64,000 nt of DNA from Luteimonas endophytica (GTDB lineage Bacteria > Pseudomonadota > Gammaproteobacteria > Xanthomonadales > Xanthomonadaceae), in NCBI RefSeq assembly GCF_029887875.1, contig NZ_JARXRM010000025.1, positions 62,001-126,000 of the forward strand, read 5' to 3'. The position numbers were made by a program, and so were the translations under genes. How positions within the stretch are numbered: the stretch's first letter is position 1; the number at the start of each line of letters is the position of its first letter. The notes under the pieces are model-generated. The model did not search any database, was not told the DNA's origin, and saw only the letters and a program-made list of their open reading frames with translations. Of this stretch, positions 1-64,000 are shown one piece after another.

Positions 1-992
1 TGCAGCTCACCGCGCCGCTGCAGCTGCGGGCGGCGCCGCGGCCGGAGCCGCCCAGGGTCGGCGGCGACGTCCGCATCGCCACCCTCAACCTCGAGAACCT
101 GTTCAACGGCGACGGCCGCGGCGGCGGCTTCCCGACCGAACGCGGCGCACGCTCGCCGCGGGAGCTGGCGGCGCAGCTGGAGCGGCTGGCGGCGACCGTG
201 GCGGCGCTCGACCCCGACGTGCTGGCGGTGGCCGAGCTGGAGAACGACGGCTACGCGCCGACCTCGAGCATCGCCCAGCTGGCCGCGGCGCTGGGCCGCG
301 GCGGCGCCGAGTGGCGCTTCGCCGACCCCGGCCAGGGACCGGGCGAGGACGCGATCCGGGTCGGGCTGCTGCACCGTGCCGACCGGGTGCGCGCCCTCGG
401 CGCTCCGGCCACGCTTGCCGGCGGACCGTTCGGCGAACTCAGCCGCAGCCCGCTGGCGCAGGCCTACGTGCCGGTCGCCGAAGGCAGCGACGCCGGCGCG
501 GCGTTCGTGGTGGTCGCCAACCACTTCAAGTCCAAGGGCTGCGGCGAAGCGCGGGGCGCGGAACGCGACCAGGGCGACGGCCAGGGCTGCTGGAACGCCG
601 CACGCACCGATTCGGCGCGGCGCCTGGGGCGCTGGCTGGAACAGGACCCGACCGGGTCCGGATCCGATCTGCTGGCGATCCTCGGCGATCTCAACGCCTA
701 CACCCAGGAGGATCCGATCCGCACCCTGCTCCGGGCCGGCTGGCAGGATGCGCTCGGCGATGCCGGCGAGGCGTACACCTACGTCCACGAGGGCCAGGCC
801 GGGCGGCTCGACCATGCGCTGCTGAGCCCGGCCCTGGCGGCGCGCCTGGCGGGCGCGGCGATCTGGCACGTCAATGCGGATGAACCGCAGAACGTCGGCT
901 ATCGCGCGGGCAACGGCGCGGAACGGCAGGGCCCCTGGCGCAGTTCCGATCACGATCCGGTCCTGCTCGGGCTGCGCCTGCGCACACCGTGA
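1..992 (+). CDS. Endonuclease/exonuclease/phosphatase family extracellular nuclease, C-terminal part (5' truncated)
   Basis: The reading frame is already open at the window edge (codons start at base 3), so the N-terminus lies outside. The visible part is a complete EEP-fold catalytic domain of the ExeM/NucH type. It has LNLENLFN near the start, AVAELEND with the metal-binding Glu, the substrate loop VVANHFKSKGCG, ILGDLNAY (Asp-x-Asn) and the terminal SDHDPVLLGL. Family members are secreted or surface nucleases that often carry a lamin-tail or OB-fold domain upstream, which would be in the missing part. Two Cys pairs around CG...GCW fit an exported protein. The stop codon overlaps a possible GTG start of the next gene. 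Family assignment is secure; substrate (DNA versus RNA) is not visible. Confidence 0.88.
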   Translation, partial: QLTAPLQLRAAPRPEPPRVGGDVRIATLNLENLFNGDGRGGGFPTERGARSPRELAAQLERLAATVAALDPDVLAVAELENDGYAPTSSIAQLAAALGRGGAEWRFADPGQGPGEDAIRVGLLHRADRVRALGAPATLAGGPFGELSRSPLAQAYVPVAEGSDAGAAFVVVANHFKSKGCGEARGAERDQGDGQGCWNAARTDSARRLGRWLEQDPTGSGSDLLAILGDLNAYTQEDPIRTLLRAGWQDALGDAGEAYTYVHEGQAGRLDHALLSPALAARLAGAAIWHVNADEPQNVGYRAGNGAERQGPWRSSDHDPVLLGLRLRTP

Positions 993-1018
993 ACCCATCA
1001 CCCCCTATCATCGCGGGC

Positions 1019-1687
1019 ATGCAGACCCCACGCTTCCCGCAGCAGTCCGCCGCCCTCACCCTGCCCGGCCCGGCCGGCGCGCTGGAGCTGGCGGTGGACC
1101 TGCCCGACGAGGACGTCGCCGCGCGGCCGGTGGTGGCCATCCTCTGCCATCCCTTGCCCACCGAGGGCGGCACCATGCACAACAAGGTGGTGACCATGGC
1201 CGGCCGCGCGCTGCGCGAGCTCGGCGCCACCACGGTGCGCTTCAACTTCCGCGGCACCGGCCAGTCGGAAGGCGAGTTCGACGACGGCGAGGGCGAGCTG
1301 GACGATCTGCGCGCGGTCGCCGCCTGGGTGCGCGCCTGCCGCCCCGACGATGCGCTGTGGCTGGCCGGCTTCAGCTTCGGCGCCTACGTCAGCCTGCGCG
1401 CCGCCGCCGGGCTGAAGCCGGGCATGCTGATCTCGATCGCACCGCCGGCCGGGCGCTGGGATTTCGACGCGATCGAGCTGCCGGCCTGTCCCTGGCTGGT
1501 GATCCAGGGCGAGGCCGACGAGATCGTCGATCCGCAGGCGGTCTACGACTGGCTGGACACCAGCAAGGCCGAGGCCGAGCTGGTGCGGATGCCCGACACC
1601 AGCCACTTCTTCCACCGCAAGCTGATGGACCTGCGCGGCGCGATCAAGAACGGCGTGCGCCAGTACCTGCCCGGCGCGGATGGCTGA
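1019..1687 (+). CDS. Alpha/beta hydrolase (COG2945-like)
   Basis: This is a soluble serine hydrolase of about 222 residues with no signal peptide. The nucleophile elbow is GFSFG (about residue 115), preceded by the oxyanion-region sequence CHPLPTEGG and the HNKVV motif that characterises this small cytoplasmic subfamily. The acid is probably in GEADEIVD and the catalytic His in DTSHFFHRK near the C-terminus. An in-frame GTG at 989 could extend the protein by ten residues, but the ATG at 1019 fits the start of the fold better. The stop overlaps the zapE start by eight bases, so the two genes are probably translationally coupled. Substrate unknown. Confidence 0.82.
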   Translation: MQTPRFPQQSAALTLPGPAGALELAVDLPDEDVAARPVVAILCHPLPTEGGTMHNKVVTMAGRALRELGATTVRFNFRGTGQSEGEFDDGEGELDDLRAVAAWVRACRPDDALWLAGFSFGAYVSLRAAAGLKPGMLISIAPPAGRWDFDAIELPACPWLVIQGEADEIVDPQAVYDWLDTSKAEAELVRMPDTSHFFHRKLMDLRGAIKNGVRQYLPGADG

Positions 1688-2831
1688 CGCAGGGGCGGCG
1701 CCAGCGCCCTCGGAGGTCTACGCCGCCGGCGTCGCCCGCGGCGACTGGCAGGACGACGCGGCCCAGCGCGCGGTGCTGCGCGAGCTCGACCGCATCCACC
1801 GGGCGCTGGACCGGGCCGCGGGCCGCGGCGGACTGCTGGGCCGGCTGTTCGGCGGCGGCCGCGACCCCGTGCCGGGGCTCTACCTCTGGGGCGGCGTGGG
1901 CCGCGGCAAGACCTTCCTGATCGACCTGTTCTTCCGCGGCCTGCCGCTGCGCGATCTCAAGCCCGAAGTCCTGGAGAGCGGCGGCGGCGACGGGGACGGC
2001 AAGCGCCGCACCCATTTCCATCGCTTCATGCGCGAGGTGCATGCCGCGCTGCGCGCCCACAGCGGCGAGCGCGACCCGCTTTCGGCGATCGTGCACGGCT
2101 GGCGCGACGCCGGGCTGCGGGTGCTGGTGCTCGACGAGTTCTTCGTCAGCGACATCGGCGACGCGATGCTGCTGGCGCGACTGCTCGAGCGGATGTTCGC
2201 CGAGCGGATGGTGCTGGTCACCAGCTCGAACACGCCACCGTCGGAGCTCTATCGCGAAGGCCTGCAGCGGGTGCGGTTCCTGCCCGCCATCGCTCTCATC
2301 GAACGACATTGCGCGGTGCTGCGCATGGACAGCGACACCGATTACCGGCTGCGCGCGCTGACCCGTTCGCCGGTCTACCGCACGCCGCTCGACGAGGGCG
2401 CCGACGACTGGCTGAGGCGGCGCTGGCGCGAGCTGGGCGGCGACGAGGGCCATCGCGACGCCGGGATCGAGGTGGAGGGGCGCCGCATTCCCGTACGTGC
2501 GCGCAGCCCGGGCATGGCCTGGTTCGATTTCGACGCGCTTTGCGAGGGCCCGCGCGGCGCCAGCGACTACATCGAGATCGCGCGCGAGTTCCACACCGTG
2601 CTGCTCGGCGCGGTGCCGGTACTGGACGCCACCCGCGACGACGCGGCGCGGCGCTTGGTCACCCTGGTCGACGAGCTCTACGACCGCCAGGTCAACCTGG
2701 TCTGCACCGCCGCCGCCGCGCCGCCGGAGCTGTACACGGGCGAACGCCTGGCCGGCGCCTTCGAACGCACCGCCTCGCGCCTGATCGAGATGCGCAGCGC
2801 CGAGTACCTGGCGCGCGAACACCGCTGCTGA
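1680..2831 (+). CDS. zapE: Cell division ATPase ZapE (AFG1-like)
   Basis: AFG1/LACE1-type AAA ATPase of 383 residues, the usual ZapE length. It has Walker A GGVGRGKT (about residues 71-78), the family sequence HFHRFM shortly after, Walker B VLVLDEFFVSD, and the sensor region LVTSSNTPPSELY with the YREGLQR extension. In E. coli ZapE binds FtsZ and destabilises Z-rings under stress. The ATG lies inside the end of the preceding hydrolase gene (ATGGCTGA overlap). The insertion GGGDGDGKRR around residue 100 is longer than I would expect, but the domain is intact. Confidence 0.9.
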   Translation: MADAGAAPAPSEVYAAGVARGDWQDDAAQRAVLRELDRIHRALDRAAGRGGLLGRLFGGGRDPVPGLYLWGGVGRGKTFLIDLFFRGLPLRDLKPEVLESGGGDGDGKRRTHFHRFMREVHAALRAHSGERDPLSAIVHGWRDAGLRVLVLDEFFVSDIGDAMLLARLLERMFAERMVLVTSSNTPPSELYREGLQRVRFLPAIALIERHCAVLRMDSDTDYRLRALTRSPVYRTPLDEGADDWLRRRWRELGGDEGHRDAGIEVEGRRIPVRARSPGMAWFDFDALCEGPRGASDYIEIAREFHTVLLGAVPVLDATRDDAARRLVTLVDELYDRQVNLVCTAAAAPPELYTGERLAGAFERTASRLIEMRSAEYLAREHRC

Positions 2832-2835
2832 GCGC

Positions 2836-3642
2836 TCAGGCGCCATGGCGCAGCGCCGCGCGCACCGCCTCCAGGTAGCCGCTGCCGAACAGGTTGAGGT
2901 GGTTCAACAGGTGGTACAGGTTGTAGACGGGCGCCCGCCCGCGCCAGCCCGCATCGGCGGCGGCGGCTTCGCGATAGGCGGCGAAGAACGGCGCCGGCGG
3001 CTCGCCGAACAGCGTCAGCATCGCCAGTTCGGCCTCGGCCCAGCCGTAGTGCGCCGCGCCGGCGTCGATCAACGCCAGCTCGCCGTCGCCGCAGGGGTGC
3101 AGGTTGCCGCTCCACAGGTCGCCGTGCAGCAGCGAAGGTGGCTGCGCCGGGATCCGCGCCGGCAGCGCGGCACACAGGCGTTCGATGCGCGCGACGTCGG
3201 CGGCCGCGAGGCGGCCGGCCTCGCGCGCGCGGCGGGCCTGCGGCAACAGCCGGCATTCGGCGAAGAAGCGCCAGCCGTCGTCCATCGGCGTGTTCGGCTG
3301 GGCGCCATCGCCGCACCAGCCGTCGCGGTCCAGGCCGAACCGCTCGCCGGTGCGGGCATGCTGCCGCGCCAGCGCGGCGCCGGCGCGCGCCCAGGCGTCG
3401 CGATCCGGGCGGCCGCGGCCGAGATCGGCGAGCACCAGCGCATCGTCCGCCACCGCGACCACCTCCGCCACGCGTAGCGCCCGCGCGCCGCCCAGCAGCC
3501 GGAGCCCGTGCGCCTCCATGGCGAAGAACCCGGCCGGCGCGCCGCGGCGGCGCTTGACCACCACCGCGCGGCCGTCGTCCAGGCGCAGCCGGTGCAGGCC
3601 ATCGCCGAGCGCGTCGAGGCGGGTCCGCAGCGTCGCATCCAT
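2836..3642 (-). CDS. Fructosamine kinase family protein
   Basis: 268 residues with the aminoglycoside-phosphotransferase/fructosamine-kinase fold. The Brenner motif LLHGDLWSGN holds the catalytic Asp, followed by LIDAGAAHYGWAEAELAML carrying the Mg-binding acid in the place of DPA, and the late segment NLYHLLNHLNLFG typical of the bacterial FN3K group. The family phosphorylates Amadori products on glycated proteins or amines, leading to deglycation. The reading frame is open far upstream (to about 4005), but the ATG at 3642 gives the family N-terminus. It converges with zapE with a 4-bp gap. I see no strong promoter; a repeat element lies 85 bp upstream. Confidence 0.85.
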   Translation of the reverse strand: MDATLRTRLDALGDGLHRLRLDDGRAVVVKRRRGAPAGFFAMEAHGLRLLGGARALRVAEVVAVADDALVLADLGRGRPDRDAWARAGAALARQHARTGERFGLDRDGWCGDGAQPNTPMDDGWRFFAECRLLPQARRAREAGRLAAADVARIERLCAALPARIPAQPPSLLHGDLWSGNLHPCGDGELALIDAGAAHYGWAEAELAMLTLFGEPPAPFFAAYREAAAADAGWRGRAPVYNLYHLLNHLNLFGSGYLEAVRAALRHGA

Positions 3643-3727
3643 GGCACCGATTCTCGCCGCAACCGCGCGTTCGCGCAGCGGGTTGCCGACACGCCGGCGG
3701 CGGCTCGCGGCCGTGGCCTTCCTCTCC

Positions 3728-3790
3728 TGTAGGAGCGTGCCATGCACGCGAAGGCCGGCGCGGCTGGACACGCCCGCAACTGCCGCCACT
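3728..3790 (+). repeat. Intergenic REP-like repeat, copy 1
   Basis: Begins TGTAGGAGCGTGCCATGCACGCG. The core GCGTGC-CAT-GCACGC is a perfect 6-bp inverted repeat around CAT. It is followed by AAGGCCGGCGCGGCTGG. Matching elements lie at 18538, 23561 and (reverse) 55985. It sits between two minus-strand genes, with no coding overlap. Confidence 0.75.
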
Positions 3791-3830
3791 CCGGCCGGAG
3801 CCGCCTGCGGGCGTCGCGACCGTGGGCGGC

Positions 3831-4748
3831 CTACGGACCGGGGGTCGCCACCAGCCCGCGCAGGAAGGCGTCGACCGCTTCGGTGTAGGCCCCGGGCTGG
3901 CCGAGCTCGCGGTTGATGGCCATGTGCGACAGCGGCTGCGGCAGCACCTCCACGCGCGCGCCCAGCGTGGCCGCCTTCTCCGCCAGCGCGTGCGCCTGCG
4001 GGCACGCGTCGGGCCGCCGCTGCGCGCAGACCGCCAGCATCGGCAGCGCGTCGCGCGCCAGCGCATGCCAGGGCGAGGCGGCGACCCAGTCGCTGCGCGC
4101 TTCGCCGAAGGCGCGGTCGTACAGGCGCGGGCGGCGCGGCAGCGCCATCATCTGCGGCACGTCCATCGCCGCGCTGTCCAGCGCCACCACGCCGCGCGGC
4201 GGGGCGGCGCCGGCGTCCCGCAGCCGCGCCGGATCGGCGCCGAGCAGGGCCGCCAGGTGGGCGCCGGCGGAGTGCCCCATCAGGACCACGCGGTCCGGAT
4301 CGGCGCCCCAGTCCGGTGCCGCGGCCTGCACCCGCGCGAGCGCACGGGCGACGTCGCCGGCCTGCTGCAGCGGCGCGGCCTCGGGCAGCAGCCGGTAGTT
4401 GGTCGACACCAGCACCCAGCCGCGCGCCAGCCAGTGCCGCGCCTTGTCCGGGATCAGCCCGGGATGGTCCTTGTCGCCGTGCGCCCAGCCGCCGCCGTGC
4501 ACCAGCAGCAGCACCGGCGCGCGCGCGGCGCGCGCCGGCAGGTAGACGTCGAAGCGCTGGCGCGGGTGCTCGCCATAGGCGATGTCGCGCAGCACCCGGG
4601 TGCCGGCCGGAAGCTCGCCGGCATCGGTCCGGTGCGGGGCGTCGCGGAGCGCGCGCCAGCGCGCCAGCGGCCCGTGGGCGTCGTCGGCGGCGGCCGGCGC
4701 CAGCAGCGCGAACGCGAGCAGCAGGGTCGTGAGGGGATGGTGCGGCAT
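3831..4748 (-). CDS. Exported alpha/beta hydrolase (esterase/lipase, HSL-like)
   Basis: 305 residues beginning with a signal peptide (MPHHPLTTLLLAFALLAPAAA, cleavage near AAA-DD). The mature protein has the oxyanion-hole motif HGGGWAHGD, the nucleophile elbow GHSAG in the middle, an acidic residue near the C-terminal third and a late SHMAINRELG with the probable catalytic His. This is the acetyl-esterase/carboxylesterase pattern, acting in the periplasm or outside. ATG 4748 is chosen because it starts the signal peptide; the open frame upstream only runs antisense to the kinase gene. It lies 19 bp downstream of envZ in the same orientation and could be read through from it. Confidence 0.82.
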   Translation of the reverse strand: MPHHPLTTLLLAFALLAPAAADDAHGPLARWRALRDAPHRTDAGELPAGTRVLRDIAYGEHPRQRFDVYLPARAARAPVLLLVHGGGWAHGDKDHPGLIPDKARHWLARGWVLVSTNYRLLPEAAPLQQAGDVARALARVQAAAPDWGADPDRVVLMGHSAGAHLAALLGADPARLRDAGAAPPRGVVALDSAAMDVPQMMALPRRPRLYDRAFGEARSDWVAASPWHALARDALPMLAVCAQRRPDACPQAHALAEKAATLGARVEVLPQPLSHMAINRELGQPGAYTEAVDAFLRGLVATPGP

Positions 4749-4767
4749 CGAAGCCTCCCGGCGCGGG

Positions 4768-6051
4768 TCAGTGGCCGCGGACCACGAGCACCGCCCGCAG
4801 CCCGCGTGGTGGGTTGGGGAGCAGGCGCAGCTCGCCGTGGTGCTGGCGCGCGACCCGTTCGGCGATCGCCAGGCCGAGCCCGGAACCGCCGCCGGCGCCG
4901 TGCGCGAACGGCTGCAGCAGCCGCCGCGCCTCGTGGCGCCCGAGCCCCGGGCCGTGGTCGCCGATTTCGATGCGCCAGTGGTCCTGCTCGCGCGCCAGCG
5001 CCAGCGAGTACGGCGGCGCGCCATGGCGCTGGGCGTTGACCACCAGGTTCTCGACCGCACGCAGCAGCGCCATCGGCCGGCCGCGTGCCAGCGCCCGGTC
5101 CGGAACCTGCAGTTCCCAGGCGACGTCCGAAGCGCCGACCACGTTGCGGCAGATCTCGGCCAGGTCCACGGGCTCCACCGCCTCGTCGCGGCCGTCGCGG
5201 GCGTAGGCGATGAACTGCGACAGGATCGCGTCGATCTCGGCGATGTCGCGGTCGATGCCGGCCCGCAGTTCCGGATCCACCTCCGGCAGCAGCTCCAGCG
5301 CGAACTGCACGCGGGTCAGCGGGGTGCGCAGGTCGTGGGAAATGCCGGCCAGCATCACGTTGCGCTCGTCGCTCGCGGCGCGCATCGCCGTGCCCGCATC
5401 GACCATCGCCCGCGCCAGTTCGTCGACCTCGCGCGGGGCGCGGCCGCCGAGCGCTTCGCTGCCTTCGCCGCGGACCACCGCCGGCGCCTGGCGCGCGAGC
5501 CGCCGCAGCGGCTGCACCAGCCGCCGCGCGCACCAGGCCGCTGCGACCCACACCAGCAGCGCGCAGCCGAGCAGCAGCGCCACCGAGAACCGCCGCGCGT
5601 GCTCGCCGCGGCGCTCGTCGGTGAACGAGACCCAGAGCGGCTCGCTGGTGCCGAGCCGCAGCCAGGCCACGTTGCCGTCCCCGGCGCTGCCGCGGCCGAT
5701 GCGGATCTCGCGGGCCGGCGCGGACGGGCCGGTCTGCGCCGCCGCGCGCGCCTGCAGCGCGCGCATCAGCGGCGCCACCCGCCCGGCGGGCGGGGCCGGC
5801 GGCTCGCGGCGCACCTGCAGTCCCGCCTCGCGCAGCGCGGTCACCAGCGTTTCCCGCGAGCCGCTGCGCTCCAGCCGTTCCGCGACCGCGGCGAACGCCT
5901 GCATCGCCCGCAGCAGCTGGCCGCTGGCCGGGCCGACGGCCAGCTCGCGGCCCAGCACCGCGGCCAGCAGCGCCGCCCCCAGCAGCACCAGCGCGATCAC
6001 CAGCACCAGCTGGCCGAACACCCCGCGCGGCGGCAGCCGCCACCGGCTCAT
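4768..6051 (-). CDS. envZ: EnvZ-like sensor histidine kinase
   Basis: 427-residue inner-membrane kinase. TM1 is at about residues 11-35 (LVLVIALVLLGAALLAAV), with a periplasmic domain of roughly 120 residues and TM2 near FSVALLLGCALLVWVAAAW. A HAMP segment starts RRLVQPLRRL. The phospho-acceptor H-box GISHDLRTPLTRVQ closely resembles that of E. coli EnvZ. Downstream are the N-box ENLVVNAQRHG, G1 DHGPGLG and G2 GSGLGLAI. The start overlaps the ompR stop as ATGA, so the pair is one transcription unit. It phosphorylates the OmpR-type regulator encoded just upstream; the stimulus (osmolarity or pH in enterics) is not readable here. Confidence 0.88.
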   Translation of the reverse strand: MSRWRLPPRGVFGQLVLVIALVLLGAALLAAVLGRELAVGPASGQLLRAMQAFAAVAERLERSGSRETLVTALREAGLQVRREPPAPPAGRVAPLMRALQARAAAQTGPSAPAREIRIGRGSAGDGNVAWLRLGTSEPLWVSFTDERRGEHARRFSVALLLGCALLVWVAAAWCARRLVQPLRRLARQAPAVVRGEGSEALGGRAPREVDELARAMVDAGTAMRAASDERNVMLAGISHDLRTPLTRVQFALELLPEVDPELRAGIDRDIAEIDAILSQFIAYARDGRDEAVEPVDLAEICRNVVGASDVAWELQVPDRALARGRPMALLRAVENLVVNAQRHGAPPYSLALAREQDHWRIEIGDHGPGLGRHEARRLLQPFAHGAGGGSGLGLAIAERVARQHHGELRLLPNPPRGLRAVLVVRGH

Positions 6052-6770
6052 GCGGAGTCCTCCGGCGGCACGTAGACATAGCCCACGCCCCACACGGTCT
6101 GGATGAGCCGGGGATCGCGCGGATCGTCCTCCAGCACCCGGCGCAGGCGCGCGATCGCCACGTCGATGCTGCGCTCGTAGGCGTCGTGGCCGCGCCCCCT
6201 GGCCAGGCTCATCAGCCGGTCGCGCGACAGCGGCTGGCGCGGATGGCGCAGCAGCACCGCCAGCACCGCGAACTCCCCCGAGGTCAGGCGCAGCGGCGCG
6301 CCGCCGCGGGTGAGCAGGCGCCGGCCGAGGTCGAGCCGGAACGGCCCGAACGCGACCTCGCCACCGTCGGCCAGCGGCGCGCCCGGCCGGGCGGCGCCGG
6401 CACGGCGCAGCACCGCACGGATCCGCGCCAGCAGCTCGCGCGGGTTGACCGGCTTGGGCAGGTAGTCGTCGGCGCCCAGCTCGAGGCCGACGATGCGGTC
6501 GATGTCGTCGCCGCGCGCGGTCAGCATCACGATCGGGATCGCGTCGCCCTGGCCGCGCAGGCGCCGGCAGATGTCCAGGCCGCTGTCGCCGGGCAGCATC
6601 AGGTCGAGCACGATCAGGTCGAAGTGGCCGCGTTCGAGCGCGTGCGACAGCTGCGCCGCGTCGCCGACGCCCTTCACCGCGAACCCCTGCCCCTCCAGGT
6701 AGCGCGCCAGCAGCTCGCGCAGGCGCGCGTCGTCGTCGACCAGGAGGATGCGGGTGGCGGGTTCGTCCAT
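6048..6770 (-). CDS. ompR: OmpR-type response regulator
   Basis: 240 residues: receiver domain plus winged-helix effector. The acidic pocket is in LLVDDDARLR, the phospho-Asp is in LIVLDLMLPG, the switch Lys is in DYLPKPVNPRELLARIR, and the C-terminal domain ends QTVWGVGYVYVPP. The sequence follows E. coli OmpR unusually closely, including SGEFAVL and SRDRLM, and its kinase matches EnvZ, so the ompR/envZ names seem justified. The gene is transcribed divergently from the EF-hand gene at 6967. The 196-bp spacer contains a palindrome that may be an autoregulatory site. The start is ATG 6770, the first Met before the receiver domain. Confidence 0.9.
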   Translation of the reverse strand: MDEPATRILLVDDDARLRELLARYLEGQGFAVKGVGDAAQLSHALERGHFDLIVLDLMLPGDSGLDICRRLRGQGDAIPIVMLTARGDDIDRIVGLELGADDYLPKPVNPRELLARIRAVLRRAGAARPGAPLADGGEVAFGPFRLDLGRRLLTRGGAPLRLTSGEFAVLAVLLRHPRQPLSRDRLMSLARGRGHDAYERSIDVAIARLRRVLEDDPRDPRLIQTVWGVGYVYVPPEDSA

Positions 6771-6834
6771 GGCGGCACTATCGCGGCCGCCGCGGTGGCG
6801 GGCAAACCCCGCGGGCGGCGCGTTTTGCGACCAA

Positions 6835-6862
6835 ATGTGTCCGGCGCCGGCGCCCGACACAT
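6835..6862. promoter_or_regulatory. Inverted repeat in the ompR / EF-hand divergent spacer
   Basis: ATGTGTC (6835-6841) and GACACAT (6856-6862) are perfect inverted arms around a 14-bp GC-rich core. CCGGCG follows both arms on the plus strand. It lies 65 bp from the ompR start and 105 bp from the EF-hand start, where an operator for either gene could be. There is no poly-T, so it is not a terminator. The binding protein is unknown. Confidence 0.4.
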
Positions 6863-6966
6863 CCGGCGACAGAGCCGACATCCTCGCGCGCGGCGTCGGC
6901 GCTAGCGTGGGTCCTCCCCCCCGGCCATGGACGGCCACTTCCTTCACCCGCCTGGAGAACCGCCCG

Positions 6967-7257
6967 ATGCGCAACCCGACCTCCCGCCTGCTGCTGGCCG
7001 CCACCCTCGCGGCGCTATCCACCAGCGCCTGTGCCCAGAACAACTCGCGTGCCGAGCGATTCGCCCAGGCGATGCAGGAGCGTTTCACCACCGCCGACAC
7101 CAACCGCGACGGACGCATCAGCCGCGACGAGGCCAGCGCCGGGATGCCGCGCGTGGCCGAGCGCTTCGATGCGCTCGACACCGACTCGGACGGCCAGCTC
7201 TCGCGCGACGAACTGCGCGCCGCGGCCCAGCAGATGCGTGCCCAGCGCGGTCGTTGA
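6967..7257 (+). CDS. Small exported EF-hand calcium-binding protein
   Basis: 96 residues with a signal peptide (MRNPTSRLLLAATLAALSTSA, probable AxA-type cleavage at ACA-QN). Two canonical 12-residue EF-hand loops follow: DTNRDGRISRDE and DTDSDGQLSRDE, spaced about 27 residues apart, forming one EF-hand pair. Calcium-loop positions 1, 3, 5 and 12 are all D, N or E as required. The Cys in SAC lacks a proper lipobox, so a periplasmic soluble protein is more likely than a lipoprotein. The gene is divergent from ompR-envZ and could be part of its regulon, but that is inference. Short secreted EF-hand proteins are common in Xanthomonadaceae and mostly uncharacterised. Confidence 0.82.
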   Translation: MRNPTSRLLLAATLAALSTSACAQNNSRAERFAQAMQERFTTADTNRDGRISRDEASAGMPRVAERFDALDTDSDGQLSRDELRAAAQQMRAQRGR

Positions 7258-7261
7258 GCGT

Positions 7262-7531
7262 CCTGGACCGCAACTACGGCGGCGCGGCGATCGTGTTCGA
7301 CCGCCTGGTCGGCACGTTCCGCGAGGCGCGCGACGGCGTTCCGCTGCGCTACGGGCTGGTGCGGCCGGTGCGCAGCCGCAACCCGTTCCGGATCGCCTTC
7401 CACGCCTGGGCGGGCCTGTTCCGCGACCTGCGCGCGGCGCGCGCGAGGTCCTGCTCACGCTGTTCGGGCCGCCCGGCTACGGCCCGGGCGAAGCCGCGCG
7501 CGCGCAGCGCCGCGGCACGGCGGCGCGATAG
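7262..7531 (+). pseudogene. Sterol desaturase/fatty acid hydroxylase remnant (C-terminal part, frameshifted)
   Basis: Starting just after the EF-hand stop, one frame reads LDRNYGGAAIVFDRLVGTF, then YGLVRPVRSRNPFRIAFHAW and FRDLRAAR. This is the well-known C-terminal pattern of bacterial sterol desaturase family proteins (DRNYGG...WDRLFGT...YGL..P..S.NP). In the GC-rich run around 7431-7447 the frame shifts, and the other frame continues EVLLTLFGPPGYGPGEAAR to a stop at 7531, which matches the expected LFGPPGW ending. The histidine-rich catalytic half (HxxHH boxes, membrane segments) is absent upstream. It is a decayed, 5'-truncated gene, probably not translated. An assembly error could explain the frameshift but not the missing N-terminal half. 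Confidence 0.72.
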
Positions 7532-7583
7532 GCCCGCGAAGCGGCGGCAGGTACCATCTGCGCCTGTCTCCCGGAGCCCGGCG

Positions 7584-8357
7584 CTGAGAACGGTCCGCAC
7601 CACCCGCTACGTCACCCCGCTGCGCGAAGGCGGCTCGCTGCCGGCGGTGGTGGAGGCCGACGACCTGGGCATGTACGTGCTCAAGTTCCGCGGCGCCGGC
7701 CAGGGGCCGAAGGCGCTGGTGGCGGAATTGGTCGCCGGCGAACTGGCGCGGGCGCTCGGGCTGCCGGTGCCCGAGATCGTGAAGATGACGCTGGACCCGG
7801 AGCTGGCGCGGACCGAGGGCGACCCCGAGATCCAGGCGCTGATCCGCGCCAGCGCCGGCCTCAACGTGGGCCTGGACTACCTGCCCGGCGCAATCGCCTT
7901 CGACCCGGTGGCCGACCGCCCCGACGCCGACCTGGCCTCGGCGATCGTGTGGTTCGATGCCTACACCAGCAACGTCGACCGCACCGCGCGCAACCCGAAC
8001 CTGATGATGTGGCACCGCCAGCTGACGCTGATCGACCATGGCGCCGCGCTGTACTTCCACCACGACTGGGAAAACGCCGCCAAGGCCGCGCTCAGCCCGT
8101 TCCGGCTGGTGGCCGAGCACGTGCTGCTGCCGTTCGCGGACGCGCTGGAGGCGGCGGACGCGCGCCTGGCGACGGCGCTGGACGAGGCCGCGATCCGGCG
8201 GGTGCTGGCGCTGGTGCCGGACGCCTGGCTGGACCCGGCCGCGGATGCGGCAGCGGCGCGGTCGCGCCGCGAGGACTACGCCGACCACCTCTGCCGGCGC
8301 CTGCAGGCCCGCCATGTCTTCCTCGAGGAGGCCCTGCGTGCACGCGCATCTGTATGA
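7584..8357 (+). CDS. HipA-like kinase family protein (HipA_2 type)
   Basis: About 257 residues. The core includes YVLKFRGAGQGPKALVAEL, GELARALGLPVPEI, NVGLDYLPG, WFDAYTSNVDRTARNPNLM and LIDHGAALYFHHDW. These correspond to a kinase-like Lys, catalytic-loop Asp/Asn and a metal-binding Asp, the pattern of the compact HipA-related family that is usually followed by a DUF3037 gene, as here. The start is uncertain. The family N-terminus (RTV..TRYVTPLREGGSLPA) is encoded from 7587 on, but no ATG or GTG lies at the right place. CTG at 7584 would give it; otherwise a GTG near 7646 or the ATG at 7671 would shorten the protein. Substrate unknown; no evidence here for a toxin role. Confidence 0.72.
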   Translation: MRTVRTTRYVTPLREGGSLPAVVEADDLGMYVLKFRGAGQGPKALVAELVAGELARALGLPVPEIVKMTLDPELARTEGDPEIQALIRASAGLNVGLDYLPGAIAFDPVADRPDADLASAIVWFDAYTSNVDRTARNPNLMMWHRQLTLIDHGAALYFHHDWENAAKAALSPFRLVAEHVLLPFADALEAADARLATALDEAAIRRVLALVPDAWLDPAADAAAARSRREDYADHLCRRLQARHVFLEEALRARASV

Positions 8358-8772
8358 CTACGCGGTGGTCCGCGCGGTGCCGCGGGTCGAGCGCGAGGAA
8401 TTCGTCAACGTCGGCGTGCTGCTGTCGTGCCCCGGGCTCGGCTATCTCGGCGCCGAGATCGCGGTCGACCCGCAGCGGTTGCGCGCGCTCGACCCGGGCC
8501 TCGACGTCGACGCCCTGCGCCGCCACCTCGACGCGATCGTGGCGGTCTGCCGCGGCGGCCCGGGCAGCGGCCCGATCGGCCGGCTGGCGCCGCGCGCGCG
8601 CTTCCACGCGCTGACCGCCACGCGCAGCGCGGTGATCCAGATGTCGCCGGTGCATACCGGCCAGTGCACCGGCGATCCGGCCGAGACCCTCCGCCACCTG
8701 ATGCAGCGGATGGTGCTGCCGCCGGCGCCGGGCGGGGCCGCGGAGCCGGACTGGCCGCGGCCGGCGCGCTAG
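8338..8772 (+). CDS. DUF3037 domain-containing protein
   Basis: 144 residues from a GTG start that overlaps the 3' end of the HipA-like gene by 20 bp. The N-terminus YDYAVVRAVPRVEREEFVNVG is the hallmark of DUF3037, followed by VLLSCPGLGYLGAEI and the late block MSPVHTGQCTGDP. DUF3037 proteins are cytoplasmic, of unknown function, and are nearly always found next to the HipA-like gene, so the two products probably act together. No membrane segment or signal peptide. Identity of the family is clear; function is not known. Confidence 0.8.
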   Translation: MHAHLYDYAVVRAVPRVEREEFVNVGVLLSCPGLGYLGAEIAVDPQRLRALDPGLDVDALRRHLDAIVAVCRGGPGSGPIGRLAPRARFHALTATRSAVIQMSPVHTGQCTGDPAETLRHLMQRMVLPPAPGGAAEPDWPRPAR

Positions 8773-8805
8773 ACTCCCGGCTCACCGCCGGGCGCTGCCT
8801 CCTGC

Positions 8806-9459
8806 ATGAACCCTTCCCGCTTCCAGGCGCAACTGCCGCCGTGGCTGCACGCCTGGCTCGGCGAGATCGCCCTCGCGATGCAGGTGGTCGCGATCCTGCT
8901 CGCCGCCTGGGTGCTGCGCTGGTTGCTGGTGCGGATGGTGCGGCGCCTGTCGGCGCGCTACGACTTGCCGTTCGAAGTCTCGGTGGCGGCGCGGCGGATC
9001 GTCGGGTTCCTGGTCGGCTTCGGTGCGCTGCTGCTGGTGCTGGAGCGGTTCGGCGTGTCCGGCGGGGTGCTGTGGACCGCCTTCACCGGCTTCGCCGCGG
9101 TCGCGGCGATCGCCTTCTTCGCCGCCTGGAGCGTGCTCACCAACGTGTTCTGCGCGCTGCTGCTGCTGATCCTGCGGCCGTTCCGGCTGCTCGACCACAT
9201 CGAGCTGATCGAGAACGGCGAGCGCGCGGGCTTTCGCGGCCGCGTGGTCGACATGAACCTGGTCTTCGTGACCCTGGAGGAGAAGCACGAGGGCGGCGAG
9301 AGCCTGCTGCGCGTGCCCAACAGCCTGTTCTTCCAGCGCGCGACCCGGCGCTGGCTGGGCGAGCCGGTGCCGGTGGCGCTGCCGCCGCGGCGCCCCGACG
9401 ACAGCGACGAGGCATCCCTCGGCGGCACGGGCGGCGGGGCCGCGTCGCAGTTCCCCTAG
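8806..9459 (+). CDS. MscS-family mechanosensitive channel (short form)
   Basis: 217 residues. Hydrophobic helices lie at about 22-45 (ALAMQVVAILLAAWVLRWLL), 66-85 and 90-122. The last contains the Gly/Ala-rich pore-lining pattern FTGFAAVAAIAFFAAWSVLTNVFCALLLL. A beta domain follows: RPFRLLDHIELIENG, RGRVVDMNLVFVTLEE and VPNSLFFQRATRR, the usual IPNS position of MscS. The C-terminal alpha/beta domain of MscS is largely replaced by a polar tail, so the protein is shorter than E. coli MscS (286). It is expected in the inner membrane as an osmotic safety valve. The start ATG 8806 follows a 33-bp gap. Confidence 0.8.
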   Translation: MNPSRFQAQLPPWLHAWLGEIALAMQVVAILLAAWVLRWLLVRMVRRLSARYDLPFEVSVAARRIVGFLVGFGALLLVLERFGVSGGVLWTAFTGFAAVAAIAFFAAWSVLTNVFCALLLLILRPFRLLDHIELIENGERAGFRGRVVDMNLVFVTLEEKHEGGESLLRVPNSLFFQRATRRWLGEPVPVALPPRRPDDSDEASLGGTGGGAASQFP

Positions 9460-9516
9460 GGCCGGGCCCACCGCTCTGCGGCACTCCGTTCCACCTCCGC
9501 CGTGACGAGCGCAGCG

Positions 9517-9564
9517 ACCCAATATTTCGCGTTGACGTGGCATCCCGGCCCCACTATCTTGTGG
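9517..9564 (+). promoter_or_regulatory. Pair of NrdR-like boxes upstream of nrdA
   Basis: The 16-mers at 9517-9532 (ACCCAATATTTCGCGT) and 9549-9564 (CCCCACTATCTTGTGG) match the NrdR box consensus acaCwATATaTwGtgt at about 12 and 11 of 16 positions, counted by eye, including the central C-w...T-A-T and late G. They are separated by 16 bp, the helical phasing usual for NrdR box pairs. They straddle the -35/-10 elements of the nrdA promoter, as expected for repression by NrdR in response to dATP/ATP. Confidence 0.6.
9532..9560 (+). promoter_or_regulatory. Sigma-70 promoter of the nrd operon
   Basis: TTGACG at 9532-9537 and TATCTT at 9555-9560 are separated by exactly 17 bp. Transcription would start near 9567, just where the cobalamin riboswitch begins. 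The two NrdR-like boxes overlap it. Confidence 0.65.
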
Positions 9565-9566
9565 CC

Positions 9567-9768
9567 GTCGGTTCCGGCGGCGGCTATCCGCCGGATGAAA
9601 AGGGAAGCCGGTGACGCCCCGTCCAGCCTGGATGGCGGCCAGTCCGGCACTGCCCCGCAGCGGTAATCGGGAACGACCCCGCCACACAGCACTGAGGCCC
9701 TAACCTCGGGAAGCGGCGGATCAGGTGAAGGCTCGCGCCTTCGTGCCCGTGAGTCCGAAGACCTGCCG
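9567..9768 (+). promoter_or_regulatory. Cobalamin (AdoCbl) riboswitch upstream of nrdA
   Basis: Contains the conserved elements in order: GGTTCC opening, AAGGGAAGCCGGTG (9600-9613), TCCGGCACTGCCCCGCAGCGG (the B12 box region, about 9643-9663) followed by TAA, GGGAACGACC, CACTGAGGCCC, CGGGAAGCGGCGGATCAG and the closing GTGAGTCCGAAGACCTGCC (9750-9768). Adenosylcobalamin binding normally switches off the downstream gene, here nrdA. That is the known logic where a B12-dependent class II reductase can replace the class I enzyme. No standard Rho-independent terminator follows; the expression platform must lie in the 245 bases before nrdA. Confidence 0.93.
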
Positions 9769-9966
9769 ACGGCCGCGCGAAGCACGACGCGCGGTGCCGG
9801 CTGCGGAATCTCCGGGGGGAGATGGCTGGCGAAGCGGACGCGCGCGGCCGTTCCTCCGGGAGCCCGTCGCGGGCCCTGCGACGCCGCTTTCCCATCCTGC
9901 GAAGAGACCGCTCGCCCGCGGGGGCGGGGCCGCGACGACGTTCGCGCCGTCGTGCCTCGCTCCCGT

Positions 9967-9988
9967 GCCGCCTGCGCGGGCAGGCGGC
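9967..9988 (+). other. Hairpin between the riboswitch and the nrdA ribosome-binding site
   Basis: GCCGCCTGC (9967-9975) and GCAGGCGGC (9980-9988) form a perfect 9-bp stem with a GCGG loop. It ends 12 bases before AGGAG (10001-10005), the Shine-Dalgarno of nrdA. There is no U-tract. It may be part of the riboswitch expression platform, either as a switching helix that governs access to the ribosome-binding site or as a stop for a Rho-dependent mechanism. The rest of the leader 9769-10012 holds no gene I can support. Confidence 0.45.
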
Positions 9989-10012
9989 TGTGCGTCATGC
10001 AGGAGTCCATCC

Positions 10013-12415
10013 GTGTCCCAGACCGAAGCCGCCGCCGCCGGCGACACCCCCGCCATCGTGCAGGATCCATCGTTCCTGCTCACCCCGCCGCCCACCGCCA
10101 CCGCGATGCGCGTGACCAAGCGCAACGGCGGCCGCGAGGCGGTCGACCTCAACAAGATCGTGCGCGCGGTGCAGCGCTGCTGCGAGGGCCTGCACGCGAT
10201 CGACCCGATGCGCGTGGCCACGCGCACCATCTCCGGGCTGTACGACGGCGCCAGCACCCGCGAGCTCGACGAGCTGTCGATCCGCACCGCCGCGCTGTTG
10301 ACCGCCGAGGAGCCGGAGTACAGCCGCCTGGCCGCGCGCCTGCTGGCCAACGTGATCGGCAAGGAGGTGATGGGCCAGGAGATCCACGCGTTCTCGCAAT
10401 CGGTGGCGCGCGGACACGAGCTGGGGCTGATCAACGATCGCCTGCTCGATTTCGTGCAGACCAACGCGCGCAAGCTCAACGACGCGATCGACCCGGCCCT
10501 GGACATGGGCTTCGACTACTTCGGCCTGCGCACCCTGTACGACCGCTACCTGCTGCGCCATCCGCACGCGCGCAAGGTGATCGAAACCCCGCAGCAGTTC
10601 TTCATGCGCATCGCCTGCGCGCTGAGCGAGGACGTGCCCGAGGCCCTGGCGCTGTACCGGCGCATGGGCCAGCTGGACTACCTGCCGAGCTCGCCGACGC
10701 TGTTCAATTCCGGCACCACCCACGAGCAGCTGTCGAGCTGCTTCCTGCTCGATTCGCCCCGGGACACCCTGGAGTCGATCTACCAGCGCTACGGCGACAT
10801 CGCCCAGCTGTCCAAGTTCAGCGGCGGCATCGGCGTGTCGTTCACCCGGGTGCGCTCGCGCGGCTCGCTGATCCGCTCCACCAACGGCCATTCCAACGGC
10901 ATCGTGCCGTGGCTGAAGACCCTGGATTCGTCGGTCTCGGCGGTCAACCAGGGCGGGAAGCGCAAGGGCGCGGCCTGCGTCTACCTGGAACCCTGGCACG
11001 CCGACGTCGAGGAGTTCCTGGAGCTGCGCGACAACACCGGCGACGACGCGCGCCGCACCCACAACCTCAACCTGGCCAACTGGATCCCGGATCTGTTCAT
11101 GCAGCGCGTCGAGGCCGACGCCGAATGGTCGCTGTTCGATCCGCGGGTGGTGCCGGAGTTCGCCGATCTGTACGGCGAGGCGTTCGAGCGCGCCTACGTG
11201 CAGGCCGAGCAGCAGGGCAAGGCGGTGCGCACGGTGCGCGCGCGCGAACTCTACGCGCGGATGATGCGCACCCTGGCGCAGACCGGCAACGGCTGGATGA
11301 CCTTCAAGGACACCTGCAACCGCGCCGGCAACCAGACCGCCAAACCCGGCAACGTGATCCACCTGTCGAACCTGTGCACCGAGATCCTCGAGGTCACCTC
11401 GGCCGAGGAGACCGCGGTGTGCAACCTCGGCTCGATCAACCTGGCGCGGCACTTCGACGAGGACGGCCGCTTCGACTTCGAGCGCCTGGCCGAGACCGTG
11501 CGGCTGGCGGTGCGGCAGCTGGACCGGGTGATCGACCTCAACTACTACCCGATCGAATCGGCGCGCCGCGGCAACCTGCGCTGGCGCCCGGTGGGGCTGG
11601 GCTGCATGGGCCTGCAGGACGTGTTCTTCCGCCTGCGCCTGCCGTTCGACGGCGCGGCCGCGCGGGCGCTGTCGGCGCGAATCGCCGAGGAGATCTACTT
11701 CCACGCCCTGGACGCGTCCTGCGAGCTGGCGCTCGAGCGCGGCCGCCACCCCTCCTTCGCCGATACCCGCGCCGCCGCCGGGAAGCTCCAGTTCGACGCC
11801 TGGGACGCCGCGCCGGCGGACCCCGGCCGCTGGAACGCGCTGCGTGCGCGCATCGCCGAGCATGGCCTGCGCAATTCGCTGCTGATCGCGATCGCCCCGA
11901 CCGCCACCATCGCCTCGATCGCCGGCTGCTACGAATGCATCGAGCCGCAGGTGAGCAACCTGTTCAAGCGCGAGACCCTGTCCGGGGACTTCCTGCAGGT
12001 CAACCGCTATCTCGTCGGCGAACTCAAGCAGCTGGGGCTGTGGACCCCGGAGATGCGCGATGCGATCAAGCAGGCCGAGGGCTCGGTGCAGGGGATCGCG
12101 GAGATCCCGGAGGTGCTGCGCGCGATCTACCGCACCGCCTGGGAGCTGCCGATGCGCGCGCTGATCGACATGGCCGCCGAGCGCGGCGCGTTCATCGACC
12201 AGGGCCAGTCCCTCAACCTGTTCATGGAGAACCCACGGATCGGCGCGCTGTCGTCGATGTACATGCACGCCTGGAAGCGGGGCCTCAAGACCACCTACTA
12301 CCTGCGCTCGCGGCCCGCCACCCGGATCGCCAAGGCCACCGTTGACGCGGCCGCGCCGGAGCAGGCGATAGCCTGTTCGCTGGAGAACCCGGAAGCCTGC
12401 GAGGCCTGCCAGTGA
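10013..12415 (+). CDS. nrdA: Ribonucleoside-diphosphate reductase class Ia, alpha subunit
   Basis: 800 residues from GTG 10013, seven bases after the Shine-Dalgarno AGGAG. An ATP-cone lies at the N-terminus (VTKRNGGREAVDLNKI, from about residue 29), the site for dATP/ATP activity control. The catalytic barrel has LSSCFLLDS (substrate-reducing Cys), the radical-site NLCTEILEVT (Asn, Cys, Glu), the partner Cys in AVCNLGSINLA, and PTATIASIAG. The C-terminus ends in the shuttle dithiol CEACQ, which takes electrons from thioredoxin or glutaredoxin. It reduces NDPs to dNDPs with NrdB. Upstream open frame through the riboswitch is not coding. The operon continues with a KTSC gene and nrdB. Confidence 0.95.
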   Translation: MSQTEAAAAGDTPAIVQDPSFLLTPPPTATAMRVTKRNGGREAVDLNKIVRAVQRCCEGLHAIDPMRVATRTISGLYDGASTRELDELSIRTAALLTAEEPEYSRLAARLLANVIGKEVMGQEIHAFSQSVARGHELGLINDRLLDFVQTNARKLNDAIDPALDMGFDYFGLRTLYDRYLLRHPHARKVIETPQQFFMRIACALSEDVPEALALYRRMGQLDYLPSSPTLFNSGTTHEQLSSCFLLDSPRDTLESIYQRYGDIAQLSKFSGGIGVSFTRVRSRGSLIRSTNGHSNGIVPWLKTLDSSVSAVNQGGKRKGAACVYLEPWHADVEEFLELRDNTGDDARRTHNLNLANWIPDLFMQRVEADAEWSLFDPRVVPEFADLYGEAFERAYVQAEQQGKAVRTVRARELYARMMRTLAQTGNGWMTFKDTCNRAGNQTAKPGNVIHLSNLCTEILEVTSAEETAVCNLGSINLARHFDEDGRFDFERLAETVRLAVRQLDRVIDLNYYPIESARRGNLRWRPVGLGCMGLQDVFFRLRLPFDGAAARALSARIAEEIYFHALDASCELALERGRHPSFADTRAAAGKLQFDAWDAAPADPGRWNALRARIAEHGLRNSLLIAIAPTATIASIAGCYECIEPQVSNLFKRETLSGDFLQVNRYLVGELKQLGLWTPEMRDAIKQAEGSVQGIAEIPEVLRAIYRTAWELPMRALIDMAAERGAFIDQGQSLNLFMENPRIGALSSMYMHAWKRGLKTTYYLRSRPATRIAKATVDAAAPEQAIACSLENPEACEACQ

Positions 12416-12434
12416 GGCCGCAGCGGAGACAGCG

Positions 12435-12656
12435 ATGCAGCGCTACGCCAACCTCAGCGGCGACTCCGGCGTCCAGGCCTATGCCTTCACGCCGGAGTCG
12501 ATCCTGGTGAAGTTCCGCGGCTCCGAGCGCGTCTACGAGTACAGCCACGCCAGCGCCGGCCGCAGCAACGTCGCGCGCATGAAACGCCTGGCCGAGTCCG
12601 GCCGCGGCCTGTCCACCTTCATCAGCCGGCACGTCGCCGACCGCTACGTGCGCTGA
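12435..12656 (+). CDS. KTSC domain-containing small protein
   Basis: 73 residues lying between nrdA and nrdB, 19 bp after the nrdA stop. The sequence SGDSGVQAYAFTPESILVKF, then YEYSHASAG and MKRLAESGRGLSTFISRHV, matches the KTSC pattern (a conserved short beta-rich domain with Lys, Thr, Ser and Cys positions). Here Ser replaces some of those residues. No signal peptide, so it is cytoplasmic. Its position implies co-transcription with the reductase. KTSC domains are elsewhere fused to lysyl-tRNA synthetase or found alone, without a settled role. Family call is good; link to dNTP synthesis is inference from position. Confidence 0.78.
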   Translation: MQRYANLSGDSGVQAYAFTPESILVKFRGSERVYEYSHASAGRSNVARMKRLAESGRGLSTFISRHVADRYVR

Positions 12657-12690
12657 CCGGATCGACCCGATCCGGTCGGGCTGACAGCCC
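12657..12690 (+). other. Two tandem hairpins before nrdB
   Basis: CCGGATCG-ACC-CGATCCGG (12657-12675) is a perfect 8-bp stem that starts at the last base of the KTSC stop region. GGGCT-GAC-AGCCC (12678-12690) is a perfect 5-bp stem. AAGGAAAT follows, then the nrdB ATG 12703. There is no poly-T, so they are more likely mRNA-stabilising or processing elements that set the NrdA:NrdB ratio than terminators. Confidence 0.5.
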
Positions 12691-12702
12691 AAGGAAATCC
12701 CG

Positions 12703-13734
12703 ATGTCCAATCCCCCTTCCGGCACCCGCCGGCAGCTCCTGCTCGACCCCGGCTTCGAACTGACCCTGCGGCCGATGCGCTATCCGCAGTTCTACGAGAT
12801 GTACCGCAACGCGATCCGCAACACCTGGACCGTGGAGGAGGTCGACTTCTCGCTCGACACCCGCGACCTGGCGCACAAGGTCGGCCCGGCCGAGCGCCAC
12901 CTGATCGAGCGGCTGGTGGCGTTCTTCGCCACCGGCGACTCGATCGTTTCCAACAACCTGGTGCTCAATCTCTACCAGCACATCAACGCGCCGGAGGCGC
13001 GCATGTACCTGTCGCGGCAGCTGTACGAGGAGGCGCTGCACGTGCAGTTCTACCTCACCCTGCTCGACACCTACCTGCCCGACCCGGAGGCGCGGGCGAA
13101 GGCCTTCGCCGCCACCGAGAACATTCCCTCGATCCGCCGCAAGGCCGAGTTCTGCTTCAAGTGGATCGATTCGATCCAGGAACTGGAGCGGATCGAGACC
13201 CCGGAGCAGCGGCGCCGGTTCCTGCTCAACCTGGTGTGCTTCGCCGCCTGCATCGAGGGCCTGTTCTTCTTCGGCGCGTTCGCCTACGTGTACTACCTGC
13301 GCTCGCGCGGGCTGCTCAACGGCCTGGCCGCCGGCACCAACTGGGTGTTCCGCGACGAGAGCTGCCACATGGCCTTCGCCTTCGAGGTGATCCGCACCGC
13401 GCGCGAGGAGGAGCCCGGCCTGGTCGACGAGGCGTTCCGCCGCCAGGTGGTGGAGATGCTGTGCGAGGCTGTGGACTGCGAGGTGGCGTTCGCCGAGGAC
13501 ACCCTCTCCGGCGGCGTGGCGGGGCTGTCGCTCCGCGACATGCGCGAATACCTGCAGTACTGCGCCGACCAGCGCCTGGCGCAGCTCGGCTTCGCGAAGC
13601 ACTTCGGCGCGCGCAACCCGTTCGGCTTCATGGACCTGCAGGACGTGCAGGAGCTGACCAACTTCTTCGAGCGGCGGGTGTCGGCCTACCAGGTCGGGGT
13701 GCAGGGCGAGGTGGCGTTCGACGAGGCGTTCTGA
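12703..13734 (+). CDS. nrdB: Ribonucleoside-diphosphate reductase class Ia, beta subunit
   Basis: 343 residues, a ferritin-like all-helical protein. The di-iron ligands are visible: YEEALHVQFY holds Glu110 and His113 with the radical Tyr117 four residues later, CIEGLFFFGAF holds the second-helix Glu, and FRDESCHMAF holds the Glu-x-x-His pair. Keeping the tyrosine marks it as a radical-generating R2 rather than a Tyr-less (class Ic) form. The C-terminus ends in a short acidic/aromatic tail (GEVAFDEAF) of the kind that docks on NrdA. The Shine-Dalgarno AAGGA precedes ATG 12703. It shares the riboswitch and NrdR-like boxes upstream of nrdA. Confidence 0.94.
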   Translation: MSNPPSGTRRQLLLDPGFELTLRPMRYPQFYEMYRNAIRNTWTVEEVDFSLDTRDLAHKVGPAERHLIERLVAFFATGDSIVSNNLVLNLYQHINAPEARMYLSRQLYEEALHVQFYLTLLDTYLPDPEARAKAFAATENIPSIRRKAEFCFKWIDSIQELERIETPEQRRRFLLNLVCFAACIEGLFFFGAFAYVYYLRSRGLLNGLAAGTNWVFRDESCHMAFAFEVIRTAREEEPGLVDEAFRRQVVEMLCEAVDCEVAFAEDTLSGGVAGLSLRDMREYLQYCADQRLAQLGFAKHFGARNPFGFMDLQDVQELTNFFERRVSAYQVGVQGEVAFDEAF

Positions 13735-13815
13735 GCGGCGCCTGCGGTGGCGCCGTCGGCCGCCGCGTTCCGCAGGGATCCGGCCGCCGCCGTTCGGCGG
13801 CAGCCGGGGACGCGC

Positions 13816-13850
13816 CGGCTTTCGCGGCCATGGCAGCGGGTTCGTCCCGG
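13816..13850 (-). repeat. Degenerate copy of the intergenic repeat (reverse)
   Basis: On the minus strand the segment reads GCTGCCATGGCCGCGAAAGCCGGCGCG, which keeps the dyad around CAT/ATG and the GCGAAAGCCGGCG tail of the repeat family but has lost the TGTAGGAG head. It lies in the nrdB to M20 amidohydrolase spacer, where no gene is seen. Confidence 0.4.
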
Positions 13851-13888
13851 GTTAGCATCGGACCGTCCCTCCCGCCAGGAAACCGCCG

Positions 13889-15232
13889 ATGCCCGTCCGC
13901 GCCCACCTTGCCGCCGCCCTGCTCGCACTCCCGCTGTTCGCCGCCGCCGCCGCGCAGGAGCCCGCCGCCGATGCGCTTCGCCCGGAGGTCGCGGCCGCCG
14001 CGCAGGCGCTGCAGGACAAGGTGGTCGCCTGGCGCCGCGACATCCACCAGCATCCGGAGCTGAGCAACCGCGAGACGCGCACGGCGGCCAAGGTCGCCGA
14101 ACACCTGCGCGCGCTCGGACTGGAGCCGACGACCGGGATCGCCCATACCGGCGTCACCGCGGTGCTCAAGGGCGGCCGGCCCGGGCCGCGCATCGCCCTG
14201 CGTGCCGACATGGACGCGCTGCCGGTGACCGAGAAGACCGGGCTGCCGTTCGCCTCCACCGTCACCGACACCTACCGCGGCCAGGAGACCGGGGTGATGC
14301 ACGCCTGCGGCCACGACGCCCACACCGCGATCCTGATGGGCGTGGCCGAGGCCCTGGTGGGGATGCGCGAAGAGCTTGCAGGCGAGATCCTGTTCGTGTT
14401 CCAGCCGGCCGAGGAGGGCGCGCCGGAAGGCGAGGAGGGCGGCGCGGCGCTGATGCTGGAGGAAGGCGTGTTCCGCGATTTCGAGCCGGAGGCGGTGTTC
14501 GGGCTGCACGTGTTCAGCACCCTCAACGCCGACCAGGTCGGGGTTCGCGCCGGGCCCACCATGGCCGCCTCCGACCGCTTCGGGCTGAAGGTGATCGGCC
14601 GCCAGACCCACGGCTCGCGGCCCTGGGGTGGGGTCGACCCGATCGTCGCCGCGGCGCAGATCGTCTCCCAGGCGCAGACCATCGTCAGCCGGCAGATGGA
14701 CATCAGCAAGCAGCCGGTGGTGGTGACCTTCGGCGCGATCGAAGGCGGCATCCGCTACAACATCATCCCCGACGAGGTGGAAATGGTCGGCACCATCCGC
14801 ACCTTCGACGAGGACATGCGCAAGGACGTGTTCGCGCGGCTCAACAGCATCGCCGAGCACGTCGCCGCCGCAAACGGCGCCACCGTCGAGGCGCAGATCC
14901 CGGCCGACGCCGGCAACCCGGTCACCTTCAACAACGAGGCGCTGACCGCGCGCATGCGCCCCAGCCTCGAGGCCGCCGCCGGCCCCGGCAACTTGGTCGA
15001 CATGCCGCTGATCATGGGCGCCGAGGACTTCTCGCTGTACGCGCAGCAGGTACCGGGGCTGTTCTTCTTCGTCGGCGCCACCCCGGTCGGCGAGGATCCG
15101 CTGACCGCCCCGAGCAACCATTCGCCGCAGTTCGACGTCGACGAGTCCGCGCTCGACCTCGGCCTGCGGGCGATGCTGCAGCTCACGCTGGACTATCTCG
15201 AAGGCGGTGGCGAGAGCGCGGCGATGCGGTAG
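13889..15232 (+). CDS. Exported M20-family amidohydrolase/metallopeptidase
   Basis: 447 residues. Signal peptide of about 22 residues (cleavage near AAA-QEP). The mature enzyme has RRDIHQHPELSNRE, the metal-binding ALRADMDALP, the Cys/His motif HACGHDAHTAILMG and FQPAEEGAPEG with the bridging Glu. The dimerisation lid follows, then LIMGAEDFSLYAQQVPG. This is the aminoacylase/hippurate-hydrolase branch of M20 (IAA-amino acid hydrolase-like), which cleaves N-acyl amino acids, here in the periplasm. The insertion EEGAPEGEEGG is richer in Glu than usual. It seems to be a single gene, 49 bp before queF. Confidence 0.88.
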   Translation: MPVRAHLAAALLALPLFAAAAAQEPAADALRPEVAAAAQALQDKVVAWRRDIHQHPELSNRETRTAAKVAEHLRALGLEPTTGIAHTGVTAVLKGGRPGPRIALRADMDALPVTEKTGLPFASTVTDTYRGQETGVMHACGHDAHTAILMGVAEALVGMREELAGEILFVFQPAEEGAPEGEEGGAALMLEEGVFRDFEPEAVFGLHVFSTLNADQVGVRAGPTMAASDRFGLKVIGRQTHGSRPWGGVDPIVAAAQIVSQAQTIVSRQMDISKQPVVVTFGAIEGGIRYNIIPDEVEMVGTIRTFDEDMRKDVFARLNSIAEHVAAANGATVEAQIPADAGNPVTFNNEALTARMRPSLEAAAGPGNLVDMPLIMGAEDFSLYAQQVPGLFFFVGATPVGEDPLTAPSNHSPQFDVDESALDLGLRAMLQLTLDYLEGGGESAAMR

Positions 15233-15281
15233 CGGCCCGGGCCGCACGCGGGCTGGCGGCCGGCCCCGATAGAATGCGCCG

Positions 15282-16097
15282 ATGGCTTCCGATCTCCCCC
15301 TTGGCCGCGACGTGGCCTACCCGCGCGCCTACGATCCCGCGCTGCTGTTTCCGATCGCGCGCAGCGCCGGGCGCGATGCGCTGGGCCTGGACCCGGCCGC
15401 GCTGCCGTTCGTAGGCCACGACCGCTGGCAGGCCTACGAGCTCGCCTGGCTCGACGCGCGCGGCAAGCCGGTGGTGGCCACCGCCACGTTCACGGTGCCG
15501 GCCGATTCGCCGCGGCTGGTCGAATCGAAGTCGCTCAAGCTCTACCTCAACTCGCTCAACGCCGCCCGCTTCGACGATCCCGGGCGGGTGCGTGAGCTCA
15601 TCGCCGCGGACCTGGCCGAGGCCGCCGGCGCGCCGGTCGCCGTGGCCTTCGGGCTGCCCGCGGTGGCCGGGCAGGACCGCGACGATGCGCAGACCATCGA
15701 CGACCTCGAGATCGGCATCGACCACTACGGCCCGCCGCAGCCGGACCACCTTGCCAGCGATGCGGACGGCCCCGTCGCCGAGACGCTGCGCTCGGCGCTG
15801 CTCAAGTCGAACTGTCCGGTGACCGGCCAGCCGGACTGGGCGAGCGTGGACATCGCCTACCGCGGGCCGCGGATCGACCGGGCCGGGCTGCTGCGCTACC
15901 TGGTCTCGTTCCGCGACCACGCCGAGTTCCACGAGCAGTGCGTGGAGCGCATCTTCACCGACCTGGCGGCGCGCTGCCGACCGCAATGGCTGTCGGTCGA
16001 GGCGCGCTATACGCGCCGCGGCGGCCTGGACATCAACCCGTGGCGCGCCACGCCCGGGCTGGAGCCGCCGGCGGCCCGCCGCGACCCGCGGCAGTAG
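15282..16097 (+). CDS. queF: NADPH-dependent 7-cyano-7-deazaguanine reductase
   Basis: 271 residues, the long two-domain (E. coli-type) QueF. The signature [13 protein letters not shown] is present in the N-terminal half. The C-terminal half has the thioimide-forming Cys in [12 protein letters not shown] and the late [16 protein letters not shown] with the substrate-binding Glu/His. It reduces preQ0 to preQ1 in queuosine biosynthesis, in the cytoplasm. No other que gene lies in the window. The ATG 15282 gives a normal N-terminus. Confidence 0.95.
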
Positions 16098-16109
16098 ACG
16101 CTCGCCAGC

Positions 16110-16144
16110 CCAGGCCCCAGGCCCCAGGCCCCTGGCCCCTGGGG
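16110..16144. repeat. CCAGGCC tandem repeat with inverted half
   Basis: CCAGGCC occurs three times in tandem (16110, 16117, 16124), followed by CCTGGCC and CCTGGGG, so the array can fold back on itself (CCCCAGG against CCTGGGG). It lies just after queF and could end its transcript in the absence of a poly-T terminator, or be simple GC-rich slippage sequence. Confidence 0.5.
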
Positions 16145-16207
16145 ACAGCATCCGCTCTTAACACCCCGCGTGGGAGGCTTGCCGCCACCCGACAGTGGAG
16201 CGCCACC

Positions 16208-16561
16208 GTGAACAGATCCCCCGATGGTTCCGACGACGGCCGCTCGGGCAACGACCGGCCGGACTTCTCCGCCGTCGCCGGCAGCAGCGCGAGCACCGCG
16301 GCGCCGGGCGCGGACCGCGCCGATTTCAGCAAGGTCCAATCCTCGGTCTCGTCCACCGCCGCGCGCAGCGGCGAGCAGAGCTACCTGGTCGAGAAGGGCG
16401 ACAACCTCTCGGCGATCTCGAAGAAGTTCTACGGCAGCGCCAACCACTGGCGCGAGATCTTCGAGGCCAACCGCGACCAGCTCGACAACCCCGACCTGAT
16501 CCACCCCGGCCAGACGCTGCGGATCCCGGCTCGCGACAGCGACGGATCCGACCCCGCCTGA
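16208..16561 (+). CDS. Small LysM domain protein
   Basis: 117 residues from GTG 16208, with GGAG seven bases upstream. There is no signal peptide. The N-terminal half has a duplicated motif, PDFSAVAGSSAS and ADFSKVQSSVSSTA. The C-terminal half is one LysM domain (YLVEKGDNLSAISKKFYG, then WREIFEANRDQL, and DLIHPGQTLRIP) of the cytoplasmic type often seen in proteobacteria, similar to the LysM part of YgaU/Kbp but without its BON domain. The role is unclear. A lipoprotein gene follows 51 bp downstream. Confidence 0.8.
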   Translation: MNRSPDGSDDGRSGNDRPDFSAVAGSSASTAAPGADRADFSKVQSSVSSTAARSGEQSYLVEKGDNLSAISKKFYGSANHWREIFEANRDQLDNPDLIHPGQTLRIPARDSDGSDPA

Positions 16562-16612
16562 TCCTCAGGCCACCTGCGGCCACCCGCCACATCTTCGACA
16601 GAGGAAACCGCA

Positions 16613-17119
16613 ATGAACCGTACCCGCCCCGCCCTGCTGGTGTCCGCGCTGCTGATCGGCAGCCTCGCGCTCGCCGCCTGCAACCGCGATCCCGAACCCG
16701 TCGCCCCGGCCACGCCGCCGCCGGCGCAACCCGTCGAGCCGGCCACCCCGCCGGAGCCGGAACGCCCGGCTCCCACCGTCACGGTCACCGCCGTGCAGCT
16801 GGGGACCGACACCGCCGCCGACCGCACCATCGCCGCGCCCGCGACCAGCTTCTCCGCCAGCGACGACACCATCGTCGCGGCGGTCTCGACCAGCGCCATC
16901 GGCGACGCCGCCATGCCCAGCAGCGGCACCCTGACCGCCCGCTGGACCTTCGAGGACGGCCAGCTGGTCGACGAGCGCAGCGAGCAGCTCGACTTCACCG
17001 GCGCGGACGTCACCAACTTCCGCATCAGCAACCCCGAGGACTGGCCGCAGGGCCGCTACACCCTCGAGATCTCGCTGGACGGCGAGGTGGTGGAGACCCG
17101 CGAGTTCACCATCGAGTAG
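16613..17119 (+). CDS. Putative lipoprotein with Pro-rich linker
   Basis: 168 residues. A lipoprotein signal peptide ends LALAAC, giving an acylated Cys at residue 23. A Pro/Ala/Glu-rich linker of about 35 residues follows, then a domain of about 110 residues with alternating beta pattern (TVTVTAVQLGTD, ARWTFEDGQLV, GRYTLEISLDGEVVETREF) that looks immunoglobulin-like. I do not recognise a named family. It probably sits in the outer or inner membrane facing the periplasm. A clear terminator follows the stop. Confidence 0.7.
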   Translation: MNRTRPALLVSALLIGSLALAACNRDPEPVAPATPPPAQPVEPATPPEPERPAPTVTVTAVQLGTDTAADRTIAAPATSFSASDDTIVAAVSTSAIGDAAMPSSGTLTARWTFEDGQLVDERSEQLDFTGADVTNFRISNPEDWPQGRYTLEISLDGEVVETREFTIE

Positions 17120-17144
17120 ACCGCGCGCCTTCGGCCCGGGGAAG

Positions 17145-17170
17145 GGCGCGGCCGAGGCCGCGCCTTTTTT
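17145..17170 (+). terminator. Rho-independent terminator after the lipoprotein gene
   Basis: GGCGCGGCC (17145-17153) pairs with GGCCGCGCC (17156-17164), followed by six T (17165-17170). It ends the LysM/lipoprotein unit and shields the toxin-antitoxin operon. Confidence 0.85.
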
Positions 17171-17323
17171 CTTGGCGCTTCGCGGAGGGATGGCGACGGA
17201 ATCGACCGACCGGCGCGCGCTCGTGGGCTTCGGGAGCAGCGTCGTCCCGACCGGGGCATGCTCCCCGGCGGCCAGCCATCGGTGGCCGGCTCGCCGCCGC
17301 AGGCTCGGGGCGGGGTGGTTTTT

Positions 17324-17358
17324 GGGGTTGTATCCCCTTATATTGGGGTCGCATACCC
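17324..17358 (+). promoter_or_regulatory. Two palindromic operator repeats before the Xre/RES operon
   Basis: GGGG-TTGTAT-CCCC (17324-17337) and GGGG-TCGCATA-CCC (17345-17358) are two inverted repeats of the same pattern, TTGGGGTyGyATmCCC, offset by 21 bp (two helical turns). An AT-rich TTATATT lies between them and could be the -10. AGGAGG (17359-17364) and ATG 17369 follow. Autorepression by the Xre antitoxin or the complex is the likely use. Confidence 0.6.
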
Positions 17359-17368
17359 AGGAGGCCTC

Positions 17369-17782
17369 ATGGCCATCACCGCACATGTCCTGCCGGAGGT
17401 CCCGGACCTGGCCCGCGAAGAGGCCCGCCGCGACCTGGCCCGGATCCTCGCCGCGCTGTTCGAGAAGTGGGCGCTGCCGACCGAACAGCAGCTCGCCCTG
17501 CTCGGCATGAGCCCGGAGAGCCGCAAGGTCCTGGCCCAGTACCGCCGCGGCGAGCGCGCGCTGCCCAACAGCCGCGACACCCTCGACCGCGCCGGCTACC
17601 TGCTCGGCATCCACAAGGGGCTGCGCATGCTGTTCCCGGAGGATCCCGAATTGCGCTTCGGCTGGGTGCGGCGGCGCAACCGCCTGCTCGACGGGCGCAC
17701 CCCGCTCGAGGTCATGCTCGAGGACGGCCTGGTCGGGCTGGCGCGGATCGCGCGCTTCGTCGACTTCCAGCGGGGCCAGTAG
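17369..17782 (+). CDS. Xre/MbcA/ParS-type antitoxin
   Basis: 137 residues. The N-terminal half is a helix-turn-helix-like region (EQQLALLGMSPESRKVLAQY) and the C-terminal half is the toxin-binding DUF2384-type domain, ending PEDPELRFGWVRRRNRLLDGRTPLEVMLEDGL, where the fold normally plugs the RES toxin active site. Start ATG 17369 follows AGGAGG. Its stop overlaps the toxin GTG by one base (TAGTG), a tight coupling usual for these pairs. It probably represses its own promoter through the two palindromes upstream. Confidence 0.85.
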   Translation: MAITAHVLPEVPDLAREEARRDLARILAALFEKWALPTEQQLALLGMSPESRKVLAQYRRGERALPNSRDTLDRAGYLLGIHKGLRMLFPEDPELRFGWVRRRNRLLDGRTPLEVMLEDGLVGLARIARFVDFQRGQ

Positions 17783-18483
17783 TGTCGCTGTACGACCGGC
17801 TCACCGACTTCGACGGCCGGCTGCTGCGCAACATCACCTCGCTGCGGGTCTCCGAGGACCTGTTCGACGACCTGGTGGCCGACGGCGCCGGGCGCGCCGC
17901 GGCGCTGGCCGCGGACCTGCGGATGCGGCCGGCGCGCACCGGCGTGGTCGAACGCGGGCTGCACTATTCGCAGGCGATCGGCTATCCGTTCACCAGCGAC
18001 CAGACCGTCGCCAGCCGCTACGGCGACGGCAGCCTCCGGGTCTGGTACGGCGCGCTGGAGGAGGCCACCGGACTGGCCGAGACCTGCTGGCACCAGTTGC
18101 GCCAGCTCTCGGCGATCGAGGGCGTGAGCCGGCCGGTGACGCGCCACCGCGCCGTCTACGAGGTCCACGCGCGCGGCCTGTTCCTGGAATTGCGCGGCAA
18201 GGAACGGGATCACCCCGAGCTGCTGGACGAGGACTACGGCGCCACCCAGGCGATCGGCAAGCACGCCAGCGCCCAGGGGCTGCCGGGGCTGCTGTATCCG
18301 TCCGCGCGCTGGCCGGACGGCAGCTGCCTGGCGGCGTTCCGCGCCGAGCCGCTGAGCCGCCCGCGGCTGCGCTACTACCTGACCTACCGCATCGACGCGG
18401 TGGCGCAGACGGTGACCGTGGAACGCCGCCCGGGCGTGGTCGAAACGCAGTTGCACCTGAGCGAACTGCAGCGCCACCGCTGA
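17782..18483 (+). CDS. RES-domain toxin
   Basis: 233 residues from a GTG that overlaps the antitoxin stop. RES-domain features are RGLHYSQAIGYPFTSDQTVASRYGDG with the conserved Arg/Tyr, a Glu in WYGALEEATGLAET, and the Ser in LYPSARWPDGSCLAAF. RES toxins are ADP-ribosyltransferase-like enzymes that deplete NAD+ or modify a metabolic enzyme. The protein is full length with no frameshift, so the pair is probably functional. An alternative ancient role as part of a larger island has no support here. Confidence 0.85.
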   Translation: MSLYDRLTDFDGRLLRNITSLRVSEDLFDDLVADGAGRAAALAADLRMRPARTGVVERGLHYSQAIGYPFTSDQTVASRYGDGSLRVWYGALEEATGLAETCWHQLRQLSAIEGVSRPVTRHRAVYEVHARGLFLELRGKERDHPELLDEDYGATQAIGKHASAQGLPGLLYPSARWPDGSCLAAFRAEPLSRPRLRYYLTYRIDAVAQTVTVERRPGVVETQLHLSELQRHR

Positions 18484-18507
18484 CCCGCGCGCACGGCCAG
18501 CCGGCAC

Positions 18508-18539
18508 AACGGGCCCGCACTCGAACGGGCCCGCACTCG
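18508..18539. repeat. 16-bp perfect tandem duplication
   Basis: AACGGGCCCGCACTCG is present twice head to tail (18508-18523, 18524-18539), directly against the REP-like repeat that starts at 18538. It may be a by-product of repeat insertion. Confidence 0.8.
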
Positions 18540-18575
18540 TAGGAGCGCGCCATGCGCGCGAAAGCCCGCACCGCA
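18538..18575 (+). repeat. Intergenic REP-like repeat, copy 2
   Basis: CGTAGGAGCGCGCCATGCGCGCGAAAGCCCGC. The core GCGCGC-CAT-GCGCGC is a perfect dyad. It lies between the RES toxin and the copper-protein gene. Confidence 0.75.
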
Positions 18576-18765
18576 CGCCGGCCGGCTTTCGCCGCCAATC
18601 CTGCCGAAGCAGCCCGCGCCCCGCGCCGGCGGCTGCCCCGGCACCCGCCACTTCACCGTCCGTGGAGGACGTTGCTGGCACGGTTGGCCTCAGGGGGGCG
18701 GCCGCCATCGCGACCGCTGGCGACGCGGGTACGCCGTGGATCACCCGCCACCACCGGAGATGCCG

Positions 18766-19125
18766 ATGAGCCACCACACGGCCGAACACCGCAGCGACGA
18801 GATGAACCAGTGCATCGACAACTGCAGCACCTGCCATGCGGTGTGCCTGGAAACGATCCACTACTGTCTTGAAAAAGGCGGCAAGCACGCCGAAGCCGAG
18901 CACATCAACCTGATGTCCGTGTGCGCCGACATCTGCGCCACCAGCGCCGATGCGATGCTGCGCGGCGCCTCCGTGCACACCGCCACCTGCGGCGCCTGCG
19001 CCGAGGTCTGCCGGCAGTGCGCCGAAGCCTGCGCCGCGATGGGCGACGACGCGGACATGCAGCGCTGCGCCGAAGCGTGCCGGCGCTGCGCCGACAGCTG
19101 CGGCAGGATGGCCAGGGCCGGGTAG
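18766..19125 (+). CDS. Four-helix-bundle Cys-rich copper-storage-type protein
   Basis: 119 residues with 16 cysteines in a repeating CxxxC/CxxC pattern (NQCIDNCSTCHAVC, SVCADIC, TCGACAEVCRQCAEAC, QRCAEACRRCADSC) plus His near the N-terminus. This is the DUF326/Csp arrangement, in which Cys side chains line the core of a four-helix bundle and bind many Cu(I) ions. There is no Tat or Sec signal, so it resembles the cytosolic Csp3 type. GGAG sits six bases before ATG 18766. No copper pump or CueR gene is adjacent. Confidence 0.85.
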   Translation: MSHHTAEHRSDEMNQCIDNCSTCHAVCLETIHYCLEKGGKHAEAEHINLMSVCADICATSADAMLRGASVHTATCGACAEVCRQCAEACAAMGDDADMQRCAEACRRCADSCGRMARAG

Positions 19126-19217
19126 CCGCCCTTCCCGCATCAGCGACGGCCGCGGCGCGCGCAGCGGCGGCGCGGCCGTCGCGCGACCGTGACCGGGCAG
19201 CCGGCAGCATCGCGGCC

Positions 19218-21881
19218 ATGCCCCGCCGCCCGCGCCAACCTCACGCCACACCCGGCCGCTCCGCCGGCACCCGCCCCGGTGCCGGCGGGCTGGTCCGGGT
19301 CCGCGGCGCCCGCGAGCACAACCTCAGCAACATCGACGTCGACATCCCGCGCGACGCGCTGGTGGTGTTCTCCGGCGTCTCCGGCTCGGGCAAGTCCTCG
19401 CTGGCGTTCGGCACCCTGTACGCCGAGGCGCAGCGCCGCTACCTGGAATCGGTGGCGCCGTACGCGCGGCGGCTGATCGACCAGGTCGGCGTGCCCGACG
19501 TAGACGCCATCGACGGCCTGCCCCCGGCGGTGGCGCTGCAGCAGCAGCGCGGCAGTCCCGGCGTGCGCTCGTCGGTCGGCAGCGTGACCACGCTGTCGAG
19601 CCTGCTGCGGATGCTGTACTCGCGCGCCGGCAGCTACCCGCCGCGGCAGCCGATGCTGTTCGCCGAGGACTTCTCCCCCAACACCGCGCAGGGCGCCTGC
19701 CCGGAATGCCACGGCCTGGGGCACGTGTACGCGGTCACCGAGCAGTCGATGGTGCCGGACCCGTCGCTGAGCATCCGCGACCGCGCCATCGCCGCCTGGC
19801 CGCCGGCCTGGCACGGCCAGAACCTGCGCGACATCCTGGTCACGCTCGGCTACGACGTCGACCGGCCCTGGCGCGCGCTGCCGAAGAAGGAGCGCGACTG
19901 GATCCTGTTCACCGACGAGCAGCCGGTTGTGCCGGTGTACGCCGGGTTCACCCCGAAGGAGACCCGCACGGCGCTGCGGCGCAAGGAGGAGCCCAGCTAC
20001 ATGGGCACCTTCTCCAGCGCGCGGCGCTACGTGTTGCATACCTTCGCGACCACCCAGAGCGCGCAGATGAAGCAGCGCGCGGCGCGCTACATGGTGGGCC
20101 GGGTGTGCCCGGCCTGCGACGGGCGCCGGCTCAAGCGCGAGGCGCTGTCGGTGCGCTTCGCCGGGATGGACATCGGCACGCTGGCGGGGCTGCCGCTGGA
20201 CCGCATCGCCGAGACCCTGCGCCCGGCCGCGGAGGGGCGGTTCGCCGTTGTCAGCGGCGCCGGCGCGACCATGGGGCGCGCGGCAGGGCGGCGGGCCAGC
20301 GCGCGGCGGGTGGCGGCCGGCGGCGCCGCCCACGCCGGTGCCTCCGACGTGCGGCGCACGCCCGAGCTGTCGGAAGAGAAGCGGATCGCCGCGCAGCGGA
20401 TCGCCCACGACCTGGTCGAGCGCATCGGCACCCTGCAGGCGCTGGGGCTGGGCTACCTGTCGCTGGACCGGGCCGCGCCGACGTTGTCGCCGGGCGAGCT
20501 GCAGCGGCTGCGCCTGGCGACCCAGATCCGCTCCAACCTGTTCGGCGTGGTGTACGTGCTGGACGAGCCCACCGCCGGCCTGCACCCGGCCGACGGCGAG
20601 GCGCTGCAGCGTGCCCTGGCCGAGCTCAGGCGCGCCGGCAACAGCGTGTTCGTGGTCGAGCACGACCTGGAGATGATGCGCCGCGCCGACTGGCTGGTGG
20701 ACATCGGGCCCGGCGCCGGCCAGCACGGCGGACGGGTGCTCTACAGCGGCCCGCCTGCGGGGCTGGCACAGGTGTCCGGATCGCGCACCGCCCCCTACCT
20801 GTTCGCGCGGCGCGGCACGCCGCGGCGCCCACCGCGCGAGCCGCGGCAGTGGCTGCAGCTGCGCGGCGTGCACCGCAACAACCTGCATGGCCTGGACGCC
20901 CGGATTCCGCTCGGCGCGTTCACCGCGGTCACCGGCGTGTCCGGCTCGGGCAAGTCCAGCCTGGTCAGCCAGGCGCTGGTGGAGCTGGTCTGCCGCCACC
21001 TCGGGCACGATCCGGTGGCGGAACAGACCGAGTCCGGCGCGCCACGCGCCGACGCGGTGGCGCCCACCGCCGGCAGGATCGCCGCCGGCGCCGATGCGGT
21101 GCGGCGCCTGGTCGACGTCGACCAGAAGCCGATCGGCCGCACCCCGCGCTCCAACCTCGCCACCTACACCGGGCTGTTCGACCACGTGCGCCGGCTGTTC
21201 GCAGGCACCCGCCAGGCCCGGGCGCGCCGCTACGACGCCGGGCGGTTCTCGTTCAACGTCGCCAAGGGGCGCTGCGACACCTGCGAGGGCGAGGGCTTCG
21301 TCAGCGTCGAGCTGCTGTTCATGCCGAGCGTGTACGCACCCTGCCCGGCCTGCCACGGCGCGCGCTACAACGCGAAGACCCTCGAGGTGCGGTGGCAGGA
21401 GCGCAACATCGCCGAGGTGCTGGCGATGACGGTGGAGGAGGCGCTGGCGTTCTTCGAGGCCGAGCCTGCGGTACGGCGCCCGCTGGCGCTGCTCGAGGCG
21501 ATCGGCCTAGGCTACCTGCGCCTGGGCCAGCCCGCCACCGAGCTGTCCGGCGGCGAGGCGCAGCGGATCAAGCTGGCCACCGAGCTGCAGCGCAGCCAGC
21601 GCGGCGACACCCTGTACGTCCTGGACGAGCCCACCACCGGTCTGCACCCGCTCGACGTCGACCGGCTGATGGCGCAGCTGCACGGCCTGGTGGACGCGGG
21701 CAATACCGTGGTGGTGGTCGAACACGAGATGCGGGTGGTGGCCGACGCGGACTGGGTGATCGACATCGGCCCGGGCGCCGGCGAGGACGGCGGCCGCGTC
21801 GTCGCCGAAGGGCCGCCGCGTGCGGTGGCCGCCGCAGGCGGCAGCCGCACCGCACCCTACCTGAGGCAGGCGCTCGGATAG
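19218..21881 (+). CDS. UvrA-like ABC ATPase (UvrA2 class)
   Basis: 887 residues, shorter than UvrA (about 940). Two ABC modules are visible. Module I has Walker [15 protein letters not shown] (about residue 55), zinc-finger cysteines CPECHGLGH and [10 protein letters not shown], signature [12 protein letters not shown] and Walker [15 protein letters not shown]. Module II has [13 protein letters not shown], the C-terminal zinc finger CDTCEGEGF...[22 protein letters not shown] and [13 protein letters not shown]. The first signature has Pro in place of Gly. UvrA2 proteins bind damaged DNA and are linked to resistance to DNA-damaging compounds rather than core UvrABC repair. ATG 19218 is chosen; the upstream open frame is an antisense-like extension. 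Confidence 0.88.
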
Positions 21882-22040
21882 CGGCCGCCAGGACCACGGG
21901 CCGGTGCGTCCCCCTGCAGCGCACTCCGGCCCGAGGTGCCGAGCCTCCGGCCGCGGGATGGCGCCAGGTCCGGCCTCACGCCGCCGGCACCCGCCGAAGC
22001 CTTCAATGGCGTCCCCAGGGCCGACGAACCGGAACGCTGC

Positions 22041-22985
22041 ATGTCCCAATCCCCTGCTGCGCCCGCCATGCTCGATGCGATCGTGGTGGGCGCCGGCCCC
22101 GCCGGCCTGACCGCCGCCACCTACCTGCGCCGCTTCCACCGCGACTGCCTGGTGCTCGACGCAGGCGACAGCCGCGCGCGCTGGATTCCCGAGAGCAACA
22201 ACTGCCCCGGCTTTCCGCACGGGGTCTCCGGCGACGAACTGTTGCGGCTCATGCGCGAACAGGCGCGGAAGTTCGGTGCGCGCTTCGAGCACGCCGAGAT
22301 CGACGCGATTCGCCGCCAGAACGACGGCTTCGTGCTCTCCGCCGGGCCGCGGCAGTGGCGCGCGCACTGCGTGATCCTGGCGACCGGGGTGGCCGACACC
22401 CTGCCCGAAGCGTCCTGGACCGGCGACGCGGTGGCCTGCGGGGCGCTGCGCCTGTGCGCGGTCTGCGATGCCTGGGAGGCCACCGACAGCCGTATCGGCG
22501 TATACGGGCCGTTGGCCGACATTGCCGCGCACGGTCTGTTCCTGCGCAGCTACTCCGAGCACGTGACCCTGCTGCCCACCGACCCGGGCAGCAGTCCCGG
22601 CGATGGGGCTGTCGAGGCCCTGCGGCAGGCGCGGGAGGCCGGGGTCGCGTTGCTGCCCGCCGGTGGTCGCCTCGAATTCGATGGCGAGCGCTGCAGCTAC
22701 CGCGGCCCCGACGGCACGGTGGCGACGTTCGACAGCGTCTACCCCTACCTCGGCGCACGCACGAGTGCCGGCATCGCCGCGGCGGCCGGGGCCGAGCTGA
22801 CCGGGGACGGCACCCTGGTGGTGGATGCGGGACAGACGACTTCGGTGCCCGGGCTGTACGCGATCGGCGACGTGGTCAGCGGGCTCAACCAGGTGTCGGT
22901 GGCGGTGGGACAGGCGGCGGTCGCCGCGACGCGGGTGCACGCGCGCCTGCCGCACGTGCCGCGCGTCGGCGGGGACGCGCGATGA
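22041..22985 (+). CDS. Thioredoxin reductase-like FAD/NAD(P) oxidoreductase
   Basis: 314 residues. The N-terminal FAD-binding fingerprint VVGAGPAGLTAATYL is followed by CPGFPHGVSGDELL. The NADPH domain contains LCAVCDAWE, which matches the CxxC dithiol site of thioredoxin reductases (CATCD). The C-terminal FAD segment reads GLYAIGDVVSGLNQVSVAVGQAA. Thus it may reduce a dithiol partner, although substitutions around the CAVC motif and the mutated GxGxxA (VYGPLADIA) leave the true substrate open. It starts 159 bp after the UvrA2 gene. Confidence 0.82.
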   Translation: MSQSPAAPAMLDAIVVGAGPAGLTAATYLRRFHRDCLVLDAGDSRARWIPESNNCPGFPHGVSGDELLRLMREQARKFGARFEHAEIDAIRRQNDGFVLSAGPRQWRAHCVILATGVADTLPEASWTGDAVACGALRLCAVCDAWEATDSRIGVYGPLADIAAHGLFLRSYSEHVTLLPTDPGSSPGDGAVEALRQAREAGVALLPAGGRLEFDGERCSYRGPDGTVATFDSVYPYLGARTSAGIAAAAGAELTGDGTLVVDAGQTTSVPGLYAIGDVVSGLNQVSVAVGQAAVAATRVHARLPHVPRVGGDAR

Positions 22986-23109
22986 CGGCGGCGCGCGCGC
23001 GGTCCATTCGCTTTCGGACCCGGCACGGCCGTGCCACGGTTGCCGGCAGCCTTCCGCAGCCGGGCATCCGGCCGCGGGTGCGCGATCCCGCCCCGGCGGA
23101 GGCCCTCGG

Positions 23110-23565
23110 ATGCGCATCGGCCTGATCTCCGACACCCATGGCCTGCTCCGGCCCGAGGCGCTCGCCTTCCTGCAGGGCTGCGACCACATCGTGCACGCGG
23201 GCGACATCGGTACGCCCGACATCCTCGCAGCGTTGGCGGCACTCGCCCCGCTCAGCGCCATCCGCGGCAATGTCGACACCGGCGACTGGGCCGCGGCGGT
23301 CCCGGACACGCTCGAGCTGGCGCTCGGCGGTCTCCGCCTGCTGGTGCTCCACGACCGCAAGCAGCTGCAGCGGGATCCGGGCGCCGAGGGCTTCGACGTG
23401 GTGGTGTCCGGACATTCGCACCGGCCGCGGATCGAGGCGCGCGGCGACGTGCTGTACGTCAATCCCGGCAGCGCCGGCCGGCGCCGTTTCAGCCTGCCAG
23501 TCACCGCCGCCGAGCTGGTGGTCGCCCACGGCAAGCTCACCCCGCGCATCGTCGAGCTAATGTAG
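23110..23565 (+). CDS. YfcE/MJ0936-type metallophosphoesterase
   Basis: 151 residues. Metal-binding motifs are in order: GLISDTHG (D-x-H), HAGDIG (G-D), RGNVD (G-N-x-D), LLVLHD and VVSGHSHRPRI (GHSH). The family consists of small phosphodiesterases that need Mn or Ni and act on model or nucleotide substrates. Start ATG 23110. The TAG stop at 23563-23565 is supplied by the start of an intergenic repeat (TGTAGG), so the insertion may have fixed the present C-terminus (IVELM). It converges with the chelatase operon. Confidence 0.88.
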   Translation: MRIGLISDTHGLLRPEALAFLQGCDHIVHAGDIGTPDILAALAALAPLSAIRGNVDTGDWAAAVPDTLELALGGLRLLVLHDRKQLQRDPGAEGFDVVVSGHSHRPRIEARGDVLYVNPGSAGRRRFSLPVTAAELVVAHGKLTPRIVELM

Positions 23566-23685
23566 GCGCGTGCCATGCACGCGAAGACCGGCGCGGCCGG
23601 CCGACGCCCGGCATCACCGCGCACCCGGCCGGCGCCTCCCGCGGCTTTCGCGGCCACGGGGCATTCTTGCAGGGGCAGGCGATCG
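23561..23685 (+). repeat. Intergenic REP-like repeat, copy 3, with a second element in reverse
   Basis: The first element, TGTAGGCGCGTGCCATGCAC and onward to GACGCCCGGCATCACC (23561-23618), matches copy 4 along most of its length. A second, degenerate element lies in opposite orientation at about 23642-23685 (CGGCTTTCGCGGCCACGGGG ... TTGCAGG), giving a head-to-head pair as in BIME structures. It lies between convergent genes and overlaps the phosphoesterase stop codon. Confidence 0.65.
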
Positions 23686-23707
23686 GTGGCGGCGACCACG
23701 CGGGCGC

Positions 23708-24064
23708 CTATCGCGGCGCTCCGCCGGCCGGCCCTGCGCCGTCGTCGGGACCGGCGGGCGCCTCCGGCACGTACACCATGCGCCCGTCGGCCAGGCGGTA
23801 GGCGACCCCGGCCTTGACGCCCTCGCCCTCGCCGATCTCGCCGCTGGACTGATACTCGCGCAGCTCCTCGCCGTCCTTGACCAGCATCCGCATGTCGGCC
23901 TGGCCCGGATTCTCGATCACGACCACCGACCTGTCGGAGAACGGGTTCAGCGGATTGCTGACGATGACGATCATCAGCACCGCGATCACCAGCAGGAACA
24001 GGTCGACCAGGTTGACCACCGACAGGATCGGGTCGTCGTGCTCGTCGGTCTCGAGGAAGCGCAT
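23708..24064 (-). CDS. DUF2149 protein, ExbD-like topology (HmuV-like)
   Basis: 118 residues. A short cytoplasmic N-terminus precedes one membrane helix (VVNLVDLFLLVIAVLMIVIV, about residues 16-36), which has an Asp at its start as in ExbD/TolR. A small periplasmic domain follows (VIENPGQADMRMLVKDGEEL). This is the DUF2149 family, found as the last gene of HmuR/S/U/V-type loci. Its start overlaps the ExbB-like stop by one base (TGATG). It probably pairs with the ExbB-like protein to form a proton-driven motor. The last 20 residues are Pro/Gly/Ala-rich and of low information. Confidence 0.8.
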   Translation of the reverse strand: MRFLETDEHDDPILSVVNLVDLFLLVIAVLMIVIVSNPLNPFSDRSVVVIENPGQADMRMLVKDGEELREYQSSGEIGEGEGVKAGVAYRLADGRMVYVPEAPAGPDDGAGPAGGAPR

Positions 24065-24555
24065 CACGCCGCCGCTCCGCCCTGCGCCGCCTGCGTGCGC
24101 TCGATCGCCACCAGTTCCTGCAGCAGCCAGCGCCGGCGCACGGTCAGGACCAGGAACGCGATCGAGGCGCTGACCAGGGCCAGGATCACCGAGGAGAACG
24201 CGACCACCAGGTGCTCGCCGACGCCGGCGGCGTCGTTGCGGGTCAGCGCCAGCAGCGCCGGCCCCATCGGGATCATGGTGGCGACCAGGCCGAGCATCGG
24301 CGCGCTGCGCGCGGTGATGCGCAGCCATTCGAGCTGGCGCATGACCCACAGTTCCAGTTCGGCGGAGCTGGCGCCGGTGGCGGCGTGATGCGCGGCCAGC
24401 GGCGAGCGGTAGCCGCGGCCGCGGCGCTGCCAGCCCTCGACGGCGAACGCGCCCAGGGCGATGAAACTGTAGGCCAGCGCCAGCACCACCAGCACCAGCA
24501 CCGGGACCAGGAAGACGTGCGCGAGCTGGTACAGGGCGGATTCGAAACCGTTCAT
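24064..24555 (-). CDS. MotA/TolQ/ExbB-like proton channel protein (HmuU-like)
   Basis: 163 residues with three hydrophobic helices: about 16-40 (VLVLVVLALAYSFIALGAFAV), about 83-105 (APMLGLVATMIPMGPALLAL) and about 113-135 (LVVAFSSVILALVSASIAFLV). The segment ARSAPMLGLVATMIPMGPAL matches the conserved ExbB/TolQ core. ATG 24555 overlaps the chelatase stop (ATGA). With the DUF2149 protein it would form an inner-membrane proton channel. Here the natural partner is the periplasmic chelatase or the TonB receptor encoded upstream, not a flagellar motor. Confidence 0.83.
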   Translation of the reverse strand: MNGFESALYQLAHVFLVPVLVLVVLALAYSFIALGAFAVEGWQRRGRGYRSPLAAHHAATGASSAELELWVMRQLEWLRITARSAPMLGLVATMIPMGPALLALTRNDAAGVGEHLVVAFSSVILALVSASIAFLVLTVRRRWLLQELVAIERTQAAQGGAAA

Positions 24556-27500
24556 CGATGACTCCGGAGAGGACGTGGGGGACGGGCCTGGCGCCAGCCG
24601 CCGAGGCCGGCGCAGGCGAGCAGCAGCAGGCCGCCGAGCCAGGCCTGCCAGGGCGGCTCGGCCGGCGCCGCGTGCGCGACCTCCTGCATGACCCGGCCAC
24701 GCACGGTCGCCGGTTCTGCGGATTCCGCGGCCGCAGGTTCGGATTCGGACTCGGACGCGGGCGGCGCAGCGTCGACCTGCGCGGGCGCTGGCGGGGACGC
24801 AGCGGCCGCTCGCGGCGCCGCCGCGTCCAGCCCGAAGCCGCCCGCGATCCGCTCGATGAACTCGCGGGTGACGCGCGCGCCGGCATCGCCGCCGTGTTCG
24901 GCGGTCAGCGCCTGCCAGCGCTGCGCCAGCTCGCGCCGGGTCTGCGCGTCCGCCTGCCAGTAACCCTTGCGCACCGCCTCCATCATCCGTTCGATCAGCT
25001 GCGCCTGCGCGGTCGGGTTGTGCCGCTCGAACCATTCATCGATGCCGAGTTCGCGCTTGTCGAGCACGTAGGTCTCGTGCATCGCCTGCCACTGGTCGGC
25101 GCGCACGGTGCCGGGCGCGGTGGCCTGCCAGCCGAACAGGTTGTTGGCGACGTCGAGCACCTGCAGCGTGCCGGCGTAGCCTTCCTGCTGCATGGCGCCG
25201 ATCCACTGCGGGTTGAGGTAGCGGCTGCGCAGCTCGGTGGAGAGGAACTCGGCGGCGGTGGTGGTACGCGCCGCGGCCGCACGCAGGTCGCTGACGTACA
25301 GCGCCGGCGTGCTGCCGTCGACGTGGCGCATCGCCATCGACAGCCCGCCCATGTACTCGAACACGTGGTCGGTGTTGAGCGCGCCGTACACGTTCGACGA
25401 GCGCGGCAGCACCACGCCGTCGGTACCGGCCAGATGCGCGGCCAGCAGGTTGCCGTCCTCGCCGCCGGAAGTGCCCCAGTCGCCGCCGCCGTAGCCGTAC
25501 TGCAGCCGGGCCAGGAACTGCTCGGCCAGCGGCGTCTCGCTGTCCCAGCCGGTCGAGTCCATCACCTTGTCGGCCAGGTCGGTGCCGTAGTCGCCCGGGG
25601 CGTTGCCGAACATGCGCAGGCGGGAGAGCGCTGCGGCACGTTCGGCGTCGAGGCCGCGTTCCACCAGCGCCGCCGCGATCCTGCGGCTGTTGGCGGCGAT
25701 CGCGTTGCCGGGCTCGTCCAGCCGGGCCAGCTGCTGCAGGGCGGCGTCGAGCTTGCGCATGAAGCCGTCGAACTGGTCGCGATAGCTGCCGGTCACCTGC
25801 ACCACCACGTCGATGCGCGGGCGTCCCAGCTCGGCCTGCGGCACGATCTCGATCCGCTCGACGTCGCCGCCCGCGCTCCACACCGGCCGCAGGCCGGCCG
25901 CGTGCAGCACCTGCGCCTCGACCACGCCGAGGTGGCGCACGGTCTCGACCGACCACATCACGAAGGTCAGCTTGTCCGGCGCGGCGCCGCCGTGCGCCTG
26001 GCGATGGGCGGCGAGCAGCTGCCCGAAGGCCTCCCCGCCCGCCTCCCAAGCCGCGCGGGTCGGGATCCTGTCGGGGTCGAACGCATACAGGTTGCGGCCG
26101 CTCGGCACCTCGGGACTGCGCACCGGATCGCCGCCTTCGCCGGGCCGCACGAAACCGCCGCGCAGGCCCGCCAGCAGCGCCTCGATCTCGCCGGTCTCGG
26201 CCAGGCGGCGGTCGCTGGCGATCGCGCACTCGATCTGTTCGCGCAGCGCCGGGTCGGCGATGGCCTGCGGCGACTCGCCGCCGCGCAGGTAACGCTGCAG
26301 GAATCGGTACGGCTTGCTCGCCTGCAGCTTGCCGAAGTCGTCGGCGAACACTTCCTGCGGGTCGAGGCCGAGCGCGGCGTAGTAGTCGTCGCCCAGCTGC
26401 TGCATCACCGTCGACAGCCGGTGCTCCGGTGCGGCCGGCGTGCCGAACACGTGCAGGCCGAGCGGGATGGCGCTGCGCGCGAGCTGGTGCAGATGGTCGT
26501 GCAGGGCGCCGAAGAAGCCCTCGAAATCGGCCTCGATCGCGGCTTCCGACCAGCCGATGTCGGCATGCAGGTCCTGCGCGACCACCGCCTCGCGCAGGCG
26601 GCGCATGGCGGTTTCGCGCACCGGCCCCGGGTCGGTCATCTGGTACTCGTGGACCAGGTGATGCAGGTCGCGCAGCTCGTCGTAGAGGCCGGCCGGCGCG
26701 AACGCCGGGGTCTGGTGGCTGACCAGCACCGCACGGCCGCGGCGCTTGGCCTGCACCGCCTCGCCGATGTTGTCCTGGATGTAGGGATAGAACACCGGCA
26801 GGTCGCCGATCGCGATGTTCGGCCAGTCGAACGCCCACAGGCCGCGGTCCTTGCCCGGCAGCCATTCCTGGGTGCCGTGGGTGCCGAAGTGGATCAGCGC
26901 GTGCGGGTCGTGCTGCAGGCGCAGCCACAGGTAGGCGGCCAGGTACGCGTGCGCCGGCGGCACCGCGCCGTCGTGGGTGGCCACGCCGTACTCGCCGGCC
27001 CGCGGCGGCTGCGGCAGCACCGCCAGTCCGCCGAGCCGCCAGCGCGGGATCGCGAACGCGCGCACGCCGTCGACCGTGATCACCGCACGGCTGTCGGCCG
27101 GATCGCCCCAGCTTTCCAGCAATGCCTCGCGCTGCCGGGCCGGCAGGGTCCGCAGCCAGCGTTCGTACTCGGCCAGCGGCAGGGTGGCGGCGAGACCGCG
27201 TTCGACCAGGCCGGGCAGGGTCTCGGGCCGGTACCAGCCGGCCAGCATCGCCTGTCCGGCCTCGATCACCTGCGCCTCGCCGGTCGCGGCGACCGGATAG
27301 CCGGCCCCGGCCAGCGCGGCGGTCACGTCGGCCACGCTGCGCGGCAGGTTGAGCTGCGAGGCGGACAGGTTGCGCTCGCCGTGCGGGTAGTTCCAGAACA
27401 TCAGCGCCAGGCGCTTGTCGGCGGCGGCCGTCGCGCGCAGCCGCGCCAGCGACGCCAGCTTGTCGGCCAGCAGCTCGACCTGTTCGGGAATCGGTACCGG

Positions 27501-28487
27501 CTCGCCGTCCTCGACCGCGGCCAGCACCACCGGATCGCTCATGCCCCAGCTCTCCGGCACCGCCAGCAGGGTCGCCATCGCCGCGGCGCTCATGCCGCTG
27601 GTTTCGCTGCGCCACGCCTCCACGGTGCTGCCGCGCGCGGTCGACGCGACCAGCGCCGGCACGTCGAGCGCGATGAAGTCGCGCAGACGCTGCTCGCCGT
27701 CGCCCAAGTGGGTCAGGTTGACCAGGGCGACGATGCCGGCGTCGCGCAATCCGTCCCTCAGTCCGTCGGGGTCGTCGCGCTCGAACCAGAGCGCGACCGG
27801 CACCAGGCCGCGTCGTTCGCTCGCGGCGATCAGCGCATCGACGTCCTTGAGCTGCATCGACGACAGCGCATGGCTGGAGATCACCAGCGCGACGCGGGCG
27901 CCGTCGGCGTGGCCGCGCCGGCGCTGCCAGTCGAGATAGGCCTCGAGCGTGGCGAACGGCTCGGCCGCCTCGGGATGGTAGTAGCCGGTCGCCGGCATCG
28001 GCACCGGCGGCGGCACCGCGGCGGTCGCCTCGCCGCGATGCCAGCGGCCGAGCCAGTCGAGCATGCGGCGGAAGTTGGTCTCGCCGCCCTGCCGGTAGTA
28101 CTCGGCCACGCGCCGCGCCCGTGCGGGTTCCAGTGCGTCGAAGGCGAGCGGGCCGCCGCCGATCGCGATCCAGGGCACGCCGCGCTCGGCCAGCGCCGGC
28201 GCGAGCAGCGCGCGCACGCGTTCGGCATGGCTGGCCACCGGCGTATCGACGATCACCAGGCCGCTCGCCGCCAGCCAGTCGCGCGGCTCGCCGGGCGGCG
28301 GCCGGTCGATCGACAGATAGACGACCCGCACGCCGTGCGCGCGGCCCCAGCGATCGATCTTCAGCGCCTTGCCCGGCAGGGTGAAGTCGGTGGTCACCAC
28401 CGTGACCTGCAGCGGTTCGGCGGCCTGCGCCGAACCCGTGCAGGCCAGTACGACCGCGAACAGCAGCCGGCGGAATGCCCCGGCCAC
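24552..28487 (-). CDS. Exported, membrane-anchored CobN-like chelatase (HmuS/BtuS-like)
   Basis: 1311 residues from GTG 28487, one base after the receptor stop. A Sec signal peptide (RRLLFAVVLACTGSAQA) starts it and a C-terminal membrane helix (WQAWLGGLLLLACAGLGGW, about 1284-1302) ends it after a Pro/Ala/Glu-rich linker, so the large domain faces the periplasm. The body is a full CobN/magnesium-chelatase H-subunit fold: HFGTHGTQEWLPGK, FYPYIQDNIGEA, FGNAPGDYGT, NVYGALNTDHVFEYMGG and NPQWIGAMQQEGYAG. Cytoplasmic CobN inserts cobalt into hydrogenobyrinate with ATP-driven CobST. There is no ATP in the periplasm and no CobS/CobT here, so insertion or removal of metal from an imported tetrapyrrole is more plausible than B12 synthesis. 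Substrate metal is unknown. Confidence 0.85.
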   Translation of the reverse strand: MAGAFRRLLFAVVLACTGSAQAAEPLQVTVVTTDFTLPGKALKIDRWGRAHGVRVVYLSIDRPPPGEPRDWLAASGLVIVDTPVASHAERVRALLAPALAERGVPWIAIGGGPLAFDALEPARARRVAEYYRQGGETNFRRMLDWLGRWHRGEATAAVPPPVPMPATGYYHPEAAEPFATLEAYLDWQRRRGHADGARVALVISSHALSSMQLKDVDALIAASERRGLVPVALWFERDDPDGLRDGLRDAGIVALVNLTHLGDGEQRLRDFIALDVPALVASTARGSTVEAWRSETSGMSAAAMATLLAVPESWGMSDPVVLAAVEDGEPVPIPEQVELLADKLASLARLRATAAADKRLALMFWNYPHGERNLSASQLNLPRSVADVTAALAGAGYPVAATGEAQVIEAGQAMLAGWYRPETLPGLVERGLAATLPLAEYERWLRTLPARQREALLESWGDPADSRAVITVDGVRAFAIPRWRLGGLAVLPQPPRAGEYGVATHDGAVPPAHAYLAAYLWLRLQHDPHALIHFGTHGTQEWLPGKDRGLWAFDWPNIAIGDLPVFYPYIQDNIGEAVQAKRRGRAVLVSHQTPAFAPAGLYDELRDLHHLVHEYQMTDPGPVRETAMRRLREAVVAQDLHADIGWSEAAIEADFEGFFGALHDHLHQLARSAIPLGLHVFGTPAAPEHRLSTVMQQLGDDYYAALGLDPQEVFADDFGKLQASKPYRFLQRYLRGGESPQAIADPALREQIECAIASDRRLAETGEIEALLAGLRGGFVRPGEGGDPVRSPEVPSGRNLYAFDPDRIPTRAAWEAGGEAFGQLLAAHRQAHGGAAPDKLTFVMWSVETVRHLGVVEAQVLHAAGLRPVWSAGGDVERIEIVPQAELGRPRIDVVVQVTGSYRDQFDGFMRKLDAALQQLARLDEPGNAIAANSRRIAAALVERGLDAERAAALSRLRMFGNAPGDYGTDLADKVMDSTGWDSETPLAEQFLARLQYGYGGGDWGTSGGEDGNLLAAHLAGTDGVVLPRSSNVYGALNTDHVFEYMGGLSMAMRHVDGSTPALYVSDLRAAAARTTTAAEFLSTELRSRYLNPQWIGAMQQEGYAGTLQVLDVANNLFGWQATAPGTVRADQWQAMHETYVLDKRELGIDEWFERHNPTAQAQLIERMMEAVRKGYWQADAQTRRELAQRWQALTAEHGGDAGARVTREFIERIAGGFGLDAAAPRAAAASPPAPAQVDAAPPASESESEPAAAESAEPATVRGRVMQEVAHAAPAEPPWQAWLGGLLLLACAGLGGWRQARPPRPLRSHR

Positions 28488-28488
28488 G

Positions 28489-30465
28489 TCAGAAGCTCAG
28501 GTCCAGGCCGACGTGGTAGCTGCGGCCGAGCTGCGGGTACGGGTATTGCAGGTCGACGCTGTCCTGGCGGGCGTCGCCGATGTTCTCGACCCCGCCGCGC
28601 AGGGTCAGCGCATCGCCGATCCGGTAGCTCAGCTCGAGCGCGTACAGCGTATCGGCGGGAACCGCGATCGCCGGCCCGCGGCTGGGATACTCGAGCTGGC
28701 TGCCGACGTACTCGGCGCGCAGGCGGCCGGTGAACGCGTCGACCGGCGTCCACGCCAGCGTGGCGGCGCCGCCGTGGTGGGAGCGCATCTCCAGCTTGCG
28801 GTCTGCGGTCTGGTCGCGGGCGTCGAGGTAGGTGTAGTTGGCCTCGAGCGCCAGCGTGTCGGCCAGGTCGACCGCGCCGGCCAGCTCGATGCCGGACAGG
28901 CGTGCGCGGTCGACGTTGCGGTAGGTGCGGATCTCCATCACCCCCGGCTGGCCGCAGCGTTCCACGCAGACGATCTCGATCAGGTCGCGCAGGCGGTTCT
29001 CGAACGCGGTCGCCTGCGCGTGCCAGCCGTCGCCGCGGACCTGCGCGGCCAGCTCGTAGGTGGTACTCACTTCCGGCCGCAGGTCCGGATTGCCGAACAG
29101 CTCGAGCAGGCCGGCGATGCTGGCGTAGTACTCCGGCGAGAGCTGCTTCAGCGTCGGCGCCTTGAAGCCGCGGCCGGCGCCGCCCTTGAACAACCAGCCG
29201 CCGCGTTCGTGCACCAGGTAGGCGCGCGGGCTGTGCTGGCCGCCGAAGCGCCGGTGGCGGTCGTAGCGGTCGCCGAGCACCAGGTCCCAGCCGTCGGCCA
29301 ACGTGATCTCGTCCTGCACGAAGACGGCGCGGTGGGTCGCCTCGTCCTCGCCCGCGTCGTTGACCAGGGCGTCTTCGAGCGATTCGCGCCGCCATTCGCC
29401 GCCGACGGTGACCCGGTGGCGTTCGCCGAACGTGCGCGCCAGGTGCCCGTCCGCGATCTCGTCGCGCAGGTGCTGCGGCCCGGTGGGCGTGCCGGGCGCG
29501 CGTTCGTTGACCTTGTCGAGGCTGGCGCGACTGAGCCGCAGGCCGCTCTCGCCCCAGCCCCAGCGGCCGCGGTGCGACAGCGCCCATTGCTCGCGGTCGA
29601 CTTCGTCGCGGGACTGGTAGATGTACGGGTTGCTGCCGCTCTGCAGGCCGTGCCGCACCCGTTCCTCGCGGCCGCCCAGCCAGCGCAGGTCGATGCGGTG
29701 GAACTCGCCCGGGGTCCAGCTCAGGGTGGCGCTGCCGCTGCCGGCGTCGCGCGCTTCGCGGCGGCTGGCGCCGGGCAACAGCGGGTCCGGCGTCTCGTCG
29801 GTCCGGCTGCGATCGGCGAACACGCTCAGGCCGAGGGTGTCGGCCACCAGCGGGCCGCCGGCATACACGGCCATCTGCCGGCGCGCGCCGCCGGCGGCAT
29901 CGGGCTCGCCGGCGTTGGCGCGCAGGCTGCCGCGCCAGGCATCGGTGGCGCTGCGGCTGATCACGTTGATCACGCCGCCCAGCGCCTCCGAGCCGTACAG
30001 CGACGACATCGGCCCGCGCACGATCTCGACCCGCTCGATCGCCTCGGCCGGCATCCAGCCCAGGTCGTAGTCGCTGTGCGCGATCGCGCCGATCGAACTG
30101 TTGACCCGCATGCCGTCGAGCAGGGTCATGGTGTAGCTGGGATCCATGCCGCGCACGCTGACCCCGCGACGGTCCAGGCCGATGCCGGTCAGGCCGATCC
30201 CCGGCTCGCCGCGCAGGGCGTCGGCGAGATCGTAGACCGGACGGGCGGCCAGCTCCTCGCGGGTGACCACCGACATCGACGCCGGCGCAGTGTCCAGGGT
30301 GCGCTCGCTGGCGGTGGCGGTGACCACCACCGCGTCGAGGTCGGTGGCGCCCGGGGTGGCCGTCTGGGCGGAGGCCTGCCCCGCCACGGCGGCGGCCAGG
30401 ACGAGGATGGAGGGGTGGTAGCGGGAGCTGATGCTGGAGCGCGCTGCGAGGTGGACGTGGGGCAT
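28489..30465 (-). CDS. TonB-dependent receptor of the chelatase operon (CirA/HmuR-like)
   Basis: 658 residues, an outer-membrane 22-strand barrel with a plug. Signal peptide about 1-34 (LVLAAAVAGQASA). The TonB box region is LDAVVVTATASERTLD. The plug runs from about 45 to 170 with IERVEIVRGPMSSLYGSEAL and GGVINVI. The barrel contains GFKAPTLKQL and FGNPDLRPE, resembling the FRAP/NPDL boxes of haem receptors but also found in siderophore and B12 receptors. It ends in SYHVGLDLSF with the terminal Phe needed for barrel assembly. ATG 30465 is chosen over a TTG at 30480. It is the first gene of the operon and lies 24 bp after a Zur-like box. Confidence 0.87.
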   Translation of the reverse strand: MPHVHLAARSSISSRYHPSILVLAAAVAGQASAQTATPGATDLDAVVVTATASERTLDTAPASMSVVTREELAARPVYDLADALRGEPGIGLTGIGLDRRGVSVRGMDPSYTMTLLDGMRVNSSIGAIAHSDYDLGWMPAEAIERVEIVRGPMSSLYGSEALGGVINVISRSATDAWRGSLRANAGEPDAAGGARRQMAVYAGGPLVADTLGLSVFADRSRTDETPDPLLPGASRREARDAGSGSATLSWTPGEFHRIDLRWLGGREERVRHGLQSGSNPYIYQSRDEVDREQWALSHRGRWGWGESGLRLSRASLDKVNERAPGTPTGPQHLRDEIADGHLARTFGERHRVTVGGEWRRESLEDALVNDAGEDEATHRAVFVQDEITLADGWDLVLGDRYDRHRRFGGQHSPRAYLVHERGGWLFKGGAGRGFKAPTLKQLSPEYYASIAGLLELFGNPDLRPEVSTTYELAAQVRGDGWHAQATAFENRLRDLIEIVCVERCGQPGVMEIRTYRNVDRARLSGIELAGAVDLADTLALEANYTYLDARDQTADRKLEMRSHHGGAATLAWTPVDAFTGRLRAEYVGSQLEYPSRGPAIAVPADTLYALELSYRIGDALTLRGGVENIGDARQDSVDLQYPYPQLGRSYHVGLDLSF

Positions 30466-30488
30466 CGAGGGGCCGGACAAGTAAGGTG

Positions 30489-30505
30489 ATGTTATAATAT
30501 ATCGT
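30489..30505 (-). promoter_or_regulatory. Zur-box-like palindrome upstream of the receptor/chelatase operon
   Basis: ATGTTATAATATATCGT matches 15 of 17 bases of the gammaproteobacterial Zur core ATGTTATAATATAACAT. It stands out as the only AT-rich stretch in a very GC-rich region and contains TATAAC/TATAAT-like -10 sequences, so a bound repressor would block the promoter of the minus-strand operon. Fur boxes differ (GATAATGATAATCATTATC), and this does not match one. Confidence 0.6.
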
Positions 30506-30844
30506 TAAACCGGCTAGAAGGGCATCCAGGCGGAGAGCGAACCTCAGCCCCCCGCAAAGACACCCCCGATCAGGGCATGGCGCTCGAATCGACGACCACA
30601 CGCTCGGCGTTGGACTCGCGCCGTCCAGCGCTTCCGCGGCCGCGTTCGGCGGACTCCTCCCACTCGAACGGCGCCCGGGCCCTGGGCCGACTGGCGATCT
30701 CCAGGCCCCGGTCGCGAGGCGTTGGCGGCGGGACCGCCACCCTCGCAGCCGCGGCGAGCGATGGCGACCGCATGTCCGGCCGGTCCCGGCCGGCGCACCC
30801 GACGGATGCACGCCGGCGGCGGCCGACCTGCTACACCTGCGTGC
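30506..30844. other. Spacer without a supported gene
   Basis: About 340 bases between the Zur-like box and the GIY-YIG gene. Short open frames here are GC artefacts with no family pattern or start signal. I see no terminator, repeat-family copy or RNA gene, and the only notable item is a weak hairpin GGCGG-GA-CCGCC near 30728. Confidence 0.5.
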
Positions 30845-31408
30845 GTGACCAGTCCCGGCCGCTGCTACGTCTACGTGCTGCCCTGCACCTGGGAGGACCA
30901 CTGCAAGGTCGGTTTCTCGCGCGATCCCCTCGGCCGCATGCAGGACCTGCATCGGCGCTGGTTCGAATTCTTCGACCTGGCGGGTGCCGCGCTGGTGGAA
31001 ACCGAGACCGTGCGCGACGCCCGCGAGCTGGAGCTCGAACTGCGCCGTCCGCTGGCCGCGCACCGCGCACCGGCACCGCTGATGGTGCGCAGGCAGGCCG
31101 CCGGCCACACCGAATGGCTGCGCGGCGCGGCGCGGCCGCTGCAGCGCGCGATCGACGGACTGGCGGCGCGCGGCCACGTGGTGCACGCACCGCCCCACGA
31201 GTGGCTGCGCGCAGCGCTGCGTGCGCGCAGCGAGCAACTCTACGCCTGGACCCTGGCGCAGCTCTCGGCCGACGAGTTGCAGCACCTGGCCGGCCACACG
31301 CCGACCCAGCGGCTGGTGCGCGACGCCCTGGACGCATACGCCGCGCTGGAGATCGATGTCGAACCGCTGCTGCCGGTCGAGGTGTTCGGCTGGTACCGCG
31401 GAGGCTGA
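30845..31408 (+). CDS. GIY-YIG nuclease family protein
   Basis: 187 residues from GTG 30845. The N-terminus CYVYVLPCTWEDHCKVGFSRDPLGRMQDL carries the GIY-YIG layout (two Tyr, then K-V-G and the Arg of the second helix), followed by FEFFDLAGAALVETETV with a catalytic Glu position and ELELELRRPL. The C-terminal half is helical and has no family name known to me. It resembles the stand-alone GIY-YIG/T5orf172-type proteins common in proteobacteria, with no DNA-binding domain fused. Role unknown; a DNA- or nucleotide-cleaving activity is possible. Confidence 0.68.
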   Translation: MTSPGRCYVYVLPCTWEDHCKVGFSRDPLGRMQDLHRRWFEFFDLAGAALVETETVRDARELELELRRPLAAHRAPAPLMVRRQAAGHTEWLRGAARPLQRAIDGLAARGHVVHAPPHEWLRAALRARSEQLYAWTLAQLSADELQHLAGHTPTQRLVRDALDAYAALEIDVEPLLPVEVFGWYRGG

Positions 31409-31522
31409 TCGCCGCGACGCGCGCCATCCGCGCCGCCTGTCGGTTGCCCGCCGGCGACACGTTCGGTGACGCAGGCGGAAGAGCAGGGTGCGCAAGGAGC
31501 AGCGACCCCTCCGCCGATCGCC

Positions 31523-32908
31523 TCAGGGCGCGATCTCGACGAAGACGGGGTTGGAGTAGAACCACAGGTCCTGCCAGGGATCCTCGCCTGGAACGTCGGC
31601 CAGGGGCGCGGCTTCCGCCGTGTTCGCGCCGCGCGCGCGCACGAAGCCGCCGTTCCGGGGCACCGGCAGCGCCCACGACAACGCATACCACCGACCTTCT
31701 CTCTTCCAGTCGTCCGGCCCGAAACGCCTGGTTTCCATCCGTGGTTCGCCGCCGCCGCCGCTCCCCACGATCAGCTCGATGTGGCCCAGCGTCGGGCGCT
31801 GGCCGTTGAAGTTCAGCCCGGCGGGCTGGCGGACCTTCAGCTCCACCCGCATCGTGCCTGCCGCCGGCATGACCAATGTCCCGCCCATGGCGGCGGCCCG
31901 GCCCGTCTCTCCGTCCGCCCGCACCGTCAGTTCCAGGGCATCGATCAGGTCGCCGGTCACCGCGAACATCCTTCCCGCGCGCATGCCGTCGAGGATGTCC
32001 CCGGCCTCGTGCCGGGCCCAGACGTAGGTCCTGCTGTACTGCCCGGGATCGAAGTCGCGACCGCCGTCGCGCAGGTTCTCGTGCGAGTCCGAGGTCGCGG
32101 TGATCCAGAACCGTCGGCCCTCCGCCAGCATCGCGTCCCACACACCGCCGACCTCGGCGGTCATCTGGTCGAAGCCGCCGAAGGTGGGCGCGGCGGCATT
32201 CCGATAGAGCCCGCGATGCACCGGCGCAGCCTGATGCCCGGGCGCGCCCTCCATGCCGACCAGCACCCGTGGCGCGGCATCGTGCCAGGCGCGCAGTTCC
32301 GCCGGCTCCACCGCACCCCAGCGGCCGATGCCGGTGGCGGACCGCGACGGATGATTGATGAACACCAGCGGCGGCGCCGGCAGCGTCCGCATGTGCGCCA
32401 GGGCGTCGAGCATCAGCTGCCCGTTGTCGCGGCTGCCCGGCTCCAGCGGTTCGGTGCGGCCGTACCCGCGTTCGATCGCGACCAGCTGGTCGCGCTCCTC
32501 CGGTCCCGGCGCGATGATCAGCGAGGCATGCTCGCCACCCGGCACGTCGAACTCCATGCCGTTGAACTGGATCAATGCCGGCACCGCCCGCCTGGCCTGC
32601 TGCAGGGCGGGCCAGGCATGGTCGCGGGTCACCGCGGAATGGCCGGGACCGCCGTGGTCGGTGTGCACCATCCAGGTCAGGCCGTAGGCCAACGCCTGCT
32701 GCGCGTTGCGGGTCCGGGTGTAGGGCGAATCGCCGCCGCGGATCGGCGTGGGCGGGGACGTCGACCGGTCCCAGTCCACGCTCCACTCGCTGTGGACGTG
32801 GTGATCGCCCGCCTGCCAGCGGCGCCCGTCGTCCGGGTCGGCGGCCTGTGCCGCCAGCGGCAGGCAGACGATGAACGCCGCGATCGGCAGGCGTGGCGGG
32901 GTGCGCAT
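31523..32908 (-). CDS. Exported CehA/McbA-type PHP-domain metallohydrolase
   Basis: 461 residues. Signal peptide (PRLPIAAFIVCLPLAAQA, cleavage near AAQA-AD). PHP metal-binding motifs: AGDHHVHSEWSVD (H-x-H), MVHTDHGGPGH, a Glu in FNGMEFDV, INHPSRSATG, and TATSDSHENL. These form the tri- or dinuclear centre typical of PHP phosphoesterases and of the carbaryl-hydrolase-like family. It is encoded 117 bp downstream of the STN-type TonB receptor in the same direction, so it probably hydrolyses the molecule that the receptor takes up, in the periplasm. ATG 32908 starts the signal peptide. Confidence 0.82.
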   Translation of the reverse strand: MRTPPRLPIAAFIVCLPLAAQAADPDDGRRWQAGDHHVHSEWSVDWDRSTSPPTPIRGGDSPYTRTRNAQQALAYGLTWMVHTDHGGPGHSAVTRDHAWPALQQARRAVPALIQFNGMEFDVPGGEHASLIIAPGPEERDQLVAIERGYGRTEPLEPGSRDNGQLMLDALAHMRTLPAPPLVFINHPSRSATGIGRWGAVEPAELRAWHDAAPRVLVGMEGAPGHQAAPVHRGLYRNAAAPTFGGFDQMTAEVGGVWDAMLAEGRRFWITATSDSHENLRDGGRDFDPGQYSRTYVWARHEAGDILDGMRAGRMFAVTGDLIDALELTVRADGETGRAAAMGGTLVMPAAGTMRVELKVRQPAGLNFNGQRPTLGHIELIVGSGGGGEPRMETRRFGPDDWKREGRWYALSWALPVPRNGGFVRARGANTAEAAPLADVPGEDPWQDLWFYSNPVFVEIAP

Positions 32909-33025
32909 GGACTTTCCTTCTGCATGTGGAGCGGCTGCGTTTGCTGCCGGGGCAGCGCGCGCAGCGCGCGGGATCCGGCCGTGGCGGCAGGTCGACCGCC
33001 ACGGCCGGGACAACGATGGCCGGCC

Positions 33026-36000
33026 TCAGAAGTCGGCCCGGATCCCCAGGCTGATGCGCCGGCCCGAACGCTCGTACATGGTCGGGAACGACGGATCCAT
33101 GGTGTAGCCACCGGTTTCCTCGTCGGTCATGTTGATGCCCTTCAGGGTCAGCTTGATGCTGTCGGTCAACCGGTAGCCGATGGACATGTCGAGCTGGCCG
33201 TAGGCGTCGCGCCAGATCGGGTACATGTTGTAGCCGATGGACTCGACGTACTCGTCCTTGTGGTTGTAGGACAGGCGCGCATCGAAGCGGTCGTTGTCGT
33301 AGTACAGGGTGACGTTGAAGGTGTTTTCGGCCAGGCCGGGCATCGGCGTGCCGATGCCCAGGTCCGATTCGCCGGCCAGCGAGCTGTCGAGCCTGGTGTA
33401 GTTGGCGTTGACGCCGAAGCCTTCGAGCGCGCCGTGCAGCATGGCCAGCGGCAACTGGGCGATCAGCTCGACGCCGTCCACCTCGTAGGACCCGTCGGCA
33501 TTCACCGGCTGGTACACGTCGAAGTCGTAGCGGCCGTTGAGCGTGCCGTTGGCGTTGTACACCGCCACGTCCTCGACCACCCCGGTCAGCGAGTTGACGA
33601 CCACGCCCTCGATCTTCTTGCGGAAGTACGACGCCGCCAGCAGGCCGCCGTTCTCGAGGTACTTCTCCAGGCCGATCTCCCATTGCCGGGCGGTGGTCGG
33701 CAGCAGGTCGGGGTTGCCGTCGGTGAAGCGGAACGAATTCCAGCTGGCGGTGCGCTTGTAGGCGATGTCGGTCAGCTGCGGGCGGATCAGGGTTTCCGAC
33801 GCCGCCGCACGCAGCAGCAGGCCGTCCGACAGCTCGGCGGTCATGTTCAGGCTGGGCAGGATGTCGTCGTAGCCGCCTGTCCTGGACACCGGCGAATCCG
33901 TGTAGCCGGTGGTGCCGTCCGCGTTCTGCACCGGGTGGTAGCCGAAGGACAGCACCGCGGTGTCGGAATAGCGCGCGCCGGCGTTCACCGACAGCGGCAC
34001 GCTGCCCAGGTCGAAGGCGAAATCGGCCATCGCGTAGAGGCTGGTCACCTCCTCGTCCACGCGGTAGTACTGGCCCTCGTCGAACGGGGTGGCGAAGCCC
34101 GGATAGCGAAAGGCGCCGCGGGCGTATTCGTTGGAGACCTGCCGCCAGTCCAGGTCCTTCACGCCGTACGCGCCGCCGGGGACGATGTCGCTGACCCATT
34201 GCAGCGGGCTGTCGGCCAGGGTGCGGGTGTCGACCCAGGAGGTGTCGCCGGCGGCCGGGCCGGTGATCTTGAGCTCGCCGTATTGGCGCTCCTTCGACTT
34301 GTCGGTATAGCGCGCGCCGAACTGCACGGTGCGCAGCGCCGGCAGGAACGCGAGGTCGAGCGCCTTGCTGAAATCGAGCTGCGCGGCGTACTTGTCGTCG
34401 GTCACCTGTTCCAGCGTGGTCTCGTAGGCCTCGAACAGGTACGCCTGCGGCGCGTCGTACATGTCGATGGTGCCGGGATTGTCGCTGGGGACGGTCTCGC
34501 CGCTGTTGCCGGTCCAGCGCGTGCGCGAGGGCGCATAGGCCACGTGTTTGAGGTTGGCGTAGTCGAGCGTCTTTTCCGCACCCGAGTAACCGAGCATCGC
34601 GTCGATTCCCCAGCTGTCGCCCTTCCAGTCCATCGCCACGCTGTACTGGCTGTAGTCGGTCCGGTTGATGCGTTCCTTGCTCAGGAACTCGTGCTGGGTG
34701 GCGGTGTAGGACACGTCGCGCAGCACGACCATGCCGTGCTCGGAGAGGGTGGTGGCGTCGTATTCGTGGATGGTCTCGAGCGTGCTGCGGCTGGAAGCGG
34801 AGTAGGCCGCGGCGTCGTACTCGTCCTCGGTGGTGTCGTAGCCGCCGATCATCGCGTCGAAGGTGAGGCTGAAGCGGTTGCTCGGCCTGTACTGGACCGA
34901 CGCGGTGGCGCCCCACTTGTCCTGGTCGTTGAGATAGACGCGGTCGCCGACCTTGTCCTGGAAGATGATGCGGCCGGTCTCGTCGCGGTCGGTGCGATCG
35001 CGCACGACGATGCCCGCATCGCGCTCGAGGACCTCGGCGGCCTGGCTTCCGCGCGGGTCCGACGCCTCCAGGAAGCGGAACATCGGCCGGAAGTTGATGC
35101 CCGAGGTGGAATCGGTGCGGTTGGTGCGCTCCGCCTTGGAGAAGGAGACCAGCGCGCCCCAGTCGCCCCGGGTGTCGCTGGCCAGGAACGACAGCCTGGG
35201 ATCGGTCTGCTCGGAGATCGAGTTGTAGGCGCCTTCCGCCGAGGCGACCAGCTTGCGACCGTCGTAGTCGAACGGGCGCGCGGTGGAGATCAGCACCGAA
35301 CCGGCGATGCCGCCCTCCTCGTCCGCGGCGGTGGGCGACTTCTGCACCGTCACCTGCTGGATGATCTCGGAGGCGAAGATGTCGAACTCCACGTCGCGCC
35401 CGCCGCTGCCCGAGGCCGTCGCCAGGTTGTTGATGGAGACGTGGGTGAACTCGGACGGCAGGCCGCGCACGTTGACCCGGGTGCCCAGGCCCTTGTTGCG
35501 TTCGATCGTCACGCCGGGCATGCGCTGCAGGGCCTCCGAGAGGTTCTGCTCGGGAAAGTCGGCGACGTCGGTGGCGACGATGGAGTCGGAGAACCCGATG
35601 TTCGACCGCTTGATGTCCACCGCCTGTTCGAGACTGCGGCTGTAGCTGCCGACCACCTGGACGCTTTCCAGTTCCTGCACGGGGGACAGCGCCTGCGGCA
35701 CCGCGGCGGCGCCCGGCGCGGCGCCCGGTACCGCCGGCGCCGGGGCCGGAGCGTCCATGGCACCCGCGGCCTCGATGGTCACGGTGGTCGCATTGAGATA
35801 GCGATGACGCAATCCCGTGCCGGCCAGCAGTCGCTTCAGGCCTTCCTCGGGCGGCAGGCCCGCGGGGATGGCGCGGGTCTCGGGGTTCCCGGCCGCCTGC
35901 GCGCCATAGACGAACTGCAGACCGGTCTGCCGCGACAGCGCGTTGAGCGCGCGGTCCAGGGGCTGCGACGCAATGGCCTCGGTCGCGACGCCGGCCTCCT

Positions 36001-36067
36001 GTGCGGTCGCGGTGGTGGTTGCGGCCTGCAAAGCCAGGGCGATCGAGAGAAACAGGATTCTGCGCAT
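33026..36067 (-). CDS. TonB-dependent receptor with STN signalling domain
   Basis: 1013 residues. Signal peptide about 1-23 (RRILFLSIALALQAATTTATA). An STN domain lies at about 30-95 (LDRALNALSRQTGLQFVY ... LAGTGLRHRYL), the part that contacts FecR. A Pro/Ala linker leads to the plug (ADFPEQNLSEALQRMPGVTIER, GLPSEFTHVSINN, VQKSPTAADEEGGIAGSV) of the TIGR01782-type (Xanthomonas/Caulobacter) subfamily. The barrel ends RRISLGIRADF. These receptors usually import glycans, phosphate esters or other organic nutrients rather than siderophores. With the sigma/FecR pair upstream and the PHP hydrolase downstream it forms a cell-surface-signalling uptake cluster. ATG 36067 is preferred to the upstream Met. 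Confidence 0.9.
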   Translation of the reverse strand: MRRILFLSIALALQAATTTATAQEAGVATEAIASQPLDRALNALSRQTGLQFVYGAQAAGNPETRAIPAGLPPEEGLKRLLAGTGLRHRYLNATTVTIEAAGAMDAPAPAPAVPGAAPGAAAVPQALSPVQELESVQVVGSYSRSLEQAVDIKRSNIGFSDSIVATDVADFPEQNLSEALQRMPGVTIERNKGLGTRVNVRGLPSEFTHVSINNLATASGSGGRDVEFDIFASEIIQQVTVQKSPTAADEEGGIAGSVLISTARPFDYDGRKLVASAEGAYNSISEQTDPRLSFLASDTRGDWGALVSFSKAERTNRTDSTSGINFRPMFRFLEASDPRGSQAAEVLERDAGIVVRDRTDRDETGRIIFQDKVGDRVYLNDQDKWGATASVQYRPSNRFSLTFDAMIGGYDTTEDEYDAAAYSASSRSTLETIHEYDATTLSEHGMVVLRDVSYTATQHEFLSKERINRTDYSQYSVAMDWKGDSWGIDAMLGYSGAEKTLDYANLKHVAYAPSRTRWTGNSGETVPSDNPGTIDMYDAPQAYLFEAYETTLEQVTDDKYAAQLDFSKALDLAFLPALRTVQFGARYTDKSKERQYGELKITGPAAGDTSWVDTRTLADSPLQWVSDIVPGGAYGVKDLDWRQVSNEYARGAFRYPGFATPFDEGQYYRVDEEVTSLYAMADFAFDLGSVPLSVNAGARYSDTAVLSFGYHPVQNADGTTGYTDSPVSRTGGYDDILPSLNMTAELSDGLLLRAAASETLIRPQLTDIAYKRTASWNSFRFTDGNPDLLPTTARQWEIGLEKYLENGGLLAASYFRKKIEGVVVNSLTGVVEDVAVYNANGTLNGRYDFDVYQPVNADGSYEVDGVELIAQLPLAMLHGALEGFGVNANYTRLDSSLAGESDLGIGTPMPGLAENTFNVTLYYDNDRFDARLSYNHKDEYVESIGYNMYPIWRDAYGQLDMSIGYRLTDSIKLTLKGINMTDEETGGYTMDPSFPTMYERSGRRISLGIRADF

Positions 36068-36165
36068 CGTGGATTCCAGTGGGGTGATGTCGGGCGCCGC
36101 GACGCAGGGGCGGTCGCGCATGCCTGGACTACGAGGGCCCGGAGCGGAGACCGGGCACCGCCTTT

Positions 36166-36213
36166 TCGATGAATTTTTTTTTACAGCGCCGGCGGCGGTG
36201 CGCGTTTCATCGA
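36166..36213 (-). promoter_or_regulatory. A-tract flanked by an inverted repeat, upstream of the STN receptor
   Basis: TCGATGAA (36166-36173) and TTCATCGA (36206-36213) are perfect inverted arms, and nine T (36174-36182; A-tract on the coding strand) lie inside. Read on the minus strand, GTAAAAAAAAATTC followed by GGTCTCC about 20 bases on resembles an ECF-type -35/-10 pair. It is probably the promoter recognised by the sigma factor encoded at 37318-37842. Exact elements cannot be fixed by eye. Confidence 0.35.
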
Positions 36214-36265
36214 CGGCTGCGTCGATTCACGCGGCGCCGCAACGAAGCACGACCGGTGCGACGTT

Positions 36266-37321
36266 CTATTTGCGCTGTACGCCGCCGGGCACGCGGCGCC
36301 GGGTGCCGACGCCGATCCTGTCCGCGGACAGCGTCGTCCTGAGCGTGGGCTGCCCGTCGAGGAAGGCGCGCAGCGACTCCAGGTCGTCGCCGCTCAGGTT
36401 GCCGGTCAGGCGCAACTCGCCGGCGGCCGCGTCCTCCACGTGCAGGTGGACGCGATTGAGGCGGTTGAACGCATCGGCCACGTCGCGCAGCGGCATGTCG
36501 CGGAACACGACCCGTCGCGTCCACCATCCCGTCATCGTCTCGACATCCTCGTGGCTCACGCTGACGGCCTGGTCGCGATAGTCGACGCGGGCGCTCTGGC
36601 CGGCGCGCAGGTCCGCCAGGAGCCGGCCTTCGCCGGCGGCGGCGACGATGCGCACCCGGCCCTCGGCCACGCCGATCCGCGCCTGCTCGCGCTGCAGCGA
36701 GACGTCGAAGGTGGTGCCGATGTCGCGGACCTGCAGGCCCGCCGCGTGGACCGCGAAGGGACGGCGGTCGTCGGCCACCACGAAGCTCGCCTGCCCGCGC
36801 GCCAGTTCGATGCGACGGTGCAGCAGGCTGAAGCGCATGGACAACGCGCTCTCGGCGTTCAGGTGCACCACGGTGCCGTCGGGAAGCTCGAAACTGCGCG
36901 GCGCACCGTGCGGCGCGGCGTAATGCGCGGATCGCGGCCAGGCGAGGTGCATGCCGATGCCCAGCGCGAGCAGCGCGACCGCCGCGGCCGCGAAGCGCGG
37001 CAGGCGCATTCGCCGCCGGGGCACCGTCTTCGGCGGCGGTGGGCGCCGGGCGGGCAGCACGACCACGTTGCCGGGTGCCGCCCGCGGCGCTTCGTCGTCG
37101 ATCAGCGCCTCCAGGTCGATGGGCATCGCGCGCAGGAGGTCGCCCAGCTCACCCGCCACCCGGGCGATGGCCAGGTATTCGCGCAGGTGCTCCGGCGAGG
37201 CCGCCAGCCAGTCCATGAAGCGCGCCTGCTGCGCCGTGCTCAGCCGGTCCTGGCGTTGCAGCGCATGCCAGTGCGCCGCTTCCTGGGTGATGCGTGCCGG
37301 GTGGTCCCCGGGTTCGGTCAT
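36266..37321 (-). CDS. fecR: FecR-family anti-sigma/signal transducer
   Basis: 351 residues. The cytoplasmic N-terminal domain (EAAHWHALQRQDRLSTAQQARFMDWLAASPEHLREY) binds the sigma factor. A single membrane helix lies at about 108-127 (FAAAAVALLALGIGMHLAW). The periplasmic FecR domain has GAPRSFELPDGTVVHLNAES and GEGRVRIVA-type strands. The C-terminal STN-like part is FRDMPLRDVADAFNRLN. ATG 37321 overlaps the sigma stop by four bases. It receives the signal from the receptor STN domain and controls the ECF factor. Confidence 0.92.
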   Translation of the reverse strand: MTEPGDHPARITQEAAHWHALQRQDRLSTAQQARFMDWLAASPEHLREYLAIARVAGELGDLLRAMPIDLEALIDDEAPRAAPGNVVVLPARRPPPPKTVPRRRMRLPRFAAAAVALLALGIGMHLAWPRSAHYAAPHGAPRSFELPDGTVVHLNAESALSMRFSLLHRRIELARGQASFVVADDRRPFAVHAAGLQVRDIGTTFDVSLQREQARIGVAEGRVRIVAAAGEGRLLADLRAGQSARVDYRDQAVSVSHEDVETMTGWWTRRVVFRDMPLRDVADAFNRLNRVHLHVEDAAAGELRLTGNLSGDDLESLRAFLDGQPTLRTTLSADRIGVGTRRRVPGGVQRK

Positions 37322-37842
37322 CGCGCCCCCGCGGGAGCGGCCAGCGCACGCCGGCAGACGGAGAGTCCGCGCACCACGTGCTTCTTGACCATGTGCGGCG
37401 ACACGCCCAGCCGCTCGGCGATCTGCTTGTAGCTCAGGCCGTCGCGGTACTGCATCACCAGCACCGCGCGGGTGGGCCCGGGCAGGCCGTTCAGCAGTGC
37501 CTGCAGGCGCTTTCCCCGCTGCGCGCGTTCGGCGGCGTCCTCGACGCTCTCCTCGCTGCTGAGCAGGGCCGTCAGGGCCTCGAGATCGTCGATCGGCAGC
37601 GGCGATCGCTGGCGGCGCACCGCCTGTTCGCGCGCGAGGTTCAACGCGACAGTGAACAGGTACGCCTCAGGATTGGCGATCGCCCCGCCCTGGCGATCGT
37701 GCGCCCGCAGCAGGCGCAGGTAGGTTTCCTGCACCAGGTCCTCCGCGTCCTCGTTCGCGCCGCGACGCACGAAGAATCCGCGCAGCACCGGCCCCTGTTC
37801 GGCGAACATGCGCGCCAGTCCCCGCTTCGCCTGTTCGGCCAA
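37318..37842 (-). CDS. fecI: FecI-like ECF sigma factor
   Basis: 174 residues. Region 2: LRGFFVRRGANEDAEDLVQETYLRLL. Region 4: LPGPTRAVLVMQYRDGLSYKQIAERLGVSPHMVKKHVVRGL, with a good helix-turn-helix. Start is TTG 37842, with AGGAC a few bases upstream; ATG 37809 would cut into the first helix of region 2. It is followed directly by fecR. It is expected to direct RNA polymerase to the promoter before the receptor gene at 36067 when the ligand is bound. Confidence 0.88.
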   Translation of the reverse strand: MAEQAKRGLARMFAEQGPVLRGFFVRRGANEDAEDLVQETYLRLLRAHDRQGGAIANPEAYLFTVALNLAREQAVRRQRSPLPIDDLEALTALLSSEESVEDAAERAQRGKRLQALLNGLPGPTRAVLVMQYRDGLSYKQIAERLGVSPHMVKKHVVRGLSVCRRALAAPAGAR

Positions 37843-38009
37843 CGTGCCGTCCTACCCCTGGAGTGCGCGGCAAGGTAAGGCCGGTTCATGACGCCGCGGT
37901 GACCGCGTGGGCGCTTCGCCCGCCGCACGGGCCTCGGGCCGGATCCGCCCAACCATCGGCGGCCGCCCGGCCGGGGTGCTCGGCCGGCCCACGGCCGTCG
38001 GGTGCCGGT

Positions 38010-39173
38010 TCAGAACGCAGCCACGTCCGGCTCCGGGGCCCCGGGGTCGGCCCCGCAGCTGACCAGCACCGGTTCCTCGATGGCGCCGGCGGCATGCAGG
38101 TTGCGCAACGCCAGGATCGCGGTGGCGCTGAGCTCGCTGCCCTGCCGCAGCAGCATGGTGCCGCGGGTGCTGGCGATGTCGCGCTCCACCCGCCAGCCCG
38201 GCATCAGCTCGCGGATGCGCGCCAGCCGCGGGCCCTCGTGGATGCGCAGGCGCAGCCCGCCCAGTGCCTTGACGATGTCCGTCGGGATCTCCGGCTCCAG
38301 CATGCGCACGCCCTCGATGGCGCTGGCCTGCGACTCCTTGCGCGACAGGCACCGCACCAGATACAACGCGGCGCGCAGCAGCTGCGCGCCACGCACCACC
38401 TCGGCGGGCTCGCCATGGGGCGGCGGCGCCGCCTGGTAGCGGACGATCCGGGCCACGGTGTCCAGGCGCGGGATCTCCGCCAGCAGCCGGTGGCCGACCT
38501 CGGGGTGCGACTCCAGCAGCCGCCGCTCCTCCCCGGAGAGCTCGCCGCCGGCCAGGTCGCGCTGGATCAGGTCGGCGGGAACGCCGACGCAGCCGACATG
38601 GCTGAGCGCCGCGGCCACCCGCACCGCCCAGCTGTCGGCCCAGCCGAGCCGGTCGGCGACGTGGGCGACGCAGGTCTGCAGCAGCTCGGAGCGATGAAAG
38701 GCGCCCGGCGCCACCATCGACAGCACCTCGGTGAGCATGCGGATGGCCCCGGCCAGCGTGGTCTCCAGCAGCTCGCGCTCGAACAGGATGCGGCGGTGCA
38801 CCCGCACCGCTTCGTGCAGGGTGGCGGCGAGCTCCTCGGTCGGGCAGGGCTTGCACAGGAACCGGAAGATGGCGCCGCGGTTGATCGCCGCGATCGCCGA
38901 CTCGGCGTCGGCCTGCCCGGTCAGCAGCACCCGCACCGTGTCCGGGGAGCGCTGGCGGACCAGGCCGAGAAACGTGGCGCCGTCCATCGCCGGCATGCGC
39001 ATGTCGGAGACGACGACGTCGAACGGCGGCGCTTCCGCCATCGCCGCCAGCGCCGCCTCGCCGCCGCCGGCGGTCGTCACCTCGAACTGGCCGAACAGGT
39101 TGCGTTCGAGCGCGGCGAGCAGGTTGGGCTCGTCGTCGACGCACAGGATGCGCGGCAGCGCGGCTTCGCTCAC
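38010..39173 (-). CDS. Response regulator with degenerate HD-GYP domain
   Basis: 387 residues from GTG 39173, which overlaps the kinase stop (GTGA). The receiver domain (about 1-125) has ILCVDDEPNLL, phospho-Asp in VVSDMRMPAMDG and Lys in LCKPCPTEE. The following region aligns with HD-GYP phosphodiesterases (HRSELLQTCVAHVADRLGW, ESHPEVGHRLLAEIPRLDTVARIVRYQ). However, the HDIGK motif is replaced by HVGCVG and the HHExxDGxGYP loop by RYQAAPPPHG. The metal centre is therefore lost and c-di-GMP hydrolysis is unlikely; a protein-interaction output is more plausible. Co-transcribed with the kinase and the FIST sensor. Confidence 0.82.
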   Translation of the reverse strand: MSEAALPRILCVDDEPNLLAALERNLFGQFEVTTAGGGEAALAAMAEAPPFDVVVSDMRMPAMDGATFLGLVRQRSPDTVRVLLTGQADAESAIAAINRGAIFRFLCKPCPTEELAATLHEAVRVHRRILFERELLETTLAGAIRMLTEVLSMVAPGAFHRSELLQTCVAHVADRLGWADSWAVRVAAALSHVGCVGVPADLIQRDLAGGELSGEERRLLESHPEVGHRLLAEIPRLDTVARIVRYQAAPPPHGEPAEVVRGAQLLRAALYLVRCLSRKESQASAIEGVRMLEPEIPTDIVKALGGLRLRIHEGPRLARIRELMPGWRVERDIASTRGTMLLRQGSELSATAILALRNLHAAGAIEEPVLVSCGADPGAPEPDVAAF

Positions 39174-40291
39174 GGCCCCGCCCCCGTGGCCTCTATCGGC
39201 AGGCGTACCACGAAGGTGGTGCCGGGCCCGGCACCGGTCTCGAAGAAGAGCGCGCCGCCGTGTTTGTCGACCACCGTGGAATAGGCCATCGCCAGTCCCT
39301 GCCCGGTGCCCTTGCCCACCGGCTTGGTGGTGAAGAACGGGTCGAACACCCGGGTGCGGATCGCCTCCGGGATCCCGGGCCCGTCGTCGGCGACGCGGAT
39401 GTCGACGTGGCGGTCGCCGAACCTGCGCACCGAGATCGCGATCCGGCCCTTGTCCCGCTGCCCGGGCACCAGGCTGTCGGAGATCGCATGCGCGGCGTTG
39501 ACCACCAGGTTCAACAGCACCTGGCCGATCTCGTCGCGCAGGCAGGAGACCTCCGGCACGTCCTCCGCGAAATCCTGCTCCATCTGCGCGACGTACTTCC
39601 ACTCGTTGCGCGCCACCGTCACCGCGGTTTCGACCAGCGGGCGCAGGTCGACGCGCTCCTTCTCGCCCGCCGAGGGGTGCGAGAACTGCTTCATCGCGCC
39701 GACGATCCTGGAGATCCGGTCCAGCCCCTCCAGCGACTGCTCCAGCGCCTCGGGCACCTGGCGTCGAACGTAGTCGAAGCGGGTGCGGCGGACCGCGGCC
39801 TCGAACGCCTCCACCGGCGCCTCGAGCCCGCCGCAGCCGCGCGCCGCCTCGACCACGGCCAGCGCGGCGGCCAGCACCTCGTCGGCGGCGGCCATGCCCT
39901 TGCGCACGAAGGCGACGTTGTCGCGCACGTACTGGGCCGGGGTGTTGATCTCGTGGGCGATGCCGGCGGCGAGCTGGCCCACCGATTCCATCTTCTGCGC
40001 CTGCAGCAGCGCCGCCTGGGTCCTGCCCAGCTCGGTGAGCGCGCGCTGCAGCTCGTGGCGCTCCTCGCTCAGTTCGCGGGTCTTCATGGCCACGACCCTT
40101 CCCAGCGCGACGTTGTGCTGCAGGGTCGCCAGCGGCGAAGCGGCCGAGTGGTCGCGCTCGCGCACCCGCCGCTTCAGCACCGCGATCACCTTGTCGCGCG
40201 CCGCCAGCCTGCGCCGCAGCTCGGCCACGGCGGCGGCGTCCGCCGTTGCCGGGGCCGCCTGGGGCGGTGCTGCGCGGCCGGCCCTGCTCAT
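39170..40291 (-). CDS. Cytoplasmic histidine kinase with coiled coil
   Basis: 373 residues without membrane helices. The N-terminal part (about 20-115) is a coiled coil rich in Arg, Glu and Leu, ending in the H-box [20 protein letters not shown], the NtrB-like/HATPase kinase type. Downstream are the N-box [13 protein letters not shown]1 [13 protein letters not shown]-box [15 protein letters not shown] and G2 [10 protein letters not shown]. The input most likely comes from the FIST protein encoded just upstream, as no sensory domain is present here. ATG 40291 overlaps the FIST stop (ATGA). It passes phosphate to the HD-GYP-like regulator. Confidence 0.88.
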
Positions 40292-41397
40292 GCCCCGATC
40301 GCCACGCCGGTGAACGTCTGGTTGACGTGCAGGCCGTTGAACTGCTCGCCATAGGTGGAGAAGCCGAACACGTGCTGACCGGCCATGAACGCGCCGACCC
40401 GTACGGCCAGGCCGCTCTGCTCGAAGCCGACGCGGCGCAGGATGCAGTCGCAGCCGATCACCAGCGCCGGGTCCGCCACGCTGCGGCGGACCTCGGCGAA
40501 TGCGCGCTCCAGGGTGTCCATCGGGTCCACCGCCCGCCCCACCGAGACCACCATGGCCTCGTCGACCGCGCAGTAGCAGGTGAGCGACAGATCCGCGTTG
40601 GCCCGCAGGATCGAGCGCACGTAGGGCTCGCCGGCGATGGTCAGCAGCAGCGGGTGGGTGGAGAAGACGGCGGCGTCAAGGTCGGCCACCGCCACCCCCA
40701 CCGCCTCCGCATACGCCAGTGCCGCCGGTTCGCCGTCCAGCTCGAAGATGATGCGCCGGTCCGGATCCGCGCCGGTGACCACCAGCTCGATCTGGCTGGG
40801 CACGAAATGCTGGAACTTGAAGGCGGCGAACGGGTTGCGGCACTCGAACAGCGCCAGCACCGCGGCATGGGACAGGAAGCGGCCGTCGTGGTAGACGTGG
40901 GTGCGTTCGAACTTGAGGTTGTCGCCGGCCGAACCGCCGATGACCGGCAGGCTGCCGGTCATCTGGTACAACGCCGCGGCCAGGTGTTCCTCGCAGGTCG
41001 ACAGTCCGTCGACCAGCAGCAGTCCGAACCATTGCGCGGGCCTCGCCTCGGTCGCCGCCTGCACGGTGGCGGCCGCGACCGCGGCCTGGGCCTGCAGGTC
41101 GGACAGCGGCGCGATCAGCAGCGGGTGGACGTCGATCGCGCCGCCGCGCACGCCCGCGGCGAGGATGCCGCTGGCCTGGAACCCGCGTGCGCCGAGCTGC
41201 CCGGCCGAGGTGCAGCCGATCACCGGGCAGGCGAACGCGGCCTTGATCGCCGCCCCGAGCGCATCCAGGTCGTAGTCGGGGTCGCAGAACAGCAGCACCG
41301 CGTCGAGCTCGGCGCCGCCGAGCTGCCCGGCCAGTTCGTGCACCGCTGCGGTCGCATCGCGCGAGGAGGTCTCGGCATGGGTGACGCGCAGTGCCAT
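40288..41397 (-). CDS. FIST-domain sensor protein
   Basis: 369 residues. FIST N-domain: VLLFCDPDYDLDALG, CPVIGCTSAGQLGARG, then GLSTCEEHLAAALYQM and PVIGGSAGDNLKF. FIST C-domain: HVYHDGRFLSHAAVLALF, LELDGEPA-like strands, and the end SFCT-like FGFSTYGEQFNGLHVNQTFTGVAI. FIST domains are thought to bind small ligands, often amino acids, in signal pathways. It is the first of three overlapping genes with the kinase and response regulator. Start ATG 41397; the longer open frame upstream is not used. Soluble, no signal peptide. Confidence 0.88.
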   Translation of the reverse strand: MALRVTHAETSSRDATAAVHELAGQLGGAELDAVLLFCDPDYDLDALGAAIKAAFACPVIGCTSAGQLGARGFQASGILAAGVRGGAIDVHPLLIAPLSDLQAQAAVAAATVQAATEARPAQWFGLLLVDGLSTCEEHLAAALYQMTGSLPVIGGSAGDNLKFERTHVYHDGRFLSHAAVLALFECRNPFAAFKFQHFVPSQIELVVTGADPDRRIIFELDGEPAALAYAEAVGVAVADLDAAVFSTHPLLLTIAGEPYVRSILRANADLSLTCYCAVDEAMVVSVGRAVDPMDTLERAFAEVRRSVADPALVIGCDCILRRVGFEQSGLAVRVGAFMAGQHVFGFSTYGEQFNGLHVNQTFTGVAIGA

Positions 41398-41431
41398 CGG
41401 CTGGGTTTCCGGGTGTCCCTGCCGTCGATAG

Positions 41432-43879
<2,448 letters not shown>

Positions 43880-43904
43880 GCGCGTCAGCGCGCTGACAAC
43901 GGGA

Positions 43905-43930
43905 GGCCCGGGCATGCGCGGGCCTTCTTC
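43905..43930. terminator. Weak terminator between icd and rtcB
   Basis: GGCCCG (43905-43910) pairs with CGGGCC (43919-43924), followed by TTCTTC. It lies between convergent genes 26 bp after the icd stop. The T-tract is imperfect. Confidence 0.45.
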
Positions 43931-43945
43931 ATGGTGTCCGCCCGC

Positions 43946-45187
43946 TCACCCCTTCACGCAGACCACCTGGCGCAGGGTGTGCACCACCTCGACCAGGTCC
44001 GACTGCGCCGCCATCACCGCGTCGATCGACTTGTAGGCCGCCGGCGACTCGTCGATCACCGCCTTGTCCTTGCGGCATTCGACGTGCGCGGTGGCCTCGC
44101 GGTGCTGGGCCAGGGTGATGTTCTGGCGCGCTGCGGTGCGGCTCATCACCCTTCCGGCGCCGTGGCTGCAGCTGTGGAAGCTGTCGGCGTTGCCGCGTCC
44201 TCGCACGATGTAGCTGCGCGTGCCCATGCTGCCGGGGATGATCCCCAGCTCGCCCGCGCGCGCGCTCACCGCACCCTTGCGGGTCACCAGCAGCGCCTCG
44301 CCGCCATGCGTCTCCTTCTGCACGTAGTTGTGGTGGCAGTTGACCGCCATCTTCTCGAGCTGGAACTTCGGCAGGCGCTGGCGCAGCTCGTGCAGCACCC
44401 GCGCCATCATCGCCTCGCGGTTCTCGCGGGCGTAGTCCTGCGCCCACGACACCGCCTCGACGTAGTCGTCGAACAGCGGCTCTCCTTCCATGAAGAACGC
44501 CAGGTCCTTGTCGGGCAGATGGAAGCCGAGCACGCGGTGCGCCAGCTGTTCGCGGGCGCGTTCGATGAAATAGCTGCCGATCAGGTTGCCGGTGCCGCGC
44601 GAGCCGGAGTGCAGCATCACCCACACCGCGTCGGCCTCGTCCAGGCAGATCTCGATGAAGTGATTGCCGCCGCCCAGGGTGCCGACCTGGCGGTCGAGCT
44701 TGTCGGTGCGGATGCGCCGGTGCTTGGCCTTGATCGTGTCCAGCCGCGCCGCCAGTCCCGATTGCGCGATGCGGGTGCCGATGCTGTCGGGCGGGCGGCG
44801 ATGCTCGCCGCCGGGACCGTTGCCGACCGGCACGCTGCGCTCGATTCCCGTACGCAGCTGCACCAGGCTGTCGGGAAGGTCGGAGGCGCGCAGGGTGGTC
44901 CGCACCGCGGCCATGCCGCAGCCGATGTCGACGCCGACCGCGGCCGGGATGATCGCGCCGCGGGTCGGGATCACCGAGCCGACGGTGGCGCCCTTGCCCA
45001 GGTGCACGTCGGGCATCACCGCCACCCAGGGCCCGACGAACGGGATCGCGGCGATGTTCCGCAGCTGGCGGTGGGCCTGGTCCTCGAGCGGCACCCCGCG
45101 CACCCAGCCCTTGATCGGGGTGGCGGCGCCTTCGGCGTGCAGCAGCTCGTAGTCGGCCATGGATCGGTTGCCATTCGGGGTATTCAT
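43946..45187 (-). CDS. rtcB: RtcB-family RNA-splicing ligase
   Basis: 413 residues from ATG 45187, or 404 from the Met at 45160, against 408 for E. coli RtcB. Catalytic features are VMPDVHLGKGATVGSVIPT, VGVDIGCGM (metal-binding Asp and Cys), GGGNHFIEI, LHSGSRGTGN, NCHHNYV and the guanylylated His in SHGAGRVMSR. It joins 2',3'-cyclic phosphate or 3'-phosphate ends to 5'-OH RNA with GTP and Mn. No rtcA or rtcR gene is adjacent, unlike in enterics. No clear Shine-Dalgarno decides between the two starts. Confidence 0.9.
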   Translation of the reverse strand: MNTPNGNRSMADYELLHAEGAATPIKGWVRGVPLEDQAHRQLRNIAAIPFVGPWVAVMPDVHLGKGATVGSVIPTRGAIIPAAVGVDIGCGMAAVRTTLRASDLPDSLVQLRTGIERSVPVGNGPGGEHRRPPDSIGTRIAQSGLAARLDTIKAKHRRIRTDKLDRQVGTLGGGNHFIEICLDEADAVWVMLHSGSRGTGNLIGSYFIERAREQLAHRVLGFHLPDKDLAFFMEGEPLFDDYVEAVSWAQDYARENREAMMARVLHELRQRLPKFQLEKMAVNCHHNYVQKETHGGEALLVTRKGAVSARAGELGIIPGSMGTRSYIVRGRGNADSFHSCSHGAGRVMSRTAARQNITLAQHREATAHVECRKDKAVIDESPAAYKSIDAVMAAQSDLVEVVHTLRQVVCVKG

Positions 45188-45263
45188 GACGCCCCCGGCG
45201 CGAGCATCCGGGGGCGTTCGCATGCCTCGGAGATCGGGGCCCCCGATCTCCCTGCCAAGGCGA

Positions 45264-46286
45264 TCAGGCGATGCGCACCAGGCGCTTGCCGAAGTTCTCG
45301 CCGCGGAGCAGGCCGATCAGACCCTGCGGCGCGTTCTCCAGACCTTCCACGATGTCCTCGCTGTAGCGGACCTTGCCGTCGCGCAGCCAGGCGCCCATCT
45401 CGCGCAGGAACTCCGGGTAGAGCTTGTTGAAGTCGAACACGATGAAGCCGCGGATGGTCAGCCGCCTGGCCAGCGCCAGCGCCATCAGCTGCGGCAGGCG
45501 ATCCGGCCCCGGCGGCGGCGCACTGTCGTTGTAGTGCGCGATCAACCCGCACACCGGTATCCGCGCGAACTCGTTGAGCAAGGGCAGCACCGCGTCGAAC
45601 ACGTGGCCACCGACGTTCTCGAAGTACACGTCGATGCCGTCCGGCACCGCCGCCTTCAGCTGCGCGGCGAAGTCGTCGGCGCGATGGTCCAGGGCGACGT
45701 CGAAGCCGAGATCGTCGCGCAGGTGCGCCACCTTGCGCGGACCGCCGGCGATACCGACCACGCGCGCGCCGCGCAGCTTCGCGATCTGGCCGACGGTGGC
45801 GCCGACCGGTCCGGAGGCGGCCGCCACCACCACGGTCTCGCCCGGCGCCGGCTTGCCGATCTCGCGCAGGCCCGCGTACGCGGTGAATCCGGGCATGCCG
45901 TACACGCCCAGCGCGGTGGTCAACGGCAGGTCGCCGGGATCGAGCTTGCGGCGCAGGCTGTCGCCATCGGCCACGGCATGGGTCTGCCAGCCGCCCTCGG
46001 CCAGCACCAGCTCGCCGGGCGCCAGATCCGGGTGCAGCGACTCCACCACCTCCGATACGGTGCCACCCTCCATCACCGCGCCGACCTCGATCGGGGCGAC
46101 ATAGGAACGGCCGGCGTTCATGCGCCCGCGCATGTAGGGGTCGAGCGAGAGCCAGCGGTTGCGCAGCAGCACCTGGCCCTTGCCGGGCACGGGCAGCGGG
46201 GCGCGCTCGATGCGGAAGTCGGCCTCGGTCGGCTCGCCGTTCGGTCGCGCGGCGAGCAGGACGCGGGTGTTCTGGGTGGCGGTCAT
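45264..46286 (-). CDS. NADPH-dependent MDR-family oxidoreductase (YncB/CurA-like)
   Basis: 340 residues of the zinc-independent leukotriene-B4-dehydrogenase branch of the MDR superfamily. Features are LSLDPYMRGRM near residue 55, VYGMPGFTAYAGLREIGKPAPGETVVV, the nucleotide-binding AASGPVGATVGQIAKLRGARVVGIAGG and YFENVGGHVFDAV. These enzymes reduce alpha,beta-unsaturated ketones and aldehydes. There are no structural zinc Cys. ATG 46286. The small gene at 46419 lies upstream in the same direction. Confidence 0.9.
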   Translation of the reverse strand: MTATQNTRVLLAARPNGEPTEADFRIERAPLPVPGKGQVLLRNRWLSLDPYMRGRMNAGRSYVAPIEVGAVMEGGTVSEVVESLHPDLAPGELVLAEGGWQTHAVADGDSLRRKLDPGDLPLTTALGVYGMPGFTAYAGLREIGKPAPGETVVVAAASGPVGATVGQIAKLRGARVVGIAGGPRKVAHLRDDLGFDVALDHRADDFAAQLKAAVPDGIDVYFENVGGHVFDAVLPLLNEFARIPVCGLIAHYNDSAPPPGPDRLPQLMALALARRLTIRGFIVFDFNKLYPEFLREMGAWLRDGKVRYSEDIVEGLENAPQGLIGLLRGENFGKRLVRIA

Positions 46287-46418
46287 GGCGCTCACGGTTC
46301 GCGGGGGAGTGCGCACCATAGCGCCGCCGGGGCGACGTGCGCGGCGGCGGCCGGCAATACTGCGTTGCGGCTGTGCAACGCCGTGGTGGACGCCGCCGGT
46401 CCCGGCCTCCGCACCGTG

Positions 46419-46625
46419 CTAGCCGGCCGACGCCGCGGCCCCGGGAGTGGCGGGCGCGTCCTGACCCGCGCTCCGCCGTCCGCGGCGCAGGTCGCCGGGC
46501 GGGTCCCGCAGCAGCGGCGGCAGCTCCGCCGCCGCGCCCGCGTCCGGCTCCGCCGCCAGCGCGCGCGCCAGGTGCGGGCTTGCGATATGCCCGTGCAGGA
46601 ACAGCAGTTCGTTCCAGATGCTCAT
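46419..46625 (-). CDS. Small hypothetical protein, divergent from a LysR gene
   Basis: 68 residues: MSIWNELLFLHGHIASPHLARALA, then an acidic Ala-rich stretch and a basic, disordered C-terminus (PPGDLRRGRRSAG). I do not know a named family. GGAG lies eight bases before ATG 46625, and a dyad related to one at the LysR start lies just upstream, which supports real expression. It could be the LysR target. Alternatively the longer start at 46655 would add MNRSSLGAFD, which seems unlikely. Confidence 0.55.
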   Translation of the reverse strand: MSIWNELLFLHGHIASPHLARALAAEPDAGAAAELPPLLRDPPGDLRRGRRSAGQDAPATPGAAASAG

Positions 46626-46641
46626 GTCGAACGCTCCAAGG

Positions 46642-46722
46642 CTTGAACGGTTCACAAGCTAGGCCGATAGTCGGAGGATGAAAATCGCTCAATTCCGAAA
46701 GCAGGCTTGAAATGGTTTCAAG
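46642..46722. promoter_or_regulatory. Two related dyads in the LysR divergent promoter
   Basis: CTTGAAA-TGG-TTTCAAG (46706-46722) is a perfect 7-bp inverted repeat that covers the LysR start codon. CTTGAA-CGG-TTCACAAG (46642-46658) is an imperfect version 17 bp from the small gene start. Their centres are 64 bp apart. They look like LysR-type operator sites (T-N11-A) for autoregulation and control of the divergent gene. Confidence 0.5.
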
Positions 46723-47659
46723 TCCGACCGCGGCGCCGAGGGACCTGCGCGCGCCGCTGCACGCGCTGCAGGGATTCGTGGCGGTGGCGCAGGCCGGCAG
46801 CCTGACCGGCGCGGCGGCGGCGCTGCACCTGACTGTCAGCGCCCTCAGCCACCAGATCGCCGCGCTCGAGCGGCGCCTGGACAGGCGGCTGTTCGAGCGC
46901 GGTCCGCGCGGCATGCATCCCACCGCCGACGGCCAGCGCCTGCTGCAGCAGGTCGCCCCGCACCTGGCGGCGATCGAGCAGGCGCTGCGACCGTTGGCGG
47001 CGCGGCGCGACCACGTGCTCACCCTCAGCGTTGTGCCGTCGCTGGCCTCGGCCTGGCTGCTGCCGCGGCTGCCGGGGTTCGCCGCCGCCAACCCGCAGCT
47101 CGACCTCAACCTGCTGTCGGACGCCGCGCTGGTGGACTTCGCCCGCGCCGGCGATGTCGACGCCGCGCTTCGCAGCGGCGGCGGCGCCTGGCCCGGGGTG
47201 ATCGCCGAGCACCTGTTCGACGAGTGGCTGGCGCCGGTGGCGAGCCCGGCGCTGGTGGCGCGGATGCGCCGCACCGGCGCCGGCACCGGCGATCTGGCGC
47301 GCTGGCCGCTGCTCGGCGACCCCGATCCCGAGGCCTGGCCGCAATGGTTCGCGCGCCACGGCGGGACCGTGCCGGCACGGTTCGCAGCGCGTTTCGACGA
47401 CGCCGAGGCGCTGCACCGGGCCGCCGCCGCCGGCATGGGGGTGGCGCTGGGCCGGCTGACCCGGGTCCGCCTGCTGCTGGAGTCGCGGCAGCTGCAGCGG
47501 CTGGGCCGCAAGCGCCTGCGGACCGGCTATGCGCACTACCTGGTGTATCCGCCGCACCGACAGGCGCACGCCGGCTTGCGCGCGTTCCGCGAGTGGCTGC
47601 ATGGCGAGGCGAGGCGGCATGCCGCCGCCAGCGGCAGCCGCGGCGCTGCGGCGCACTAA
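46712..47659 (+). CDS. LysR-family transcriptional regulator (GcvA-like)
   Basis: 315 residues. N-terminal helix-turn-helix (LHALQGFVAVAQAGSLTGAAAALHLTVSALSHQIAALERRL), then LFERGPRGMHPTADGQ and a substrate-binding domain of about 200 residues (LSVVPSLASAWLLPRL, VDAALRSGGGAWPGV). It belongs to the GcvA-like branch. The ATG 46712 lies inside a palindrome (CTTGAAATGGTTTCAAG), so the protein may shut off its own translation or transcription. It is divergent from the small gene at 46625; the inducer is unknown. Confidence 0.88.
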   Translation: MVSSPTAAPRDLRAPLHALQGFVAVAQAGSLTGAAAALHLTVSALSHQIAALERRLDRRLFERGPRGMHPTADGQRLLQQVAPHLAAIEQALRPLAARRDHVLTLSVVPSLASAWLLPRLPGFAAANPQLDLNLLSDAALVDFARAGDVDAALRSGGGAWPGVIAEHLFDEWLAPVASPALVARMRRTGAGTGDLARWPLLGDPDPEAWPQWFARHGGTVPARFAARFDDAEALHRAAAAGMGVALGRLTRVRLLLESRQLQRLGRKRLRTGYAHYLVYPPHRQAHAGLRAFREWLHGEARRHAAASGSRGAAAH

Positions 47660-47713
47660 CGGCCGCGGCCGGATTGGCGCTAGGCTGGCCGCCCCTCGAC
47701 CGGAGCCCGCCGA

Positions 47714-48604
47714 ATGAAGCGCACCCTGCTCGCCGCCCTGCTGCCCGCCCTGTTCGCCGCCTGTGCCGCCGAAAGCGACCCCCCCGCGGCCGCGACCACC
47801 CCCCCGCCCGCGGCCGAAGCCCCGGTTCCGGCGCCCGATGCCGCCGTGGACAGCGCCGCGGAGCTGGACCGGGTCCTCGCCGGCGACTGGCGCACGCCGG
47901 AGTTCGCCGCCCGCGACCAGTACCGCCACCCGAAGGAGACGCTGTCCTTCTTCGGTATCACCCCGGACATGACCGTGGTCGAGATCACCCCCGGCGGCGG
48001 CTGGTATGCCGAGATCCTGGCGCCCTACCTCTACGAGAACGGCACCTATGTCGCCGCCGTGGTGGACCCGGCCAGCCAGGAGGAGGCGGATTCTCGGGAG
48101 TACTATGCGCGCGCCCGCGACGGCCTGCGCGAGCGCCTGGGCGGCGAGCCGGAAGCGGTGTACGGCCGCGCCACCATGGTCGAGTTCGACCCGGCGGCGC
48201 CGCGCTTCGGCGAGCCGGGCACCGCCGACGCCGTGCTCACCTTCCGCAACGTCCACAACTGGCTGGGCAACGACACCGCGAACGGCATGTTCCAGGGCTT
48301 CTTCGAGGTGCTCAAGCCGGGCGGCGTGCTCGGCGTGGTCGAGCACCGCGCGGAGCAGGAGCTGCCCAAGGACGACGAGTCCGGTTATGTCGCCGAGGCG
48401 ACGGTGATCGCGCTGGCCGAAAGCGCCGGCTTCCGGCTGGTGGACCGCAGCGACATCAACGCCAACCGCGACGACACCCGCGACCACCCCAACGGGGTGT
48501 GGACGCTGCCGCCCTCCAACAACCACGACGAGGCCGACGCCGAGAAGTACGCCGCGATCGGCGAGAGCGACCGCATGACGCTGCGTTTCGTCAAGCCCGA
48601 ATGA
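47714..48604 (+). CDS. Exported SAM-methyltransferase-like lipoprotein
   Basis: 296 residues. A signal peptide with LFAAC gives a probable lipid-modified Cys, followed by a Pro/Ala linker (about 20-50). The rest is a class I methyltransferase-like fold: MTVVEITPGGGWYAEILAPYL in place of motif I (GxGxG), ADAVLTFRNVHNWL as the post-motif segment, and FFEVLKPGGVLGVVEHR. SAM is not expected in the periplasm, so it either binds another ligand or has lost catalysis. A family of such secreted methyltransferase-like proteins exists in Xanthomonadaceae. Function unknown. Confidence 0.78.
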   Translation: MKRTLLAALLPALFAACAAESDPPAAATTPPPAAEAPVPAPDAAVDSAAELDRVLAGDWRTPEFAARDQYRHPKETLSFFGITPDMTVVEITPGGGWYAEILAPYLYENGTYVAAVVDPASQEEADSREYYARARDGLRERLGGEPEAVYGRATMVEFDPAAPRFGEPGTADAVLTFRNVHNWLGNDTANGMFQGFFEVLKPGGVLGVVEHRAEQELPKDDESGYVAEATVIALAESAGFRLVDRSDINANRDDTRDHPNGVWTLPPSNNHDEADAEKYAAIGESDRMTLRFVKPE

Positions 48605-48710
48605 GCCCTGGCGCGCCCGCGGACGGAAGCCGCGGGCGCGTGGCGGGGGCGAAGCTGGTGTACGCTTCGCGCGCGCTGTTCGCGTCCATTCGTCCATCCC
48701 AGGGGGTTCC

Positions 48711-49124
48711 ATGCGTCTTGCTCGTTCATTGATTCCGTTCGCCATCGCCGCACTGGCCGCGGTGCCGGCCGCCGCCGCCGAACCGCTGCCGCCCGGCAAG
48801 ACCGTGGAAGGCACGCTGCGCGCCGAGGACCGCCCGGCCGACAACGGCGGCCGCAGCCACGACTACACCCTGGAGCTGACCGAGGGCCAGCTGGTGGCGA
48901 TCACCGTCAAGTCGACCGAGTTCGACCCGGTGGTGATCCTGTTCGGGCCCGACAATGAGCGCATCGCCGAGAACGACGACAAGGAAGGCGGCGGGACCGA
49001 CTCGCTGCTGGTCACTTCCGCCCCGTCCACCGGCAAGCACACGGTCCGGGTCAACTCGCTGCCGATGGGCGACGGCCACACCGGCGCGTACTCGGTGCGC
49101 GCGGTGGTGATCAGCGAAGACTGA
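48711..49124 (+). CDS. Exported PPC-domain protein
   Basis: 137 residues with signal peptide (IPFAIAALAAVPAAAA, cleavage at AAA-EP). The mature part is one pre-peptidase C-terminal (PPC)-type beta-sandwich: GTLRAEDRPADNGGRSHDYTLELTEG, ITVKSTEFDPVVILFGPDNE and GAYSVRAVV. PPC domains usually flank secreted proteases and bind surfaces; here it stands alone. The gene lies 18 bp before rluE and may share a transcript. Confidence 0.75.
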   Translation: MRLARSLIPFAIAALAAVPAAAAEPLPPGKTVEGTLRAEDRPADNGGRSHDYTLELTEGQLVAITVKSTEFDPVVILFGPDNERIAENDDKEGGGTDSLLVTSAPSTGKHTVRVNSLPMGDGHTGAYSVRAVVISED

Positions 49125-49142
49125 AGCGCGGCCGCGGCCGCG

Positions 49143-49688
49143 GTGCTGATCGCGTTCAACAAGCCGTACGGGGTGCTGTGCCAGTTCACCGACCGCAGCA
49201 CCCCGCCGCGCGCCACCCTGGCCGGCTTCGGCCTGCCGGCCGCGGTCTATCCCGCCGGCCGCCTCGACCACGACAGCGAAGGCCTGCTGCTGCTGACCGA
49301 CGACGGTGCCCTGGCGCACCGCATCACCGACCCGCGCCACAAGCTGGCCAAGACCTACTGGGCGCAGGTCGAAGGCGCTCCAGGGCCGGAGCAACTGACG
49401 GCATTGCGCAACGGCGTCGAGCTGCGCGACGGGCCCACCCGGCCCGTCGTGGCCGAAGCCATCGGCGCCCCGTCGCTGTGGCCGCGCGACCCGCCGGTGC
49501 GGTTCCGCAAGCGGGTGCCGGACGCCTGGCTCGAGCTGGTGCTACGGGAGGGCCGCAACCGCCAGGTACGGCGCATGACCGCGGCGGTCGGCCTGCCCAC
49601 CCTGCGCCTGGTCAGGGTCGCGATCGGGCCGTGGCAGCTGCGCGGCCTGGCGCCGGGACAGTGGACCGAGGTAGCGCCGAGCCTCTGA
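49143..49688 (+). CDS. rluE: 23S rRNA pseudouridine synthase, RluE-like
   Basis: 181 residues from GTG 49143. Motif I FNKPYGVLCQFT, the catalytic Asp motif AGRLDHDSEGLLLLT, and the C-terminal GRNRQVRRMTAAVGLPTLRLVRVAIGPW define the RsuA/RluB/E/F family. There is no N-terminal S4 domain, which fits RluE (U2457 in E. coli 23S rRNA). Length is shorter than E. coli RluE (217), because the basic N-terminal extension is missing. Confidence 0.88.
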   Translation: MLIAFNKPYGVLCQFTDRSTPPRATLAGFGLPAAVYPAGRLDHDSEGLLLLTDDGALAHRITDPRHKLAKTYWAQVEGAPGPEQLTALRNGVELRDGPTRPVVAEAIGAPSLWPRDPPVRFRKRVPDAWLELVLREGRNRQVRRMTAAVGLPTLRLVRVAIGPWQLRGLAPGQWTEVAPSL

Positions 49689-49705
49689 AATGAACGCTTA
49701 AGTTT

Positions 49706-49794
49706 GTTCATGAACGGGCCGGCCAGAGGCCTGGCGAAGACGGTGCAAACGTGAGCAATTCTGCTAACTTGGCAGGGATATTCGCGTTCATGAA
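49706..49794. promoter_or_regulatory. Two TTCATGAA dyads before the hybrid regulator
   Basis: GTTCATGAAC (49706-49715) is a perfect palindrome, and GTTCATGAA (49786-49794) is a near copy exactly 80 bp downstream, next to the gene start. A GCCAG-AGGC-CTGGC hairpin lies between, near 49722. The arrangement suggests a repressor that binds both, but no factor can be named. Confidence 0.35.
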
Positions 49795-49803
49795 AGTGAT
49801 CCC

Positions 49804-50907
49804 ATGGTCAAGGGCAGTACCGCTTCGGGTCGGATCCTCGTCGTCGACGACCAGCCTGCGAACCTGCGCGTGGTCGGCACGCTGCTGTCCCGCAACGGCT
49901 ACGAGGTGCTCGATGCCGGCGACGGCGAGCAGGCATTGCGGATCGCCACCGAGCAGCTGCCCGACCTGATCCTGCTCGACGTGCTGATGCCCGGCATGGA
50001 CGGGTTCCAGGTGCTGGCCGAGATCAAGCAGCGCGACACGCTGATGCGCCTGCCGGTGGTCTGCCTGACCGCCGCGCGCGATCGCGAGCAGCTGCTGCGT
50101 GCGTTCGATGCCGGCGCGGTGGACTACGTGACCAAGCCGTTCCTGCCCGAGGAGCTGCTGGCGCGGGTCAGCGCGCACATCGGTCTCAAGCTGACCCGCG
50201 ACCGCCTGGAGCGGGTCGCGCGCGAACGCCAGGAACTGGTGAATCTGGTCGCCCACGATCTGAAGAACCCGCTCAGCAGCGTCCTGTTCGCGGTCGACAT
50301 GCTGCGTGCCGGCGAGGTGCGCGAAGACCGAGTTCCCCGGTATCTCGAGACGATCAACGACAGCGCCAACGATGCGCTCGGCTATATCCGCCGCTATCTC
50401 GAGACCCAGCGCGCCGCCCGCGATGAGCCGGCGGCGGCGGTGGCGCCGCTGTCCGACGTGCTGGGATGGCTGGAGCGCCGCTATGCGCTGCAGTTCGAGG
50501 CGCGCGATCGTCGCCTGTCGGTCTCGGCGCCGAACGACGCCATGGCGGTCGCGATCGACCCGCTGGTGCTGCGCCAGGTCGCGGAAAACCTGGTCACCAA
50601 TGCAATGAAGTACGCGCCGCACAGCGACCTGGAGATCGGCTGCCGGCGCGGTGCCGACGGGTTCCTGCAGTTGGTGTTCGAGGACCGGGGGCCGGGCATC
50701 CCGGCCGCCAAGCAGCGGCAGCTGTTCCAGCCGTTCGTACGCCTGCAGGGCGGCCAGCCGGCGCCCGGGGACATGTCCAGCGGGCTCGGCCTGTCGCTGG
50801 CCAAGCAGATCGTCGGCGAGGCCGGTGGCCAGCTCTGGTACGAGGACCGCGACGGCGGCGGGGCGCGCTTCGTGATCGAACTGCCCGAGGCGCGGTTGCC
50901 GGCCTAG
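49804..50907 (+). CDS. Response regulator-histidine kinase hybrid (receiver first)
   Basis: 367 residues. Receiver domain at about 10-125 (ILVVDDQPANLRVVG, phospho-Asp in LILLDVLMPGMDGF, Lys in YVTKPFLPEELLARV). A short linker leads to a kinase core: H-box LVAHDLKNPLSSVLFAV, N-box AENLVTNAMKYAPHS, G1 FEDRGPGIPAAK and G2 SSGLGLSLAKQIVG. No membrane helices. The order receiver-kinase, with no other output, is typical for members that work in phosphorelays with a separate partner. Monocistronic; an unusual dyad-rich leader precedes it. Confidence 0.88.
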   Translation: MVKGSTASGRILVVDDQPANLRVVGTLLSRNGYEVLDAGDGEQALRIATEQLPDLILLDVLMPGMDGFQVLAEIKQRDTLMRLPVVCLTAARDREQLLRAFDAGAVDYVTKPFLPEELLARVSAHIGLKLTRDRLERVARERQELVNLVAHDLKNPLSSVLFAVDMLRAGEVREDRVPRYLETINDSANDALGYIRRYLETQRAARDEPAAAVAPLSDVLGWLERRYALQFEARDRRLSVSAPNDAMAVAIDPLVLRQVAENLVTNAMKYAPHSDLEIGCRRGADGFLQLVFEDRGPGIPAAKQRQLFQPFVRLQGGQPAPGDMSSGLGLSLAKQIVGEAGGQLWYEDRDGGGARFVIELPEARLPA

Positions 50908-50924
50908 GGCGCCCGCCCAGCGCG

Positions 50925-51314
50925 CTAGCTGTCGTTGCCGTCGTTACCGGTGGTGGTTCGGCTGCGCCGCGAAGCGGTCTTGCGCGGCCGCGAAGTCCGC
51001 GAAGGGCTGGCGCGGCGGGCCTCGACCCGCTTGGACTTGCCTTCGAGGGTGCTGCCCTGGCCGTTGCCGTTCTGGCGGCGCCGCAGCGCGTAGATCAGCA
51101 GACCGGCACCCGCCGCTGCGACCGCCGCGGCCACGGTGACCGCAGGATTGCGCCGCGCCAGCTTGCCGGCGGTCCGGGCGCTGGCGCGCGCGGCGCCGAG
51201 CGCCATGCCCGCCCGCAGCCAGGTGGTGGCGGTCGGGGCGGAATGGCGCAGGCCGTCGCCGACCTGGCCGGCGAGCTCCAGGGCCTTGCCCTGCAGGATG
51301 TCGAGCTTGCTCAT
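50925..51314 (-). CDS. Small membrane protein with basic tail
   Basis: 129 residues. An amphipathic N-terminal region (LDILQGKALELAGQVGDGLRHS) is followed by a hydrophobic helix (PAVTVAAAVAAAGAGLLIYAL, about 57-77). The last 50 residues are Arg/Lys/Ser-rich (RRRQNGNGQ, KSKRVEARR, RTSRPRKTASRRSR) and likely disordered in the cytoplasm, where they could bind nucleic acid. I do not recognise a family. It is convergent with the hybrid regulator gene. Confidence 0.6.
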   Translation of the reverse strand: MSKLDILQGKALELAGQVGDGLRHSAPTATTWLRAGMALGAARASARTAGKLARRNPAVTVAAAVAAAGAGLLIYALRRRQNGNGQGSTLEGKSKRVEARRASPSRTSRPRKTASRRSRTTTGNDGNDS

Positions 51315-51426
51315 CGGAAACCTCTGTGCGTGCACGGATGCGATAGTCGCGACCGCCGCAGTATCGAAGCGCGGCCGTGGCGGCTGCGTGAGCGGGTGGC
51401 CGCCGCGCTGAACGCGGGCCGTCCGC

Positions 51427-53988
51427 TCAGCCGCGCGGCCGGGCGCGATGGGTGGGCGCGGCGCTCCATGGGTCCTCCGGCCAGGGGTGCTTCGGGTAGC
51501 GCCCCTTCATCTCGCGCCGCACTTCCGGCCAGGTGCGCTCCCAGAAGCCGCGCAGGTCACGGGTGACCTGCAGCGGCCGCCCGGCCGGCGACAGCAGGTG
51601 CAGGGTCAGCGGCACCCGCCCGCCGGCGATGCGCGGGGTGTCGGCGAGGCCGAACAGCTCCTGCAGCTTGACCGCGAGGACCGGGTCGGCGTCATGGGCG
51701 TAGGCGATGCGGCGCTGCATGCCCGACGGCACCGCGATCCGTTCGGGCGCGAGTGCGTCTATGCGCTCGCGCAGCGACCAGTCGACCGAGCCGCGCAGCG
51801 CCGCCGACAGCGCCGCCGGGTCCAGCGCGTCGAGGCGGGTGAGGCCTTCGAACGCCGGTCCCAGCCAGTCGTGCAGCCGCGCAAGCAGCGCGGTGTCGGA
51901 GAGATCGGGCAGGTCCAGCTCGGGCATCCACTCGCGCAGGCAGCGCACGCGCTCGCGCCACTGCGCCAGGCTCTCGCTCCAGGGCAACGCCTGCAGGCCC
52001 AGCTCGCGCACCGCCGCGGTCAGCGCCGAGGCCGCCTGCCGCGGGTCGACCCGGCCACCGGCACGGACCTCGAGGACGATGCCGTCGAAACGGCTCACCC
52101 GCTCGGCCACCAGCGCGCGCCGGGCCGGATCCCAGCGGGTCTCGTCGGTCTCGCGGAAATGCGCGGGGAACCCGATCCGCAGCGCCGCCTCGTCGGCCGG
52201 AGCGGCGCGCAGCAGCAAGGCGTCCTTCGCCTCGAAGCGCAGGTCGCTGGCGACCAGCCACGGCTCGCCGTACAGCGCGCTGTCGTCGAACAGCCGCGCC
52301 ATGCGCCCGTTGGCCAGCTGGTAGCGGCGCGGGTCGGCGGGGTGCTGGCGGGCGATGCGGTCGGGAAAGGCGTGCGCGAGCAGGTCGCCGAGCAGGTGCC
52401 CCGGCGCCTCCCCGGGAGGCGCGGCCTCCAGCCGCAGGCGCCGGCGCCACTGCCTGGCGGCAGCGTCGATGGCGGCCAGTGCACCGCGGCCGGCGTCCGC
52501 CGGCACGCGCCCGGCACGGAACGCCGCCAGCGCCTGCCAGCGCGCGGCCAGGGCGTCGGAACGGGACCGCAGCGGATCGCGCGCCTCCAGCACGGCCACC
52601 AGGTCGCAGGCGAGCGCGCCGCGGCCGTCGTGCAAGGCCGCCAGCAGCATCGCCGCCAGCCGCGGATGGGTGCCCAGCGCCAGCATGCGACGCCCGGCGG
52701 CGGTGATCCGGCCGTCCTCGCCCAGCGCATCGAGCCGGCGCAGCAGGTCGCGCGCCGCGGCCAGCGCACCCGGCGGCGGCGGATCGGGGAAACGCAGCGC
52801 GTCGCTGCCCCAGGCCGCGAGTTCGAGTGCCAGCGCGGCCAGGTCGAGCTGCGCGATCTCGGGCCGCCGTTGCGGCTCCAGCCGCTGCGATTGCGGCCAC
52901 AGCCGGTAGGCGTGGCCTTCGGCGACGCGGCCGGCGCGGCCGGCGCGCTGGTCCGCCGAGGACTGGGCGATGGCGACCACGTCCAGGCGCGAGAAGCCGC
53001 TGCCGGGATCGTGGCGGGGTTCGCGCGCCAGGCCGGTGTCGACGACCACGCGCACCCCGGGCAGGGTGACGCTGGATTCGGCGACGTTGGTGGCCAGCAC
53101 CACGCGGCGGCGGCCATCCGGAGCCGGCTGCAGCACCCGCGACTGCTGCTCGACGGGAAGGTCGCCGTGCAGGGCGAGGAGTTCGACCGCGCCGTTCGCG
53201 GGTGTCGTCCGATCCCGGTCCCGGGGGCCGGGGGGCGCCGCTTTTCCCTCGGTCGGGGCATCCTGCCCCGACTCGGGCGATCGCAGCAGCGCCCCCAGCC
53301 GGTCGATCTCGCGGCGGCCGGGCAGGAACACCAGCACGTCGCCGGGATGTTCGTGGAGCGCGTGCTCGACGGCGCGGCGGGCCTGGTGTTCGAGGGTTTC
53401 CTCGCGGCGCGCGGGGAAGTGCGCGATGTCGACCGGGAAGCCGCGCCCGGCGCTGGCCAGCCGCGGCGCGTCGAGCCACTGCGCGAGGCGCTCGCCGTCC
53501 AGGGTCGCCGACATCACCACGATGCGCAGGTCCTCGCGCAGCCCGGCCTGCACGTCCAGCGCCAGCGCCAGCCCCAGGTCGCCGGCCAGGTGGCGTTCGT
53601 GGAATTCGTCGAACAGCAGCGCCCCCACCCCGTCGAGCAGCGGGTCGTCCTGCAGCATGCGGGTGAGGATGCCCTCGGTGACCACCTCGATGCGGGTGCG
53701 CGCGCTGGTCCTGCGTTCGAAGCGGATCCGGTAGCCCACGGTCTCGCCGACCTCCTCGCCGAGCTGCCGCGCCATGAACCCGGCGGCGGCGCGGGCGGCG
53801 ACGCGGCGCGGTTCGAGCATCACGATCCGGCGCCCGGCCAGCCAGCCGCACTCCAGTAGCGCCAGCGGCACCTGGGTGGTCTTGCCGGCGCCGGGCGGGG
53901 CCTCGAGCACCAGCCGCGGATGCGCGGCAAGGCTGTCCGCGATCCGCGGCAGCAATGCGGCGATCGGAAATTCCACGACGGCGGTCAC
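51427..53988 (-). CDS. hrpB: ATP-dependent helicase HrpB
   Basis: 853 residues, near the usual length (about 820). Walker A APPGAGKTTQVPLALL; motif II LLFDEFHERHLAGD (DEFH form typical of HrpB); motif III VMSATLDG; motif V/VI LATNVAESSVTLPGV and SADQRAGRAGRVAEG. The C-terminal HrpB domain ends GRYPKHPWPEDPWSAAPTHRARPRG. It is a DEAH/RHA-type helicase, possibly acting on RNA. A Pro/Gly/Asp insertion (SGQDAPTEGKAAPPG) between two motifs is not conserved in general. Two-kb open frames on the opposite strand are artefacts. Confidence 0.93.
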   Translation of the reverse strand: MTAVVEFPIAALLPRIADSLAAHPRLVLEAPPGAGKTTQVPLALLECGWLAGRRIVMLEPRRVAARAAAGFMARQLGEEVGETVGYRIRFERRTSARTRIEVVTEGILTRMLQDDPLLDGVGALLFDEFHERHLAGDLGLALALDVQAGLREDLRIVVMSATLDGERLAQWLDAPRLASAGRGFPVDIAHFPARREETLEHQARRAVEHALHEHPGDVLVFLPGRREIDRLGALLRSPESGQDAPTEGKAAPPGPRDRDRTTPANGAVELLALHGDLPVEQQSRVLQPAPDGRRRVVLATNVAESSVTLPGVRVVVDTGLAREPRHDPGSGFSRLDVVAIAQSSADQRAGRAGRVAEGHAYRLWPQSQRLEPQRRPEIAQLDLAALALELAAWGSDALRFPDPPPPGALAAARDLLRRLDALGEDGRITAAGRRMLALGTHPRLAAMLLAALHDGRGALACDLVAVLEARDPLRSRSDALAARWQALAAFRAGRVPADAGRGALAAIDAAARQWRRRLRLEAAPPGEAPGHLLGDLLAHAFPDRIARQHPADPRRYQLANGRMARLFDDSALYGEPWLVASDLRFEAKDALLLRAAPADEAALRIGFPAHFRETDETRWDPARRALVAERVSRFDGIVLEVRAGGRVDPRQAASALTAAVRELGLQALPWSESLAQWRERVRCLREWMPELDLPDLSDTALLARLHDWLGPAFEGLTRLDALDPAALSAALRGSVDWSLRERIDALAPERIAVPSGMQRRIAYAHDADPVLAVKLQELFGLADTPRIAGGRVPLTLHLLSPAGRPLQVTRDLRGFWERTWPEVRREMKGRYPKHPWPEDPWSAAPTHRARPRG

Positions 53989-54102
53989 CTCGAAAAGGCG
54001 GACGCCGCGACATCGGGCGCCGGCGCAAGGGTTTACCCCGGTGTCGGCGGTCGCAGGCGGCCGATAGATTCGTTGCGGTCATCTCACCACAGGACATCCC
54101 GG

Positions 54103-55902
<1,800 letters not shown>

Positions 55903-55984
55903 GCGGCGGACGGCGCGGGGCGGCGCACCCCCGGCGAAGCGGCCCGCCACCGTGAATAACCCGGGAGGCGCCGGGGAGGTTGGC

Positions 55985-56040
55985 GGTGATCCCGGGCGTG
56001 GGCGACCCGCCGGCCTTCGCGCGCATGGCGCGCTCCTACA
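55985..56040 (-). repeat. Intergenic REP-like repeat, copy 4 (reverse)
   Basis: The reverse complement reads TGTAGGAGCGCGCCATGCGC, then GCGAAGGCCGGCGGGTCGCC and CACGCCCGGGATCACC. It agrees with copy 3 to the far end, which sets the full unit at about 55 bp. It lies in the leader of tatD, 30 bp before its ATG; TACAAT at 56037-56042, at its edge, could act as a -10. Confidence 0.75.
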
Positions 56041-56069
56041 ATGGGGCCCCCGGGTTCCAAGACCGCCCC

Positions 56070-56873
56070 ATGCAACTGATCGACATCGGCGCCAACCTCA
56101 CCCACGACAGCTTCGACCGCGACCGCGACGCGGTGCTGGCGCGCGCCGCTGCAGCGGGGGTGGCGAGGATGGTGGTGACCGGCGCCAGCCGCGAACATTC
56201 GCCGAAGGCGCTGGCGCTGGCCCGGGCGCACCCGGGAACGCTGTACGCCACCGCCGGCGTGCACCCGCACCACGCCGCCGAGTACACCGACGAATGCGAC
56301 GCCGAGCTGCGCGCGCTGCACGCGCACCCGGAGGTGGTGGCGGTGGGCGAGTGCGGGCTGGACTATTTCCGCGACTTCTCGCCACGGCCGGCGCAGCGCC
56401 GCGCGTTCGAACGTCAGCTCGAGATCGCGGCCGATACCGGCAAGCCGCTGTTCCTGCACCAGCGCGATGCCCACGCCGACTTCGTGGCGATCATGCGCGG
56501 GTTCGAGGGCCGGATCGGCCCTGCGGTGGTGCACTGCTTCACCGGCGGCCGCGCCGAGCTGTTCGAATGCCTGGACCGCGACTGGTACATCGGCATCACC
56601 GGCTGGCTGTGCGACGAGCGCCGCGGCGCGCACCTGCGCGAACTGGTGAAGAGCATCCCAGCGGACCGGCTGATGGTCGAGACCGACGCCCCCTATTTGC
56701 TGCCGCGCACGCTCCGGCCGCCGCCGAAGGAGCGCCGCAACGAACCGGCGTTCCTGCCGCACATCGTCGCCGAGCTGGCGCGCGACCGCGGCGAGGAACC
56801 CGCCGCGACCGCGGCCGCCACGGCCGCGACCGCCGCGGCGTTCTTCCGCCTGCCCGCGGCGGCGCGGGCCTGA
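56070..56873 (+). CDS. tatD: TatD-family DNase/metal-dependent hydrolase
   Basis: 267 residues with close similarity to E. coli TatD: DIGANLTHDSFDRDRD, TAGVHPHHA, VAVGECGLDYFRDFS, PLFLHQRDAH, VVHCFTGG, YIGITGWLCDERRG and VETDAPYLLPR. The metal ligands Glu, His, His and Asp are all in place. TatD has 3'-5' exonuclease activity and a role in DNA repair or degradation of misfolded Tat substrates. There is no tatABC gene next to it. ATG 56070 follows the repeat copy 4 directly. Confidence 0.93.
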   Translation: MQLIDIGANLTHDSFDRDRDAVLARAAAAGVARMVVTGASREHSPKALALARAHPGTLYATAGVHPHHAAEYTDECDAELRALHAHPEVVAVGECGLDYFRDFSPRPAQRRAFERQLEIAADTGKPLFLHQRDAHADFVAIMRGFEGRIGPAVVHCFTGGRAELFECLDRDWYIGITGWLCDERRGAHLRELVKSIPADRLMVETDAPYLLPRTLRPPPKERRNEPAFLPHIVAELARDRGEEPAATAAATAATAAAFFRLPAAARA

Positions 56874-56885
56874 CCGCACCCGGGA

Positions 56886-57413
56886 TCAGGCCGGATCCGG
56901 GGTCACCATGGCCTCGAGGCCGCGCAGTTCGCGGCACGACTCCTCGCGCTGCTCGTCGGAGGCGGCATCGAGCTTGCGGCTGGCCTGGGCGTGGGCCCAG
57001 TCCAGTACTGCCATGAAATCGTCCGGGTCGACCCCGAGGGATTCGCTGGCGCGGCGCTGTTCGGCACGCGCCGCCGCGGGATCTTCGACCGAGGGGTGAT
57101 CGCAGGCTTCGGCCAACGCGAACATGCTGCCGCCGATCTGCGCCGCCGAAGCCCAGGTGTGCGGGTGCCCGTCGGCGCTGAGCCCGACCGCGGGCATGTG
57201 TTCGCTCGGCGCTGCCGGCGCGGCATCGCCCTCGGGCCGCGTGGGCGCCGCCTCGATCTCCGGCGGGGCGGCGATGCCGCCGGCCGGGGCGCCGGGGGGC
57301 GCGGACCCGGCCGGTTGCTCCGCCGGCGGCTCGCCGCTGCAGGCGGCGGCTCCCAGCATCAGGGCGGCGAGGAAGGCGAGTCGGAACAGGGCTACCGGCT
57401 TGGCTGCGGACAC
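56886..57413 (-). CDS. Putative lipoprotein
   Basis: 175 residues from GTG 57413, with AAGGAG five bases upstream, which decides the start. A hydrophobic signal (LFRLAFLAALMLGAAACSG) ends in a Cys in lipobox-like context. A Pro/Gly/Ala linker of about 60 residues is followed by a small helical domain (SAAQIGGSMFALAEACDH, FMAVLDWAHAQASRKL, REESCRELRGLEAM) with two Cys that could pair. Family unknown to me. Confidence 0.7.
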   Translation of the reverse strand: MSAAKPVALFRLAFLAALMLGAAACSGEPPAEQPAGSAPPGAPAGGIAAPPEIEAAPTRPEGDAAPAAPSEHMPAVGLSADGHPHTWASAAQIGGSMFALAEACDHPSVEDPAAARAEQRRASESLGVDPDDFMAVLDWAHAQASRKLDAASDEQREESCRELRGLEAMVTPDPA

Positions 57414-57532
57414 GAAGACTCCTTGGGAGGATCCCGGCGGTGCCGAAGCTGCTCGGCACGACGACGCGCGGGCGTGGATGGCGGGCCATTGTAGCCGCGC
57501 CTGCCACCGCGCCTTTCGCGACCGCCGGGTCA

Positions 57533-57553
57533 GCGGGCCGCACCGCGGCCCGC
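57533..57553 (-). terminator. Perfect hairpin after the YadA-like gene
   Basis: GCGGGCCGC (57533-57541), ACC loop, GCGGCCCGC (57545-57553): a 9-bp perfect stem directly after the minus-strand stop at 57556. There is no U-tract, so termination strength is uncertain. Confidence 0.4.
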
Positions 57554-57555
57554 CC

Positions 57556-59385
57556 TCAGAGGTCCACGCCGAAGCCGATGCCGCCCGAGCGCTCGCCGCC
57601 GCTGAAGGCGCCGCCGAGCGAGAACGAGGCGCGCTGGCCGATGCGCCTGCCGTAGCCGATCGACAGCGCCTGCTCGCCGCCGTGGAAACCCGCGCCGACC
57701 GCGATGCGTCCACGCGGACTGGCGCTGCCGGCGGCGTTCATCGCCATGTTGAGCATCGCCGAGCCCATCGCGCCCTGGCGGTCGATGCGGCGGTCCTGGC
57801 GGTGCAGGCGCCCGTCGATGTCGGCGAAGCCGTCCTCGAGCGCTTCCATCCGCCCGTCGAGAGCGGTGGGGTCGAAGCCGGCCAGATCGGCGATCCTGGT
57901 GTCGGTGTAGGCGTTGGCGGCGCTCAGGGTGGCGGCGTCGCCGGCGTCCATGTCGGTGCGGATCGCCGCCTCGCGGTTGTCGGTGTAGGCATTGGTGGCG
58001 GTGCCGCCGGTGGCGACCGCGGTGTCGGTGTAGGCGTTGGCGGTGGCCAGGGTGGACTGCAGCTGGTCGAGGTTGACCGCGTCGGTGCCCTGGGTGCCGG
58101 CCGCCACGTTGACGATCTGGCGCCCGCTGACCGCTGTACCGACCGAAACGGTGCCGTCGCGCTCGGCGACCGAGCCGTACCCCAGCGCGACGCTGCCCAC
58201 CGCCGTGGCCTGGCTGCTGTTGCCCAGCGCGGTGCTGCCGAAGCCGCTCGCCAGGCTGGTGTGGCCGAGCGCGCTGGCGGCGTCCGCGCTGGCGCTGGAG
58301 ACCGCACCGATCGCCGTGCTCTGGGCGCCGCCGGCCGAACTGATCGCACCGAACGCCGCACCCTGGCTGCCGGCGGCGCTGCTGAAGTATCCGGCCGCGG
58401 TCGCGTTGGCGCCCGCGGCGGTCCCGGATGCGCCCAAGGCCGTTGCTCCCGCGCCGCTGGCCAGGCTGTTGGCGCCGAATGCGGCCGTTTCTCGGTCGGT
58501 CGCGCGACTGTCGTAGCCGGCCGCCACCGCGTATTCGGCCTGCGTCAGCGCCGAACGGCCGACTGCGACGCTGAAGTCGCCCTCCGCGGCGCTGGAGTCG
58601 CCCAGCGCGAGGCTGCTGATGCCGAGCGCATGGCTGTCCACGCCGATCGCGGTGGTGCGCAGACCCTCGGCGTGGCTGCGCAGGCCGCTGGCCGTGGACG
58701 CGACCCCCGCGGCGCGGCTGAAGGCCCCGCTGGCGATGCTGAACGAACCGGTCGCCTTGGCCGCGGCGCCGAACGCGCTGGCGCCGTTCGCGCTGGCGTC
58801 GGTGGTCTCGTGCGCGTCGACGATGCCGTTGCCGTTTTCATCGAGCCAGCCGCCCGCCGCGACCGCGCCGGCCGCGTCTGCGAGGCTTTCGAAGCCGAGC
58901 GCGGTGCTGCCGGCGGCGCTGGCCTGACTGCCGAAACCCAGCGCGGTGCTGCGCAGGCCGGCCGCCGTGCTCTGCACGCCAATGGCGGTGGCGTAGCCGC
59001 CGGAGGCGTCGCTGTTGGTGCCGACCGCGGCGCTCAGCCCACCGCTGGCGTTGCTGTTGGCACCGAAGGCGGCGGCATCGAACCCGCTCGCCTCGGCGTT
59101 GCTGCCCACCGCGGTGGCCTGGTTGCCCGACGCGGCGGCGATGTTGCCGATCGCGGTCGAAGCCAGCCCGGATGCGGTGGCGCCCGTTCCGAACGCCGTG
59201 GAAACGGTCCCGGAGGCGGCTGCGGCGCTGCCGCAGGCGAGCGCGTCCAGCGGCACCGCGGAAGCGCCGCCGTCGCCTCCACTGCTCAGTTCGCAGGTCT
59301 CGCCCGCCACCGCGGAACCGGCCATCAGGCCCAGGACGAGGAGCGACGCCGCGCTCAGCGGATGACGCGTGCAGGAGATCTTCAT
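57556..59385 (-). CDS. YadA-like trimeric autotransporter
   Basis: 609 residues. Signal peptide (PLSAASLLVLGLMAGSAVA) then a long passenger of many YadA-head repeats of the type AxGxxAxASGxxATAxGxxSxA (for example AVGSNAEASG and TAIGVDSHALG). A neck (GTQGTDAVNLDQLQ), a coiled-coil stalk with NAYTD repeats, and the C-terminal YadA anchor (RGRIAVGAGFHGGEQALSIGYGRRIG ... SLGGAFSG ... GFGVDL) follow. It forms a trimeric outer-membrane adhesin. Midway, WLDENGNGIVDAHETTD contains a perfect EF-hand-like loop (DENGNGIVDAHE), unusual for a head domain. It lies 151 bp downstream of the kinase gene. Confidence 0.9.
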   Translation of the reverse strand: MKISCTRHPLSAASLLVLGLMAGSAVAGETCELSSGGDGGASAVPLDALACGSAAAASGTVSTAFGTGATASGLASTAIGNIAAASGNQATAVGSNAEASGFDAAAFGANSNASGGLSAAVGTNSDASGGYATAIGVQSTAAGLRSTALGFGSQASAAGSTALGFESLADAAGAVAAGGWLDENGNGIVDAHETTDASANGASAFGAAAKATGSFSIASGAFSRAAGVASTASGLRSHAEGLRTTAIGVDSHALGISSLALGDSSAAEGDFSVAVGRSALTQAEYAVAAGYDSRATDRETAAFGANSLASGAGATALGASGTAAGANATAAGYFSSAAGSQGAAFGAISSAGGAQSTAIGAVSSASADAASALGHTSLASGFGSTALGNSSQATAVGSVALGYGSVAERDGTVSVGTAVSGRQIVNVAAGTQGTDAVNLDQLQSTLATANAYTDTAVATGGTATNAYTDNREAAIRTDMDAGDAATLSAANAYTDTRIADLAGFDPTALDGRMEALEDGFADIDGRLHRQDRRIDRQGAMGSAMLNMAMNAAGSASPRGRIAVGAGFHGGEQALSIGYGRRIGQRASFSLGGAFSGGERSGGIGFGVDL

Positions 59386-59536
59386 GTGCCATGTTCCCGT
59401 ATGCATGGGCCGGAAGCGGCCGGCCCGGCCCGTGGCGGCCGCCGCGCGGCCGCGGTGCGATCGCACCTGGGCATGCATCCGCAGTTCGGCGCCCGCGATG
59501 GCCAGCCGGCGCGCCGGCGGCCTCGGCGGGGGTACT

Positions 59537-62371
59537 TCAGTCTCCCCCGGCCAGCGCCTGCGGCGCGGCGGCGCCGAGGGTGGCGACGAGCTTGTGCCGG
59601 ACCCCCCCGGCCAGCCCGGGGCGCAGCAGCGCCTGCTCGGCCCGCGCGCGCAGCGTGGCGCAGCCGGCATCGGCCGGGCTGGCGCAGGCCACCGCGACCA
59701 GCGCCGCCAGGGCCTCGCCGCTGTAGCGGTGGGTGGGTCCGAGCCGGGCCTCGATCTCGTGCAGCGCGCGAGCCGCGCCCGCGCGCGCCTCGGCGACACG
59801 CTCGAGCTGCAGCAGCGCGAGGCTGCGGTAGGCCTCGAGCACCCAGGCTTCGTGACCATCGGGCGACCGCGCCCGAGACAGGGCGATCGCCTGGTCGTAG
59901 TGGCGCAGCGCGGCCGCGGCCCGGCCGAGCGCCGCCTCGGTGCGCGCCAGGTTGCCGAGCCGCGTGGCGTAGCGTGCCGAGTCGGTGCCGAACAGTTCGC
60001 CGAGTCCGGCCAGCGAACGCGCCTGCAGCGGCAGCGCCTCGCCGGCGCGCCCGAGCTCGCGCAACGCGTCGGCATGGTTGCCTTCGCAGATCCGCACGCC
60101 GGCGTGCGCGGGGCCGTACAGCTGCGCGTACTGGTCGCGTCCGCGCAGATAGGCGTCGGCGGCCTCCTGGTAGCGGCCCATCGCGAAGTACAGGCTGCCG
60201 AGGTTGCCGTAGCCGACCGCCAGCTCCGCATGCCGTTCGCCGAACAGCGCATGGCCCTCGCGCAGATGCCGCAGCCGCAGTTCCAGGGCCCGGTCGAGTT
60301 GGCCCGCGGTCGCCAGGGCCTCGGCCAGGTTCTGCAGGGTGGCGAGGGTTTCGCGGGTGGGACTGGCGTAGATGCGCTGCTGCTGCGCGTGGATGCGCTC
60401 CAGCAGTGCGGCCGCGCGCTGCGGCTCGCCGGCGCGGCTGTGGCTTTGCGCCAGCAGGTTGGCGGCGAACAGCGTGCGCGCCTCGGCCGGGCCGTAGCGT
60501 TCGCTGCGCAGCGTCCACAACGCCTGCAGTGGCGCCTCGGCCTGGCGATGCAGGCCCTGCCGCGATGCCAGCGAACCCTCGGTCAGCAACACCTGCTCGC
60601 AGGCGGGCGGCTGGTGCAGGTGGGTGCAGATGCCCTGGGCCTGGCCGAGCAGCGTCATCGCGTCGGCATGGCGGTCGTCATCGCCAAGCTGCACCGCGCG
60701 CCGGGTCAGTGCCTCCACCAGCACGACCGACCGCGGCGCGGCGCGGCGCAGGATGTCGAGCGCGCGCGTCGCCAGCGCCTGGGCGCGCGCGCGGTCGGGG
60801 GGATCGGTCTGCTCGACGACGCTGGCCAGCACCACCATCGCCTCGGCGGCCTCGGCGCTGTGGGCGCCGAAGCGGGCCTCGCGCCGGGCCAGCGCCGCGC
60901 CCGCCAGCTCCGCGGCCTGGGCGTAGTCGCCGGCGCGCTCGGCCACCTGCGCGAGGGTGAGCTCCACCGCCGCCAGCAGCGCTTCGCGCCCGGCCAGGTC
61001 GCGGCGGGCACGCCGTGCCGAGGCGGCGATCAGCTGGTGGCGATCCTGTTCGCGCGCCTCCTCGGTACTCGGCGCCAGCGCCTCCAGCACCCCGCCGAGA
61101 TAGATCAGCTGCGCCTGCGACTCCTCGGCGGCCGCGCGCGCGCGCAGCGCTTCCTGGCGCGCGCGCTCGGCCTGCCAGAGGGTGCCGGCGGCCCCGGCCA
61201 GCAGCGCCGTCGCCAGCGCCACCGAGGCCGCCACGCCCCAGCGATTGCGGGCCACATAGCGGTGCAGGCGGTAGCCGAGGCTGGGCGCGCGCGCGCGGAT
61301 CGGACGCCGCTGTCGCCAGCGCTGCAGATCCTCCGCCATCGCCTCGATGCTGGCGTAGCGGTCCTCCGGCCGCAGCGCCAGGGCCGTCATCACGATGGTG
61401 TCGAGATCGCCGCGCAGCCGCCGCGTCCACTGCCACCGCGCGTGCCCGCCCGCGTCTTCGCGGGCTGCGCGCGAAGGCGGGGGCACCGGCCGGTCGTCGT
61501 CGCGGCCCGTCGCGCCGTGCGGCGGCTGCCCGGCCAGCATGCAATAGGCGAGGGCACCGAAGCCGTAGACGTCCATCGCCGTTCCCGGGGCGGCGCCCTC
61601 GAACTGTTCCGGCGCCGCGTACTGCGGGGTCAGCGCGCGCAGCGCCGTGGCGGTCCGCTCCGGCTCCAGCTCGTCGGCGAGCCGGGCGATGCCGAAATCG
61701 AGCAGGCGCACGTGGCCGTGCTCGTCGACCAGCACATTGGACGGCTTGATGTCGCGGTGGATCACCAGGGTGCGGTGCGCGTAGGCGAGCGCTCCGGCGA
61801 TCTGCAGCAGCAGGCCGATGCGCAGGTCCAGGTCGGCGCCGCGGCGGCGGCACCAGGCGTCGATGCGCTCGCCGTCGACCAGGGCCATGGCCAGCCAGGG
61901 CGTCCCGTCCTCGCCCACGCCGCCCTCGTACAGCGGCACGATGCCCGGATGGCGCAGCCGGGCCAGCAGCTGCTGTTCGCGCAGGAACCGCTCGTGGCCG
62001 CCGGCGGCCAGGGCGCCCAGCGTCAGGACCTTGATCGCCGCCAGCTGGCCGGCCGGGGCCTCTTCCGAGCTGGCGCGATAGACCGCGGCCATGCCCCCGC
62101 AGCCGATCTGCTCGAGCAGCCGCCAGCGGCCCAGGCGCCGGCCGACCAGGGTGGCGGCTCCGGCCGGACCGGCCGCCGCCAGGTCCGGAGCACGCTCGAG
62201 CGGGCCGGTGGCGCTGGCATGCGCGGCCAGCAGGCGCTCGACCAGGGCGCGCATGGCGGGGTCGGGGGCGGCCGCGGCCAACGCCGCGGCGCGGCGCTCC
62301 GGGGCCAGGTCGAGCAGCTGGTCGAGGATCCGGTCGGCCTCGCGCCAGGCCGCCTTCCGCCGGGCGTCCAT
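59537..62371 (-). CDS. Membrane Ser/Thr protein kinase with periplasmic TPR region
   Basis: 944 residues. Kinase domain about 80-350: glycine loop IGCGGMAAVYRA, Lys in LAAIKVLTLG, catalytic HRDIKPSNVLVDE, DFGIAR and APE in YAAPEQF, all intact. One membrane helix (WGVAASVALATALLAGAAGTLW, about 410-432). The C-terminal 500 residues are TPR-like repeats (RAGDYAQAAELAG, AMGRYQEAADAYLRGRDQY, AAAALRHYDQAIAL). It is coupled to the ECF gene: the sigma stop is five bases before this start. Kinases of this type phosphorylate their cognate sigma factor in Xanthomonas. Start ATG 62371. Confidence 0.9.
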   Translation of the reverse strand: MDARRKAAWREADRILDQLLDLAPERRAAALAAAAPDPAMRALVERLLAAHASATGPLERAPDLAAAGPAGAATLVGRRLGRWRLLEQIGCGGMAAVYRASSEEAPAGQLAAIKVLTLGALAAGGHERFLREQQLLARLRHPGIVPLYEGGVGEDGTPWLAMALVDGERIDAWCRRRGADLDLRIGLLLQIAGALAYAHRTLVIHRDIKPSNVLVDEHGHVRLLDFGIARLADELEPERTATALRALTPQYAAPEQFEGAAPGTAMDVYGFGALAYCMLAGQPPHGATGRDDDRPVPPPSRAAREDAGGHARWQWTRRLRGDLDTIVMTALALRPEDRYASIEAMAEDLQRWRQRRPIRARAPSLGYRLHRYVARNRWGVAASVALATALLAGAAGTLWQAERARQEALRARAAAEESQAQLIYLGGVLEALAPSTEEAREQDRHQLIAASARRARRDLAGREALLAAVELTLAQVAERAGDYAQAAELAGAALARREARFGAHSAEAAEAMVVLASVVEQTDPPDRARAQALATRALDILRRAAPRSVVLVEALTRRAVQLGDDDRHADAMTLLGQAQGICTHLHQPPACEQVLLTEGSLASRQGLHRQAEAPLQALWTLRSERYGPAEARTLFAANLLAQSHSRAGEPQRAAALLERIHAQQQRIYASPTRETLATLQNLAEALATAGQLDRALELRLRHLREGHALFGERHAELAVGYGNLGSLYFAMGRYQEAADAYLRGRDQYAQLYGPAHAGVRICEGNHADALRELGRAGEALPLQARSLAGLGELFGTDSARYATRLGNLARTEAALGRAAAALRHYDQAIALSRARSPDGHEAWVLEAYRSLALLQLERVAEARAGAARALHEIEARLGPTHRYSGEALAALVAVACASPADAGCATLRARAEQALLRPGLAGGVRHKLVATLGAAAPQALAGGD

Positions 62372-62376
62372 GGCGT

Positions 62377-62928
62377 TCAGGGCGTTCCCAGCAGCGCGTA
62401 CAGGAAGGCGCGGGCGCGCTCCCACTCGCGACGCGCGGTGCGCGTGGAGATCCCCAGCAGCTCGGCGATCTCGCCGAACTCGAGGCCGGCGAAGTAGTGC
62501 AGCTCCACCACCTCGCGCTGGCGCGGCTGCAGCTCGCCGAGCGCCTCCAGGCCCTCGTGCAGGGCCAGCACCTGCTCGGAGGCGGCGTCCATCGGCAGTC
62601 CCTCGGTGAGCGTCACCGCGATCTGCCCGCCGCCGCGCTTTTCGCTCTGGCGGCGGCGCGCATGGTCGACCAGGATCCAGCGCATGGCCTTGGCGGCCGC
62701 CGCGAAGAAGTGATGGCGATCGGTGACCGACAGCGGCTCGCCGGTGGTCGCGCGCAGGTAGAGCTCGTGCACCAGCACCGTGGGCGTCACGGTGTGGTCG
62801 CCGCCGGCGAGCCGCGAGGCGGCCAGGCGCCGCAGTTCGGGATACAGCTGCTCGAAGACCGCCGACAACCGCTCCGGCTCGCCAGCCCGCGCCCGCCCCA
62901 GCAAACCTGTGATCGCCTCGCTTTCCAT
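62377..62928 (-). CDS. ECF-type sigma factor partnered with the Ser/Thr kinase
   Basis: 183 residues. Region 2 is LYPELRRLAASRLAGGDHTVTPTVLVHELYLRA and FFAAAAKAMRWILVDHARRR, characteristic of the ECF subfamily that travels with protein kinases. Region 4 is LGELQPRQREVVELHYFAGLEFGEIAELLGISTRTARREW. There is no anti-sigma gene. Activity is therefore likely set by the kinase encoded just downstream, by phosphorylation. Start ATG 62928; the open frame runs further up but has no better start. Confidence 0.88.
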   Translation of the reverse strand: MESEAITGLLGRARAGEPERLSAVFEQLYPELRRLAASRLAGGDHTVTPTVLVHELYLRATTGEPLSVTDRHHFFAAAAKAMRWILVDHARRRQSEKRGGGQIAVTLTEGLPMDAASEQVLALHEGLEALGELQPRQREVVELHYFAGLEFGEIAELLGISTRTARREWERARAFLYALLGTP

Positions 62929-63065
62929 GCCCGTCCCCCGTGCGTCCCGGGCGAACGAATCCCGGCCCGTCCGGACGGTTACGCAGGCCGCGGCGCATTG
63001 CGGCCACCGGGCCGGGCGGCCGGCCCGCGGTGGCGGCGGGGCGGCCGGGCGCCGCCCGCGGCCGT

Positions 63066-63866
63066 TCAGCTGCGCAGCCCGACCCCGCGCCGCAGCAGCC
63101 ACAACCCCAACGCCGCCAGCGCGGCCACGAACAGCAGCATCAGCGCGTAGGCGGTCCACAGCGACACGTCGCTCTGGCCGAGCAGGCCATAGCGGAATGC
63201 GTTGACCATGTAGAAGATCGGGTTGGCGTGGGTGGCCGCCTCGGCCCAGCCGGGCAGCAGCTGCACCGAATAGAACACGCCGCCCAGGTAGGTCAGCGGG
63301 GTGAGGATGAAGATCGGCACGATCGCCACGTCGTCGAACTTCTTGGCGTAGACCGCGTTCACGAAACCGGCCAGGGCGAAGATGGTCGCGCCGAGCAGCA
63401 CCGTGGTGAAGGTCACCACCGGGTGCGGGATCCGCACCGTGGTGAACAGCATGGCGATGCCCAGCACGATCACCCCCACCGCCAGGCCGCGCGCCACCGC
63501 CCCGGCGACGTAGCCCGAGAGCACCACCCAGGCCGGCATCGGGCTGACCAGCAGTTCCTCGACGTGACGGCCGAACTTGGCGCCGAAGAAGCTCGAAGAG
63601 ATATTGCCGTAGCTGTTCTGGATCACGCTCATCATCACCAGCCCCGGGACGATGAAGTCCATGTAGCGGACCCCGCCCATCTCGCCGATCCGCGAGCCGA
63701 TCAGCCCGCCGAAGATGAGGAAGTACAGGGTCATGGTGATCGCCGGCGGCACCAGGGTCTGCGCCCAGATGCGCAGGATCCGCGCGATCTCGCGCCGCAC
63801 GATGGTGCCCAGCGCCACCAGGTTGCGCTGCAGCGTGGTGGGGGCGCCGGCGGCGGCGCCACTCAT
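63066..63866 (-). CDS. ABC-2 type transporter permease (YadH-like)
   Basis: 266 residues with about six membrane helices (TLVPPAITMTLYFLIFGGLIG, YMDFIVPGLVMMSVIQNSYG, VLSGYVAGAVARGLAVGVIV, VTFTTVLLGATIFALAGFV, VPIFILTPLTYLGGVFYSV and a final YALMLLFVAALAALGLWLL). The family sequence is NPIFYMVNAFRYGLLG. ATG overlaps the ATPase stop (ATGA). It forms an exporter with the ATP-binding subunit upstream; the substrate is not known (often lipids or polysaccharides). Confidence 0.92.
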   Translation of the reverse strand: MSGAAAGAPTTLQRNLVALGTIVRREIARILRIWAQTLVPPAITMTLYFLIFGGLIGSRIGEMGGVRYMDFIVPGLVMMSVIQNSYGNISSSFFGAKFGRHVEELLVSPMPAWVVLSGYVAGAVARGLAVGVIVLGIAMLFTTVRIPHPVVTFTTVLLGATIFALAGFVNAVYAKKFDDVAIVPIFILTPLTYLGGVFYSVQLLPGWAEAATHANPIFYMVNAFRYGLLGQSDVSLWTAYALMLLFVAALAALGLWLLRRGVGLRS

Positions 63867-64000
63867 GCGCGCGGCTCCGCCACGGCAGGCGCCCGCGCCG
63901 GCGGCGCGCCGGCCTCGCCGGTCAGGCGCACGAACAGTTCCTCGAGGCGGTTGGAGCGGGTCCGCATCGAGCGCACCCGCACGCCGGCGGCGTCGAGCGC
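63863..64000 (-). CDS. ABC transporter ATP-binding protein, C-terminal end (partial)
   Basis: Only the last 45 residues are in the window; the gene continues past base 64000. They read GVRVRSMRTRSNRLEELFVRLTG followed by an Ala/Pro-rich tail to a TGA at 63863-63865. The LEELFVRLTG pattern is typical of the C-terminus of ABC-2 exporter ATPases. The overlap with the permease start (ATGA) supports one operon. Confidence 0.75.
   Translation of the reverse strand, partial: ALDAAGVRVRSMRTRSNRLEELFVRLTGEAGAPPARAPAVAEPRA

Follow-up and report, generated by a model that had tools for sequence, protein, structure and literature searches.

A putative Zur-controlled operon of Luteimonas endophytica combines an exported HmuS-like chelatase with an ExbB/DUF2149 pair that may serve as its proton motor

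A four-gene operon lies on the minus strand of Luteimonas endophytica DNA, at positions 23708-30465 of the window (the whole 64-kb stretch that was analysed), and encodes, in this order, a TonB-dependent receptor, a CobN-like protein, an ExbB-like protein and a DUF2149 protein. The original prediction of four tightly overlapping genes held for all of them in place and strand, with families assigned by Pfam profiles. The features of the locus are the following:

30488..30506, no strand assigned: Zur-type box GATGTTATAATATATCGTT, lying upstream of the receptor ATG with 22 bp in between
28489..30465, minus: TonB-dependent receptor (TBDR), CirA-like barrel, ATG at 30465; PF00593 and PF07715
24552..28487, minus: exported CobN-like (BtuS/HmuS-type) chelatase, 1311 aa; PF02514, 971.5 bits
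28422..28487, minus: signal peptide predicted for the chelatase, roughly its first 22 residues (...SAQA-AEP), from the sequence, cleavage site placed by eye
26877..26879, minus: His537 (HFGTHG), equivalent to HmuS His-538 by alignment column
25356..25367, minus: His1041 and Glu1044 (NTDHVFEYMGG), equivalent to HmuS His-1209 and Glu-1212 by alignment columns
24681..24704, minus: juxtamembrane motif VRGRVMQE, residues 1262-1269, a D-box-like candidate docking peptide that closes a Pro/Ala/Ser/Glu-rich linker
24594..24641, minus: putative membrane anchor at the C-terminus of the chelatase (residues 1283-1298, helix QAWLGGLLLLACAGLGGW), from hydrophobicity and relatives
24064..24555, minus: 163-aa proton-channel subunit with three long helices, ExbB/TolQ/MotA-like; PF01618, 27.8 bits (cut-off 22.9)
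23708..24064, minus: DUF2149 protein (HmuV-like), ExbD-like topology; PF09919, 91.5 bits
24002..24004, minus: Asp21 in the DUF2149 transmembrane (TM) helix, candidate proton-carrying residue (97 D and 1 E in 98 rows)

One nucleotide separates the receptor stop from the GTG start of the CobN-like gene, the stop of which overlaps the ATG of the ExbB-like gene as ATGA, and the last two genes overlap as TGATG. Five other genera of Xanthomonadaceae keep the identical four-gene order, so the arrangement is not a matter of chance. The top NCBIfam models of the receptor are CirA-like, every listed one scoring below its cut-off, and DAVVVTA at its mature N-terminus is what we take to be the TonB box. 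No tonB match was found within the window, and five ExbD/TolR-family genes lie elsewhere in the genome. DUF2162 (HmuT) gave no match in the window or in the five sister operons, and no HmuY-like gene is among the four of the operon. No motor-chelatase gene fusion turned up in the scanned ORFs, of which one (L101) matched both ExbB-like and DUF2162 profiles.

The CobN-like gene is the sole PF02514 match found in the 4.19-Mb genome, and its alignment is full length, spanning profile positions 2-1089 of 1090. Its closest solved relative is the haem dechelatase HmuS (9d26, 452.9 bits, vs 359.5 for CobN 7c6o). Turnover by HmuS needs His-538 (PMC12583661), and its second site carries the motif LSLDHxxEFMGG; the equivalents of H538, H1209 and E1212 are all present in the CobN-like protein, with DHxxE as in HmuS, and by alignment the active-site pair matches HmuS and not CobN. 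The cytoplasmic CobNST and ChlHID/BchHID systems share a homologous large subunit, in which the His537 position is kept, and differ at the second site, which is D/Q in two CobN controls, H/D in BchH and H/E here. Among CobN-like rows, with ORFs below 1000 aa (15 of 91) left out of the alignment and the tree, this site was HE in 15, DQ in 46, mixed in none and in another state in 24; the HE/DQ switch took five changes on the tree, and well-supported branches provided four independent pairs (sign test p 0.125). Four archaeal rows have F or Q in place of His537, perhaps through misalignment. The tree places the Hmu proteins in a clade separate from this chelatase, a placement which is unsure since it comes from FastTree alone and long branches meet there (Hmu with Planctomycetota).

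CobN and ChlH depend on ATP-driven partners. The expected lack of such partners at the locus was confirmed genome-wide, as neither CobT (PF06213) nor CobS (TIGR01650) had a match; by this, by the active site and by the topology, a CobN of B12 synthesis is ruled out.

Exported, membrane-anchored CobN-like (BtuS/HmuS) proteins are already known, and the original prediction, to which a cytoplasmic location would have been fatal, assigned a signal peptide and a C-terminal anchor to this one. Both are predicted here: the signal is clear, its N-terminal hydrophobic segment scoring 2.23, and the helix, free of His and Ser, is present yet weak (1.30 on the 18-residue Kyte-Doolittle scale, cut 1.4), so that we take it as an anchor by its position and by its relatives. 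In uncut CobNs linked to the motor genes, an N-terminal hydrophobic signal occurs in 48 of 52 bacterial and 17 of 18 archaeal proteins, and a C-terminal helix over the cut in 47 of 52 and 18 of 18, respectively; neither is present in any of eight CobN/BchH controls without the motor. Of these controls, five (L012, L013, L014, L019, L126) have a VWA partner gene in view; the other three, two located in cob clusters (L125 and L128) and one a BchH (L127), are classed as "ATP-type" by deduction.

Ahead of the anchor, a linker and a V-x-G-x-x-M motif recur in the motor-linked relatives. The motif pattern, [VILA].G..[ML], which was framed after inspection of the tails, matches before the helix in 45 of 49 bacterial rows (window included) and in 16 of 18 archaeal rows (five cut by contig ends were left out), at shuffle expectations of 5.8 and 2.7. 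It starts 15-29 residues ahead of the helix in 44 of the 45 bacterial rows, and the matches 4-5 residues from the helix (four of 16 archaeal, one of 45 bacterial) are probably TM-edge matches. The motif is absent from all eight controls, seven of which have tails of only 36-51 residues and thus lack the whole region, not the motif alone. Its strict form is found in none of five Hmu chelatases, where a degenerate G.VMK-like form is visible by eye. The placement resembles that of the ExbD-binding D-box, 10-15 residues from the TonB helix, and by analogy linker and motif are candidates for a docking role.

The predicted features of the two small proteins fit a channel subunit of the MotA/TolQ/ExbB type and a partner with a TM aspartate. 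The ExbB-like subunit matches MotA, ExbB and TolQ of the PDB by profile, its model (pLDDT 93.6) finds ExbB/TolQ as top PDB folds (best E 5.9e-3), and Thr93 is invariant in 95 of 95 aligned rows. DUF2149 has a single TM helix, which bears an acidic residue, and then a predicted periplasmic domain; the low-confidence model (pLDDT 68, pTM 0.30) gives a TM helix at 12-36 and then strands. Its gene is the single PF09919 match across the genome, and PF09919 is also its sole match, the ExbD models of Pfam giving none.

What such a pair would drive is the central question, and we addressed it with 80 DUF2149 loci, the best 80 of 513 relatives; the counts below come from the 43 of them with at least 5 kb on each side (the remaining 37 fall short of 5 kb at one flank), in a sample biased to one DUF2149 kind, since the survey alignment was built from four CobN-linked rows, and not fully independent, since L085/L091 and L089/L092 are archaeal pairs from the same assemblies. 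The pair might be a spare ExbBD which powers the receptor of the operon through a TonB encoded elsewhere, leaving the chelatase unaided. This has been stated for HmuU/HmuV in PMC10100974 and PMC12583661, and PA1924 is so read in PMC4542158 and PMC8456098; some activity of purified HmuS alone agrees with it, and the receptor adjoins DUF2149 at 16 of 21 bacterial full-flank loci. However, CobN does so at 21 of 21, and the archaeal loci keep the pair with an exported CobN (local at 16 of 22) and have a receptor at 0 of 22. In the six archaeal genomes whose full-flank loci have no local CobN, a CobN with a C-terminal TM is encoded elsewhere (6 of 6), with the strict motif in five and a GKVM variant in one, and PF02514 was found in each of the 14 such archaeal genomes searched, short-flank loci of the best 80 included. 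A complete canonical exbB-exbD-tonB set adjoins the pair in Trichlorobacter, and the ExbD/TolR-family genes elsewhere in L. endophytica, together with a window devoid of tonB, also speak against a receptor-serving pair, which we regard as rather unlikely. Alternatively, the motor may drive a DUF2162/HmuT-type protein, or the passage of metal across the inner membrane, with the chelatase merely feeding it. DUF2162 adjoins the motor at 22 of 22 archaeal full-flank loci and is there more constant than CobN, so that the motor could serve a permease in archaea; against this, it was not found at 12 of 21 bacterial full-flank loci, all with CobN, nor in our window and sister operons, and the conserved docking-like motif sits on CobN, which makes a permease-driving motor quite improbable. 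At the loci of these best 80 of 513 relatives, it is the exported chelatase and not the receptor that the ExbB/DUF2149 pair follows, and, judging from its bacterial and archaeal relatives, the motor probably works the enzyme rather than an outer-membrane pump.

The promoter says more about the metal. The box before the receptor is the genome's best match, with two mismatches in a whole-genome scan, to the pattern RNTGTTATANTATAACANY, taken to represent Zur sites. At three or fewer mismatches, this pattern has four palindromic places genome-wide, against one for a reversed-pattern control. In all five sister genera the same core lies 11-29 bp ahead of a receptor ATG followed by a signal peptide, with 0-1 mismatches in four and two in one. 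When six operon-bearing genomes were scanned as a whole, the 12-bp core at no more than one mismatch turned up at eight places (reversed control: 0): five precede this operon, one lies between the own receptor and an SBP/FecCD gene pair, one separates a MerC-like gene from a receptor that looks ZnuD-like and contains a His-rich stretch, and one lies ahead of a MerC gene. The ZnuD-like/MerC locus of L. endophytica itself carries the core with two mismatches and is adjoined by a second FUR-family gene, which we infer to be zur. The box is absent before five more distant proteobacterial orthologues (L112-L116), thus zinc control is not common to the whole clade. No cobalamin riboswitch was found at the operon promoter, which rules out cobalamin control; the sole riboswitch of the window, at 9552-9784, lies ahead of ribonucleotide reductase genes. 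The regulation of the operon hence points, at the sequence level, to zinc, and Zur may be expected to bind at 30488-30506.

A counterpart is known in Pseudomonas aeruginosa, a member of a different family of bacteria. PA1922-PA1925 are described, in PMC4542158, PMC8531726, PMC11761036 and PMC8456098, as receptor, CobN-like protein, ExbD homologue and hypothetical protein, and their orthology to our operon is a conclusion from this description. Zinc depletion is reported to induce these genes, and binding of Zur to the PA1922 promoter is reported from EMSA; a Zur site in the promoter is thus a shared feature, identified in L. endophytica from sequence alone. A difference is that PA1924 was read there as energising the receptor and not the chelatase. 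The claim that such systems are poorly described outside Bacteroidetes is then only partly right, given the described Zur regulation of PA1922-PA1925 and the occurrence of the module, among the best 80 of 513 relatives, in archaea and several phyla besides Bacteroidota. Neither this wide occurrence nor the Zur-type box had been mentioned in the original prediction.

Two other substrates have to be weighed here. Under zinc starvation, the operon could serve to insert or recover cobalt, which would replace zinc, or a corrinoid, as PMC4542158 and PMC11761036 suggest for PA1922-PA1925; the family name CobN fits this, and a same-strand upstream cobalamin riboswitch accompanies nine of 23 scanned D/Q-type relatives. 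The H/E pair of our protein is, however, of the HmuS type, for which such a riboswitch was found at none of nine scanned loci (five Hmu loci were outside the scan), a contrast with Fisher p 0.035 when kinship is ignored. This, the lack of CobS/CobT and the position of the window's only riboswitch leave a cobalt function improbable. In one H/E locus (L017) a cobalamin riboswitch lies downstream. If the operon were a proteobacterial hmu system for obtaining iron from haem, this would agree with HmuS as the closest solved relative and with the identical active-site pair. The hmuYRSTUV systems of Bacteroidota (BtuS family) likewise have an exported, membrane-anchored PF02514 protein with the H538/H1209/E1212-type site, and ExbB-like and DUF2149 genes within the operon. 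They handle haem iron, unlike what is suggested here, include HmuY and HmuT, for which our operon has no counterpart, and are devoid of the strict juxtamembrane motif; HmuS also has a second haem site (Met-79/His-254) and a Met-rich insertion. With the separate clade and a Zur-type box at the promoter (the scan covered the Zur pattern, not the Fur box), haem as an iron source is very improbable, and haem or cobalamin, the substrates initially proposed, are not supported.

We propose, at a confidence that divides evenly between this model and all else, a Zur-controlled scavenging operon in which an HmuS-like periplasmic enzyme strips zinc from its carrier with the help of a dedicated proton motor. 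The receptor, powered by the ordinary Ton machinery of the genome, would import a chelated metal into the periplasm, with a zinc-loaded tetrapyrrole or a similar ring as the most likely candidate. The complex would be held between His537 and His1041 of the exported and anchored enzyme, and distortion and protonation of the ring would lead to release of the metal; zinc as the metal, a ring as the ligand and removal as the direction are all presumed. The ExbB-like/DUF2149 motor may grip the chelatase by VRGRVMQE beside its C-terminal helix, as ExbD grips the TonB D-box, and could supply the conformational work of opening and product release, as AAA+ CobST and ChlID do for cytoplasmic chelatases. 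In ExbBD-TonB, TolQR-TolA and the vWA force transducers there are likewise a proton-channel pair with a TM acid and a client with a TM helix, a disordered Pro-rich linker and a short motif near the membrane. The client proposed here differs from TonB and TolA in being an enzyme, anchored C-terminally by a helix without the SHLS/His element, and would need no outer-membrane target if the archaeal copies work alike.

The idea that the pair drives the chelatase by the proton gradient is better supported than at its proposal, as the pair stays with exported CobN at receptor-less archaeal loci and the chelatase carries a TonB-like tether. Physical coupling and the proton-motive force as the energy source are its presumptive part, and it has to be set against purified HmuS, which makes 1-2 turnovers of haem with NADH and without a motor. 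A dedicated motor could explain just this limit. In Bacteroides fragilis, on the other side, a btuS1 btuS2 double mutant is reported to still release PpIX from haem, and in greater amount.

More broadly, we consider it slightly more probable than its opposite that bacteria and archaea share a family of (de)chelatases driven by the proton-motive force, in which the AAA+ motor has been exchanged for an ExbBD-like one with a TonB-like tether, and which has metal-specific branches for zinc (Zur), haem iron (hmu), cobalt-corrinoid (cobalamin riboswitches) and possibly nickel (hyp genes). If so, these would be the first metal (de)chelatases powered in this new way, and an enzyme would join the known clients of ExbB/TolQ/MotA motors. 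An outer membrane is generally lacking in archaea, and the presence of an ExbB-type motor in them would be explained. DUF2149, PA1924/PA1925 and HmuU/HmuV would obtain a testable role, and zinc starvation would be linked to tetrapyrrole-like metal carriers.

According to our analysis, the four genes of the original prediction are present as an operon, whose junctions are, in order, 1 nt, ATGA and TGATG, and the window features discussed here are the following.

30465-23708, minus strand: the operon (TonB-dependent receptor, exported CobN-like chelatase, ExbB-like protein, DUF2149 protein).
30488-30506: GATGTTATAATATATCGTT, the genome's top match to the Zur pattern.
33026-36121, minus strand: a second, distant TonB-receptor-like open reading frame (86 bits to the receptor profile) a few kb upstream of the operon.
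9552-9784, plus strand: the window's single cobalamin riboswitch (112 bits), ahead of ribonucleotide reductase genes.
9725-13734: ribonucleotide reductase large (ATP cone) and small chain genes behind that riboswitch.

The CobN-like and DUF2149 proteins each have a single match in the 4.19-Mb genome and CobS and CobT have none, as was claimed for these partners; five ExbD/TolR-family genes with ExbB-like neighbours lie elsewhere in it.

The hmu papers describe HmuU/HmuV as powering the receptor, and PA1924 is likewise cast as a receptor energiser in the zinc papers. Receptor powering was tested on 80 named DUF2149 loci, the best 80 of 513 relatives, where an ExbB-like gene adjoins DUF2149 in 43/45 bacterial and 33/35 archaeal cases. 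In the 43 of these loci whose flanks both span 5 kb or more, a receptor adjoins DUF2149 in 16/21 bacterial but in 0/22 archaeal loci, whereas CobN does so in 21/21 and 16/22, respectively, which argues against a receptor energiser, as does the entire canonical exbB-exbD-tonB set beside the pair in Trichlorobacter (a cluster already noted in PMC3403914). Within the same best 80 of 513, PF02514 is found elsewhere in all 14 queried archaeal genomes lacking a local CobN (8 with short flanks), and the six full-flank ones each have a copy with a C-terminal helix, whose juxtamembrane motif has its strict form in five of them and reads as a GKVM variant in the sixth. Archaeal DUF2162-ExbB-DUF2149 cassettes without adjoining CobN occur at L060, L064, L065, L090, L092 and L097, with a tethered CobN elsewhere in the genome. 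Tethered and plain CobN stand side by side in three genomes (G514, G522, G526); the plain CobNs L132, L131 and L134 lack the C-terminal helix, and one has a chance motif match. DUF2162 (HmuT) adjoins the motor in 22/22 archaeal full-flank loci of the best 80 of 513, so a permease may be the motor's client there; against it, DUF2162 adjoins in only 9/21 bacterial ones and has no match in the window.

That the chelatase itself would be the client is consistent with its tether. Among uncut rows of motor-linked CobNs an N-terminal hydrophobic signal was found in 48/52 bacterial and 17/18 archaeal proteins and a C-terminal helix in 47/52 and 18/18, against 0/8 for either in CobN/BchH controls without motor; the window protein passes the cut for the signal and falls slightly below it for the helix. 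The linker between CobN body and helix is Pro/Ala/Ser-rich, aligns poorly and ends in V-x-G-x-x-[ML], often followed by Glu, Gln or Lys (VRGRVMQE in the window, VEGFEMKE in Trichlorobacter, VEGYEMTK in Methanococcoides). The pattern [VILA].G..[ML], set only after the tails had been viewed, matches 45/49 bacterial rows, the window counted (shuffle expectation 5.8), and 16/18 archaeal rows (2.7), of which four archaeal matches and one bacterial are probably TM-edge matches. It was found in 0/5 Hmu proteins and 0/8 controls, seven of which have no such tail at all. The TonB D-box is described as a hydrophobic-alternating strand, 10-15 residues from the helix, captured by the ExbD dimer (PMC10907165, PMC12905483), and V-R-G-R-V-M-Q of the window resembles it save for Gly at the third place; the likeness, which concerns position and kind, is an analogy rather than a demonstrated homology.

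Both motor subunits have conserved residues: the DUF2149 transmembrane acid is D in 97 and E in one of 98 rows, N18 is kept in 98/98, and Thr93 and Pro86 of the ExbB-like protein in 95/95 and 94/94. In the PDB the ExbB-like profile hits MotA, ExbB and TolQ (best E 4.1e-4). Fold comparison of the ExbB-like structure model (pLDDT 93.6) ranks ExbB/TolQ first (best E 5.9e-3, TMq 0.54, no hit below 0.001), and the model obtained for DUF2149 is of poor quality (pLDDT 68). A DUF2149-like stretch on a Paracoccus plasmid (L023, 4271-4555), with neither motor nor chelatase annotated beside it, is possibly a remnant.

Among solved structures HmuS scores highest against the CobN-like protein (452.9 bits); CobN 7c6o, which we take to be from M. 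tuberculosis, scores 359.5 bits. The HmuS site is described as coordinated by His-538 and His-1209 with Glu-1212 as helper (PMC12583661), and the window protein has His537 and DHxxE at 1040-1044. DHxxE (the H/E state) occurs in 15/85 aligned proteins: the window, its sisters in five other genera of the family (L107-L111), L017, L112, L116, five Hmu proteins and archaeon L082. D/Q is carried by 29 bacterial and 15 archaeal motor-linked rows and 2/8 controls, the remaining controls having S-D..A (three haloarchaeal), D-G..Q, D-D..D and D-H..D (BchH). H is always paired with E and D with Q, with no exception in 61 rows, and 24 rows have other states. On the FastTree tree of the 85 rows motor-linked proteins separate from all eight controls (support 97), the window groups with its five sisters (83) and Azospirillum L017 (100), and the H/E-D/Q switch takes 5 changes, the independent pairs being too few for significance.

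Upstream cobalamin riboswitches (Rfam) precede, on the same strand, 9/23 scanned D/Q bacterial loci (L020, L021, L027, L028, L029, L031, L033, L035, L047), in some cases at a distance of several kb to CobN, against 0/9 H/E loci (window, L107-L112, L116 and L017, whose riboswitch lies downstream of DUF2149; the five Hmu loci and L082 are left out of this count), Fisher p 0.035, uncorrected for kinship; 0/5 D/M or D/G and 0/8 archaeal loci have one. Hmu-like operons under riboswitch control were noted earlier in Bacteroidota (PMC10100974). In the window, B12 probably represses a B12-independent ribonucleotide reductase. On a Runella plasmid (L015, 1-12379) the module (receptor, NicO/DsbD-like protein, ExbB-like, DUF2149, CobN) stands between hyp hydrogenase-maturation genes, which, together with the NicO/DsbD likeness (weak, below both cut-offs), suggests a nickel version.

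Several published data count against a motor-driven chelatase: HmuS alone makes 1-2 turnovers with NADH and needs no ATP (PMC12583661), and PpIX release reportedly persists in B. fragilis btuS mutants. BtuS as a third, exported CobN type is already known (PMC6460266), and a role in haem salvage has been considered for the BtuS proteins of Methanosarcina (PMC10846266). PMC13227078 leaves room for HmuT/U/V acting on HmuS, whose activity they 'may affect'; among open-access PMC papers we found none naming the ExbB/DUF2149 pair as a chelatase motor or describing the CobN tether, and a 2025 survey of periplasmic force transducers lacks the words 'chelatase' and 'CobN' (PMC12204202). From sequence we infer that the motor would bind the chelatase and lend it energy, as well as its likely substrate.

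The Zur motif of P. aeruginosa is described as palindromic over 17 bp, its centre being free (PMC4542158), and the Zur pattern behind GATGTTATAATATATCGTT has that shape. With up to 3 mismatches the pattern has 4 palindromic places in the genome versus 1 for the reversed control. In six operon-carrying whole genomes ATGTTATAACAT, with up to 1 mismatch, has 8 places (reversed control 0). Five directly precede this operon; one lies between a divergent receptor and an SBP/FecCD pair of our genome, one separates a MerC-like gene from a receptor that contains a stretch rich in His and looks ZnuD-like, and one is ahead of a MerC gene. The sixth genome (G018) has the core in the same place with 2 mismatches, and in 6/6 genomes the box is 11-29 bp ahead of the signal-peptide-opening ATG, which in L109 and L111 falls within a longer open frame. 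A Zur-like FUR gene adjoins our genome's ZnuD-like/MerC locus. The described P. aeruginosa counterpart, PA1922-PA1925, is 44- to 147-fold up in a znuA mutant, with its PA1922 promoter bound by Zur (PMC4542158, PMC8531726), and its membership of the Zur regulon is prior knowledge.

On another contig of this genome (C8; L007, 8233-8251) a second-line Zur-type box has a divergent TonB receptor on one side and a PF01497 periplasmic binding protein, followed by a FecCD-like permease, on the other, which resembles PA2911-PA2914 as described. MerC-family membrane proteins recur behind Zur-type boxes (L008, 671-4066, contig C10 of the same genome; L120; L124; L109, 177-191), assigned by PF03203 in L008 and L124 and by appearance in L120 and L109. 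In two cases a ZnuD-like receptor is the neighbour, and these proteins are possibly an inner-membrane zinc importer.

The CobN-like gene is present in 6/149 genomes drawn from the family and 6/369 drawn class-wide, our own counted in each; the 5 further genomes of this genus listed in the family draw lack it. This patchy distribution suggests that the gene spread horizontally or was lost repeatedly.
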